DNA of 64,000 nucleotides from Nautilus pompilius (taxonomy: Eukaryota > Mollusca > Cephalopoda > Nautilida > Nautilidae): NCBI GenBank assembly GCA_018389105.1, contig JACATO010000052.1, forward strand, positions 1,178,001 through 1,242,000. Reading direction: 5' to 3'. The notes under the pieces are model-generated. The model did no database searches, was not told where the DNA came from, and worked only from the letters and a program-made list of their open reading frames with translations. Below, one piece after another: positions 1 to 64,000 of this stretch. Position numbers and translations under genes: made by a program. Within the stretch, counting starts at the first letter, position 1. Each line of letters starts with the position of its first letter.

Positions 1-779
1 GTTCTAAAACTAAATTTATTTAGATTAGAAAGTTATAATCATTATATTAGAGATACTACTCTGGAAAACATGGTTTGATTAGAGGATTTGGGGGGTTATT
101 ACTTTTTTATAAAAATATATGAAAGTAAAGAATGAATAGCACTAATTAGCAAGCAACAAAAAACACACACACACACACATATATATATATATTTTTTTTT
201 AATTAGTTCCATTATATAAGTCCATAGTCCATCCTTCCCTTGATTATGTTGTGCAGGTATACAGACATTTGAGAAATGATATTGTTATGTATTTCGTGTA
301 GATTCAGCAGAATATTTACAGGTTTTAGAATAATATGTACAGAATTACAAAATACTAATCACCTAGTTTTCAATACATATTTAAAAAGGACCTTGATATG
401 TTTTTTTTTTTAAAAAAAAAATAACAAACTATAAAACTTGTCTAGTTGGCCACCTTTGCACCTTTGTCAGTATTTCTGTTCAACCATTTACCTGTCTAAC
501 ATGGTCAGCAAACATTTTTTTGAATAAACTCCATAAAATAAAATGTAATCTGATAGTTAATTAGATGGGTTTTTTTTTTAATTTTGTAGTTAATAAGACT
601 GTATAGCATTGGTGGAAAGAAAAAGTAAAAGTATTTAGCAGCAAAAAACCAGATGTCACCTCATATAAAATGACAATTCCTTTGCCAAAAATAAAAAAGC
701 CTAAGTAAGGTATTGCAAGCTGTTTTAAATTTTTTGTGTAGCAATATTAAAATTATAGTGCTAGAAAACCTTTTACTTT
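1..779. other. Intronic AT-rich DNA (parvin intron)
   Basis: This stretch is AT-rich and nearly CpG-free, with many short poly-A and poly-T runs. It contains a compound microsatellite (AC then AT then T) at about 162-203. No exon, RNA gene or transposase fragment is visible. It is assigned to the parvin intron only because it lies upstream of the parvin terminal exon on the same strand. Confidence 0.6.
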
Positions 780-2095
780 AAACCTTGAGGAAAAAAAGTT
801 GAAATGATGCCTATGTGTAAAAAGCAGTTGTAAAGTGCCAGATAAGCCAGGAAAATGGAGTTTAAAGTAAGCAATGACTCTTTAGGAACTTTTGAAAAGT
901 GGCACATCATTGTTTTTGGTACTGCTTCAGGCGAGGCCAGGATACTGATTCTACTGTCATGGAAGACTAGCTTAAAAAACTGTCAAAGATAATCAAAAGA
1001 TATTTTCCTTCACCTCTTTAACATCTGGCATTTTTATTGGGATAACTTTATTGCACTTCATGTCCCAGCTGTGCACAAATGGAAACTGATTTAATGATTG
1101 TTTAACAGTGGCCCTTTGTTCTAATAGGATGGAGAGAAGGAAAAACTAATCATCATTTGGAAGTATGAATACATTGCTTTGGCCTTCTTGATATAAAGTC
1201 ACTTCCAGTCACATAATGCTATAACAAAAACAAAAAACTGGATTGCACCACCATTGATGGAAGAATGGCTACACAGTTTTGACAAAAAGAAATGCAGGTA
1301 AAGCAGGTATATCTTTCTGTTACTCAATAATTTCCCCAGCCCATTCATGTTTAGTTTCGACCAATGTGCATCTTCATTTTGTTCTCACCAACACAACTGG
1401 ATATTTACTACCAATGGACCCCAGCATGATGGTAAAGAGGATAACAACATTCTTATCTTAAAAAGTGGCAGTACCAGTCAAATGAACACAAAGGGGGAAA
1501 AATGAAAAACAATCAGTTGCAGCTGCTTTCAACTAAACAAAACCTCAGAAACTAGAACAAAAAGACCTCCAGGTGCTTTAAAAACAACCACAATTTATTG
1601 TAAAATTAGGCATGATGTAATAATGAACATATAGATATGCAAATATTGCTTATTGGTAGAGGAAAAATAATTAGAAAAATGACAACAGAATAGTGGAAAT
1701 TTGTTCATTCAAAAGTTGTTTATGGCCCACAAGCACTGATTAAATTATCATGGGAAATGTCTTGGCTTTTCAATTGAAAAACACCAGAGATTGATGGTTG
1801 AATGGCCACATGCAATAAGGGGTTTGTTTTGGAAAACTATTCATAGCAAATGACAACATCAATGATGAAAAAGGGGAATGGGGCCACTGATGACAACCAC
1901 AAAGAAGGTGGCTCTTCCAGCATTGAGCTGTTTATCACAAATGCCCATTTTTTTTGAAATGGTAGAAGCCCTAAAGAAATTTTCCAATCAAAAAAATAGT
2001 GAAGCATTGCAGCAGACAATGACTGTAGCTGAGGATGCCCTGCTTGATATGACCATGACTGGTGCAATTAAAAAAAATATCACATTCTTTTTAAG
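780..2095 (+). pseudogene. Tigger/pogo-type DDE transposase relic
   Basis: This is a heavily decayed transposase of the pogo/Tigger group (CENP-B-like DDE fold). Several blocks lie in family order but in shifting frames with stops. At 855-1000 a block reads FKVSNDSLGTFEKWHIIVFG and then ends in WKTSLKN, like the Tigger segment before the first catalytic Asp. At 1225-1290 a block reads NWIAPPLMEEWLHSFDKKMQ, matching the family pattern 'W...FEEWL..FD.KM'. At 1375-1425 there is NTTGYLLPMD, the counterpart of the 'NTTSLLQPMDQG' motif. At 1960-2094 there is a VEALKKFSNQ-like helix and a final IKKNITFF resembling the 'ITDFF' end. The acidic catalytic residues are not recognisable, so it cannot be active. 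Terminal inverted repeats were not found. It lies in sense orientation inside the parvin intron. Assignment to the group is fairly secure; the subfamily is unknown. Confidence 0.72.
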
Positions 2096-5000
2096 CCAGT
2101 GTATTGTACACATTCATGTATATAATTTCAGCATTATGAATGTTAAATTTTTTTTATGGTGTACTGTCATCATATAACATGTCTATGTAAACAACCTCAA
2201 ACATGTGGTTTTAGTGTTTGATAAAAGGTGATTATAAAACTAAATAATTTTGTATTTTTCAGAATTATTGATCAACTAAACAGTTAAATAAGCTTATTTA
2301 GGTAACTAGAAGTGAGAACATGAGCTGTGCCACTATTGTTGTTGGACACCTGCTTGGAGCAATTTACATTCAAACTATGCAAGGCAAACTGCCTGTTGTC
2401 TATGGTGGCCAATCTAGACAGGTTTTACTATAATTAAGGGTATTTACTGTGTAGAGAATAACTCATTTTTTCTGCTAAGGGGCTAAGATGAATGGCTCAA
2501 TAGTAGAAAACTATTTGTTACATTAAAATTGTGAATTAATAGAATAAATTATCAAATTTATTTAGTTATATTTGAAAGCAGTTAAAAATGATGATTTTTT
2601 TTTTACCCTTGTAGGGTCTTGCATAATCTATGATAGCTTCTTACCTTTTTGTGACCACTGAACAAAACTGAAGAATTTTAGTAATTTATTTTACTTTGTA
2701 GCATTTGAGAACCAGAATTTAGATTGGTATGGTTTTAGAGTCTAAAAGCTGTCCCAATGCTTTCATTTTGTGACATCATACATGAAATTTGTGTATTTCT
2801 ATGCACAGTCCTTTTGAGAAATTTAGAAGAAAAAAAAAACAAGTGGAGTGTGCTCTACATTAATAGGCATTTCTTCTTATGTTGGGTTATTCACATCTCG
2901 AAGTCACGTTTTTTTTTCTTTCTTTAGAATGCCTCAGCCATTTGTATGGCTGATAGACTTTTGTTAACAAAAAAATTTTTTTTCTGGGATAACTTTGACT
3001 CTTGTGTTAAAAATTGTGTCAGATTGAAACCATTGAATATAGGGCTGTGCATTTACTATAGCGATTTACAAACTTCTGTTTTCCTTATTTTAGCATATCA
3101 CTATAGGAAAAATTATATAAAAAAGTAATTCCATACTACTACCTTTAGCAATGACATATCTTATTTCACTTGCCAAATTAATAAATCAGTTGGCATTGTC
3201 TATTACTGGCCACTGCCCAGTTTAAGAATAACAGGTAATTGCTGGTGAACTTAATTATAAATACTACATAGTTATAGCAACTAAATACACATCATATAAA
3301 TGAACTGTATTTAAACTTTTTTTTTAAAATATAATTGTCAGGTTGCATGGATATAAATGTGCCATACCTTAGAACTGTGTTCCTCCTAAATACAGTTAGC
3401 TAATAGCATCAATTATCCAAATAGGGGATCTGTTCTGTATCTAAAATATTATTAATAAAAAAAAACTGCAGTAACCATCACATATATTCTCATATTAAGA
3501 ATTATTTGTTCATGGAGGTGCACAGCAATGATTTGGGGCTCAAGCTGAAACAAATCTGTTTCTTTCTGCCAATCAGCCTATTGCTGATTCTTTGAATTCT
3601 TGGAGAATGGAGATTATTTTTCCAAGAATTTATATAATGCTAACAAATCTGATTTGAACTGGAAAGCTTTGCAGAGCAAAATAACAAAGAAATCTCACTG
3701 ATTCACACATATGTGTGTGTCACCTACATCTCCCTGAAATTTGCACTGTCATATGTTTATTGATTGGTTTTCAAAAATATTTTTTGCCATCAATAAAAGC
3801 ACACCAAGTCAAGAATGGTTGGCATGAGTTTTTTTGGGTGGAGGGGGGGGGGTTATTACTCAAACTATTTGGTTTTCTGAACATCATGGCCCTCAACTAG
3901 TTAATTGACATTTTACTACTGTATTTTATTCTCCCTAATGAAACCCACTGCTGAATACCTAGTTTCCTTGAGGAAAGAAACTAAAAATGACCAAAAACAA
4001 ACCAATTCTTATGAAACTATTTTAAAAGATCTTAAAGAAACATCTCAATTTCAACTGGTTCTGAAACTGTACATCCAAGTAGTTATTTTACATAGTTCAT
4101 CAGTTAAATAAGATGCTAATATTTGATAATGAGTCTTATCATATGCTACCTGCACGGCTTGTTACCTTATTTAGAAATTCACTTTTCCTGCTAGTTCTAA
4201 TTGGATAACCTGTGAACTTTTTATAAATATTGCTTTATCTGGTAAAAATGAATGACATCAAAAAATCCAGCACAAATGTTGGTATATATATGCACTAATA
4301 CATGGGAATTCCAGCATTTAGGGCATGGCAAAAAGATTAAAAAAAAAGATCTTCCTATTTTTTTCTCTCTGCTAAAAAAATTACAGTTGAAAGTATGACT
4401 GGCCTTTAATTTGTTATTAGTCTCATCAAAATTTGGAAAAGCAGTAACTGGATACTCAAAGCATTACCAATAATGTTTACATAATAAGTGCTTTTGTTCT
4501 GTAGTAGTAAATAAACCTCCAGCCAATAGCAACAAAGACTGTTGGCTCCTGAAAACAGACTGTACTTAATTACCAGACTGAAAGTTAACCCCAAACTACT
4601 GCTACTAACTAAATGTACAAATAAAAATATATATATTTAACATTAAACTTCTGGTATTAAGAAAGCCATGCCCAAGATATGCAAATCCAAATGAATGTTT
4701 CAATTTGTTTGAATTCATCCTCAAACATCTTCTCTTTTTCAACTTTCTTGATGTCATGTTTTTCTTGCTTTCTGCAGTAATTTTTTTTTGTGTGTTTTAT
4801 GCCTGAGATGTTTTTTTCATGTTGAAAATGAATTTTAAATACTCATTACGATGTGTATACTTTTGTGTGAATTTTTGTATCATCAGTGCCAATTTGGTTT
4901 TCTAGTGTCTGTTTAAGATATTATCCAAAAAAAATTTCTTAATTATTCACATTTTAGTTTGATATTTAAAAGGCAAATTAATGAAGAAAAGATACTGTTT

Positions 5001-8000
5001 TCAATAGAATTAATAAAAAAATATGCAAGTGTACAGCCACATATCTGCACAGACATTTATGAACCAGCTTCTTTCTCTGCAGTGATCATCACTGTCTACA
5101 ATGATGAACATCTTAGGAAGTTGCATAATGCCATGTTTATTACTAAATTTGCTGTTCCTGTGCTTCTTTGAGTCTGCCACCTTCAGGAGGAAATGGAAAG
5201 TCCCTACTCAAACTCTTCTGTTAACTATGGAAAGGCTGGAGAGGACCCACACCTATAAACTAGTATAGAAAAATGAAAAGAAATCATGCTGTGGAAGGTT
5301 TGCCATAGCACACTGGTATGCTATGCACTCAACTAATCTCTGCCCTAAAAACACAGCAAAAATAAATTTTGAAACTTTCAGAAGATTTTTTAACAAATAA
5401 CCAAGAAAGCTTAGATTATTTATTTATGGTGTGTATGCATCACAAAATGAAATGCATGTGTGAGTGAGGAGATGTGTTGTTTGGATTTTATCCAGCAAGC
5501 CTTGGACTAGTATGAATACTCGACACCTGTAAGATCAGAGTGTATTAAGAGAGATTTTAAATCTTACTGATTGGGATTTACATCTTGCTTTATGTATGTT
5601 GTTTAACAGCATCAGTGGAAAGAGCACTGGTCAGCCTTTAGCAGATTATTCAAATACTAATAGAAATTAACTTCCTGGTGCTACTTTATAGTCTTCAGAT
5701 ATGTCTTTTGTGAGATTCACTGTTTATTTTTTTTTTTTTTAATTCATTTATTCTAGTTTCTATTGAATAAATTTAACAGTTTTCTGCCATATTTTCACTA
5801 GATTTGTTGTCTGTAAAACATCCAAGGAAGCATGTACATGGCTAATTTTTGCTGCAAACTTTTAAATGGCAAATTTATTATCTAAAAGAATAGAAGTGCA
5901 GATACTGTTTTGTTTTCTTATTGTCATTCCATTCTACACCAGTCTCGACAATGGAGATAACTTGTCTACATTGGAGCCAAGTCTGGTGAGGGAGCATATG
6001 CTGTGGTCATCTGCTATTGAGAGAGCAATCACCAGCATGGTCCTTGGCCTCAAGTCAGAAATCATAATAAAGTTAGAGGGCACTCACTTGGGGCTACAGT
6101 CCCACCCAAAATTGAATGTGGATTCAGTAACCTACTCTCCTGGGAAAGGAGAAACATATGTATACCTAAACATATTTTGCTCACACTAGCACCACAACCA
6201 CAAAAAAAAAATAAAAAAAAAATGTCTATCCTGCATTATGAGAACTTTTTATTTTTAGATGTGAAGAAATCATGCCAGGAAGATAGACCAAACTTAGCTG
6301 ACTCCACCCAGGAATTAAAGTTTGGCTTTCAGCCTTTGTAAAAAAAAAAAAAAAAAAAACTTAATACAATAAAGCCACTTTATCCAGATCTTTATATCTG
6401 TAAAAAAAAAAAGAAGAAATCTGTATTATTGATATTGCAAATACCCATTTCCTTGTAATATTAAAACCCTCCAGACACTATTAAGAAGGGTTTCTATGCA
6501 TTTTATCTGTCTTAACTATATTTCTCTGTTACTTCAGATATACATACATGTATATTTTTTGGTTTATTGTTTATTTTCTATGTATAACTTGCATACATGC
6601 AGCCCAAGTTTCTTCGTTTGATTAGTACACTATCTGCCATTTGTGAATGCCTATGTGTCTATCATAAAGGCTATCTATCACATTGTCATAATAACCCATT
6701 AATCTCCATTGCCATGTTGCTTTTATTAGGGAGTCTATCATGACTGCAGGATGTGATCATTTATCTTCTTCATATCACACTTGGCTTTCTATAGAGATTA
6801 GCTACATTAATCTTAAGGTTAGAACAAGTAGCTTTGGTAACCCTTTGCATAGTTTTTGAGAGACAGGTGATATAATTACAGTCTGCATTGTTAGATAATT
6901 TGGAGAAGGAAAAAAAAACAGCTTCCACACTTTTATAAGTAGATTAGAAAATGTGTTGTAAAGAATTTCTTCAGTTAGAGTCAAACTATATGATTATTAT
7001 ATACATGCTGACAACTTAAAATGCTGCACGAATGACACACTCTGTCTGATGTTTCTCACTTCTCATATTATGGGTGCTGCTACATAAATAGTTTCACCTG
7101 CAACTATGAGATTAATTTTCTTTGAAGGAACACATACATTACTGCTATTTATGATTACGTTTTATCACTAAAATTACTAATTTACTAATTGTCAAATGCA
7201 CATAAAAACGATAATTGAGCACACTGTTACTTTGGAGATTGTCATCTTGCTAAAGTTGTTTCCTCTTTCTAAATTAGTAATAGTGGAGTCAGAATGCCAT
7301 AAAGCACCAATCACAACTGATATGCTTAGATTTGTTTCTTGTCTAAATGACAGCAGAGGTGTGGTATCACATCTACACGTCAAAACTTTTTGAGTTTAAA
7401 TTGCCTGAAATTCTTTTAAAAATGATCTAGGTAAGTTTTTTTTTAATTAGTTTTTTGTTGGGCAGCAAATAAAGTCTGTTCTGTTAATTAATGATCATCA
7501 ATGTACATTTAATGACTATCTTAATATTATGGTTAAGAAATGTTTGAATTCATAAGCAAATTATCAAAAATGTTGAGAATTTATGGTAAAAAGAAGTAAC
7601 AGTCTGAGCTGGTTTTACACATGTCATAATTGCATTCTATAAATATGCTTCAGAAAATTGGTGAAAAGCCATAAAGTCACCTTTAGGGAACAAGATTTCT
7701 GGTAGACAAAGACAGGAAGCCAGAGGTTGAGGTGGTGTTTTTCATTGAAACATATCTTACCATGCTAGCAATGATACTCTAGAGAAATAAAATTACTTTT
7801 TTAAAATTTTAAATCTGCGCATCTGTTTGTTGTTTTTTTTTTAAGGAGCTGTATTTCTTAAAAAAAATAAAATTATGGCTTATTTGGGATTCATACATGA
7901 GAAGCTTCTATTAATCATTTCAGTGGTTTAATGTGAATCTGTGTAAATTGTGGTATCCTTACATTTGAACTGATGTGAAATTCTAGGTAGTGGTTGTGAA

Positions 8001-8214
8001 TAAATTACATTTGTTTTTGTAACTTTAGAAAAATGAATTTTCAGTCATCTTTTAAACACCTTGCAATACTTTTATAGTAATGTTTATGTGAAGGTTTCTA
8101 AAATCACTAATACAAAAAAATGCAATACATTATTTTAAGGAAAAAATGTATTGTATTGGATTAATGGTTATAAGTGACATGAGAGTAGTAGCTACTAACT
8201 TGATGTTCTTAACT
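2096..8214. other. Intronic AT-rich DNA without recognised genes
   Basis: About 6 kb of CpG-poor intron-like DNA. It contains poly-A and poly-T runs, short A-rich tracts (for example near 6340 and 6400) and a G-run near 3843. Short open frames here have no recognisable domain. The GC-richer patch at about 5950-6180 could be an old repeat, but I could not place it. A small hairpin (CAATACATT/AATGTATTG) lies near 8122-8155. Confidence 0.55.
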
Positions 8215-8219
8215 CTCTC

Positions 8220-8425
8220 CTCCTAGCAGCTCATATCCAAGTCCATGAGGTCTTGCTAGAAATCATATTTTTTAGATGTGGGAAGAGGAAGCTGGAGTGC
8301 CTGGAGAAAACTCGGGGGGAACAGGTGGTGGAGAAGAACCAAAAGAAACCATGTCAGGGAAGGTGCACACTAAACCTTGGCAGTCCAGTAGTCCAATGAC
8401 TAGGCTACTGGTATTAAGTAAAATC
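8220..8425 (-). repeat. tRNA-derived SINE-like element
   Basis: Read on the minus strand, this has a tRNA-like head with an A-box-like stretch (TAGCCTAGTCATTGGAC, near 8388-8410). It is followed by a body containing GAGTTTTCTCCAGGCACTCC and then CTTCCCACATCTAAA. That central block is the widely shared SINE segment of the form 'GTTTTCTCCGGG..CTCCGGTTTCC..CCACA'. The similar block in the element at 15735-16035 lies on the opposite strand. Pol III promoter boxes are degraded. The SINE family is not named because I cannot compare it with a library. Confidence 0.55.
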
Positions 8426-10943
8426 AACAATTTTGATTTGTTTTTTTTAAGTGGGCATTTAAATAAAACTTTGATTATGTATTGGTTGTTTGAATTATGC
8501 ATATGCATTAGCTTTATAAAATGTTTACTTGTATTGGCTAATGAACAGATTATGGACATATGGAGATGATTAGCGAGCCAGCTACTTCCAGTTACCTCCA
8601 CTGTGAACTGTGTTCATCACGAATGGGAAGGTTTTGTTGCAATATATTTTTTTAAAGAAGGAAAGGAAAAATAAAAACTGTTAATAGAACATCAGGTAAA
8701 TAAACAGTTGGCAGGGGAGAGTCTGCTTGTCTACAGAATAGCCTGGAGGTGGTAGAAACATGTCAGCAGCTAATTTAACTAACATTTGTTATAGGAAAGT
8801 CACATTTCCAACAGGCAGATAAGATTTAACAGTTTAGAATAAATATGCTGCATTAAAACAATAACAACAAAAAAGGAACATTTCTGAAAGTGGTGGGTAT
8901 TTCAAAAAGTTCAGCTTAGTTTCTTCCTACAAAACTGAATAGCATTAAACTCAGGCTATTCTATTGTCAGAAACATTGGTGAAGCCATAATTATCAGAAA
9001 ACAATTCAGTCTAAAATTAGTCTCTTGCTGTCTATCCTCCTGTTTTAAACTTTGTGAATATTTCTAAAAAAAACGGGTGATTAAATAATTTTTGAAGTCC
9101 TCTATTATTTTTGTTTAGTGAGATAGGTAGAAACAATATTGGAGCATATAAAACACTAGAAATTTTTGGTGATGTTGATTTTTGTTTTTTTCTACCAAAG
9201 ATTTACTCATATATATTATTTTTTCTTTATAGATCATACTGTCCATAGCATATATTATTCTTAGCATAATATTTGACCAGTAACTGGTTCAAAAATACTC
9301 ATGAACAATTATGTGTGAACTTATTCACTGTCAGTTGATGAACTGTAAGAAATTAATAACTTACAGTTTTTTTATTTTAATTTAGTGATATATTTTTAAA
9401 GCTTCTTAGTGGTAGTCTGTTATATTTTATACATTATGAGCTTTTGACACAAATTACACTTGTGCATAAAATCATAATAAGAATCAACATGGAATGATAG
9501 AAAAACTAAAGACTGACTTCTGTTTTTAACCTAAGCTTCCATTTGACACCTGCAGTGATACAGATGATTCTACCAGCACACATACATGCGCACCTGAGTA
9601 TTATCTTATCTCATGTTGGGGCTAGCAGCCACATAGGCTCCATCCATTTTTCTCCCTGAATAATCACTACAGCTGGTTATTGTTTTTTAACATTTCTTCC
9701 CTTGACAATTGTAGCTAAGTTTCCTACTGCCAGAGTTCACAAGTCATCTAGTGCAAAGCCATTCTTAGAAGACATAGAACAGCTGCTCACATCCTACCAT
9801 GGCTTTGGCACTTGAGTAGAATACAAAAATAAATATAGTGGCATCTATGGGAGTAACTGTGACCCATGTGAATGCAAAAAAAATCACTTATCTATAGTCC
9901 TGATTTTGTTTGCCTTTGTTTGAAATACTGGTAGTAGTTGTAATCCCAGGGAGTGAATTGGTCTTCAGAGATCTAATTTCAAGTTTTTCATCTTCCTTAA
10001 TGAACAAATTATATGATCTTTTTAAAAAGATCTATTACTATCTTCAAATTTTATGCATCTTTTCGGTTAATTTTTAACCCAGATTCTCTAGCACTTTTGA
10101 AAGTGGTGAAAGAAGAAAGAAATGTAGCTTTTTAGTCAAACCATAGGCTTATTGGTTTGGAAGAGTTGTTAATGTAATACATTTTTGTAGATTTTTATTT
10201 AATTCTCTTTGCATAATCAGTAGATTGAGATTTTGAATGGTTGTTCAAATTTCTCACTACCAGTGTTCCCCTCGTCCCCCCTTCTATTCTCCGCTACAAG
10301 ATGGATGGGCTCTTGTTAGAGATATTGCACATAATAGTAAACTAAAAAAAATTTATGCATGCTCAAAGAAAAGATGTCAGTACATTCTTTATTGGGAAAA
10401 GAGTTTGACAAAATTGCTTCAACAAGCAGCATAAACCAATAACAATTTTCTTATGTAATGAAAATCATTGTAAAGTTATCTGATTTAGAAGAAAAAAGTT
10501 TGTGATATGGAGAACTCATAAATGCCAATGCAATCCAAGTGGTGGTTGTGCAGAGGAATAGAGTTGGTTCTTCTGTTACTGTAGAGGAGCAGAGAGACAA
10601 CTAAGTAGTTTGTTGCCTTTTGTAAAATGTAACACTGTCTGTTAAATCTTTTAAAAATATTTTAACACACGTGTGTGCACACACACATGATGTTACTATT
10701 ATAATATTAGATTTTTAAGAATTGTGAACTCTTTAAGAAGTTACTTGATAGGAGGGAGAATTTGATGCATTGACATTGAAGAAAACTTGGACCTCTGTTA
10801 ACTTTGGAATTTTTCATAATCTGGTAAAATTTCATGATTTAGATCTGGGTTTTTTTTATAATTTGATACCTTTGAATTTAACCAGCACAGGGATATAAGG
10901 TAACTCTTTATTTGCAGACCTTCCTTTTTTTTTTTTTTTTCAG
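8426..10943. other. Final part of the parvin intron
   Basis: This is AT-rich, CpG-poor intron sequence ending in a 3' splice site. An uninterrupted T-run of about 17 bases lies directly before CAG at 10941-10943, a strong acceptor. A short CA/TG microsatellite lies near 10668-10688. No transposase block or additional exon is recognised. Confidence 0.65.
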
Positions 10944-11023
10944 ATGTTGTCAATTTAGATCTGAAGTCAACCCTCCGCGTCCTGTACAACATCTTCACCA
11001 AGTACAAAGATCAGAGTAGCTGA
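10944..11023 (+). CDS. Parvin, terminal coding exon
   Basis: Parvins are cytoplasmic adaptors of the ILK-PINCH-parvin complex at integrin adhesions. They bind integrin-linked kinase, paxillin and actin regulators through two calponin-homology (CH) domains. This exon starts directly after a long T-tract and CAG, in phase 1, with the first codon completed as Asp. It encodes (D)VVNLDLKSTLRVLYNIFT followed by KYKDQSS and a TGA stop. The motif 'VN.DLKSTLRVLYN.FTKY' is the last helix of the parvin CH2 domain and is nearly invariant. The tail after KYK (DQSS) differs from the short 'NVE'-type end known from vertebrate alpha-parvin. Codons are GC-richer than the surroundings, as expected for an exon. 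Upstream exons lie outside the window. Which paralogue this is (invertebrates usually have one) cannot be told, so no symbol is given. Confidence 0.93.
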
Positions 11024-12841
11024 AACCTGAAGACTCACCTCTTCACTCTCCACACCAACAAGGGCTCAATTGTTCTGTTGGCTGGCTATCTGGGCACAGC
11101 CAGCATGCTGCAGTCAAGATTTTCTTTCCTTCAGTCATTCATTTCCATCTCTTTGATGGGATATAGCTAAATTTTGTAGGAATATGTTATATATTACCAA
11201 GAAATATGGAACAGCCAGACATTACATTTATTTGCAGTGCAAGGCTTTGACTTTCTAATGCAAAGTTACAAACAAACAAACAAAAAAGAAAAGTTATTTG
11301 TGTGTGTGTGTGTGTGTGGAGTATTTATTCTTTAAAAACATTATTTATGCCCCAATTATTCTGCCAAATTTCTTTTCTTTATTTTTTCAAAATCTTTTCT
11401 TTACTCCCAATATACATGTGAATACTCATGTTGGATATTTCCATTTAAAACAAAAATCTGAACAAAATGTGTTATTCTTCTCAGTTGTTTAAGCATTTTT
11501 GCAAAATTTAGCTTTGAAATAACTGAGAACTGTTCAAGAATATTCTTAAATTATTCTTGGGTTGTTAATGAACATTGTAGAATCTTTCTTAAAATGAAGT
11601 TTATAAATAGTTTTAATATTTCTTGAAATAATAGACATTAATTTGCAGGAATGTTTACAAGAAGTTTGTTGTTATGAATTTCCAGTTTGGGGGAACACTT
11701 TTTTTTTTAAGATGCTGGGTACTAGATATATAAATGCTTGGTTGTCATTCTAAAAATATATATATATCTCACATTTTTAATATGTAATCTAACAATGTCA
11801 GAAGTCAGGCACCATTATTTGTCTTAAAAATTAACATGGGGTTTATTTTCGTAGAGAAGTGAATCATTGCATAATAAGAAGGTGCACTAAATTAAGGCCA
11901 AGTCAGTGAACAGAATACAATTCTGTGTTGTAAGAATACAGATTATCTTATAATACTGCAACATAAAAAAATAGAAACCTTTCTTACTATCCTTTGCTTA
12001 TCAAATAGTAAAAACATTGCTTCATTTTAATAATAGAACATTTAAAACTATCAAGTCCTTTTTTTAAAAAAATGAAATTACTGCAATTAAGGATTAGTTC
12101 CATCTGTGAGAAAAGAAAGCAAAGATGTCACATTCTTTAATTGATCTTATATCAAAAGATGATAAACACAAATATCCCAATTGACTTATTTATTTTAAAA
12201 TCTAAGGCATACTGACAGAAAGAAAATAATTAGATTTTTGTTCATTTTTTACTAATTTTATAAGGACATGTCCTTTATTTCTTAAATATTACAGCAGAAT
12301 ATTTTTGTCATGTCTATTAATGTATGTAAAGTTTTTGCAAAACTGTAATTACCCCATATATCTAAACATAATGAAAACAAAACAGGTTATTATTCGCTTG
12401 CCACTTTCCTAGTTGAGTTTTCATTTTGTTCAGTTAAAGAATTCTTTAATTAAATTTTGTGCTTCGGAGAAGAATTCTAGTATTTTCCCTTCCAAAGTTG
12501 GAAGTGCTTGGTTCCACGTGGCACAGGATTAGCAACACTATTGCAGATAAGCAAAACACAACACTCTTTCACCAGGGTTGTCTCCCTGATAGATATAGGT
12601 GTACGATACAAAAACAACAAAAAACAACAACAACAAAATAGAATTGGTTCACTCTTCCATTCTAAGGACCATATTCTTCTCTGGGACAAATCACCCATGG
12701 TATTTGACCATTGTCAGTTGTGCCAGGTTGTCTATATAGAAAAGACCATCCAATTCATCCCCAAGAGATTGGCATTCTATCTGTTCAGTAGAGAGAATAT
12801 TTTTTTTCCGTTTGAACCAAATTTCTTTCAATTTAAATAAA
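11024..12841 (+). other. Probable parvin 3' UTR, candidate poly(A) signal at 12836
   Basis: No coding sequence follows the parvin stop. Scanning downstream, the first canonical AATAAA on this strand that I see is at 12836-12841; an ATTAAA lies near 12448. A 3' UTR of up to about 1.8 kb is therefore possible, but the true end is not visible from sequence alone. The stretch contains a (TG)10 microsatellite at 11299-11318 and the SINE-tail-like segment at 12497-12612. Confidence 0.4.
12497..12612 (+). repeat. SINE-tail-like segment
   Basis: This segment aligns by eye with the 3' part of the repeat at 15735-16035. Both contain GTGGC(A/G)C(A/T)GGATT, then GCAGA(T/C)AA, then a GGTTG/AGTTG core, and end near a 'GATATAGGTGTAC'-like string. 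The tRNA-like head and the central SINE block are absent here, so this is a truncated copy or a related tail. Confidence 0.4.
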
Positions 12842-13196
12842 AAAATTTGTTTTGGATGATGTCAAGATATTGGCCACATGTTGTTTGGTTTGACTTCAAT
12901 TCTAGGAATCTTCATTTATCAGACATCTGAATACTGTTTTGAATGAAAATAAAACTTCCATTTTTTTTGTATGTTTGTTCCTCAAGTCTGCATTTTCATT
13001 GTTTCCTTTTCTCCAACTTTTAAAATATATGGCACTATTTTTCATTTTTGGTACTATTGTTTTGCATTCTTTTGTGCCTAGGTTGGGTTTTATTCAGTTG
13101 AAGTTAAATTGTTTGAAATATTCTGTTTGTTTACTGTTTTCGTAATTGTTTTATACCACCATTTTGGTATTATTTCATTAAAATTTAAGTGTATAC

Positions 13197-13731
13197 ATTA
13201 CACACAGTGGCAGACTGGGTCTAAAATTTCTACCAGGAAAACTTGTAAAAGGGTCCACTCAAAAGGTCACGACACACGGCTAGGGCTAAAAAATGCAGAA
13301 AAACAAATAGGAATGGCTTGCCTGTGTTTACAAGTTCCCTGACCTGGCAACAGTTGATGTTGTGATCAGCGCCACCAATACAGTAGCGGCAGGTTGGTGC
13401 GGCGATCCAGGAAATTTGAAATTATGTCCAAATTACCGAAGGAACATTTCTTATAATGCTTAATATCTCATAAACCAAAACAAAATTTTAAAAGATCCTT
13501 AAAAATTAAAAAAAAAAACATGCTTCATCAAACAATGAATTGAGGATATCTATTATCTACCAAAAGAAATTATACTATCAAAGAAGCCTTATTTAAATCT
13601 TCTCAGAAACTATGCAATATTTTCTTCTTTTTTTTTTAGTTTTCTGTTATTTCCAAAATGATGGACCATCACTTTGGGGCCCACCAGGAAATTTCAGTAT
13701 CCTGCTGGGCCAGTCCATCACTGATTACACA
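13197..13731. mobile_element. Non-autonomous hAT element with 8-bp target duplication
   Basis: The element proper is 13205-13723 (519 bp). Its left end begins CAGTGGCAGACTGG and its right end, reverse complemented, begins CAGTGATGGACTGG. These are hAT-type terminal inverted repeats. Both sides carry the same 8-bp target duplication ATTACACA (13197-13204 and 13724-13731), the length typical of hAT insertions. The interior has no transposase block, so it would have needed a transposase in trans. The right duplication runs straight into a CA microsatellite (about 13728-13745), suggesting that the repeat grew from the ACACA end of the duplicated target. Confidence 0.85.
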
Positions 13732-13745
13732 CACACACACACACA

Positions 13746-15734
13746 TATATGCTAATTTTTCATAATTATTTTAAATAACAAGCAAATCATTCATCTTTAA
13801 TATCTAACTTTGAACACTTGGCATTTAAACATCTAATGTTCCACAGACTTTCATGCATTTACCAATGGTAGATAGATTCCTATTATTTTACTTGTAACAG
13901 GGTAAAAAAAAATGGAATTAAATTATTCTATCTGGTTCTGAAGCAAGATTTTTTTAAAATTGAACTGTTTCAAGCTTTTAATTACTAAAATGTTGACACT
14001 ATTTTTTCTTTTCTATTTATTATTATTGTTATTATATTAAAGGGGTGATATATTATTTCTTATTCATTCTGTCATTAAGATGGTTTTAAAAGGTGCTACA
14101 ACTGTAAATAATTTACTTGTGTCCAATTATTATGCTTTTGCTAAATAAATTTTCACTTTGCTTTTTTCTTATTTTTTTTTTTTAAGACTTATAGAGAACA
14201 ACAACAAAGGTGGATGTGCTAAATGGTTCTGCCTAACTACTGCAAAAGCTTCATCTTAAATCAGTCATGGTTAAACTGGTTTTAAACACAAACTTAATTT
14301 ATGTAAATAAAACTACAAAGTTATCTCTCAGATTGGTTAGCTGCTTTTGTATTTCTGCTATATGGAACTAATGCACATAGGCTATGAATGCACTTCCTGT
14401 AGTTTGGCAAAGGTAATCATGCCAGGAATTTCCTGTCTATGAGTTCACATCAATAGCTCTTATTTTCAAGTTAGATTATATTACCAGTGATATGATAAAA
14501 ATATCTTTTGTGTTTAAAAAATTGTTTGTTTGTTTTTGTTTACTTTAGTAACATTTTGTCAGGAAACTAATAAATAATTGCAAATATGCATATTACTATA
14601 AATAACTAAGTTTACTGGTAAATTATAGTATGCATCACTTAAAAATCTTTGCAACATTTATTCTATTTTTTTGTGCTTCAAGAGATAACAATTAAGGAAA
14701 TCCTAAATAACAAATGCTAGTAGATATGTATAATTTAGAATATAATATTTAAAGTAAATAAAAATGGAAACTACCAAGTCTCTCTTGATGTTTATAGAAA
14801 AATACCTTTTGGTGTTTATACACAGTAAATTATAGCTATATCCTTCCACTATAGATAATTAAACAGTTCAATCTGAGGAGAATAATTGGCATGATTGTAA
14901 TTATATCTGCCAATATTATACTTGACACTTGCCTCATGTTTAGACAGCTTTCCAAGCTTTTGCCAGTATAAATTAAATATTAGCTGTGTTTTTCAGTTTA
15001 AGTTAAGGCTTTAACATGTGCATCTGATTTTAACTGTTTTACAGCACTATCATGTCACTTTCATTACCAGTAGCCACTATGATTCTGCAAACTTAATACA
15101 TAGTGTGTTTGTTTTGCACATGCAATTCTTCAGAATCCTTATCCCACTATCAGACAAAGCAAGTCTCTATGGTAATTTTTTCTGAAATATAAGGTGCAGA
15201 GTTTGTTCGTACATATCATGTGAATGTTTGATGAAAATAACCGAAGACGTCCCCATAAGTGAGAAAACAATTATCCAATGCATAATTACACCACAAATGT
15301 TCATGTCGATGTTTAAAAAAGTGTGGATTATTTTAAATGGTAAATAAATATTTTATTACAAATAATTTCAGTACATAGTTGAATATGAGTTGCTGTTATG
15401 CCATTTTTAACCTTTTTTATAAAAGGTCTGAAGTGCAGAAGAATTATACATATACCCTCATAAAAATGTTTGCCTAGTAATTTTTTTTTAATATTCCTGC
15501 CTTCACCATCCAGTTTGACAAATTATACTTTGGGAATACCACACAACTTAAAAAATTTTCCCCTAATATCTAATCAAGAATTTTTCTTGTCTTACATTAT
15601 AAGCCTTAGTAATACATAATGTGTTACTGCATATAGAAAAAGCAATTTATGTCTGTCTACCTTTTTTTTTTTTTTAAAGAAAAATCTTTAGTCGTGTTGC
15701 CATGAAAGCATTTAAGCCAAACTAGGTAATGGGT
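13746..15734. other. CpG-poor AT-rich DNA, nothing recognised
   Basis: Low-complexity AT-rich sequence with poly-T tracts and an ATT-rich patch near 14015-14040. I see no exon, RNA gene or mobile-element motif. Confidence 0.5.
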
Positions 15735-16035
15735 GGTACAGTTGTCCATTGGTCTGATCAGACGCTAAGATCAAGGACCCAAGTTCATTTTCCATGGGAA
15801 TGGCTCAGTTTAGAAAATCTGCCTGGTAAGTTTTTTCTTGCTTTTTCTTCCTCACTCAGTTGGGTAGGTTTTATCAGGTTTCTTCCCACATCTAAAAATG
15901 AAGTTAGCTTTACCCTGCTGAAATCAGAAGTGCCAGGCAACATGTGGCGCTGGATTGGGAATGCTTCCTAGCAGACAATTGTTGTGGCATTATGTTCATT
16001 TGGCAAAGTTGCCTGTCTTGTAGACATTGGTATAT
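15735..16035 (+). repeat. tRNA-derived SINE-like element
   Basis: The head at 15735-15800 resembles a tRNA gene, with an A-box-like GTCCATTGGTCTGATCAGAC and a degraded B-box-like AGTTCATTTTCC. The body at 15858-15900 contains GGTTTTATCAGGTTTCTTCC and then CACATCTAAA, the same central block as the minus-strand copy at 8220-8425. The tail (about 15925-16035) is related to 12497-12612. This is a separate, older insertion than its relatives, judged by divergence. Confidence 0.5.
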
Positions 16036-19000
16036 GCAGAAGAAAACTGACAGCTGAAGCTTCTCTTAACTGAGATTAGTATATTACTAAATGTCTAACT
16101 TTTCTTACATATTTCTTTTGCATAATATTGGTTTCGTGCCTGTACCGAAACTGACAAATTTTTTTTTCTATTTATAGTATGATTTAGCATACATCTCTGA
16201 CTTTAATGAATTTGAAACAACATCGCTATTTGACTCTATGCTGTCATGTATTTCAAATTTTTTTTTCCATTGTTGTTGTGACACATTCTAGTTACAAATA
16301 ACTATTGTTTTCAGTATGTCCAATGCTAAGATGTTCACCCTTTAAAACATTAAATTTCATTTGCCATTTTGACAGGTCGATCAATTAAATGATTTAAATC
16401 AAATTAACACTTTTACCATTATTATTGTCAGCCCTACTATAACTTTTAGTGTATCTTGAAATTCCATAACACTCGACAATTACAGCATCTTCAGTATAAT
16501 CCCTTCTATAATAACTCTGTTAATTAAATAACTCTCAATCCATACTAAAAGATTCCAACTGTGCCTAAGCTTTAAGTCTTTCTAATAAATTTTCTGTGGA
16601 ACTGTGTTTAATATTTTATGGAAAACAAGTATAAGACATCTTTGTCAGTATTGTTGCCTTTGTCCAAGTTATTAGTAGTTTTTATTTAAAATTGAAACAC
16701 TAGAAAGTCAGTTGGTTAGGCAAGATTTTCCAGAGCAGAAGCCAGATGACTATTTACAAAGAAATTATCTTTAACTAAATATACAAGAAAATTTTTCTTT
16801 ATCACACTTTTGAGCATTTTGCCTATAATTAGTGTTAAACTAACTGGCTTAGAATCATCATCATTTAAATATTAGAAAGGCATTGATTGGCCTGTGGTGT
16901 TTTTTCACTAATTAATTTATTTAAAATCCCACTTAAAAAGGTAACATTTGTAAAGAAGTTAGTTTTATAAATCTGAGATAAATGGTGGCTGGATATACTG
17001 ATTTATTTAAATTTGACTAATTCTTTTTCTCTCTCTAAAAGAAATATCCATATTTATCTTTAAAAATTCAGGTTTTGGAATTGGTTTATAACTTTGTGAA
17101 AAACACTAGCTAAATAATTGGGCATAATAGCTGCATCCTGGTTTTTATCAAATGCATTACTCTGATCCATTTTCCTTAGGTACTGTTCTGTTTCTGTTTT
17201 TTTTTTTGCATAAACATACAATATTTATGTAAAAATATGGTCTTGTGGTTTGGTTAAGGATACGTATAAAGAATGTTTTGATGAAACACAATTAGATATG
17301 ATTACAGTGATTCTATCTCAGCCTGGTTTCATCTGAACATCATTAGTAATCTATAAGCAAACTTTCTTTTCTGTGACCTACAACTAAGTTAAATTTTAAG
17401 GTCTAAGTCTAGATGGTCATGGACTAAAGAAAATTCATAAATTAAGAACAAAAAATTACTAAATAAATAAGTAAATAAAATGGTATTAAAAATCTTCTCG
17501 AAGAAATGTAACAAATTAAAATATTTTTGATGAGTTGACATTTTCTTTTGCCTAGCACTTGCAGCTATATAATTAATTACTTTAAGCTAAAAAAATCAAC
17601 TCATTAAGCTCTTGATCAGTTGCTTAAAAAAGAAATGATCTATGGAATAAATATACAATGATCCTTGACAGTATATAATGTGCATTGTCATATCCCCACA
17701 TTACACTTTTGAATATTCAACCATAAACAGAAGGGTTGGATATTAATAGCAGTTGTTTCTCAAACACGTTTAACCAGACTAAACCAGTTTGTTTATCCAT
17801 TAAAAATACTGATTCTATGGTTAGCTGTCACTGAAGTGGCTCACATGCCAGATCTAAATGGACCACATTATGTGATACTGTCTACTTCTGGCTTTAGGTG
17901 TGGAAGAGAATGGTTTTTACATCCTAGACTTTTGTGGAAATCGTTTGATAGAACTGTAAGACCAAACAGTTTTACCTTTCACTGTTTGCTGTTTTCTTTT
18001 AATAGTTGCTTAAAATTCCTAGATAAAGATACAATTTCCTTCTTAGGCCTTTATAAAGATATAAATTGTAACAAATTAATTATTGACATTTGGATCATAA
18101 TATCAATGACATTCTGCATGGCAGGAAACATTTTTAAAGTGTCTTTTTAACTGGTCATTCTTAATTGGAAATGTTTTTTTTGTTTTGTTCATTAGTCTCT
18201 ACAAGGGAGACTACTCTGGAGTGTAGTGCAACAGTTATCCACTAGAGAGAGAGTTACCCTGAGTCATCAAGGCCCAGCACTTCAGGCACTGATAGAGAAA
18301 TCCCTGCTAATTTAAGGGAAGTATACTAAACCAAGGAACCCTCATCCTTGACATCCAGTAGGCTAATCACCGGGGCTGTCAGATAGCTTCAAACTTATAC
18401 TACTGAAAATTGGTTTATCATAACTTTTCTAGATCTTGTAAAGTGACTAAAGATGGCCATGTGTGAAAAAGCATAACTTTTTAAAAAATTACTGTTGTGT
18501 TTCAGTTTAAAAGCACTCGACAGACAGGTTCTGGAATGAAACTTTCTTTTTTGTGAACTAATTTGTTCAGCAGGTGTTGGCAATGCCTATTTCTATGATT
18601 TATAGAAATTTGTTACTTGCCTTGGCTTTAGTAACAGAAGAACATTTTCTTCAAAGGACCCCTTTCCAATCCTCTTCCTCTGATTATGTCATACTCAGAC
18701 TCTTGATGTGTAATGAATAAAATTAAAGCAAACAAATTGTAATCTTTAACCCTCTGTATACCACATCAGTTTTTACCTCTCCTATACTGGCAGCACTAGT
18801 TAACATTTAATCAACAATCACACTTGTAGTATAAGACATGAGAGCTTGGAGTGATGTAGAAATTTTACTATAATAGAGTTGTATTAATGAAAGTACAAAG
18901 TAGTAGAGCCCCTTGTCTCAGTTCCTGCTCAGTAATACAAATTTGAAGGGTGAAAATGTGTTTCATGTGGTATGCAGGTTTAACCAGACATTTTAATAAG

Positions 19001-22000
19001 TCCTATAAAAACTTAATCACAAAAGGTATCAGTCAGTAATCAAAGCAGCTCAAGTATAAAAATGCTTGTTTGAAAAATTTAGGTGAATTTTTATTTTTTG
19101 CATGCAGTATATTCACATATTATAAGATAGTTCGACAGCAGGATCAGTCACAAATGAGATTTATTCAGCAGCTGCAGATTGTCAAAAGTTTTTTAATGAA
19201 ATCAGTTTTAGAAACACGAGAAGCTTACCACTTTAATTAATTAATTAATCTTTTTAGGTTGTGCGTGTGTTCAGCTTTACATTATTATACCAATAGATAC
19301 TAGCCCAGCATTATTAAGACAAAGATCTAAAGGGTTGCCATACTGCCAAAGTGTTTATCCCTGGATGTTAGACATGGCTACTACAAAACCTACCCTAGGT
19401 AATCCTTCCACATGATTACCACTCCACCACTTTAAAAAGTAAAAAAAAAAGAATGTCTGTTTAGCCTAGTCCTAAAGTATAACTCGATACTCCTTCATTC
19501 TGCAACTGTGCCTACTGTAACCTTTTTATTATTATTATTATTATTTTTTAGTATTTTTAAAGGCTAACAATCCCCAGCCTGAAGAGCTAATATCCCTTCA
19601 ATCACAAAAGGAGCATTTGGGACCTGTGTATTAGGATGAACCATGATCAGTACAGAGAAACCATTACTGGTAGCCCTGCCAGCCAGCTATCTGTACTCTG
19701 GTTCCTTTTGAACTTGTACAATAATTACATCAGAGTTTCCTCAAAACTACATCATTGATTGACATTCCTTTGTTACTTTTTCTGTGTCCTTCCAACAATG
19801 ACCCCACTCAGATTTGTATAAAAGATTTTTTTTTTTTTTTTTACTCTTTTTAGAAAAATCTTTCAGAGTCAGTCACTTTAAGGAGCTAAAAACATGGAAC
19901 AGAGTCAAATAGTATTCCACATGGTTACAAACAGTACCAAGATTGCTTAAGCTATTAGCCTAGCGTTTTACATGGTATCACAAGATATATATTTATACCT
20001 ATGGCTCTTGTTTAGCAATATATTGAAGAAGAAGAAAAAAAAAAGTAGGTATATGTTCAAACATTATTTTATTTGTTAAAAACACCAGAATGATGGCAGC
20101 GCTTGGGACAGTAGTTATTAGTTTAGAAATACAACCCAAAAAAAAAAAAATGTTGCATTTAGGGCTCTTAAAACTGGAAAGTTTTGGGGGTTGGTTTATT
20201 CGTTTTTTTTTTTTTTTAAATCTGTTTCTTTTAACTTTATTACTTAATTATGATCATTATGTATGTAAACTGGCAAAGTAGGTTAACCATTTTGTGAGAA
20301 GGGGAGACTTATCTTTTTATCAGTTGCTACAGATCAACACAATTTTCTTTTAAAGCAAACTAATGATGACACATTCACATTCAGCTGACTTACATTATGC
20401 TTCGAATATTCACTTGCCTCAGTGGCAGTGATGAGTTTGATCCGTGACAGATCCAGACTGTTTTTTTCCTTCCTTTTCTGTACCAACATGCATTTGCTCA
20501 GAGACTAGTTTAACATGTGAAACAAAGATGACAAGTTAATTTAATTTTTGTTATTGTTGTGGGAGAGAGTGTTATTAAGTGTTTGGTCTTTATAAATTTT
20601 AATAAAAAGCTCATCTAGAGTTCAGCGATTCCGATTTTTGCCCAAAACGTCAGCTTCGCTATATTAGTCAGTTGAACCATGGCTGTACTAGAGACAAATA
20701 ATGTCTTGGCATTTGTTCAAGGTATGTACAAATGAAGTCATCAAGCAATCTTCTCCTCAGGCTGAAAGAGAGGGTTCAAATGCCCATTGATTTCTGACCT
20801 TGTAGCTGTACCTTGGCCTTGGGTCAGCCAGCAGTCTCTCTTAAACCAGATTAGGCATTTTTCACAATCAGGTAGGGATAATTATTTTGGTACCTTGTGT
20901 TATATTACCTGTTTATAACTCAGTCTTGTCAAAACCATGCTGTGTGGCCAGGTTTACCTACTGTCTTTATTTTTAGAAATAGTAAGAGCAAAAGAAAACA
21001 AACCCTCCAAACCTGCTGGGATAGATTGGGGGGAGTTTTGTGTTTGTGTTATCATTTTTTTAATTCAGAGATTACATAACAATTCTTTACTTGACACCAG
21101 ATAGAATTACTGAAATACTTGTAAAATAAGGAAATTTGCAGCAGGTATTGTCACTTTTGAAAGGGAAACTGTTGAAAAATGTTGCTTTTTCAGTAATAAT
21201 GACATCACATCTTATCTGACACTTCTAGTGTTTAATTTATTGTCTGTTATTCTAGTACCACTAAGGAAAAACCATTATTCCCCACCATTGTTTCTTGGTT
21301 TAAATAACCCAGATACTTTGTATCAGTGAGTGCTTACATTAAGTTATCCAAGTAAATTCTGTCTATACTTCTATTTTACCCAGGACCTGCCCTTTAAAGT
21401 TATAAATCAATTAGTTCTCGGTCTGATTACTGAAAAAGAACTTACCAATTTTAAGGGATTTCCACAGTTTGATAATGAACGGACTTACTTTAATTTACCT
21501 CATAACTAAAAACAGGCTGCAACATTCATCTCAAGGGAAGTTCAAATGTAAATCTCTGATCAGGTGTGAGCAGCTCCATAGCTATCATCAAGAAGACCAA
21601 AAACCAATTTTTGGGGCATTGTAAATGTGCTATATAGCAGTTGGTAATGCACCATAGTTGAGCAAGATGGTGCGCTGGATGGCATTTGTATGGATTCTGA
21701 TGCTATTACTTTATATATATAAATCTTTCAGAAGAGCTCAAAAACATAAATATGTCAATTTAGTAATTTGTGATCAGCAATTTTAGATTTGAATTCAAGA
21801 CTTGTTCTTTTAAAGGATCTTTTATGGATTAATAGTGAGTCATTTTGCACTTTGATGTAAACACACGGTGTCAGCTGAAAGTTGGTGAGTATTTATTAAT
21901 CTTTTATGTATATGGACTATTGTGTGCACTACCGAGAGACTACAAGAGTTTTTTTTAGATATTTTGTAGACTTCTGATTAAGCATTGCATACAAACACAT

Positions 22001-22914
22001 GTAAATCATAATGAGGATGAGGTACATAAGTTCTAGCTTTCAACTGGTGCTGTTCACATTCTGAAATAAGCTTTTTTAATGAATCAGGAAATATTTCCAC
22101 AATGCATTGCTATTCTTCCCTAAGTTATCTCTCTCTCTCTCTGCTTTTTTTTGGGAGGATCAAAATTTTCCTGAGGAATTTACCATTTCCTGTAGTGTTG
22201 CATTGTGGGAATGTTTTCTTAATTATTAACGGATAAAACTTGTTTTAAATTATGCACACAACCTTTATCACTTACATTTTTTATGAGAATTAGTAGTTTA
22301 GTATGGTATGGATTTGTTAGAATGTCAGTAAAAATTTAGATCCTTAAAATCATCAGAAACCAAGGATGTGTGATGTAATAGTAAAACTAGTTGTGTACTA
22401 TCCTATCACTGAAGGGCAGAGCCACCATACGTGATGATTATATATAGGATCTCAACATCATCACATTATCTTTGTTTTTGTCTTTCACTTGATTCTTATT
22501 TATGCATCATCAACTGTCACAGACATCACTGTCAATTAAACAATTAAATTTTTTTTTTAAGTCCATTTGATTGGTATTGTCATCCTAGAGAAAAATGATT
22601 AACAATGACTACAGGGGATACGTACTGTGTATAAAAATTAGAAGAAAAAACTTTCAGGTAGTCAGAATAGACGGAATTTTACCACTGCTTCTGTGTTTGA
22701 GCCCAAAGATCGAAGTCTATATGATGCCTTTTCTAAATTAATTACTGCTCCCTGATTTCATGAAATGGGTAGCCAGGGGCTTTTCCAAAGTATTTAACTT
22801 TTGATTTATCCTTTGTTTACTAACTACATCATCAGTTAAATCAACTTATTTTTACTATCAGACAAATTTGTTTAAGGAACAAAGGAAGACTAGCATCACA
22901 GTAAAATATATATA
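16036..22914. other. CpG-poor AT-rich DNA, possible introns of an unseen gene
   Basis: About 6.9 kb of AT-rich, CpG-depleted sequence with many T-runs (for example 19827-19842 and 20203-20217) and an ATT repeat near 19528-19545. Patches of higher complexity at about 18190-18370, 19300-19430 and 19560-19700 may be old repeats or untranslated exon, but no protein family is recognised. An imperfect inverted repeat (TTCCACAATGCA at 22095-22106, complement at 22199-22211) lies at the end. Confidence 0.45.
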
Positions 22915-23190
22915 CAGGGTGATCAGAAATTACTTTTTTGTTTTAAAAAATTTATAATTTTTGCTTTAATAAGCATAGAAACTTTATTCTAGTGGCGTTT
23001 GAAAGATAATTTTATGTCACTTACTCAGATTCCAATTAAATTTCAACAAGTTCTTACAGTATCACCAGACTTTTCAATGCAATGCTATGTTTTCAGCACC
23101 AAGCAAGGAAATTCTATGGGACATTAGTCAATGCTTCATACATTTTGGCCTCTAACTCTTCTAAATTGCTAGAGCTTCTTAATTAATTTA
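22915..23190 (-). pseudogene. End fragment of a mariner-like (IS630 superfamily) transposon
   Basis: The left border is a TA dinucleotide followed by CAGGGTGATCAGAAA, a terminal repeat similar to the first 15 bases of the mariner at 28168 (CAGAGTGATCAAAAA). Read on the minus strand, the interior holds NLEELEAKMYEALTNVP, the C-terminal segment of such transposases (family pattern 'sLEELe.ni..al..ip'). Stops follow. The other end and the catalytic core are missing, so this is a 3'-end relic of a related but distinct lineage. Confidence 0.65.
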
Positions 23191-26100
23191 GTAGCTACAA
23201 GGAGGCAGGAAGCCATTGTGGCTTGAAATAAAAGGGCCCCCCGAGGGAAAAGAAATGCCCTTCAATATGATTCTTAAATTGATAAATATCTGATACCTAA
23301 CCATGCTAGAATCCTAGGCAACTTGTAATAATGTCTCATAGTATCAGTATAGCTGAATTTTTCCAACCACACACAATCGAAGCTCTTAATTATTTTGAAA
23401 AGTTTGATAGCTGGTTATTTCAAACCGGTTAATCAGCAGTGTTATATGATACTAGGTTATAACTTTTCAGATTTATTCTGATTATATTTCAAAGTTTGTT
23501 TTTTTTATCTGTAAAATACAAAGTATGTTATTATGACTGGTTATTGTCAATTATAATAGGCAATCCTAACCAAGAGCTTGGTCACAAAGCTCATTTGATC
23601 AACCAGAATACCACTATCCTGCATAGCGTGCCGGTTACTGTTGTCAAAATGTCTTGTTACTAGTCCTAGGTACTGACAGCAACTTCCTATCTTCAGGTGG
23701 CAGGAAAGCACATTTGCAGAAACATAAATATGCATAGTGCCAACATCCAAGTTACTTGCTAGCATTTTCTTTTTTTCTCGCTAGACATTGTGGCAGTTTA
23801 AATTTAACTTTCTGCGACTTAAATGTTCTAAGAGGATATTGTAACATTAGAAGGTCCATCTTTTTAGTTAGATATTAATAAATCTGGATAGTTAGATACC
23901 AATAAATTGAAATAGTCAGTTACGTAATTTCTTTTCATTTTTCTGTGACATTTCATCTGTGTTGGCTTTTTCTGGGTGATATAATTTCTCCACATGTATT
24001 TTAGACGGCAGAACTTGAGTAGAGGCACCCCTTTTTTTGTCTATGCTGGTTGCAGATGTTTGGCCCACTCTTCTTAAACAGAGCAAAATTGCTTTAAATC
24101 AAAATGCCACAAAGTTTTCCCATATTTGCTGTAGAGAATTTCTACCAAAAAGCAACAACAAAATTCTGTCTTTGTAACAATATCTGGCTAGTTTAGTTCT
24201 TATATGGTCTTGGGTTGTGTTTACATCAATGGCTGCTTTGTTATCAACGCTTTTTCCTTTCACTGCATGAAAACCTTAATTCACCAAAACCCTAATTAAA
24301 CACAGAGATTTAACCATCCATCAGCAACTCGTATATCTAATTCAAATCCTGATTTGGTTATTTGTTAAACTTAATTTTTTCATCCAAGTGTGGCAGCAGT
24401 TGTGGGGATAATGGTGAATCTAACATCAAATTACAAAGGGTGATTGCTTATCAAAAGTCATCTGGTCAGATCTGTCTAAGAGTTATCACTAAATGGCAGA
24501 CAGCTGGCATGATAATCCACAACCAGTTTTTATCTTTGCCTGTCAGTGGTAGGAATTAGACTACACTTTGGACCTGTGGCAATGATGTCAACACACACAG
24601 GACATTCACCAAAGGAACCCCCCTTCCCTGCTTCCAGTGCTTTCAGTTACCTAAACCAAGGGGAGGAGAATGGGCTGTGAAGGTCAGTTTCAGAAAGTCC
24701 CTACTAAAACCCTTTGTTTTTTAGATATGGCTGGGAAACTAATGCCAGGCTGGTGAAGGAGAAATTTCAGATTACCATTTTTTTATGAAGTGAACTGAAT
24801 ATTTACTGTAGCCAGTAGGAGAAAGCGCAGATGAAATTTCTTATACCTGTAAGTTTTTTTGGTGAAACTTGAAAGACCTGACTAAAACAACTCAACATTT
24901 ACCTCTACCATCATCATCACACTGTTCTGTTCATGTAGTCAGAGATGATTTAGTTTCGCCAACAGGAAGATGGTGGTTGAGTGAGTTTTCAAATTTTTTT
25001 TCTCATTATTTATCAATATTTTTAGGCATTTTACAGTTATGTTTTTTTGGCCAACATTAAAATGAGTGTTCCTTTCTTCATGAACTATTATGAACTGCTT
25101 ACTAATATTCAAAGAAAATACAATTTACATTTCAAGAATAATCAAAAAAGATTTCTAAATAATTTTCAATAATGTGCATGAAATAAAAAACACTGGCCTC
25201 TCTCTCTCTTCCAAGGTCTGTACCCAGGATTCTGAAGAGTGCCCCCCCAATCCCTGGGTATGGACCTGCTTCCCCATGACAATTTTTGCTTTTAGCCATT
25301 TTGTTCAAGATAATTAATTACAACAAATCTATTTCTTTTTTAGCTCAGTAAAGATGAGAAGCTAGACTGCATAACTTTGCTAACAATACATGAATTTAGT
25401 CAGCCACTTTCCTAAAATCTTTTGCCAGTAAAGAAAAGAAAGTACATTTGACTAGAAGTATAAGTCTGCCATTAGCACACATACTTGACTAATTCAGTTA
25501 ACTCTCTCTATACCAGCTGAGCATCTCAATACCTTTCATATCTACATTACTCAGCATAGGTTGACCCATAGGGGTCTATGTGACATAGTATCTTTTTCAT
25601 TAATAGAACCATTGTGACAACCCAACCTGACATGTTTTGTTTTATGAGTGTGTTGACTGAATGCACAGCCATAGGCTGATCCAGGTGGAATACAGTTAAA
25701 ACTGAGGGGTTAAAAGGATGTTATACTGGGATTAATAATTTATAAGGTTAAGCCAGAGAGGCAGGAAGTTTACAACTTGTATGGTACTCCTATAACCTGA
25801 AATGGATATCCTGCTTGTTTTAAAAACCACAAAGTGACCTATGAATTAATGCACTGGCTAAAAAACATCTTCCTAACATTTAAATCAACTCTAATGTTCT
25901 CTCAGGTTTTAACTACTGGCTCTGGGTAATGTAAGTGCTATGAAATGAAATAAAAAACTTGGAAATATTGATGTGCTGTTTTCCCAATAAGATTTTGTAA
26001 ACTTCTAGAATGTGAGGGCAAGAAATTAGGCAGCTGGTACTGTTGTTACTAATACTAGGGGTCATAGTTACAAATAAGATGTGGTTATCAAGCACAGGGA

Positions 26101-28167
26101 TGGCATTAATCGATTTCGATTTTGTATTCATAGCCATTTTCCTTTTAGGTGGCAGGGCCCTTAAGCCACTATGGTTCCTCCTCCTCTTCCTAATTACAAA
26201 ATTAAACTTTCTTCATATAATTGTAATTATTCATACCTTCATGTTGAAATAAAACCTTTCACTCATTCAAGACTGCTTCTATTCTTGATAAAATACAAAT
26301 TCCACAACCATACATATCCTCAACAACTGGTCAAACCAATAATTATGAATGAGTATAAGTACTTCTGATGACTTCCAACTGATACAATTTTCATACAAAT
26401 AGGGTACAGTCTTTTCATGGACTTCCATTCATTTTGCAGAGAGAAATAAGGTTTTTTATTTGACAAAGATCCATCCTCCATATTCATGCACCCACCAGAT
26501 AAAGTAAAAGGTCTAGATAATGTAACAAAGAGAATGAACTATTGAAAAAAAAAAAGTTCTTCCACCTTAGAAGTCATTTAATCTTCAAAGATAGCGAAAA
26601 GGGGTAAGTCTTAGGTGTTTCTTCTTAGACTGCACTTTAAAATGCTTGTAATACTTAATGTAGTTAAATATTTTTTTGGAGAGCTACTACAAATGCTTGT
26701 CATCATCCTCTACCCACAGACTTACAAGTCCACATGGTGGTGAACTCTTTAAATGCTGGTTACTAATTTCACTGGAAATTATACCTTTTTCTTTCAGGGT
26801 TCTCCTTTCACCTATGCTCCTTGACAGCTTCCTGCTTTACACTCTTCCTTACCGTAATACCAACCTCCCTTAAACAGTGCCTTTTATGGCAAATTAATTC
26901 ACTGTGATGTGCCCAGGTGGCCCCCTCATCACCCCCCCCCCCTTTATGCCTGCTGCTCTCTTGTTTGCGGGCACAGAAGGAAGTACAGTGTCCTGACCAC
27001 TTTGTCTGGACAGTCTGAGAAACAAGCCAACCACAAAATCTCTTCTGCATCATTGCTTTCTTGAACCAGACTTCCGTGAATATTAATGAAAGAGTGTTTG
27101 GGGGGGAAAACAGAAAGAAAAAAATATATATGGTGGTAATCAAATAAAAGCATTTGTGTAAGGTTGGGGAGGGCAAAAAGAAAACAAGAAAACCCCCAGA
27201 TCATTTAGAATAAGTACTTGTTGTTCCTTTGCCCATGGTTAGGTGCATTCAAGTTTTTTGGTGGCAGGGTCGCACAAGTACTACACACACTGACTCATTT
27301 CGGGCAAGTTTTAGCAGCAGTACGTAGCTCAGCTAAAGGGTAAACCTCATTTTATGATTTTACATCTCTCTTTCTCCATTTATACTACAGCTTTTTGTGG
27401 GGATTTTGAATTAGAAATTTGTGTTAACCACGATTAAAGTGATACGTATGTGTTTTTCTCCTGTTTATCATAGACACAGGTACTAATACTTCTGCTTTTG
27501 CATCATTTACACAACTTGAAGAGATTTTTTTTCTCTCCTTAAACTTTGGGTCTCTGATTTCTCCAAATATCCACGGAGCTGACCAAAGATGAGGGACATC
27601 TGTAGGGAGTGCAAGAGGTTGGGGTGTTTCATGCCTGCAAGCTGTATAACTGATTGCTCCTGACTACTTTGGTAGTAAAAACTTATTAGAACTCATCAAC
27701 CACAGCAGAAAACCATGCTTACTGGAGAAAGCATCACAAATGAGCTAGCACAAGAGCAAGAGAACCCACATCACTGACTAGACTCCAAACCTAATCTTGT
27801 GCGCCATACTAACTTTTCCATCATGACTAACAGAAAGATATACACCAACCCATCCGCCATCATTACTTGTGGATGCTTGCTGCCATAATCTTTTTTTTTA
27901 ATGTTTTTTTTTGAAAAACTTTTTCCTTGGGATGAATTCTAATACTACACCAATTTGATTCTCAAAGGAATAAATGACTGGTTAATTTGATCACAATCAT
28001 CAAAAAAAGTAAAAAAAAATAATAAAAAAAATGGACAGGAAAACTAACAGGACTTTGCTTGCTTGTTTGTTCTATATCCTAAGATTAAAATAAAAGACTT
28101 TGATGAAAAAGAGCAAAGTATTTCATCATTAAAAATAAATTAAATGAGTTATCCTTTCACTAATGTA
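23191..28167. other. CpG-poor AT-rich DNA, nothing recognised
   Basis: About 5 kb of the CpG-depleted domain. It contains a compact hairpin at 25215-25266, a C-run at about 26931-26941 and poly-A tracts near 28005-28030. Several open frames of 60-120 codons occur on both strands, but they lack recognisable domains and look like chance frames. The patch at 27560-27860 is GC-richer and might be an old repeat. Confidence 0.45.
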
Positions 28168-28199
28168 CAGAGTGATCAAAAAGTAACTATGCAGTGGAA

Positions 28200-29228
28200 A
28201 ATGTATTGTTTTTCTTTCAATATTTCAATACATTAACCCTTACAACATTTTTCACACGTTTTTTTATTTTCAATTCTTCAGATGTTATTCCTCTAATGAA
28301 ATTGATGATGTTTTGCTTCAGTTCATTGATGGAATGGAAATTACTTTCAAAGACCTTTGCATTCACTGCTCTCCACAGATAAAAGTCCGGGGGTGTGAAG
28401 TCAGGAGCGTGCAGGCCAAATTCCTTTCGATATCAGCCAATCACTGAACACTTTTTCCAGTGGTTCCATCCATTGAGCCGATGTGTGAGCAGTGGCTCCA
28501 TCCTTCTGGAAGTAGGCATCTTCAATTTCTCCGTCTAACTCACCAATAAAAGGATACAGTATGTTGTTACAATAATGCTCGGACTTGATGGCTTTTTCAA
28601 AAACTATAGGCCCAATAATGTGTTTCCTTGATATAGCCACCCATACACCGATCTTTTCATCATGAAGCAGTTTCTCAAACAGTTCATGAGGGTTAGAAGT
28701 AGACCAAATTCTGGTTCCCTGGCTATTAACCTATCCAAAGAGATGAATCCAACATTCATCAGGAAAAAATGTTTTGTCCAATATGTCGTCACCATTTACA
28801 TCAATAAAATTCTTAAACCAGTTGCAATATTCAACTTGCTTACTGTGGTCTGCAACTTGCAATTTGTGCACAATGTTCACTTTATACAGGTATAAATTTA
28901 ACTCCTTTAAAGCATTATGCGCACCATATTTGCTTGTTGAGAAAGTTGATGCAGTGATTTTGAAGGACACTGAAGCATTGCGTCTAAAGTTTTTGACATC
29001 TTCTTCAACACTATGGTTGATAATCCTCAATTGAACCAATATCCTCAAATTGCTAATCATTGCCCTTACATCATTTATTTTCAGAAGCTTTGCATCAGGA
29101 AATTCTTGTAAGAACTCATTTTGAACTCTTGTGCTGTATTTACTATTATTTATGTACACTTTCTTGACAAGAAAGATTAATTTGGTATTTGAAAGAACCA
29201 TTACACAAAAATTACAATCACATTTCAC
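28200..29228 (-). pseudogene. Mariner-like transposase with a nonsense codon and a frameshift
   Basis: The transposase cuts and joins DNA at TA sites with an RNase H-like DDD catalytic core. Translation runs on the minus strand from about 29228. The N-terminal part has the DNA-binding region and the segment SVSFKITASTFSTSKYGAHN. The first catalytic Asp is in FFPDECWIHLFG (near 28750). Directly after FG, a TAG stop (about 28729-28731) stands where the family has Tyr before VNSQ. The same frame then continues through ISRKHIIGPIVFEKAI and the second Asp in YFQKDGATAHT (near 28490). Near 28400 one base is missing, and the third Asp appears in another frame in DFTPPDFYLW. Spacing of the last two Asp residues is about 38 residues. 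Two lesions make it inactive, but the rest is well preserved, so the insertion is fairly recent. Confidence 0.85.
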
Positions 29229-29240
29229 TTTTGCAAATTT

Positions 29241-29331
29241 ACTGCCAACACCTGTTGGTCATTTTGGAAACTACAGTACAACTCCTCACACAGAACTGCC
29301 ATCTGTTGGTCATTTTGGAACTACATTACAA
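29241..29331. repeat. Direct repeat inside the mariner right end
   Basis: Two near-identical copies (29241-29280 and 29295-29331) share ACTGCCA, then CTGTTGGTCATTTTGGAA, then CTACA. Subterminal repeats of this kind are used for transposase binding in several Tc1/mariner groups; that role is inferred here. Confidence 0.7.
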
Positions 29332-29410
29332 AACAACAAACCACAAGTAAAGGAATCACAAATGATTACAAATATACTCCACTGTATAGTTACTTTCTGA
29401 TCATCCTGTA

Positions 29411-29849
29411 TATTCTTTACACATTTAATTTTCAGAATAAATTAAGTGGTATATATTTTTTCAAAATATTTCTTTATAACAGCTTTAATTTTATGCTACT
29501 TTGATATATTATATGCTGCCCCAATTTCATCTTTATACCCTTTCAACAACACAATTTTTATTTTTACAACTTTTCTTAATTTATTTAAAATGGGAATTCT
29601 TGTTGAATAGATACTTATGCAGTAATATTACTAGTTACCATAATGATCACATTAAAAGTGGCCATGCTTTGATCAACCAGTCAGGTGTTCATTTTTATTG
29701 TAGGTGTTATCAACCTATTTTTTTTTAAGGTAAAGAAAAAATATATTGCAAAAGTACAATGGCAACTAATCTATTGACAGAACTGTATGGTGTTGCAAAA
29801 TATTCTGATATCTTTTTTTTGTGAGAATTCCATCAGTTTTTATCAAGCC
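29411..29849. other. AT-rich spacer between transposons
   Basis: About 440 bp of AT-rich DNA between the mariner and the older Tc1-like relic. It may include unrecognised remains of the relic's C-terminal half, but no motif is visible. Confidence 0.4.
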
Positions 29850-30475
29850 AATAGTCCTGTAACCAGAAAAATAACCCAACTCTCACATTTTCTCCATCTT
29901 CCTTGCTCCAAGGTGTAATTCTGATGTCATTTAGCCTATTCAAGTTGTTCTTTTTTTTCTCCTTGTTTCCATATTAAAGCCAGGGCTTTCTAGCTCCTAC
30001 TTAGTCAATTAATCCAACATCTCCTAACCATCTTTTCATGATAGAGGTTTAGACTCTCAAACCAGCAACCTATCCCATTTTGTGGTTTTCTTCATTGGCC
30101 CTTTAACTTCATGGCTGATCCAGCTGACTTTATTCTATAAATGGTTGTACACACACCATGCCCATAACTTTCTCCACAATTTTCCATTGGAAGTAATCAG
30201 TTTATGAAGGGCAGTTATGGATAGTACCAAACAAAGTATTGAGAGCCATTGGCATTTCTACAAATGCATTGATCGAGTTAGCACCAAGAAGCATATTGGA
30301 TGAACACAGTAACATCATGCTTTCATTCAGTTTGAACCAAATTTAACATTCACAAAAATAACTTGACAGGTCCATAATAATGCAAAAGCCTTGATAAGTA
30401 CACCACAATTAATGGTTTATGTCTTTAAGCAAAGTTCTTTGGAATTTTAATGAAATTTCTGCTGAGATATATGTA

Positions 30476-32033
30476 CAGGTGCATCTCAAAAAATTAGAAT
30501 ATCGTGGAAGACTTCATTTTTTTCCCGTAATTTAATTCAAATAGTGAAATTTTCACATATTCTAGATTCATTACACATAAAGTGAAATATTTCAAGCCTT
30601 TTTTGGTTTTAATTTTGATGATTACAGCTTACAGCTCATGAAAATCAAAAATCCACTATCTCAAAATATTATAATATTTAATAAGATCAATAAAAAAAAG
30701 GATTTATAATATAGAAATGTCTAACTTCTGAAAAGTATGTTCATGTATGCACTCAATACTTGGTCAGGGCTCCTTTTGCACAAATCACTGCATCAATGTA
30801 GCCTGGCATGGAGGCAATCAGCCTGTGGCACTGCTGAGGTGTTATGGAAGCCCAGGTTGCTTTGATAGCGGCCTTCAGCTCCTCTGTATTGTTGAGTCTG
30901 GTGTGTCTCATCTTCCTCTTGACAATAGCCCATAGATTCTCTATGGGGTTCAGGTCAGGCGAGTTGCCTGGCCAATCAAGCACAGTAATACCATGATCAG
31001 CAAACCAGTTACTAGTAGTTTTGGCACTGTGGGCAGGTGCCAAGTCCTGTTGGAAAAGGAAATCAGCATCTCCATAAAGCTTGCCAGCAGACAGAAGCAT
31101 GAAGTGCTCTAAAATCTCCTGGTAGATGGCTGCGTTGACTTTGGACTTGATAAAACACAGTGGATCAACACCAGCAGATGACATGGCACCCCAAAACATC
31201 ACTGACTGTGTAAACTTCACACTGGCAAGCAACTTGGATTCTGTGCCTCTCCACTCTTCCTCCAGACTGTGGGACCTTGATTTCCAAATGAAATGCAAAA
31301 TTTACTTTCATCTGAAAAGAAGACTTTGGACCACTGAGCAATGGTCGAGTTCATTTTCTCCTTAGTCCAGGTAAGACGTTTCTGACGTTGTCTCTGGTTC
31401 AGGAGTGGCTTGACACTAGAATGCAACACTTGTAGCCAATTTCCTGGACATGTCTGTGTGTGGTGGCTCTTGATGCACTGACTCCAACCTCGGTCCACTC
31501 CTCGTGAAGCTCCCCCAAGTTTTTGAATCGGCTTTGCTTGACAATCCACTCAAGGCTGCCATCATCCCTCTTGCTTTTGCACCTTTTCCTACCACACTTT
31601 TCCCTTCCAGTCAAATTTCCACAAATATGCTTTGATACAGCACTCTGCGAACAGCCAGCCCTTTCAGCAATGACCTGTGGCTTACCCTCCTTGTCGGTGT
31701 CAATGAGTGTCTTCTGGACAACTGTCAAGTCAGCAGTCTTCCCCATGATTGTGGTTGTGTGTACTGAACCAGACTGAGAGATTCATGGGATTTATACTGC
31801 ATAAATAGTGATTTACTCAAACTCGAAATGGAATATTCTAATATTTTGAGATACATTTTTTCTATTTTTTTTTACCTGTAGGCCGTGATTATCAAAATTA
31901 AAATTAAAAAATGCTTGTAACATTTCAGTTTACATGTAATGAGTCTAGAATATATACAATTTCCACTTTCTGAAATAACTGACAAAAAATATTGAACTCT
32001 TCCACAATATTCTAATTTTTTGAGATGCACCTG
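30476..32033 (-). mobile_element. Tc1-family transposon, structurally complete
   Basis: A 1,558-bp element flanked by TA duplications (30474-30475 and 32034-32035). Both ends begin CAGGTGCATCTCAAAAAATT and agree for roughly the first 25 bases. A second, inner repeat of the same motif lies about 180 bp inside each end (30657-30679 left, 31831-31853 right). This gives the IR/DR arrangement of long inverted repeats carrying two transposase-binding sites each. One minus-strand transposase gene fills the middle. It is inserted in an older Tc1-like relic. This family is, from general knowledge, abundant in ray-finned fishes and other vertebrates. Confidence 0.95.
30753..31746 (-). pseudogene. Tc1 transposase with two frameshifts
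   Basis: The transposase recognises the IR/DR sites and moves the element by cut-and-paste into TA. Translation starts at MGKTADLTVVQK (31746), followed by the paired-like helix-turn-helix (AERAGCSQSAVSKHI) and the GRKRCKSKRD linker. A frameshift at about 31412-31430 leads into VKPLLNQRQRQKRLTW and the first catalytic Asp in FFSDESKF (near 31310). A second frameshift at about 31217-31228 leads into SVKFTQSVMFWGAMSS. The second catalytic Asp is in FQQDLAPAHS (31044-31046) and the Glu in NPIENLW (30939-30941). The spacing is 34 residues, the canonical DD34E. The chain ends with KGALTKY and a stop near 30753. All three catalytic residues survive; only the frame breaks inactivate it. Confidence 0.92.
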
Positions 32034-32120
32034 TATTTTCATGATCAACAAAGTATTTAAAAAGCATACTCGTATACAGTATTTTTGTATGGCAGACCCA
32101 TAACTTTGAATACCAGTGTA

Positions 32121-32945
32121 CACAGCAGCATAAGTTGTCTAATTTATATAATGCCCTATCTTTTCAAATGGCCTAGTGAAAAAATATTTTTCTTTTAAAG
32201 GAATTGCTTTTATGGCACTCAAGAACTATTTCATCTAAGCAAGACCCTTTTTATTTTTTTATATTTTTTGCTTAAAGGGAGTCAGATAAGAAAGCTTTAT
32301 ATGCTTAAGAAAAACAAACTCTCTGAATGTCCATCTACATCCATGTATTTGACATTTTTTTCTAAAAAATATCTTGAACCTATTATTACTTTTTATTTTT
32401 TAACAAATTAAAAAAAAACATCTCTGTTTAGATTCCTGCATAATTTGTGAGATGCAAGATACGTATTTTTACCAAATGCTCAGAATAACTTAAGATCTTT
32501 ATTTTCCAACTCCCCCCCCCTTTTTTTTTGTCCATGTTTCTATAGAATGCTGGGCTAACAATCGAGCTATTTTCAAAATGTTAAAATCTAAAACAACCTA
32601 TTCATTGAGTGCACTGAACTGTATGTTGTATACACACAAGAAAACGATTGTCCATATATAGAGGCAAGAAGAAAGAAACAACTTTTCATTGAAAGGGAGG
32701 CACTTTTCTGGAGTAAGCTAGACTGTCAAACTTTACATCATGAAACAACTGGGTCAGGATATATATCTCCCTGCACAGATTCCAGGTAGTAAACAAGATG
32801 AGCAGCCTATGCAGTACATTTAATCCTTGCGGATGATGATGAAGATCTGATGCTTTCGTTCACCTCATTGGCTTACAGCTGCAATGAAAACTTTCTTTAA
32901 ATTACACTATCAAATATTTGTTGGCAAAAAAAAACAAACAACAAC
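32121..32945. other. CpG-poor AT-rich DNA up to the composition boundary
   Basis: This is the last CpG-depleted segment, with about six CpGs in 800 bp and a C-run and T-run near 32511-32529. No gene or transposon is recognised. Confidence 0.5.
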
Positions 32946-33060
32946 GAGACGTTTGTTTTTTGTTGTTGTTGTTTTTTTTTTATGAATAGAATATCTGGGT
33001 TTTGGAGCAGTATCATCATCCATGGCGCTAAGCTGGCGTCGGGACTGAAATTAGCTGGTT
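32946..33060. other. Sharp CpG/composition boundary
   Basis: To the left CpG is rare for 32.9 kb; to the right CpGs occur every few tens of bases for 31 kb. I count about 17 CpGs in 34001-34300 against about five in 1-3000. The change occurs within roughly 100 bp. Confidence 0.85.
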
Positions 33061-36000
33061 TTAATAACAAAAACCGCTATAAGAGGTGGGTACTGCTGGT
33101 CACTGTGTCAGGCAGGGGCTCCGTCCGCTCTCCTCCTACAGTCTCCGCATCAGTGGCGGCGAGTCGACCACTACCTGGCGGAGGCTCAGATCTCGCGGTT
33201 GTGGCTGCGTCTCTCTGCTCTCTCTGCTCTCTCTCTCTTGTCCTTGGAATGACTTCTCTGCTTCTGGCTTTCGACCCGTTCCGTGTAACACCAAGAGCTT
33301 TCGCGTGTTAATATATACTAACATATACCATTCCGTAACATCACCCGCATCCCGGATAGTAAAGGTAAACACACAGGGTCTGCAGTCGAAGAAACTTAAG
33401 CCGCCAGTTTATTCGTTTGATTTTTGTTTTCAACATTTGAAAGAAAAAAAAAAAGTTGTGGGAGGACATTTGGCCACATATTTAACGATGCAGAAATTAG
33501 GCGGAAAGATAAGCGACTTGTATCATTTCAACTATGGTTCCCAAACTTTAGCTTAGAGAGATTACCAGACTTATGCGCCCCGCCGCTGCCTGGCAACCAA
33601 GTTTTGGAGTCTGGAGAGTAGATGCGGGTGGGGTCTCTCCCTCCCTCTCTCTGGCAGAGTTGCCTTAGTCCTCGCTAATTTGTTTCGTGTCAGATCAGTA
33701 AATACGTTTCATTCATTCTGATTTCTTAAAGAAAAACAACAAACACTCAATGATTTTATTCTTTTATTTCTGGTAGAAGCTAACATAATAGATCTATACA
33801 GCACACCTGGGAGATGCGCTTCTGTTAGGAACCATTGTTAATCAGGTCTTCGCGTGTTGTCGTATAAGAGTCCATGGGAAACCCCCCAGGGCTAATTTAG
33901 CGGTCGCCCTCAGTTGCTGTTTTCACCGGTTTAGCAGATGTACGCCATGAGGTGCGCACAACAGTAAAACTTTATTATATACAATATATTCGTGTCGGGG
34001 AGCCAGGCAGGTAACCGTGTTTCCGTGTCCTTTGCTCGTAGTTTCGAACGCATATCAAATGTGAAGATTTCACCAAAAATTATGCACACAGTAAACAATT
34101 TCGCGATAGCAGAACTCCTCCATTCCGGATTTAAAGCTCAGCTATCGTTTCTGAAGCACTGCACGGAAAAGTTTCCAAACGTCGACCCGGGGGGTGGGGG
34201 CTTTAAAATTCAGTAAATAATCCGCCATGGCTCTTATGTAGAGGCTGCTCTCCCGGATGATACCGACCACTCTTTCTACTCTCACTTTCGCAAGAGCGCA
34301 GAGAAAAAAGGGGGGGGGAATGCGGAATTCTGAGTGGATGTCAACCCTTTCGTGTACGCATTTGCTAATTTGTGATTTAATTAATTGGCTATTTTAGCGT
34401 TAAAGCTGGATGGGCTTGGATGCTCTTTTTCTTTAATCCAAGTAATGGGTATGTAATCCGCGCGAGAAGCCCGGTCGGTCCGTCATGGCCGACGTTTCCG
34501 TCATTGTGAGAGATACCAGCTAACAGCACCTGCTCAATGAACTGTCTCCGCGTGACTCCGCCCGGGCCCCATTGTTCCGGGACGGCGGCACATGCAGCAA
34601 AATGCCTTTAATTGTACGCTGTAATTTATGAAAATCGGTAAATAGTAGTCGTTTATGAACCAGGGAGAGAGAGAGAGGGGTGTGAGGGGGGTCGTCTCCC
34701 CCCCCCCCCCAACCACATATCGTATTTGCTCTTAGCCAGGTTGCATTTGCGCCAGTCGCTGGGCTGGTTTTTCAAACGAATAACGAGGTTGGGGGAGGGA
34801 GTTAGTTGTCTGTCTGTCTGTCCGTCCGTCTGGCGACTTTTAGGGTAATTAGCCGTCTTATTTATCGCGACCCACCGCTTTTAATATCATCAGGGTTTCT
34901 CGAAAACGGTTGTCGTGTGATGAATTCCGAACACACAGCCTCGTCCAGACCTTAACTCGATTGCGAAGTCATGATGGAAGCAGAATACTATAAATAACAG
35001 CAAAAATTAAATTTCTACTAACAGTACTACTACTACTGGTAATAGCGCTATTATTAGTATTAATGCTACTACAGTTTATACTACTAATGTAATCGTTACT
35101 GGTACTGATGCTACTATTGTCATTCAAATGAAATAGCATTACTGTAGTGATTTCCGGCCACGCCACGCCACGCGCTAATAATAATAATAATATAATAATA
35201 ATAATAATAATACACACAGAAAATGGAAAGGGGCCGGAATTCTATACCGTAATGATGAACGTTTTCTTGATTCCCATAGCACTTTGAACACCAGTGACAG
35301 TAGTAGTTTCCGTCCTTTGCTCCACAACATCACCAATTCACCGAGACGACGAACTCCATTCCATCCCTGAAGGTTTGTTTATGTGGGGTCCAGATAAACT
35401 TCTAAATATAACCAAGGCGAACTAATGCAGCGACAGAATCTTACTGAAGCAAATAAGAATGTACATTTATTTTTATCTGTTTCATCTTAGACGTTTCAAT
35501 GGCATATCCACCCGTCTAAGACTCCTAACCTGGACACATTCACAAACGTAAAGGCAGATACATAATAATAATAATAATAATAATCTCTCTTTGTTCTGCC
35601 TGCAGTCAGTCTTTGTAGGTCTTTCTCAGTCAGCTATAAATGTTACAGTAATATGCATGTACATTATTATTATTATTATTACCACCAGACTTTCTATGCG
35701 TTAGAATTTGATGATATTTTAACTCACAGTAAATAGGCTGTGAAAGAGATTTGCCCGGGGAAAGGTGAGGGCGACTAGTTGAGCTGGCAGCCTGCCAAAA
35801 GGACCGTGAGCTTAGTACACCTGGTGAGGAAATTTGTAACGGGATCCACGCCAGCAGGTAAAGTTAGACGGCGGAAAGGTGAGTTGTGAAGGAGAATTTA
35901 GCAGGGCGCTGAGCGGAGCCAAATTGGCATTGTAATTAAAGATGTACCATTGGTCAGTCAGTTCAAGCAGACCTCCCCCCGTCCGTCGTACCTCAGCCCC

Positions 36001-37412
36001 TTCTAGAACAGGTTGGTGCGGAAAATATTCATCCTCAGAATCTGATGGTGTCTGTCACCTATATATATATATATATATATTGGCCCGGCTTTTTTCCTCC
36101 ATAAGTTTACAGACTAAAACCATTTATTGTCCCTTTTGCGCATTTCGAAGGAACTCGTAAGTTTAAAATCTTTCTATGCCGAGTCTGGGCATCATAAAAA
36201 ATTATTTATTAAATCTTCCCTCTCCCCCCTTTTTTTTTATTTCATTCATTTCGCAAATGTTTTCGCCATTTTGGTATGTTGATGATTTAGCTAAAACAAC
36301 AGGAAAATACATAAAATAAATGCAGGAAGATGAATTATGCCGAAATGCAGATCCGTTAAAGGGCGAATGTCTTGAGTTTGACAAGTCATCTCCCCACCCC
36401 CTCATGCCTTAAAAACCGGATGTGTTCATTGTAAGCATCAGCTTGTATATATGTATCTATTCTTTCAGACAGACATCTTTCTTGGTGAGTTTACAGCCAT
36501 GAACTAGTTTTCCAAAATCCGGATAAAATACCCGTCATTTTCGAGTTTCAGAAGCCATAATTTCCAGATGTTTCATAAAGAGAATTACAACTACATTTAC
36601 TGGGGGGGGGAGACAAACTGCAATATCGTAAACTGTACAGTGGACCGGATGTCACTGGTGGCACAGTTTTCCACAGATGCAAAATAACAGTAATCTTCCC
36701 TCCTTTTACGGTGTTGAATCTTCTGTCAGATTCCGCGTAATTTACTCTGATTTTTTTATCCGTATTTTAAACAAAAGCCGCCGATGTCACTAAATTCAAT
36801 ACCAGCCGAAGACGTGCAAACTAAATCAGTTAATTCAGGGAGAATGGCTTCCAGGGTACTCGAAAACGAGCACTCACAGTTGCAGAGAGTCTCTGCTGGA
36901 AATCTCTCGCTTAGTTTAATAATTTTAAAAATAAATGCACATGACAGTTCAAACAAGAACCGAATATTTATTTACCAAGTCGCTGCCACCGGGAATGTGT
37001 TTTTTTCTTCTTCCACTCATCCAAGTTTTATTACTAAAGTAATATTTTCATAGTAAACAGGAATACAAAAATGAATAACAAAGGTAGACCTTCAGAGACA
37101 AAGGAACGTAGATATTTCGAACACTTCTTTTTAAAAAAATTAATAGAATGCGTGTAATTTGTTCGTTTAATAACGGTATTTAAATCATGAATAAATTAAA
37201 GATGGTTCGGTTTTGTGATTTGTAGAAGACCTGGTTCTACGTCTTCGAAAGCAAATTTATGTCCAGAATTCTTGGCCGCTGGCGAATGGGCACCACGGTG
37301 ATCTCTTCTACATCGTACAGCTGGGAAAGAAACTAAGTGCGATTTATCGGAAACTGGAAACCGATCCTTAAGAATAAGGATCCAATCTGAATACTATGCT
37401 AACCCAAACAGA

Positions 37413-37462
<50 letters not shown>

Positions 37463-37579
37463 TAAATAAGTTTTGTTTTTGTTTTTTTTTATTTTATAGC
37501 TGTAACCAGTAAATGGGTGTTACTTTCCTAAACCTGGAAACATTGAGGTCAGTTACGCTACTTTATTTCAGGCGGAGCA
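33061..37579. other. CpG-replete DNA, no gene recognised
   Basis: Mixed-composition DNA with trinucleotide repeats (ATA near 35175-35212, AAT near 35563-35583, ATT near 35664-35682), (AT)10 at 36061-36080 and (AAT)16 at 37414-37461. G or C runs occur near 34311, 34699 and 36601. Open frames here lack domains. The segment 33061-33300, with CT-rich and GC-rich sequence, could be a promoter or first exon, but no start signal is convincing. Confidence 0.45.
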
Positions 37580-37766
37580 AGTTGCTGCAGCACAGTAGTT
37601 CTTAATTAAAGGTACAGACGAGGCTATAATCGACGTCATCTGCTTCAACTCTTTGATCAAGATCAATCCATATGACATCAGTTATAGTCTCTACTACACG
37701 ACATCTGACGTCAATTATAGCCTCGTCTATACCTTTAATTAAGAATTACTGGCGCAGTAGCAACCA
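37580..37766. mobile_element. Foldback (MITE-like) element
   Basis: Two arms, 37595-37639 and 37706-37750, are reverse complements at 42 of 45 positions; the three mismatches are all transitions. Weaker complementarity extends outward another 15 bases or so (GTTGCT on the left, AGCAAC on the right). The loop is about 66 bp. A direct repeat also links GACATCAGTTATAGTCTC in the loop with GACGTCAATTATAGCCTC in the right arm. No coding capacity and no clear target duplication were seen. Confidence 0.75.
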
Positions 37767-40147
37767 GTTCAGGAGGCCTCCCCACTATTTAAAAATATTT
37801 AATTAAATATTGTGTTTACTACTTGTAAGTTTGTTTCTTTTTTTTTTTATTTTGCAATTATCAAAGAAATATTCTACTTCCTGAATCCACGCATGCGTCC
37901 GTCAAGTGGTGGGACTATCCGGGTAGAGCACCCGCCAGCGAGTGAAATAAATTATTAACCTGGAGAGTTCGTTGCTGCTACTGTTCACCTTTGCATTACA
38001 AACCACCTGCGGTGACTCTAAAGGCGGCTGGACGTGTCTTCTTCACACGGTTCCTTTTAATCTTTTTTAGAGCTTCACTCGACTTCCACGATATATATTC
38101 TGAGCTGGCGATCGTAACTAAAATCTGGTTTGGTAATTAACCTTCAGGAACTTTAAATATTCGCTATTTTTTTAGCTATTAAGGCGACGTGTCGGAATCG
38201 AACTTCTCCTCTTCAAGGAGCCCAAAAACTAACACATCAACGCGATAATCGATAAATAGTGATCGATTGCCGAGTTTAGTGCGGAAAACAGTAATAGCGC
38301 TACCAGCTGTACTAACTTTGGCCGTCTCTCGTATATCTGGCCAAGATGTACATATTTCAGCTGTGGTTGCGTGTATTCTGGACTTGTTTCGGTTCGCGGT
38401 CAGGCATGGACGTGAGAGCTCCATTGTATGGGCTGCTGGAAGGACAGAATTGATGTTTGTCGAAAAATGTCTACTAACGTCTGCCGGGTACCTGCACCGT
38501 CTAAAAGACATCGCCCGCCATACTGACTGACGTTCGGTGCTCATATGATGTCAAGGTGCGTGTGTGTGGGGGGGTAGCTCTACACGGCCAGAACAGGAAC
38601 CCGGACAAGTCCTGATCAACCATCGAAGCCGCCAACCGAGCCAAACCCCTCCGACGTGACAGGAGTGAAGGAAGCTGGTGCGTGTAGTGTATGTGGTGTG
38701 GGGGTCCTGACCGAACCCTGATTGATACACGGTCCCGGGGGGGGGGGGACGCAGGCTTTTCGTGCTACGACAAATGGCCAACTCGTGAACCACCAACGGA
38801 CAGAACTTCACTCTGCTGTTTTCCTCGATTTGTCCGTCCCCCCCCCCCGCCAACAATCGGGACACAAACTAACGTATTGTAGTAATAGCGGGTCTCCTGA
38901 TCACTATGACAACGGGCGCGGCACCGCATAATACTATAAAACCTGCGTAGACTTTATTAGTATTTTAATTTACATAATAATCCGAAAAAATATGAGACGG
39001 TTAATAATAAGAGGATCTTTTTTCTCGCCCAATTTAAAAAAAAAAAAAAAAAAAACTCCCGTGGGTCTCCTTCCCGGCGCACGAGAGCCTCCATTATCCG
39101 GTAATGCCGGCCGTTCAAAGTCAGCTCGCGCTAAGCGTGTCGGCGGGGAGAATTAATCACTTGTTTCAGGTTTATTCTTCCATTAAATCTGTCCGCGCTG
39201 TTCCAATATTGACTCTGGCAACAATCCCCGGCTTCTGTCCCTCTCCTTTTGTGCCGAACCATTGAGCGTTCGCGGGCCTTCCCGGCTTCCCCAGCCTTGG
39301 GGGGATCCCCCCCCCGCGACTGTGTCGATGTTCGCGCATGCGTTCGAGGAGCCGGTGTTCGGGCCGCCCTAGTTACCCGACTATTTAAGTTCCGGTCTTC
39401 TAACGTCCGGCCAAACGCCGCAACTACTCTCATCTATTTGTTCTCTCCTCCTCCAAAAGAAGCGTAAAAGCCGGTGGGGGGGGGGGGGGGAGAGGGGAGA
39501 AGAAGGGAAAAATTAGATCGAGAACGTGGAGCTGTTATTTTGATTTGGGATTTTTTTTAAAGTTTGTTTGTTGCTGTTTCAATTGTTGGCGGAATTCCTG
39601 AGGCCATTAGGGAGAAACGCGGCAACGGTAGCTGCGTGTGAGCGCGTCAGACGGCGCACCCGGTGTGTGTTGCCACGATGTTAGGAGGGCGCCAGGCTTC
39701 TCGTTTCCAGCCTATCTCGAGTCACATTAGTTTTCTTCCACATAGGCTGCCTCTGGATTAGAACAGATCTAATAAACAAATTAGCATAACTCAATCTGTA
39801 CAATGCGTGATGCGGCTTGGATTAGTTGTATAATTCATCAACAACAAATGATAAGGGGGAAGTATACAAGATAAATTGATTAATTATGGATCGGTCTGTA
39901 ATGGTATTAATTTATGCATACATTAATGTATTTATATATATATGATACATAGAAAATCTGGGGATAAAGTGAAAATTGCACATGATAGAATCGCATCTCA
40001 CGTGTAAAAATGAAATGCTCCATGGTACAGCCAGGTATGATATGCTGTAGTGTGGTTGGTTGTTATGCAAACAATCAGAAGGATCATAAAAGTATAGGAA
40101 TATCACTGTAGTGTGGTGAATCTGTGGAGAATACTTTAGCCCTCGGG
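37767..40147. other. CpG-rich DNA with G/C homopolymers, no gene recognised
   Basis: This contains long G or C runs (38738-38750, 38838-38848, 39300-39317 mixed, 39474-39491), an A-run near 39036-39055 and a CpG peak at 39241-39480 (23 CpGs by my count). A perfect 14-bp palindrome ATACATTAATGTAT lies at 39918-39931. Open frames on both strands at 38179-38544 and 39131-39467 have no recognisable domain. Confidence 0.45.
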
Positions 40148-40935
40148 ATGAAAATATCACTTGAAAAGTGTACAGAAATCAAAGTCTTGGCTACTGAAGG
40201 CCAACCCATACAGCGGGTCGCAGCCCGACTTCGTTTTAGTAGGAGCTGTATGCAAGACTTCTAAAGAGAATACGCAGAATTGGTACTGGTGAAAAAAGAC
40301 GGAGCCGAGAAAGAAGGAAGGACAACATTTAGGTTAACTAAGGGCTCATATTCTACATCATGAAAAGTTTTAATCAGCTGGTAAAGTGGGAAATCAGGGT
40401 TTACGTGGTAAAAACAGAGCTACAACTGCTCATGAAGACTTTACACTGCACCGTGGTTTCCATCCTGCGTGATGGCGTCCAGGCATAGCCAGTTCCCACA
40501 TCTCAGCTGGACAGGCGCAAAGGGGCCGCTAAGATTTCCCGACCAAGTTTGGCTAGGATCTGACAGAATTGCCGCTGTCCGGGAAATTCCACGTCTCGTC
40601 AAAAGACGGGCCGAAATGGGGCCAAGCAAGCGGAACAGGAAGTAGACGACTGAGCAGTGGCGGACTGTCCTCATCACTGACGACGACAAGTCTGTTTAGC
40701 AACAGGAAGGGGGTTTGTGCAAAGGAGGGCGGCTGATATTTTGTTGTTCCTACTGCAGACAGGGAGACGAGAGGATCAATGTCTGGGACTGCATTTGTAA
40801 GGATGAGGGTCGGACACCTGAAGAGAGTCGGGATAATTGAGAAAAAATCTAAGCGACAAAATATGTCGCAGCTAATATTAATTACAGAGATTTTGGTTAC
40901 TTTCTTTTTCAGCTTCAGTGCGACACATTTATTTA
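40148..40935 (+). pseudogene. Tc1-like transposase relic
   Basis: From an ATG at 40148 the translation reads MKISLEKCTEIKVLATEGQ and then PIQRVAARLRFSRSCMQD. This is the N-terminal helix-turn-helix of Tc1-like transposases ('..r.rIv.L...G.s.r.IA..l..S...V'). Stops and frame changes follow. At about 40645-40695 it reads TTEQWRTVLITDDDKS, the counterpart of 'W..V.wSDES' with the first catalytic Asp. At about 40780-40935 it reads INVWDCICKDEG, ATKYVAANI and a degraded FLFQLQCDTF, where the second Asp block should be. The final Glu region is absent or unrecognisable. Terminal repeats were not found. It is inactive and of a different lineage from the Tc1 at 30476. Confidence 0.72.
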
Positions 40936-41241
40936 TGTTTTGGGATGATGAATTAGTATTTGATAAGCAGTAAAATCGCGTTTCACGTCTTGTTGTTGTT
41001 GTTGTTGTTTTTAATAGGTTAAGTGGTTCTCATTCGTTTCGCTTCAGTACTCAATGAGGCCCCACTCTTCCGCACGGGTCCCGTGATCCAGACAACTCTG
41101 TCTGTACCCTCTTTGTCTTTATTTGTGCCTGGCGAGCACAGTATCTGACAGTAATTCCGTATCAAAATCAACTTGAAGAATGTAAAATAAAATTTAAAAA
41201 ACGCGTTTCTAATGCCACACAACAACAACAACAACAACAAC

Positions 41242-41292
<51 letters not shown>

Positions 41293-43247
41293 CATGAAGA
41301 GCACAGAAGATAATCTGACTTGTCGACCTCCTCGAACAGGGAACATTCAAATCCTTTGCATTTTAAGTGGATGCGGAGCGGTATAAAAGCGAATTTCCTC
41401 TTTCTTTATTTCCCGACATGTTTAAACATTAGTTCAGGATATTATTCTGAAGAGGAATATAGCTCGGTTTGTGCCAATTACGGAACATTTCGATTACGTC
41501 CCCTCCGTAAACAGACAGGACAATAAGAAAGTCGCCCAGTTTGTATTATTGTTGGGAGTAGATTTTTAATTAGTATACCTCGTGCCGTCAAACAACCCGT
41601 TAAAACTCTTTAGTTTTAAAAAAAACAAACAATAAAGATGTTATTAAACTTCTCTCTCTCTCTCTCTCTTAAAGTCATTCTTATCTGGCATTTCCCCCAG
41701 AATTCATTGCGCACAGCCTGTTGTCCGGCTCTTTAACAGTCGGCTATGGAGAGGGGTGTTCTACAAACTACACGAGTTCGCTATCGTAAGTTTCAAACAG
41801 TTGATTACATTAAACGCGGCCGTCCTCAGAGAGCCCGCGGGCTGTAGAGGTGCAGAACCAGATAGCCCGGAGAGAGGCGAATGACGACTGGCTACATTCG
41901 AATTAGCAACAGATAAAAACAGAAAAGGCAATTTTAAAGTCAGAGGCAAAGAACTGATCCATTCCCGTCGGAGACCTGTTAACCAGCTCGCCGAGAGGCC
42001 ACTTCATCCCGAAGCGATCAGCGATGCTGACGGAGAGCTAGAGAGACTGTGGGCGCGTTGATCCTCAATGCACCGATCGGATCCGACCGTCAGTGAGCTG
42101 CTGCCGCGAGCGCGCGGTTTGACTCCCCGACGGATCATTTGGCAATGGCCAGCGAGGCGTACGTATTTTCTTTCTCTCGCCTTCCGCTGCACTAAGCCAT
42201 CCCACGTGAGTTTCCTTCTACTGTACTTCTAAACAGGGCTTTTTCATGGTGCACTTTCGCGCTAACCCTGCCTGGCTCGCGCCATGGGCGAAGGTGACAG
42301 ACAGGTTTACTTTGTGCGCGCTGCACTCGGAAGGATTTTTCTGCTGTTGGGAGAGAACAGGCGAGCAGAGACGGGTCCCCCCCCAACCACGCCCCCTGTC
42401 GGTCGGTGCAGCCAGCTCGCCGCTGTCGTCCCGAACCAAGCAGTGAGACAGACAGACAGATACTCGGCGGATTTCTGCGTCACAGCCGAACAGCGGCCGG
42501 TGTCGTCCCTTTCTCTGAGACTGAGGAATAGCAGCAGCGAAAACTGCGCTTACAGAACCGGAGATGACCCCCCCCCCCAAACTCACCCACCGTGGAAGCA
42601 CCGGTTCATTTAGTTAGCCGGGACAACTTCAAAGACAGTTTTCTGATTTACCGCTACCGATGGCTGACTGGTCGTGTACAATCGGACGAAATGGGGCCGC
42701 CCCGAGTGATTGAGAACAGATCTGATTAATGTTTGCAAATCTCGTTTGCCATTTGTAACTGGTTTTTCTGTTGTTGGCAAGAGGAAATTTGGAGTAAATG
42801 GGTCGTATACGAATGATTTCTTTAAAGGTAGAGAATAAGATCGGTTGGCTCAACAGGTGACGGAGTGCGGCTTCAGGTGGACGAGTCTGGGAGGAGGGGT
42901 TTTAATGCACAGACAGTTAGTCTCCATTCGGGGCAAGAGGTGCACTACCGTATTTTGATCGCGTAGATGAATATTTACGTTGTGTTGCTGCCCTAGTAAG
43001 ACGAGGCAACCCAGTGGAGTAGGTGCTGATTAACGAAACCAGAGCAGCGCTCTCTTCACGTGCTGTGTGTGGCAGGCTCCATAAAACATCTACGACACAA
43101 TTATGACTTGCAATTGAAAAAGAACTATGCAAGTTTCAGCAGAATTTAAAGAATTATTTTCCATTGTTTGTTTTTTTAAATAACTCGAGTAAAACATTAT
43201 GCAATACAACAGCGTTATTTACAGCGTACAGTACTTTGACAATACAA
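40936..43247. other. CpG-rich DNA with microsatellites, no gene recognised
   Basis: This includes (TTG)n near 40991-41009, a compound (AAC)n(AAT)n array at 41219-41291 and (TC)n near 41650-41669. The GC-rich part at 42000-42620 has several overlapping frames but no domain. It could be regulatory or an untranslated first exon, with nothing decisive. Confidence 0.45.
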
Positions 43248-43838
43248 CCCACGACAGTGTGGCTTTACTGTCTACAACAGTGTAATTCTACACTCCACGA
43301 CAGTGTGGCTTTACTGTCTACAACAGTGTAATTCTACACTCTACGACAGTGTGGCTTTACTGTCTACAACAGTGTAATTCTACACTCCACGACAGTGTGG
43401 CTTTACTGTCTACAACAGTGTAATTCTACACTCCACGACAGTGTGGCTTTACTGTCTACAACAGTGTAATTCTACACTCCACGACAGTGTGGCTTTACTG
43501 TCTACAACAGTGTAATTCTACACTCCACGACAGTGTGGCTTTACTGTCTACAACAGTATAATTATACACTCTACGACAGTGTGGCTTTACTGTCTACAAC
43601 AGTGTAATTCTACACTCCACGACAGTGTGGCTTTACTGTCTACAACAGTGTAACTCTACACTCCACGACAGTGTGGCTTTACTGTCTACAACAGTGTAAT
43701 TCTACACTCTACGACAGTGTGGCTTTACTGTCTACAACAGTGTAATTCTACACTCCACGACAGTGTGGCTTTACTGTCTACAACAGTGTAATTCTACACT
43801 CCACGATAGTGTTGCTTTACACTCTATGACAGTGTAAT
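43248..43838. repeat. 46-bp satellite array, about 13 copies
   Basis: The phrase GGCTTTACTGTCTACAACAG recurs every 46 bp from 43261 to 43767 (12 starts), with a degenerate thirteenth unit after 43813. Each unit is itself two 23-bp halves: ACACTCCACGACAGTGTGGC-type and ACTGTCTACAACAGTGTAAT-type. It also contains a short hairpin (AGTGTA-ATTC-TACACT). Units differ mainly by CTCC/CTCT variants. There are no unique spacers, so this is not a CRISPR array. Confidence 0.95.
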
Positions 43839-46124
43839 CAACGTTCACGAAACAACATGTGTAAAATGTAAAATGAATTTTTTTTTTTTTTTTACATTAG
43901 CTGTGGAGGAGAAGTGTACGCAGGCTGTATTCTATCACTGGACAAAAATTTCATCTGAACTTCATCGTTAATGACTAACTTTAAGAGCCACACGACCATT
44001 TTTATTTGATATGTTTTTACATCAAATATGAAAGATGGTTAAAAATGGTCTTTTGGTTTATTACATCAATCATTGACGGTCAGATTAAGATGATGACCTT
44101 TCCTCTTGCGCAGATGCTGCAAATGTGGATTTTGGTGTAATTAATGCTGGCTAATAAATACATTTCTTTATGAGACTTGTTTGATGATTACATCGTAAGA
44201 CGAAAGGTTTATCATATGAGAGGTAAGGAGGAGATTATTAGGTTCTCTCCGTTTATGGAAGAAGGCACCAAATAGCCTCCAACAGCCGGCTTTCTCTACC
44301 CTCTCTCGTTCTCATGTTCTAGGAGCTCGGTTTCTGCACAGTTCGTTTTGTCTTCTGCGATGCTTCCAAGGATTACAGATTACGGTTTAACAAAACAGCG
44401 GATAATGCGATTTAATCAGTTGAAGTCCGACCACAACCGGCTGACGATGAGGCCTGCGGCTCTGCGGTCATTGATTGGTGTCTAGGATGCAGGCTGGCAA
44501 CAAAACAAAACCAAAAAAGCCAAAGGGAGAAGAGATGGCCGCATCTTCGAGGAAAGATGTCACTGGGAAAACTCAGAACACGGGTCCACGAGCAGCGTCG
44601 AGCTAATGGGTGGAGAGCTAGAATAATCTCGACCACCCGGAAAGGAGGGGGAAAACAAGAAATAGAAGTGGTGGGTGAGAGGGATGTAACAGAACCTTTG
44701 GCCACGGCGACGTCCGATAAATATTGGTTCGGGCAGACAAGGCAATCGATCGCCCCGCTATACCAAGCAGGTCCACTGGGCTAGCTAATGAAAAACAAAT
44801 GACTTCCGAGAGAAAAGCCCTGCCGGTTTCCACCATTCATTTCCTATTGACGCAGATCAACATTCCAGTCCACAAAGATAGGGCCTACGTTGCTCTGTAG
44901 GCGTTCATGCGTATGTGGAAAAGAAGACTGACCGTCCACGTAGCGAATAAATTGTCATGGAAGAAAAATAGTTTCCCCGGAGCCGTGGTTTCGTGGATTA
45001 TCATTAGCATCTTGCATGAAACTCGTCATCTAGTCAGCAGGAAATCGTCAGAGTTTGGCTTATAAGCGAAAGATGGGGGGGGTAAAATGGCGGAACTATA
45101 AGCCTCAGACCCGAACGTCTGTGAATAGCCGTCTTCTAGGTTCCGGTTTGCTGATAGTCGAAGCCAAGTACAAGAAGAAACAAATGAATCGGGGCACAAA
45201 TAATGACAAAGAGTGAACAACATGAACAGGGCATCTCGAGTAGCTGCCCTACTTCAAAAGATGTCACGATGGCATCAAGCTTAGAAAACGAAATCCGTTT
45301 ATTACGATTTACCGTCGTCAACTTAGAGAAAAAGATTCCTGCAGTGAAAAGCCAGCAGAGCTACATTTGAATTCAGATACCAACAGACACGAAGATGCAA
45401 AATACACCAGCAGACAGACCAACCGACGCTTTGTCAGCGACCGACTGCGTTTGACGAGACTTATCTTGCGCACGTGCGATGCCTTGGTGACAACAGGGGA
45501 CGACAGTAGTTGGAGGAACCGCCATCGATCTTGGAAGTCAGCACCGGATGCCAAATATCAGTCTGCGACGGGCGTAAAGTCCATGTACGCATTAATATTT
45601 TCTAGAATTTAGTAAATTAATTGAAGCTGGAAAGTTTTTTGCTCTTTTTTTTATTGTAGTTGCAAATCCACTGAATACGGATGCAGAACGTTCAAAAACT
45701 TAAAGGATTGGTTGGTGTGCGTATGCACGCGCGCGCTCGTGTGTGTTGGGTGGGGGGGGAGGATAGTTGACGTATACTTCCGTTTAGGGAGAGACACTGG
45801 TGATGTTTCATGCTGTCATATCCTCGAGACAAAAGCCGTACGATCCGTATTTTAAAGTCTGGGTTCAGACATGTTTGGTTCGGTAATTCTTAAATGATGG
45901 AGAAGTGTTATAAACAATGGAAAGCCTCTAACCCCGTGATTACATGATCCCGTTAGCCGGGGAAGAGGCAGATGGACGGTGTAACTGAGTGGGTACCAGG
46001 CAGCTTAGCTTCTGAAGCCATTATTATCTGCGAGGAGTTCCAAACAGGAAGAGCTTGTAAAACTACATTCGTTCGAGAAGGAAGTCGACTGGGAAGTTAC
46101 GAAAGACCGAAATAATAACTACAT
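43839..46124. other. CpG-replete DNA, no gene recognised
   Basis: A cruciform-capable inverted repeat lies at 43994-44050 (outer arms GACCATTTTTA/TAAAAATGGTC, inner arms TATTTGAT/ATCAAATA). Open frames at 44412-44836 and 45318-45612 overlap on both strands without recognisable domains. Confidence 0.4.
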
Positions 46125-46370
46125 ATCTCTCTCGTCTCTCTCTCTCTCTCATCCTCTCTTCTCTTCATCTCTCTCTCTCCCCATCTCTCTCTCTCTTCAT
46201 CACTCTCTCCATCTCTCTCTCTCTCATCTCCATCTCTCTCTCTCTTCATCACTGCTCTCCATCTCTCTCCTCTCCATCTCTCTCTCTCTTCAATCACTCT
46301 CTCCATCTCTCTCTCTCTTTCATCTCTCTCCATCACTCTCTCTCATCTCTCTCTATCCTCTCTCTCTCTA
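46125..46370. repeat. CT-rich minisatellite
   Basis: About 245 bp of pure pyrimidine-rich sequence built of variants of CCATCTCTCTCTCTCTTCATCACTCT. The frames it opens are low complexity and not genes. Confidence 0.9.
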
Positions 46371-49300
46371 TGGGTTCTAGCGAAAATTAGCGTTTTTGTT
46401 TTTGTTTTCTTAAACATGAGATTTCTTCAATTTCGCGTCTGAAATAGAAATAATCACAAGCTTTGCCTGACTACTGCTCAACGCAGGCCGACCGACCGCC
46501 CTAGGTTGCTTTGATTCCAAAAGTTGTTTTTTTTTTAAAATAAATAAACAAACACCTTCTACTCGGACAGGGCGATTTACTACATGTCCAGCACATGGGT
46601 TCTTCGTCGGGGCGACCAATCTCAACCGAGCGTGTCCCCGGGTGACGGATTGGGGAACGGCCTCCAGATATGGGGGTTAACTGCGAAATAAGCTGCTCCC
46701 AGTCGAATAAACAGTCATGGACCGAACTGGCGTTGGTTCTATCAGGACGGCTAAAATGCCTAAGTGTCCCATGACGGAGCCAGCAGGCGGGCAAGGGCCG
46801 CCTTAAAAGCCCTGCCCCGGGGTGGGATCCTCGGAGAAACACCCCCGCCTGTGCTCCCAGGGTAAGACGAATGAGCCAGGAGCTAAGGGCGGGGTAACTC
46901 TACAGAAAACCTAGAGAGCTGAAGTCAGAGGTACTGGGGCCAGTGTGCGCTCTCTTAGCAAACCACAGTTCCATGCACCTTACGCCAATGACGAACGCTA
47001 AGAAGAAGAACACCTACCATTCCCCATAAAACATTTCTAAATTATACTATTTTCAGTCAGCAAAGACGAACCAGCGGACGGCATTATGGGTACCACTTTA
47101 CGACAGTAAGTTTTGGCCTGAACCGTCTACAATCAACCGACTCTTAGGGCTCCGAATTTAAAAAAACGATGTTGACTATTTGTGAGACCAGTCGGTGAAT
47201 CCATTCTGCTCCCAGCCCTGACCGCATATTTGATTAGAATAACGCCAAAATAATGGCCGCACGAATTACACCCATAGCTGCACTTGTTCGACGTCACGTG
47301 CTTTCCGCTTTCTAGCTAAGTTGTTTTTGTTTTTTTTTTTAATATTGAGACGAACTCGAAATATTCGTTTAAATTTGAATATTTTTCGTGTGATTTTCTG
47401 TTTGTTTGTTTTTAATCGCTGGTTCATATTTTCGTTGTTGTTGTTGTTAAAATCTTAAAAACAAAAAACGCATCTGGCTAGGAGAACGTCAAGCGGACGC
47501 CATCATAGAGAAGCGCGAGCTGCCGTAGGTGCTGACCGGGGACTATCAGCGCGCTCGTGACTGACTCACAGTGGTCGTCGGTACGTTTGAATCATTCGTT
47601 GCTCCATAAAAGCAGGAAGTCACCAAATATCCGTCCGTCTCTTTCTTTTTTATGATTATTATTTTAAGGTTCGCCTTTTAGTTTTCCGTGTTTTTAAATG
47701 CAAACAAAAGAGAGAGAGAGAGAGAGAGTCGAAGGATGCGCTCTCTGGCGGGAAATCGTAACACTATGCTTGTGTCAATCAGGATTGTCTTCCCTGGTAG
47801 ACAATGCTGTACGGAGGCGGGAGGGGACCGACAAGACGCAGGCCTCACAATCTGTTTACTCGCGGTCACGATGAGGCCATCGCGCCAAACGATAATGTTG
47901 AACAACAGCGGTAAACAGTTTTCCGGAGGCGCTGAGATGCAGATGAAGTCGTAGGAATGATAAAACTTCTCTCGCAGACGCTAGTCTGCTGGCGACCTTT
48001 GACACCAGAACACTTACCATGGCTTCCTTTCCGCGAAGAGGCCGTTTCTGCGGAAAAGGAACTCGGTCTGCGCGTCCTCCTTCCAATGCCCGATAAGCTG
48101 AACTGCGGCGATAGCAAACCTATACTTCCGGCGGAAGTTGTAGCACCGAGCCATTAAAACCAAGCGTGTGCTGTCATACTTTTGGGGCCTGCTAGTCAGG
48201 AATAGCAGATAATAGGGGACAGTGATTGTCTGACTCTAGACTAGTGATATCAGAACTGGCGTGGACACCTGCGCCGTCTCGCACAACTATGGCGCAAAAC
48301 CGAACGCCAACCATCGCTACGCAGAGGTACAGAAGAACCGAGTTATGTGCGATATCCATGTGCGAAAAATATGATTGAAATTCTAATGATGTGGGTAAAC
48401 TGTTCTAAAAACACCGCTTCCACTCGTGGAGAGAATCGAGTCTCTCTCTAGTGACAGACTTCATCGCTTTTATGTGTATGTGCAGCTAGCTGAGACGGGC
48501 GCCATTGTGGTCCAGTTAGAGTTATCGTCCATTAATAACAGCCCGGCTAATTATACAGGGCTTCTATTTTTTGTAAAAAGAAATATGGTAAATCTTCTTT
48601 TAATTATAATTCTTCTGTCTAATTATCTCAAGGATGGCCGTCTCTTCCCTCCCCGACTCAAAGGCGGATATATTTCTAACTCCGCTGTCCTGTCATCGTT
48701 ACCGATTCGGGCCGACATTTTCCAGCCGGCTAATGCGGTTTTTGACAACAAACAGACAGACAGACGACGACAGCGGATCCCGATGTGCGGGGTGGGAGGG
48801 GGGGGGACACACCACAGTGTTAGAAACCTTCGCAGTAGCGGTCGTCCACGGGGTCCCCCCACCGTCTCCAGGAGTAACCCGATATGGAGGAAGGCAGTCA
48901 CGTGACGCTTGCTCGCGCCATCACGTTTCCAGGGACGAGCTTCTCAGGAAAGCTCACTAGAAACGCTAACTGAAAACAGATGGTTCCCAGCCGCTTGTAA
49001 ACACATGCCCGCCAGAAATTAGTTCGTCTATAGATAAACATCAGCACTAGGACAGCGCCTTTTGCATGTAAGAATGTGGGAAATCTAATACATGCATCCG
49101 TCTACATACATCCGCGAGAAGGGATCAGTCGGACGCACATCTGTGGACGAGTTGGTGCTCGCGCGTCGCCTGGGTAACCAACCTGTCAGCGGTTTTGAGC
49201 GATTGGTGTCAGAACAAATCTGTCTATTAACTCACACTGACACTCGTGTCTGGGGATACATTACCACTTCTATCCGTGTCAGTTGTTTCTTTTTATTTTT

Positions 49301-49374
49301 AAAATGGAAACGAATGTAAAGAGGAAATGAGAAGAAGAAAACTTATTGCAAAGATACGAAAATCGTTACACACA
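46371..49374. other. CpG-replete DNA with an unclassified GC-rich block
   Basis: The block at about 46620-47000 is GC-rich and contains strings such as CCCATGACGGAG, GGGTGGGATCCTCGGAG and GGGTAACTCTA. It has the look of a non-LTR retrotransposon 5' region, but I cannot confirm that. A (AG)10 tract lies at 47708-47728 and a G-run near 48797-48806. Other frames, including 48426-48905, have no domain. Confidence 0.4.
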
Positions 49375-49828
49375 TTCTCTCTGTACTGGCGTCATCTCTC
49401 TCTCTCCCTCTCTCTGTACTGGCGTCATCTCTCTCTCTCTCCTCTCCTCTGTGGCGTCATCCCTGGCGTCTGGTCATCTCCTCTCCCTCCCTCTCTCTGT
49501 CACCTCTCTCTGTACTGGCGTCATCTCTCTCTCTCTCTCTCTCTCTCCTCTCTCTCGTCTGTACTGGCGTCATCTCTCTCTCTCTCCCTCTCTCTGTACT
49601 GGCGTCATCTCTCTCTCCTCCTCTCTCTGTACTGGCGTCATCTCTCTCTCTCTCTCTCTGTACTGGCGTCATCTCTCTCTCTCTCTCCTCTCTCTGTACT
49701 GGCGTCATCTTTCTCTCCCTCTCTCTGTACTGGCGTCATCTCTCTCTCTCTCTCTCTCTCTCCTCTGTACTGGCGTCATCTCTCTCTTCCTCTCTCTGTA
49801 CTGTCGTCATATATATATATATATATAT
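49375..49828. repeat. TGTACTGGCGTCAT minisatellite with variable CT tracts
   Basis: About ten or eleven copies of TGTACTGGCGTCAT are separated by CT dinucleotide tracts of varying length, giving units of about 25-45 bp. A divergent copy lies near 49450-49475. The array ends in (AT)10 at 49808-49828. Long open frames across it are low complexity. Confidence 0.92.
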
Positions 49829-51539
49829 CTCTTTCTCATAATAAAACTGACCGTTGGAAAATTATCTGATTCAGAAATTAAAAAAAAAAAAAAACATTTA
49901 AGGGCTCTTCTAGGGACTACTCATGTTTGGCAATTCAAAGCAGCATTAGAGAAAAGTTATATGATTTATGTACTTGATATTCAAGCCAAGGTATGTTTGT
50001 TCACAACTTTTTATTTGTATGGTTGCCATGGTAACCAAGCAAGCTAATGAGTATGTACCAAAAAACAAAAACAACAAAAAAAAGCACCACTTAAGAAGGG
50101 CGCAGTTTTCCCGTTTCGGATATGGTCAAACTACATGACAAAACTGGAGACATTTGATAAAAACAAATTATGGGAGCCAAAAGATTATTAAAAACCTTCA
50201 GATGCCACATTCGGGCGCTGGGTCCCTACTTCCTCCCCCTCTTACGGTTACTGTTTCTATCTGTTCCATATAGTCCGCTTATGAATGAGGATGAGACATC
50301 TATTAAAATGACTTTTAAGATCCAAAAGACCCCTCCCCCCCAACTCTTACTTTTTTCACATTAGCGAGATCAGCAATAAGGAAGTTTGGTCCAGCATAAT
50401 AATTCTGCTGATCCCAAGATTACACTACGTAAAAAAGAAAAAGGCGTGATTCTATAAAGATGTTTCTGCACTCGTCTCTTAACACACCTGGGAAAGGTGC
50501 GGTTAGGGTCTCCGAGTTATACATCACCGTCAGTCCTGCAATCATTTCAGCTAAGACGCGTTGCCAGACGGTTAATTAGCGTGAGCGGGCACCTTCTGTT
50601 GCGCGGTACTCATTACACTGTTTCTTCTTTAACGTTTTCATCCTATTTTCTTTTTTTTTTTGTAATTTATTCCTTTTTAAGGATGTTTTAAACGAAGGTC
50701 GGTGTTGCCATCTCCGACCGCCGTGAAGTAAAGACCGCGCCAGGCTTGGGACACAAGCCCAGCCATCAACGCTGAGAATTAAAGCGGCAACAGCGAAATC
50801 TCAGAACAAAAGAAAACGCACACACACAAAAAAGCCTTCATTTTTTTGGCGTTTCAGACTCTTTCTACCATCTCATCCGTGTCTTTTCATTGACTGAAGT
50901 CGTAAGACTCCGTGCAGGTCGGTTTGCGGTGAGGATGAGTCACGTGATGGGGCGTTACCCGTCAGTGGCCACATCACCCAGATGTAAACACTGGGACGAG
51001 TTGCGGGTCGGTCAGTGACTTCGGGCATGGTTTGCTTGCTTGACCGATCGTAAATATTTGCTACACCTGTTGGTAAATAAAAAAGAAAAAAGACGGCAAC
51101 AGATGTTCAAGGGGCCAGATCCTTCGTTCAACTCGGAGATGGACCGGATCACAGTCACAGATCAGATTAGTGAAACACGTGCTCAAGATGGAACCATGCC
51201 CGATACTGTTACCTGTTGCTGTAAGATCGGACAGCACATTAACAGATCTCCCGGTTTTGTTGGAATGATATTACAAACAGTGACGTCGGTTATTTGATTA
51301 CAAAGAGCCGGTATGATTTTTCAAAATTATGAACTCTTCTTTGAACATTTTCAGCTAAGAGAGTTGGCAATCAGATCCCAAAGCCTGACGAAAGCGCATT
51401 TTTATGGAACGGAAGAAAGAGGTTGGGGTGGGGAGAGACAGACAGACCGACCTGCTGTCGTGGATGGTTACTTTATTTACCGAAAACTGCTTAGGTCAAC
51501 TGCTATTGCTGCAAATGTTTGCTGACCAACAACATGTCG
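49829..51539. other. CpG-replete DNA, no gene recognised
   Basis: Mixed DNA with a poly-A run at 49880-49893, a C-run near 50335 and E-box-like CACGTG near 50943. No exon or RNA gene is visible. Parts near 51040-51500 may be upstream remains of the hAT relic. Confidence 0.4.
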
Positions 51540-53230
51540 CAGTTCGCAGGTCCAGCCCTGACAGAGTGATGAAGTATCACGAAAACAACGTCGAGCATTG
51601 TCCTGCAACATTAGCCTTAAATTACATTATTAAGGTGTTAAGAAGCAACAAGAACGTGACGTGGTCTGCCGGCATTCGGTAATTCGGTCGCGTTGTAGAG
51701 ATTAAATATTTGCCCGAACGTGGACAAAGTCTTTCGCTGAGACGTCGAAGTATTCGGATCTCCTGATAATGGAAACTCTCGGGAGATTTTGGAGATGATC
51801 TCAAAGTCTGGTCCTTTCCTAGATGACTATATTTCTCGTAAAGGTGGAGGTACGCCAAATGGCTTGTCATCAGCCACTCGTGAAGAATTAATCGAACAGA
51901 TCGGTGGGCGCACGTGTGGTTGGCGATGTGCGATGAAATTCGTGGTTCGAAGCACTTCTCGATCTCTGTGAATTCTACCTCGGATGTAAGTCCGATTGAT
52001 CAACTGACATTTATCGTCAAATATTTTAATCGCCATGGCGACCCCCACCAAGCGTTTTCCGAAGTCCCCCCCCCCAACCATGAGTTGTCCTGATGAAGAT
52101 GTGCAGTAATGCGTTCTGAAAACTTTGCAGACTTCATCCCGAAGTCCGGTTTATTTTGCGAGGGCAAAGTTGTGACGACGCTGCAAACATAACAGGAAGA
52201 TATGCGGGTTTGCAAGCGCGAATCAAAGAATTTAATCCGTTAACAGACTATGTCCTCTGTGCTTCACATTCTTTAAATTTAATCAGTCTTGCTTGTGAAC
52301 TGTTGATTTTTTTTTGGTCTTGTCCAAGGGGATGTATGATTTTTCTCTTGGTGAACTAAGCGCCGGAAAGACTTTGACAGCGGGGACTGAGGCCAAATGA
52401 AAACGGACGTATCCTGACACTTAAAACATTTTCATCTACACGTTAGCTTTGCCATTTCGAATCTGTAACAGCGCCACTTGTCAACTGTGCCAACATCCAC
52501 AATATGTTGAGTGCTAATAATGAGAATGAACATGAGCGTGGTAACGCAAGATGTGATGTATTTGCGAGCAAGCTGTGTTTGCTAGAGACCGTTCTTATGT
52601 GTCATGTGGAACAAAATCAAATGCAAGTTTCAGAGAAGCGACATTCCTCTCCGAGGCTCATCTGTAGACATCCAATTTGCGGTGGCTTTGTTTTTGTCTA
52701 CAGAAGCTTTCGATTGCGAACTCAGGGGAAAGTTTGAGAAATCGGAGCGGAAGTGAGGTGTCTGATGTCAAATATTTGTCAGGAATGTGTCACCAACGAC
52801 ACCAGAAGCGCGAGAGAAAACGACAGGCAGGTGAATCTGATGAAGATTATCTTGAACTTGCAGGAGTTCAAAGATTTCGCGTTGACATTCCTTGTGACGG
52901 TTGGCAAAGTCCTTTCTTCCCTCGACTGGCATGAAGACAAATGTGAGAAGACTCTGGAGCTGTTAGATCTCCAGCAGCCGACGATACCGGACAGCTAAAG
53001 TGCACGCTGCACGTGACAGACAAAACTAACAACAAATTCGGAAAATGTTTTTATGCAAATCGTGTTAAAGAACTTCTGCATTTCCCTGAATTTACCTGCC
53101 ACATGGACATCGACCTACGAGCGACGGAGACTCTGGCGTTAGTGACGTCAATGCTGTGTTCCCATCTGAAAACAATGTTCACAAGTTTTCATCAACAAAG
53201 TTACGAAAGAAGTAGTTTTAAAACGACCAC
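51540..53230 (+). pseudogene. hAT transposase relic (ZMYM1/DUF4371-like)
   Basis: A long, decayed hAT-superfamily transposase of the zinc-finger/DUF4371 type. Blocks in order: HENNVEHCPATLALNYIIK (about 51575-51640), where the family has 'HE.S..H'; VVEIKYLPERGQSL (51690-51730), for 'VVaVikFLaERGLa'; HFSISVNSTSDVSPIDQLTF (51952-52015) and then IVKYFNRHGDP, the start of the catalytic region; RGQSCDDAANITGRYAGLQ and then ARIKEFNPLTDYVLCASHSL (52158-52275), the second conserved block. Stops and frameshifts separate all blocks. Weaker helical remnants continue to about 53230 (for example KELLHFPEFTCH). No ends or 8-bp duplication were identified. It is clearly inactive; placement in hAT is secure from the two long blocks. 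Confidence 0.85.
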
Positions 53231-53728
53231 TACATGTTCCGTCGCCATTGCTCACTTTAACAAAGTAAATAAACTTTTTAATCCTATATTCTATTTTTAT
53301 TTAAAAACTCCTGGTTGTGTTTTGGGTGGGGTCCCTCAAAATTCTATCCAGCCGTAGAATCCCATTCCCCCCCCCAATCCGACCGTGCCGCGTTTCCACG
53401 TCTCCCCCCCCCCTTTCCTGGTTGGTAACTTTGAACATACCAGTAATACATGAACCGAAACCGAACAAAAGTTTCTCGGTGAAGCAGGCCGCGGTTCTTA
53501 AAAGTCAGCTGATGGCGAAGTCACGCGAGATCTTTTTCTGTTCCTCCGTGCGAGTTGGATTAATTCAAGAATTTCTCTGAAGTCCACACAGTTTTACCAT
53601 TCCGACTCGACATAAGTAAATGGACACTCGGGAGACTCAAATAAGCCATCCATTCAAACTATGAAAACAGGGGTCAGAGGAAAATCGTTCTGCAGACAGC
53701 CATGAACAGGTGCTTCCCGAGAACTGAT
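53231..53728. other. CpG-replete spacer with C-runs
   Basis: This holds two C-runs (about 53367-53374 and 53405-53414). Nothing else is recognised. Confidence 0.4.
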
Positions 53729-53900
53729 AAACTTTGAAAGAGGACAAATAGTTGGGCAATAAGACGTTGACAGCAGACAGCCAAAAACCTTTCAGGCACC
53801 GGATATTTCGCTGTCGACCGTTGGCAGAGCCGGCTGTCCAGCTCAAGAGAAGACAACTGTTCATTTACTCCTGGACGGCCAAACAACTGCTTTGCATCAA
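53729..53900 (+). pseudogene. Tc1-like transposase N-terminal fragment
   Basis: Translation gives LINFERGQIVGQ, then a stop, then about ten residues later DISLSTVGRAG. This matches the N-terminal helix-turn-helix of one Tc1-like group ('l.dFERG.IVG......s...iA..l.isLSTVgRv'). Nothing catalytic follows. It is short and decayed, so the call is tentative. Confidence 0.45.
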
Positions 53901-54275
53901 ATCAAACGCGCAGTTTTTTGGGTTCACATTTGTAAAGAAGTACTTCGTTAGCCATTTCTTACTGAAAGCCCTGCAATCGCTACACATTCCGGAAGGATAT
54001 AAAATCCTCATTAGTCACAATATTGTCTTATCTGTATCCCCCCCCGTCCCATTCGATACAAGCGCCTCGATCGGCATCGATGCAGTAGAAAAATGTTTGG
54101 CGTAGAAATTCGGACTAATTCATTCATCCCCAGGAGCGATCTACCTAGTGGGAGAGAGTGACAGATGATTGTTTATAGGTGGCAAGGCGAGCTGGCAACG
54201 GGCAGCATGGCATGTCGAAATGTGAGATAAACTTCGTCCCGAGGCCAATTCCAGTAGCAGTTTGACAGTAGTGCC

Positions 54276-54278
<3 letters not shown>

Positions 54279-54316
<38 letters not shown>

Positions 54317-54398
54317 GGAGAGCGAGAGATGGAGAGATGGAGAGCGAGAGAGAGAGATGGAGAGAGAGAGATGGAGAGCGAGAGATGGAGAGATGGAG

Positions 54399-54449
<51 letters not shown>

Positions 54450-54492
54450 CGAGAGAGGAGAGAGAGAGAGAGAGATGAGAGAGCGAGAGATG

Positions 54493-54529
<37 letters not shown>

Positions 54530-54581
54530 TGGAGAGAGAGATGAGAGGAGAGAGAAGAGAAGAGAGAAGAGAGAGAAGAGG
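54279..54581. repeat. GA-rich minisatellite
   Basis: About 300 bp of almost pure purine, with recurring GATGGAGAGCGAGAGA units. The block at 46125-46370 has a related motif on the opposite strand. The arginine/glutamate-rich frames it opens are artefacts. Confidence 0.92.
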
Positions 54582-57500
54582 GTGCCCCCTTCCTATTTCA
54601 GGCGTATGCACTTCTCGACTGCACACCTTTTGATTGTATATAGCATATTGTTTGTTGTATGTAACAACTGCTCACCACATCATATTTTAATAGGTCATTT
54701 CCTCAAAACGGCTCGCCCCATCCCTGGCCTAGAGATGATTTTGTCAACAAAACTTAAACAGACGTCACCAGGAAATGAACGGCTCTCTGTACTGCGAGTT
54801 TAAAAATGGTTGTAAAGTGTTCATCCGTTGTTGTCTGCCAGCAACATTTCGGTTATTAAGTGTAAGGAACTTAAGACATGAGCTAGTCGTTATCCAGAAA
54901 TGATTATCTGGTATTAAGAGTGAAACAGCAATGTGTATAAATAACTGTTCTTATTTCCTTTGTATTGAAAGTCACAAATTAGCTAGAAGATCACGTGTCA
55001 GTCACGGCACCCCTTTTTTACGAATTCATGAGTAATTATTTTTGCTGCTGTGCTTTAAAAGAATCACGATATTCGCTCTCCAAATTTAGTTAAAGTAAAG
55101 TAATTTTAATGCTACTTTCCCAGGCCGATGCCTGTATTGTTTTTGTTTGTCCCCCCCCCGTTATTTTAGAACGTGATTTAGACGTCATCATCGCAGTGCG
55201 ACACACGTGACTGGTGTTCCTGGATGAGCGAGACTTTCACGGCGGTCTGATACCAGAGGATACATACCCTGCTGGATACCCCGTCAGAGGGACATGTGCT
55301 GACAACCTGGAATTGTGTCGATAGGTCTGTTTGCACCCTGGAGCCTCGTATAAACCACAGTGGCTTCCGGTCTCGTCGTATTTACTAAGCAGTCCTACCC
55401 GAGGGGGGGGGGGCCTTCCTCGGTTGATAGGCGGGGGTCTCCGCTCGCGGGGAGATACTGACAAATTTAGGGGTCGCGGGGAAGGAGTGCGAGGTGTCGG
55501 TGATTTTCCACGCACAAAGCGATTGCGTTGTCGAGCTCCAGGTAGAGGGGCGAAGGAGGAAGTTTCGCTAAGCTGTTTCCAAACAAGTAGCGGGCGGGTC
55601 TGAGTCTGCACCCGCAGACGTCTCTGGCTTCCGGTTCGGTCAAGAAGACGGACGGTTCGAGTTGAGGTCGGCTGCCCGTGAGTCAGCCTGCGGCGCGTGG
55701 ATGGAACGGCTCCGCTTCAAAACCCACAAGGGCCCTTCCCCGCTTTTACACCGCCCCGGTAAAACCCTTATCTTATCTGCCTCTCTCTCCCTCCCTCTCT
55801 CTCTCTGTCGTTCCCCGATGATGGCGACAGGGAAAGATTCCCGAAATGTAGGTTCACGGTTATTTCCGTGACTACTGAGTGAAGTGATGACGTGAAGTTC
55901 CAAAAATATCCCCCCCTAGTTTCTGTAAATAGCACGGGACTAGCAACTCTCTGTTATTATCTTGGGAACCAATGAAGATTTCGGTGTGTCTCGGTATCTC
56001 CGGGGTGCCATTCCACATATTCCGGATAACTTCTAACCGTTTCGATTGTTTACCGGAGCCTAAGAAGGGTAATTCGAAACCAATAATAATATACACTGAT
56101 CGCCATAATTATGACGTAACTATGAGAATATAGATGCGCATTTTACAACAGCCATAGGAACGTAAACTGTACGCAACGATAAACAGAGCGCGTGTGATAT
56201 ATGGAAAGGTTTGCCTACTCGTGCGTCCGCAGTTATGCCAACCAATAATACACAATGGCTAGCCAACTGAACCATGTATCAATCCACGTAACCCATTAGC
56301 CGTTTAACTATGACGTCATTAATCCTTTCAGTTCTCTTCATCAAAGTAGCCATCCTGTTCAGTAACATTTCCAAACGTCGCCTTAACCCCATATTCCTCT
56401 CGCAGGTAGCTCAGACTTTAATTCACTGTGAACCTTTTCCCTTGGATCTCCGTCCCACTCAACTTCAGTGGAATTCGGATCTGTAGACCGCGGAGAAGGG
56501 CAGATCATTTCTTTTAAAATAATTCTTCCGGTTCTCTTTCACTAAGGTTTTGCCCACTGCGCTCTGGATCATTATGTTCTTGCATTACTAACTTCACCTG
56601 TCAAACGATGCGTTAATGCAATTACATGGTGTTTTTTGGAGAATTACATCAAATTTTATCAAACCACCATTCGAAAGAACAGTAAAGCAACCATATATAC
56701 GACCACGCTAAGTTGTAAGGAGAATACAGCTATCCTCTTGTTTTTCTCCCGTCCAACCCTTTTCTAACCCCTTGGGATCTGCTCTCAGCTGGCCGCATTG
56801 CACTGTACGTGTGTGGCCCAGTCAGATCGAGGGCTTTCCTAGCCGCTACTCGGCCAATGGGTTCAGCCCTTCTTAGCTATGTCTGGGTGGTAGATGCTGT
56901 CTGCAGCAGAAGAAATGTGGCTGGACTACTGTCGAGAAAGGGCTTAGACCAGAGATCGCCACACGTACCCCCATCCGGCGGTCAAAGGACTAATTGTTTA
57001 TATTCGGTAGATTTTAAATTAAATTTATTACGTGGCAATCTATTGTTCCGCATTAAAAAAACTATATTGCGCTTAACAATTGATTAGTGTGTTTCGCAGT
57101 AGCTTAGACCCCTCCACCAGATTTAAAAAAACAAACAAACAACAACAACTTCCAACCGACCCGTCGTCACCCCTGTGCACCGAGGAAGAGGCCAAAAGCT
57201 CTGTGTATAAAATTCACGTCTAAACGAGCAGATTTTTCGTTTCCAAAAGAAAAGGCGACTGCGACTACAGAAAAGTAGGGCGGAGAAGATGAGAGTGTAA
57301 AGCGGCCGGAAGTGCGTGAGTACAGCGATTTACCGACACCAAAATGTGCTCTTTGCTTGGAGTAACTCGCTAACCGTCATGACTGAGGCGTGTGGAGACA
57401 AAGCATCCGGATCTTGGCGGTGTGGACACTGATTCCCTGGGACATCTCGGGGCGGGCGGGAACCCACTGTCAGCGGAAGTCGCCTCCCTACGTGATGCAA

Positions 57501-57889
57501 AAGAACAAAAACAGCTCACGCAGTCGGAGAGTGTTTACTGCCGCAGACATTAGCGAGGCAGGGAGACTAAGGGGAAACCCCAGTCCTCGTCGTCGGGGAA
57601 TTTCCGAATTGCCGGTCCCTGACAGACCGACAGATTACAAGCAGCCCCTCTTTCTTCACCTCGGATTGACGAGCTAGCGTTTGTTCCCTATGTTTGGGGG
57701 AAATGGTTGAAGAAGGACCTTGGGGCAGAGGGTTCTTCTGAACATCTCAATCAGTGCCTCGGCCCCTTCGTGAGACACCAGATTCGGAATCGGCTCAAAC
57801 GATGTGGGTACTATGACGCGGTTTCATCAGAGGGGGTTCCAAGGATAGTTACAGCACACGGAGAGGCCCAGGCATAATCGAAGGCCTGG
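54582..57889. other. CpG-replete DNA, no gene recognised
   Basis: Includes C/G runs near 55150 and 55404 and a CpG-dense stretch at 55370-55760. Overlapping frames occur on both strands at 55237-55611, with proline/arginine-rich translation and no motif. A 152-bp segment at 56950-57101 is flanked by a repeated GCTTAGACC but lacks clear terminal repeats. Confidence 0.4.
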
Positions 57890-58490
57890 AAGACCAACTA
57901 AGCGGGGTGAACTCGAGCGTGCAAGGGCCAAAAACCGGTGTGGTCGATTTCTATGACAAAATCAAAGAGTTCACCAGTAAAGCAGCGCCGTAGAATAATA
58001 AATTCGCGAGAGCAGGTGTTGCTACAATGTTTACCTGTCTACAACCCGAAGCGGTAGGCATCTCCGATGTAATCAACATCCACATATTGCCCACCGATAA
58101 CTGATCGGGACTGGACCAGGGACCCCCCTCTCCAGAGCTACGATGGAGAACATGCTGCACATCCTGAATGTCAAAGAAGATAAATTGATCGAGCTGAGCA
58201 ATGGCTGTTTTGTTTTTTCTTCTTCTTCTTTGCGCTAGAAGTACGAGAGGTGTGGACGAAGCATCTTTTGGTTGGGTACTTCGAGAACGAATATGAAGAG
58301 CTCACACGGAAAGCAATGAGTCCTGCTGCCGTTTGCAAAAGCATATTTGTGAGGCCGAATTCTCTGCTTTGACGAACATTAAAACGAAACAGAGAAAAAC
58401 TGAACATGACGGATGATATGAGAATTTGTCTCTCTAGCATCGAACCTGAGATTGATGATGTATGCAAGACACATGAAACCCAAGTGTCTC
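57890..58490 (+). pseudogene. hAT transposase C-terminal relic (ZBED5/SCAND3-like)
   Basis: A second hAT relic, from a different subfamily. At 57892-57990 it reads DQLSGVNSSVQG and VVDFYDKIKEF, where the family has 'hLn.lNl.LQGk...v..mYd.IkaF'. At 58322-58480 it holds the C-terminal dimerisation segment: VLLPFAKAYL, then in another frame CEAEFSALTNIKTKQR, then in the first frame DDMRICLSSIEPEID and THETQVSH, equivalent to the 'DLRV.lS.I.P.....QAQPSH' end. The frame change in the CEAEFS segment fits loss of two bases. Other stops lie between the blocks. Only the C-terminal third is recognisable. Confidence 0.82.
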
Positions 58491-58714
58491 ATTTACAGCC
58501 TATTTCGTAGAGCTAAATATGAACATAAAAGAGACTACTATCCCAAGTTTAAGAATTGCACTTTCTCACCTTAACTGCGTTTAAATGTAGTAAAAGCGTT
58601 TGATATACATCTAGGTCTGATATTTCCATCTTACAAATAACTTTTATTGAAACATAGTTTAAAGAGCAAACATTGTAAAGTGAAGTGGTATTTCAGCTAC
58701 AACCGTAATACAGA

Positions 58715-59290
58715 AGGAGTGCATCTGCCAGTTCTGTGGCTTCCTTCCTCGCTCCTTTAAGTTCACGGCTGAGCCAGTCGACTTCATTCGATGAATAGTT
58801 GTTCACACACCGCTCCGTCCAACTCCAACCTCGTCTCAATTTTCTCTTGGAAATTAATCAGCTTTACGGAGACCAATAATGAAAAGCTTTGTTTTATCTG
58901 AAATCTCTCTCTCTCTCTGAGGTTCAAAACAAAGCGATCACTCATCCTTAATGAAGTCCCTTAACATTTATACAAAAGCTTGCTTAGATGAGCTGGCAAT
59001 TATTCACACCAGCAGCGAAAAAAAACATACCGGATGAACGTGATGTTATTCCTTCGGTATGAACTTAATCTGACACTTATATAAATAACTTGCTAGGTCA
59101 ATAATTATTCAGAAAAGCTTAAAGTTACCAGTTTATTATGTTCTGATACATGGTTCATCGAAATTTTACTTCTCTGTTTCTTCATTTTTTTTTTTTTTTT
59201 GCTTGGATGATGCATTTCCATTAAGATAAAATTTTGGAAAGCGTATAACTGTATTTTGGTATGGTTCACTAATAATTTTGAACGAAAGTG
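58715..59290 (-). pseudogene. Second copy of the old Tc1-like relic
   Basis: This copy is homologous over its length to 30060-30470 plus 32060-32118 in the left half. On the minus strand it encodes GVGRSGV, a stop, then TTIHRMKSTGSAVNLKERG, the helix-turn-helix end followed by RKPQ. The right end, reverse complemented, reads CACTTTCGTTCAAAATTATT after a TA, the counterpart of the left copy's end. It is truncated on the left next to the hAT relic, so the catalytic part is missing. It keeps CpGs that are TpG or CpA in the left copy. Confidence 0.8.
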
Positions 59291-59381
59291 TATATATATA
59301 TACTAATAGTTTTGAACGAAAGTGTAAATATATATATATATATATGAACGAAAGTGTATATATATATATATATATATATAA
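59265..59381. repeat. Triplicated transposon end with TA microsatellite
   Basis: GAACGAAAGTGTA occurs at 59280-59292, 59314-59326 and 59346-59358, each followed by an AT run; the last run continues to about 59381. The unit of about 33 bp consists of the Tc1-like terminal repeat plus its TA target expanded into (TA)n. Confidence 0.85.
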
Positions 59382-61399
59382 TTATCCTAGTTTCGACAAT
59401 TAATTAATAATTAATATTTATTTATTTTCAGTTTTAAGTTATGTCACAGTAAATCTGGCTTTAATCAGCCCTTCTCCTTGGATGACTCATCTGTTCTCCA
59501 GCGACCCGGCAGCCATCTCTCAGTACCCTGTAAACTTGCAAGTTGGGCGAAAAAAATGTCGACGGTCTCCGATCTCAGAAGGGTCACCGTCTATGGCGGT
59601 CGGGAGGACTTTGATGAAGGAGAGATAAAAACAAAACAAAATTAGACGGAAAGTGAGCTATCCGATTACTAACGAACGAGCCACCTAAGCAGATTACCGG
59701 GGCAGAAACATCGCCGCCATTAGTCACCCCCCCCCCCCTGGCGTTAGGAAAACAACAACACGCGCAAGCCGAGCCCCTATAAGGGGGAGAGAACGAGGTC
59801 TGTTAAGCCGGAGAAAATAAGTCGAGTTCACAAAGGTTCCTCGAGGACGCATCGCCTTTAGCTCCTTTAACAAAACCCGCGTCTTCATCTCCGGGTGCTG
59901 TCGGCGAGAGCAGTTGTAACGGGCAGGTGCGCTTCTTGTTCAGGGGTAAAGGTAATCGGCGACCCTGCTGACTTCAGTTAAGGGATCCGATCCGCAGCGA
60001 ACGTCAAGACGTCTTACTTCCTCACGCGACCGGCATCCTTCCAAAACTTCTCCAACAGCAGCCCTTTTCACGTTCCATCTCCGCAGTGGACGATCCGCAT
60101 ATCTAAAAGTAATAATAACCAACCCCGTACACGCACTGGTTCATATTTAAACGATAATTAATCCAGACCTTCTAATTTTTTACACGTTTCTAATGAACCA
60201 TGACCCATTATCCTAATAAGAAAGACATAATTAACCCTCCCCCCGGCAAAAAGCCCATATTTACAGAATTCTCTTTCAACGCCACACATCATAAAGCCGG
60301 TCTGTACCAACCACCCTAAGAAGAAAAACAGTCTCCAAGATTTCAAACGGCGCAAGTTCTACGCTTCTGCTGCAGAAGGTGTGCGCGGCCCAAATATTAC
60401 ACAACCCGAAAGCTGGCTCTTCTCTCCACCTCCGATTGTGCACGTAAAACGCTAACGGGCGTCCAAGGCCCGAAAAGATGCCCCGAGACGCGAATTAGCC
60501 GTCACCAGATGGCGTGTTAACCAACAGAGCACTAGCAAGCTTGCACCGAATATGATCAACACAGAACGGAACAATACAACGAGTGGCGTTCATTTTCTCA
60601 GAAATGTTACCTTAAAGGTAAAATAACGAAAACAGGAAGTGTCAAGGATAAGCCGGCATAATACAAAGACCGGAATTTTAAAAAAAAATTTTTAAAAAAT
60701 AGACGTAATACAGGCAAAGGGAAACTATAGCGCTTTTGTTATAATCGTACAGAAGGCACATGGATTCAACAAGAATAATACTTCTTGGAAAGTAAAGGAA
60801 GTGACTTACCACCGAAAACAAGTAAAGCAGCTGACGTGGCGTTCTTAACTTAAAGAATCCTTTGTTTAATTAATACAAATACCTTGAGCACTTTATTATA
60901 CTGTATATATATATTTCTGATCACTAGTCACTATGCTACTGTTCAGGCCACAAAAAACAGGCACCGGTAAAGCCAGTTTATAAGGAACGGAGCTGCAGGA
61001 GGGGTCTCTCCTCTCACCTGGAAAATCGCAGAGGTTATCCTAATATACACGAGGGGGAAAAAAATATCTATTATCACGGTGTAGGTCGGGTGGCTTCCAA
61101 ATAGGGGCCCTGGCTGTTTCAGCTGTGAGCAACTAAATACCTAAAACCAGGAGACGGGGTCTATTTCAGTATCGCTTCGTCTTTGTCCGAATTGTTCGAA
61201 GATCGAGGAGACCGTTAATAGTTCATCCTTGGCTATTTCTGTATTACATTGGACGCTATCACTCGTCAGAGCAGATCAGCTTTCTTTTATAATCGGGAGG
61301 AAGAGTTCGGAGTTTGATTTATCAGCAGCATCTTGCGTCACGCCTTTGGTCTGGAGTTAGATTTCGGCTGATAAGGTCCATGACGTCATGATACACGTG

Positions 61400-61445
<46 letters not shown>

Positions 61446-62120
61446 GAGGCATAAAGCTGTACTACAAACAGCATACAATGGCCCGGGAACAAGAATGAGA
61501 TGCCTATTAGCTTGATCCTTAAAGTGGTCTACACTAACAGTAGGAACGAATATACACTTCTGATTTATTCCGGTCATCTGCAATTCTGTTGCGAAGAAAA
61601 ATAAATTTCTTCTAAATATAAAACCGGAGTGCATTTCTACTTTAACCCTATAATTTCTAAGTGTATGGACCCGAAAGGATTGTGACTCGCCACGCACTTA
61701 AAAATCGAAAGTATTTTACAAAACCCACGTCGACTGTCTCCTCAGAGGAATTAAGTCAGAACTGATCAAATCTGACGGCTTTGATCGAACGCCCGTGAAT
61801 CAGATCATCGATATTTCGATGTATGGTCCGTTTCTTCCGGAGCAAGATTTATATACAGATTTTCTTTGATTTTTTTTTACAAATTCTACTTGTTATTTAT
61901 TTAACTATTTCGTTTGAAATGTCGCATAATTGATAGATGGAGTTATGGCGAGTGCGTGTGGCTGTACGTGCTTGGCACACACGCAACAAGGAATCCCAGA
62001 GTGAAAACCTCAAACGTCTGGGACAGCATAGACACCGCACGCGCCTGCTTCTTCAGTCGATTGGTTTCTCTCGCGCACAAGCCGCCGGCAAACCGAACGA
62101 CCCGACTCAGATTATTCGCG
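59382..62120. other. CpG-replete DNA, no gene recognised
   Basis: Mixed DNA with a C-run near 59727-59737 and a compound (CT)13(AT)10 microsatellite at 61399-61445. CRE-like TGACGTCA lies at 61381. No exon or transposon motif is recognised. Confidence 0.4.
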
Positions 62121-63650
62121 ATATCAGGACGAATGCAGCACGTAAGTAATCCCACCCACCCTGGTACACTTACTACTTCCGGTGGGTGGATGTATATACT
62201 TCCTGTCGTCACCCGCCAGGCTACAGCTGGGTGGATGTGGGTCTTTTTAACAAGTGCGCCGATAAATAGAAAAATAATCAAAAAGTGCCGGCGAAAGAGA
62301 GAGAGAGAGAGATGACGTCAGTACTAGAGAGAGAGGGAGAGAAAGTTATCCCTCGTTGTTTAATTATAATTTATTTCAATTTATTGACGTCAAATTCCAA
62401 TTTTAAAATAACTCTCCCGTGTTTGTGTATTTTTCAGTTGACATTTGCCTCGTTCCCGGTCGTCAGTCACGCCCAATATGGCGCCCGAGGGCCGAGTCAC
62501 GTGGACACACATAGAAACTCTAGCAACATTATAACCGAAATTTCGGTTTTTGTTAACCATTTGTCTGTGATCGGGAAGAGAAGGATGATTCGAGTAACGG
62601 TAGGACATTCCCAGTTACGCGAAATAGAAGATTCCGCCATTTCATTACTAACGCACAGCAACGGTATCCCACAGTGCTTTGCGGTGGTGCCCCTGTTAAC
62701 AGGGCAGGTCTTCGGGTACGTAGATGGCTGGTCTCACCAAATCTCGAATCTTTGAGCCAACAAATGGCGCCTATAGTAGTCGGTCGCGCTGTTGAAACGA
62801 CAAAAGAAGACGTCCGTCGGTCGATATTATCCTAAATAAATATCGCTGGTAAAAAATCCTATCAGCGTCGCCATTTCTTTTGTTATCACTTTATCAGAAT
62901 CGTGGGAAATTCTAAACTGGAGAAAGACTCCATCCTCTCCACCACCGTAAGAATTCGGCTGCTCTTTCAAGTTTATAAAACAACTCAAAGAAAGCAAATG
63001 TTTATTTTAAAAAAAAATTTTTTTTTCTTAAATTTTGTCTCGTTCCATCTTCTCCGAGTATTTCGATCATTTGTTATCAAAAACCTTCAGCTTAAAAAAA
63101 AATAAAATCAATAAAATCGATCCGGGGTTTGTGCCCTCACATTCTGTCTTCGATGAAGTGTAAACGGTTTCGAAAAAAAGTAATTTGCATAAACGTTAAT
63201 GGCGCCTGCCGACGTAACCAAAACTCGCCTACAGTAATGGGCCTTCAGAGAACCCTGAACTCCTAACAAAGTTCTTATAATATTTAAATAATCTGAAAGT
63301 ATGAATCTAAACTGTAACTGCGGTGTGGAAAAACAGATTTGGCTCTGCCATAATTAAAATACCAGAGATCATCTCTTCGAGATCCATCAGTGTCAGCTAG
63401 CGGCCGGTACACAGAACACTTCGCCCTGCACCGGATTCTCACGGCCACAGGACTCCTGGATCACGCACGCGCACGTCAGAGCTGACGGATGTGACACAGC
63501 CGCTAGCTACCAACGCCACTCGGTAAGGAGTCCGTGTCTACACCAGATGCTTATTTTACGGTATCGCTTAGTAGTGTCTGCCCGGTCCAGTAGAGGTGCA
63601 TTATGGGAAAATGTTCAGATGCTTCACAAAGGCTTCTCTAAGAACAGTCG
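62121..63650. promoter_or_regulatory. Candidate promoter-like cluster
   Basis: Within 1.5 kb there are ACTTCCGGT (ETS-like, near 62174) and TGACGTCA (62312). Four ATGGCG sites resemble YY1 sites (62479, 62764, 62868-62879 reversed, 63200). Two strings resemble the ZNF143/THAP11 site: ATCCCACAGTGCTTTGCGG near 62666 and GCATTATGGGAAA near 63599. This combination is typical of CpG-rich metazoan housekeeping promoters. No start site, TATA box or exon is identified, so this is an inference from motif density. Confidence 0.35.
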
Positions 63651-64000
63651 CAGTAAAACCACAACAGTTTTAACCGCTCATGTTAGTCTGCGGCCTTGAC
63701 AGAAACACCTAACAATCATCTTCGGGTTACAACGATTTTCTTTAAAAATGTTCTCTTTACGGATAGAAACCGGGTGACTGTGAGGTACAACCAGCATCGT
63801 TCTGTTCTATGAGATCGGCGTAAGAAGAGGTCGATGAGCCGCACCGGTTACCAATATTTCTGACCCGATCTTATCAGCGTCTATGCGACATCGGTATTTT
63901 TTTGACCGATAACCCTGAACCATCAGAGAGCGCTCGGGAATCCAGCGGTTTCCCCGGTACTCGACAGACAGCGTTTCCGTCAGGTGCCCACGCTTCTCAC
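63651..64000. other. CpG-rich end of window, nothing recognised
   Basis: CpG-rich mixed sequence. No frame with a recognisable domain. Confidence 0.35.

Follow-up and report, generated by a model that had tools for sequence, protein, structure and literature searches.

A sharp CpG edge between parvin and TEAD genes in Nautilus pompilius, the probable border of two germline methylation states

In sperm of Ciona intestinalis, DNA methylation occurs in all-or-none domains whose sharp borders are unrelated to the first methionine or the stop codon; the sections of the report considered here describe gene bodies as methylated, promoters and intergenic DNA as unmethylated, and tail-to-tail genes as methylated at their 3′ ends (PMC3827831). 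In the octopus, one gene class was reported, in the part of the source used here, to carry methylation in its gene bodies and beyond the transcription end and not at the promoter (PMC9476566). In vertebrates, DNA methylation valleys span 5 to about 60 kb; they are unmethylated, lie at developmental regulators, and are set in a genome that is methylated elsewhere, and the cited portion of the source has them often covering whole gene bodies (PMC8941758). Mollusc methylomes, in the excerpt drawn on here, show low-to-moderate levels of about 10% (PMC11292947), which speaks against a mostly methylated genome in a mollusc.

The DNA described here, referred to as the window, is a stretch of 64,000 bp (positions 1,178,001-1,242,000 of contig C52) from the Nautilus pompilius genome, which comprises 727.6 Mb in 2,558 contigs. 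In the window, a CpG-poor state that extends 22 kb past the stop codon of a parvin gene gives way to a CpG-rich domain of 65 kb. Methylation was measured in Ciona, whereas the evidence here is the mutational footprint it is presumed to have left. Unlike the gene-body methylation of the octopus, the CpG-poor state was found in six of eight arbitrary 5-kb samples that were placed irrespective of genes. A resemblance to the vertebrate valleys is that the flanks of homeobox genes are CpG-rich. The long CpG-rich domain at a developmental gene, TEAD, in a genome in which most samples were CpG-poor, may be valley-like too. However, the domain lies upstream of TEAD and does not cover the body of the gene (98.3-134 kb), which is CpG-poor with an observed/expected ratio (o/e) of 0.35, and it is slightly longer than the roughly 60 kb given for valleys in the part of the source cited. 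The pattern is of a kind known in animals; what is unusual is how long it is, how sharply it shows in the sequence itself, and that homeobox loci are CpG-rich. No report of this locus was found among the papers listed on cephalopod, mollusc, and mosaic methylation and on valleys, which is not proof that none exists, and the main text of the N. pompilius paper, in the portion considered here, contains neither "methylation" nor "CpG" (PMC8257504).

Size and sharpness of the CpG step

CpG is scarce for about 32.9 kb of the window and plentiful thereafter, as had been claimed in an earlier, sequence-only reading. The CpG o/e, a measure already corrected for C + G content, is 0.16 over 1-32,900 and 0.97 over 33,001-64,000, and when one break in CpG density is fitted, it lies between 32,944 and 32,945, with twice the log likelihood ratio at 1,414. 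The five CpGs which that reading counted in bases 1-3000 agree with the present count (2, 1, and 2 per kb), and in 500-bp bins, the plot it had proposed as a check, the step persists after GC correction: the left bins range from 0.00 to 0.52 (57 of 65, the 8 touching the two transposons in Table 1 being excluded) and the right bins from 0.55 to 1.44 (61 bins), and the two ranges are disjoint. A switch within about 100 bp had also been proposed; the support interval (Table 1), taken within 3 log units of the best point at 32,945, bears out an edge that is sharp to about 250 bp, the narrower figure being uncertain. GC content steps together with CpG, from 0.329 on the left to 0.445 on the right (a step of 0.116), with its own change point at 32,994. 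The step in CpG content is thus real and sharp. Within the left half, a further change point occurs at 12,394, where CpG rises from 2.3 to 5.6 per kb (twice the log ratio, 22); CpG counts in this half also show a gradient (Spearman 0.37, p 0.004), which may be only a reflection of this small step.

A wider view was obtained by binary segmentation of the window with 100 kb on either side (264 kb, in window coordinates), which placed five edges, at -88,559, -84,538, 32,830, 94,930, and 98,275. The description of the window as two 30-kb domains does not hold at this scale, at which the left side is the end of a 117-kb desert and the right side belongs to a CpG-rich domain that ends beyond the window, in another sharp edge at 98,275 (interval 98,254-98,337). 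The desert is uneven, with one 2-kb bin at -67,999 reaching an o/e of 0.56, and past 98.3 kb the DNA is CpG-poor again but more mildly so (2-kb bins, 0.17-0.64).

Table 1. Features in and around the CpG edge (window coordinates)
Feature	Position	Strand	Basis
CpG-poor domain	1-32,944	none	CpG o/e 0.16, GC 0.329, CA/TG o/e 1.28; right end of the 117-kb desert from -84,538
CpG-rich domain	32,945-64,000, on to 98,275 (65.3 kb in total)	none	CpG o/e 0.97, GC 0.445; upstream of TEAD
CpG and GC edge	32,769-33,026	none	change point with support interval; 32,830 in the 264-kb segmentation
A-rich/T-rich imperfect hairpin on the edge	32,923-32,981	none	spotted by eye in the sequence
Last parvin coding exon (23 codons), stop TGA at 11,021-11,023	10,943-11,023	+	tblastn with human alpha-parvin residues 348-370, E 2.1e-6; stop read in the sequence
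Possible 3′ end of parvin	12,394-12,953	+	small CpG step; ATTAAA at 12,449, AATAAA at 12,836 and 12,948
Probable second decayed DNA transposon	28,162-29,414	-	inverted ends 28,162-28,209 and 29,368-29,414
Left repeat copy, split by the Tc1-type element	30,075-32,120	+	aligned with 58,728-59,292: 341 identities in 459 ungapped columns
Decayed Tc1-type DNA transposon inside the left repeat copy	30,474-32,035	-	arms 30,474-30,678 and 31,832-32,035, 79% alike; Pfam DDE_3, 4.3e-15
Right repeat copy, transposon-free, CpGs retained	58,728-59,292	+	alignment with the left copy; at least 40 other genomic matches

With regard to the other dinucleotides, several have similar o/e on the left and right (AA 1.14/1.15, AC 0.93/0.94, AT 0.86/0.88, and TA 0.76/0.79) and others differ (CC 1.16/1.02, GpC 1.13/0.95, and GA 0.92/1.09), while the o/e of CA/TG is 1.28 on the left versus 0.99 on the right, an excess confined to the left. 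A simple equilibrium model, in which CpG transitions are 16 times faster, gives values near those of the left side (CpG o/e 0.17, CA 1.34, CC 1.18, and GA 0.90). However, it yields a GC content of 0.388 against the observed 0.329 and a GpC o/e of 0.97 against 1.13 on the left, and it explains about half of the GC step, so that part of the step needs another cause.

Genes and repeats flanking the edge

Genes were located by tblastn with approximate human protein sequences as queries; identities were therefore checked independently by Pfam and against solved structures. Parvin lies on the + strand with 12 colinear matches from -85,528 to 10,943-11,011 (ten with E <3e-4 and two weak, 0.018 and 1.1), and TEAD lies on the same strand with 10 colinear matches from 105,216 to 130,396, every one with E <3e-4. 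Beyond it, the C-terminal part of REV3L was found on the minus strand (13 matches between 158,004 and 144,569, colinear but for one). Pfam domains (CH, TEA, YBD, which is the YAP-binding domain, and DNA_pol_B) scored above the cut-offs in six of the ten exons tried, the other four, including the 23-codon parvin exon in the window, having no match. The joined parvin exon translations have solved alpha-parvin as their best match (E 1.6e-61), and the joined TEAD exons have solved TEF-1 (E 3.3e-128).

In human, an insertion site at 11p15 was described, in the part of the report used here, as lying 8 kb from PARVA, with TEAD1 228 kb away on its other side (PMC2928786). Since the two genes are adjacent in human too, the parvin-TEAD neighbourhood is probably old. 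Parvin and TEAD share a strand in Nautilus, an arrangement compared here with what we take to be the orientation of PARVA and TEAD1 in human.

Two of the CpG edges lie near the 5′ ends of these genes. The left edge of the desert, at -84,538, is 0.9 kb beyond the first parvin exon match (-85,528 to -85,412), and the edge at 98,275 is just past an island with GC of 0.56-0.75 at 95.0-97.5 kb, probably the TEAD promoter; the first coding exon detected for TEAD lies a further 6.9 kb on. For the window edge, the distance from the parvin stop codon is 21.9 kb, with no exon recognised in that interval, and the kb immediately right of the edge, at a GC content of 0.40-0.49, is less GC-rich than are the islands at -84,538 and 98,275.

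Exon searches in the window gave chance-level results. Over 1-30 kb, six-frame Pfam scans, which also missed the parvin exon at 10,943, returned only weak matches judged to be due to chance (best, rve_2, E 0.046), and over 33-63 kb, four frames in Pfam and two by phmmer against PDB did likewise (best in PDB, a uracil-DNA glycosylase, E 0.2); 30-33 kb and 63-64 kb were covered in part. Rfam at gathering scores and ARAGORN with the bacterial code found nothing in the window. As for transcription factor genes in the CpG-rich domain, none of the homeobox or forkhead matches listed (the best candidates having been scored) is on this contig, and 125 open reading frames of at least 62 aa in 64.0-98.5 kb, read by eye, contained a Tigger-like transposase and no transcription factor domain. 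A CTCF-like motif was also considered at the edge and rejected: with an approximate consensus and at most 3 mismatches, 33 matches were found against 23.3 expected, and the two overlapping matches nearest the edge (33,167-33,182) have 3 mismatches and are thus no evidence.

A dispersed repeat has one copy on each side of the edge, the two being about 70% alike, with an alignment score of 102.5 versus at most 40.0 in 107 control comparisons. The right copy has at least 40 further matches on other contigs with 65-84% identity (40 of 202 candidates scored; the left copy is absent among those listed), and since the family is common to both sides, both sides belong to one genome. The CpGs of the left copy have decayed relative to the right one: of 14 CpGs in the right copy within the alignment, 12 are ungapped, and at these the left copy reads TG 6, CA 3, CT 2, TA 1, and CG 0, while 6 of 13 GpC sites, taken as a control, are kept (Fisher, p 0.015 for sites kept and p 0.005 for transition type), in a comparison that consists of one repeat pair with no fixed ancestral CpG state. 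A BLAST alignment of the pair, in two shorter pieces, gives TG 5, CA 2, CT 2, and CC 1, with none kept and one gapped, so that 7 of 10 are TG or CA. No additional copy for this comparison was found in the other DNA segments analysed.

The right end of the Tc1-type element in the left copy has short matches at no fewer than 39 other genomic places (40 of 453 candidates having been scored), and the element resembles what we take to be a family common in fish. The other decayed transposon presumably resembles a transposase-bearing element as well, and its longest open reading frame has no Pfam match. Tigger/pogo-like transposase remains were recognised by eye at 84,829-85,393, inside the CpG-rich domain, and a decayed stretch at 40,140-40,760 looks Tc1/mariner-like by eye, frame scans there having no transposase match. 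Self-complementary stretches in the CpG-rich half, at 34,962-35,138, 37,581-37,764, and 43,951-44,093, are perhaps small palindromic transposons. A tandem array at 43,249-43,838 has a 46-bp unit in 12.8 copies with 96% matches and a weaker 23-bp sub-period, and long TC/AG-rich arrays, one with a CTGTACTGGCGTCA unit, occur at 46,126-46,369, 49,376-49,812, and 54,279-54,580, all in the CpG-rich half, few arrays being present on the left.

Origin of the edge

The edge is probably of natural origin, marking where two states of germline methylation meet, the parvin side being methylated and the domain upstream of TEAD protected, and not an assembly artefact. The DNA on the left would comprise the parvin transcription unit and about 22 kb past its stop codon, long methylated in the germ line, and its CpGs would have been lost for that reason, by decay to TpG and CpA. 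The 65-kb domain would have stayed unmethylated and kept its CpGs, terminating just past the GC-rich island. Methylation would accompany parvin transcription, overrun the 3′ end, and halt where it meets the protected domain.

The sequence-only reading had attributed the step to mosaic germline methylation, and this is still the best reading, given the regional CpG depletion, accompanied on the left by an excess of TpG/CpA, the decay between the repeat copies, the gene-class pattern described below, and a DNMT1, which the genome encodes (one catalytic-domain exon, E 1.7e-38). The depleted domain starts just inside the 5′ end of parvin, but at the 3′ side it runs on for those 21.9 kb, with only the small CpG step near 12.4 kb close to the possible end of the gene. 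The fixed transcription boundary which that reading implied has a similar balance: the other two edges, at the parvin 5′ end and at the island upstream of TEAD, suit it, and the window edge, so far from the parvin stop codon and with no exon recognised in between, does not.

Run-on methylation from parvin to the edge is likely, as judged from base composition. T-over-A skew follows the genes (+0.042 in parvin, +0.048 in TEAD, and -0.069 in the minus-strand REV3L), and between 11.1 and 32.9 kb, transposons excluded, it is +0.033 (0.017 to 0.049), compared with 0.008 (-0.016 to 0.034) in the CpG-rich domain; that it is kept up to the edge suits transcription running on from parvin. On the other hand, G-over-C skew over the same 11.1-32.9 kb is -0.035 (-0.068 to -0.005), close to the -0.039 of the CpG-rich domain and opposite to the gene bodies (+0.050 in parvin and +0.075 in TEAD), which argues against simple read-through. 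A caveat for the methylation border as an explanation is that perfect dinucleotide runs number 36 on the right versus 7 on the left.

The opposite skews also bear on an unrecognised minus-strand gene at 12-33 kb, which would have its promoter at the edge and a methylated body running left from 32.9 kb. Such a gene would resemble the two other edges of the contig, which are near 5′ gene ends, and a C-over-G skew at 12-28 kb (-0.027) would fit it; however, the T-over-A skew of +0.038 at 12.4-28.1 kb is opposite to that of REV3L, the six-frame scans of 1-30 kb (with the reservation that they missed the short parvin exon) detected no exon, and the first kb to the right lacks the high GC of the islands at the other edges, so that we regard this gene as unlikely. 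A border of GC domains (isochores), produced by biased gene conversion or by replication timing and with CpG simply tracking GC, would account for a GC step at the same place that exceeds what CpG decay alone gives in the simple model. The six-fold shift in GC-corrected CpG o/e and the TpG/CpA excess on the left speak against it, as does CpG-rich DNA at low GC elsewhere in the genome (GC 0.372 with o/e 1.00 at locus L033, and GC 0.325 with o/e 0.88 at L057), and such a border is highly improbable.

An assembly join had been named as the main alternative, and the present data give it no support. A misjoin at the low-complexity hairpin, or the fusion there of DNA from two organisms into a chimera, could explain why CpG, GC, and microsatellite content all shift at or near one point where an A/T-rich hairpin lies. 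Yet parvin and TEAD, neighbours in human, flank the junction on the same strand, and their human adjacency makes a misjoin very unlikely, since it would have to restore the gene order by chance; a genome-wide repeat family is present on both sides; and the contig has other sharp edges of like kind near 5′ gene ends. Taken with these points, a misjoin or chimera is extremely improbable.

As the border of two methylation states, the edge suggests that a presumed germline methylation edge can stay in place to within a few hundred bases for as long as CpG erasure takes, and be visible from sequence alone. It is 22 kb from the parvin stop codon, no gene start is recognised there, and it offers a clean site at which to ask how methylation is halted where a transcribed domain ends.

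CpG state elsewhere in the genome

The arbitrary samples (8 of 20 chosen places) comprise six that are CpG-poor (0.19-0.34), one mixed (0.64), and one rich (1.00), and the CpG-poor state therefore seems the commoner one in the genome. With regard to gene classes, CpG o/e was taken in 800-bp flanks, which for both classes begin 2.5 kb ahead of the match in contig coordinates, so that intron, upstream, and downstream DNA are pooled. An o/e of at least 0.6, a cut fixed in the script that first displayed the homeobox values and not beforehand, was reached in 18 of 20 homeobox flanks (median 0.95) and in 0 of 13 proteasome flanks (median 0.20, highest 0.57; Mann-Whitney, p 3e-6). Of 98 homeobox matches, the best 21 were considered and 20 form the set, the one on C1295 being dropped as too near the contig start; the set covers 15 contigs, 14 of them with a mean of at least 0.6, and the two flanks below the cut have 0.38 (L044) and 0.52 (L053). 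The proteasome set has one flank per contig on 13 contigs, from 22 matches, and one flank holds another exon match. In the Nautilus genome, the CpG-rich state thus accompanies homeobox genes and the CpG-poor state proteasome genes, and that CpG state tracks the kind of gene is as expected for germline methylation of broadly used genes.

A bolder reading would be that of a mostly CpG-depleted invertebrate genome with developmental regulators in very long protected domains, i.e., a valley-like system outside vertebrates in which an active barrier at 32.9 kb stops methylation out of parvin and edges have been stable to a few hundred bases for as long as it takes to strip almost every CpG from one flank; we hold this to be possible but doubtful.

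Contigs C126 and C1804 each carry three homeobox matches of full or almost full length, with spacings of about 60 to 330 kb, which are perhaps parts of a spread Hox cluster.
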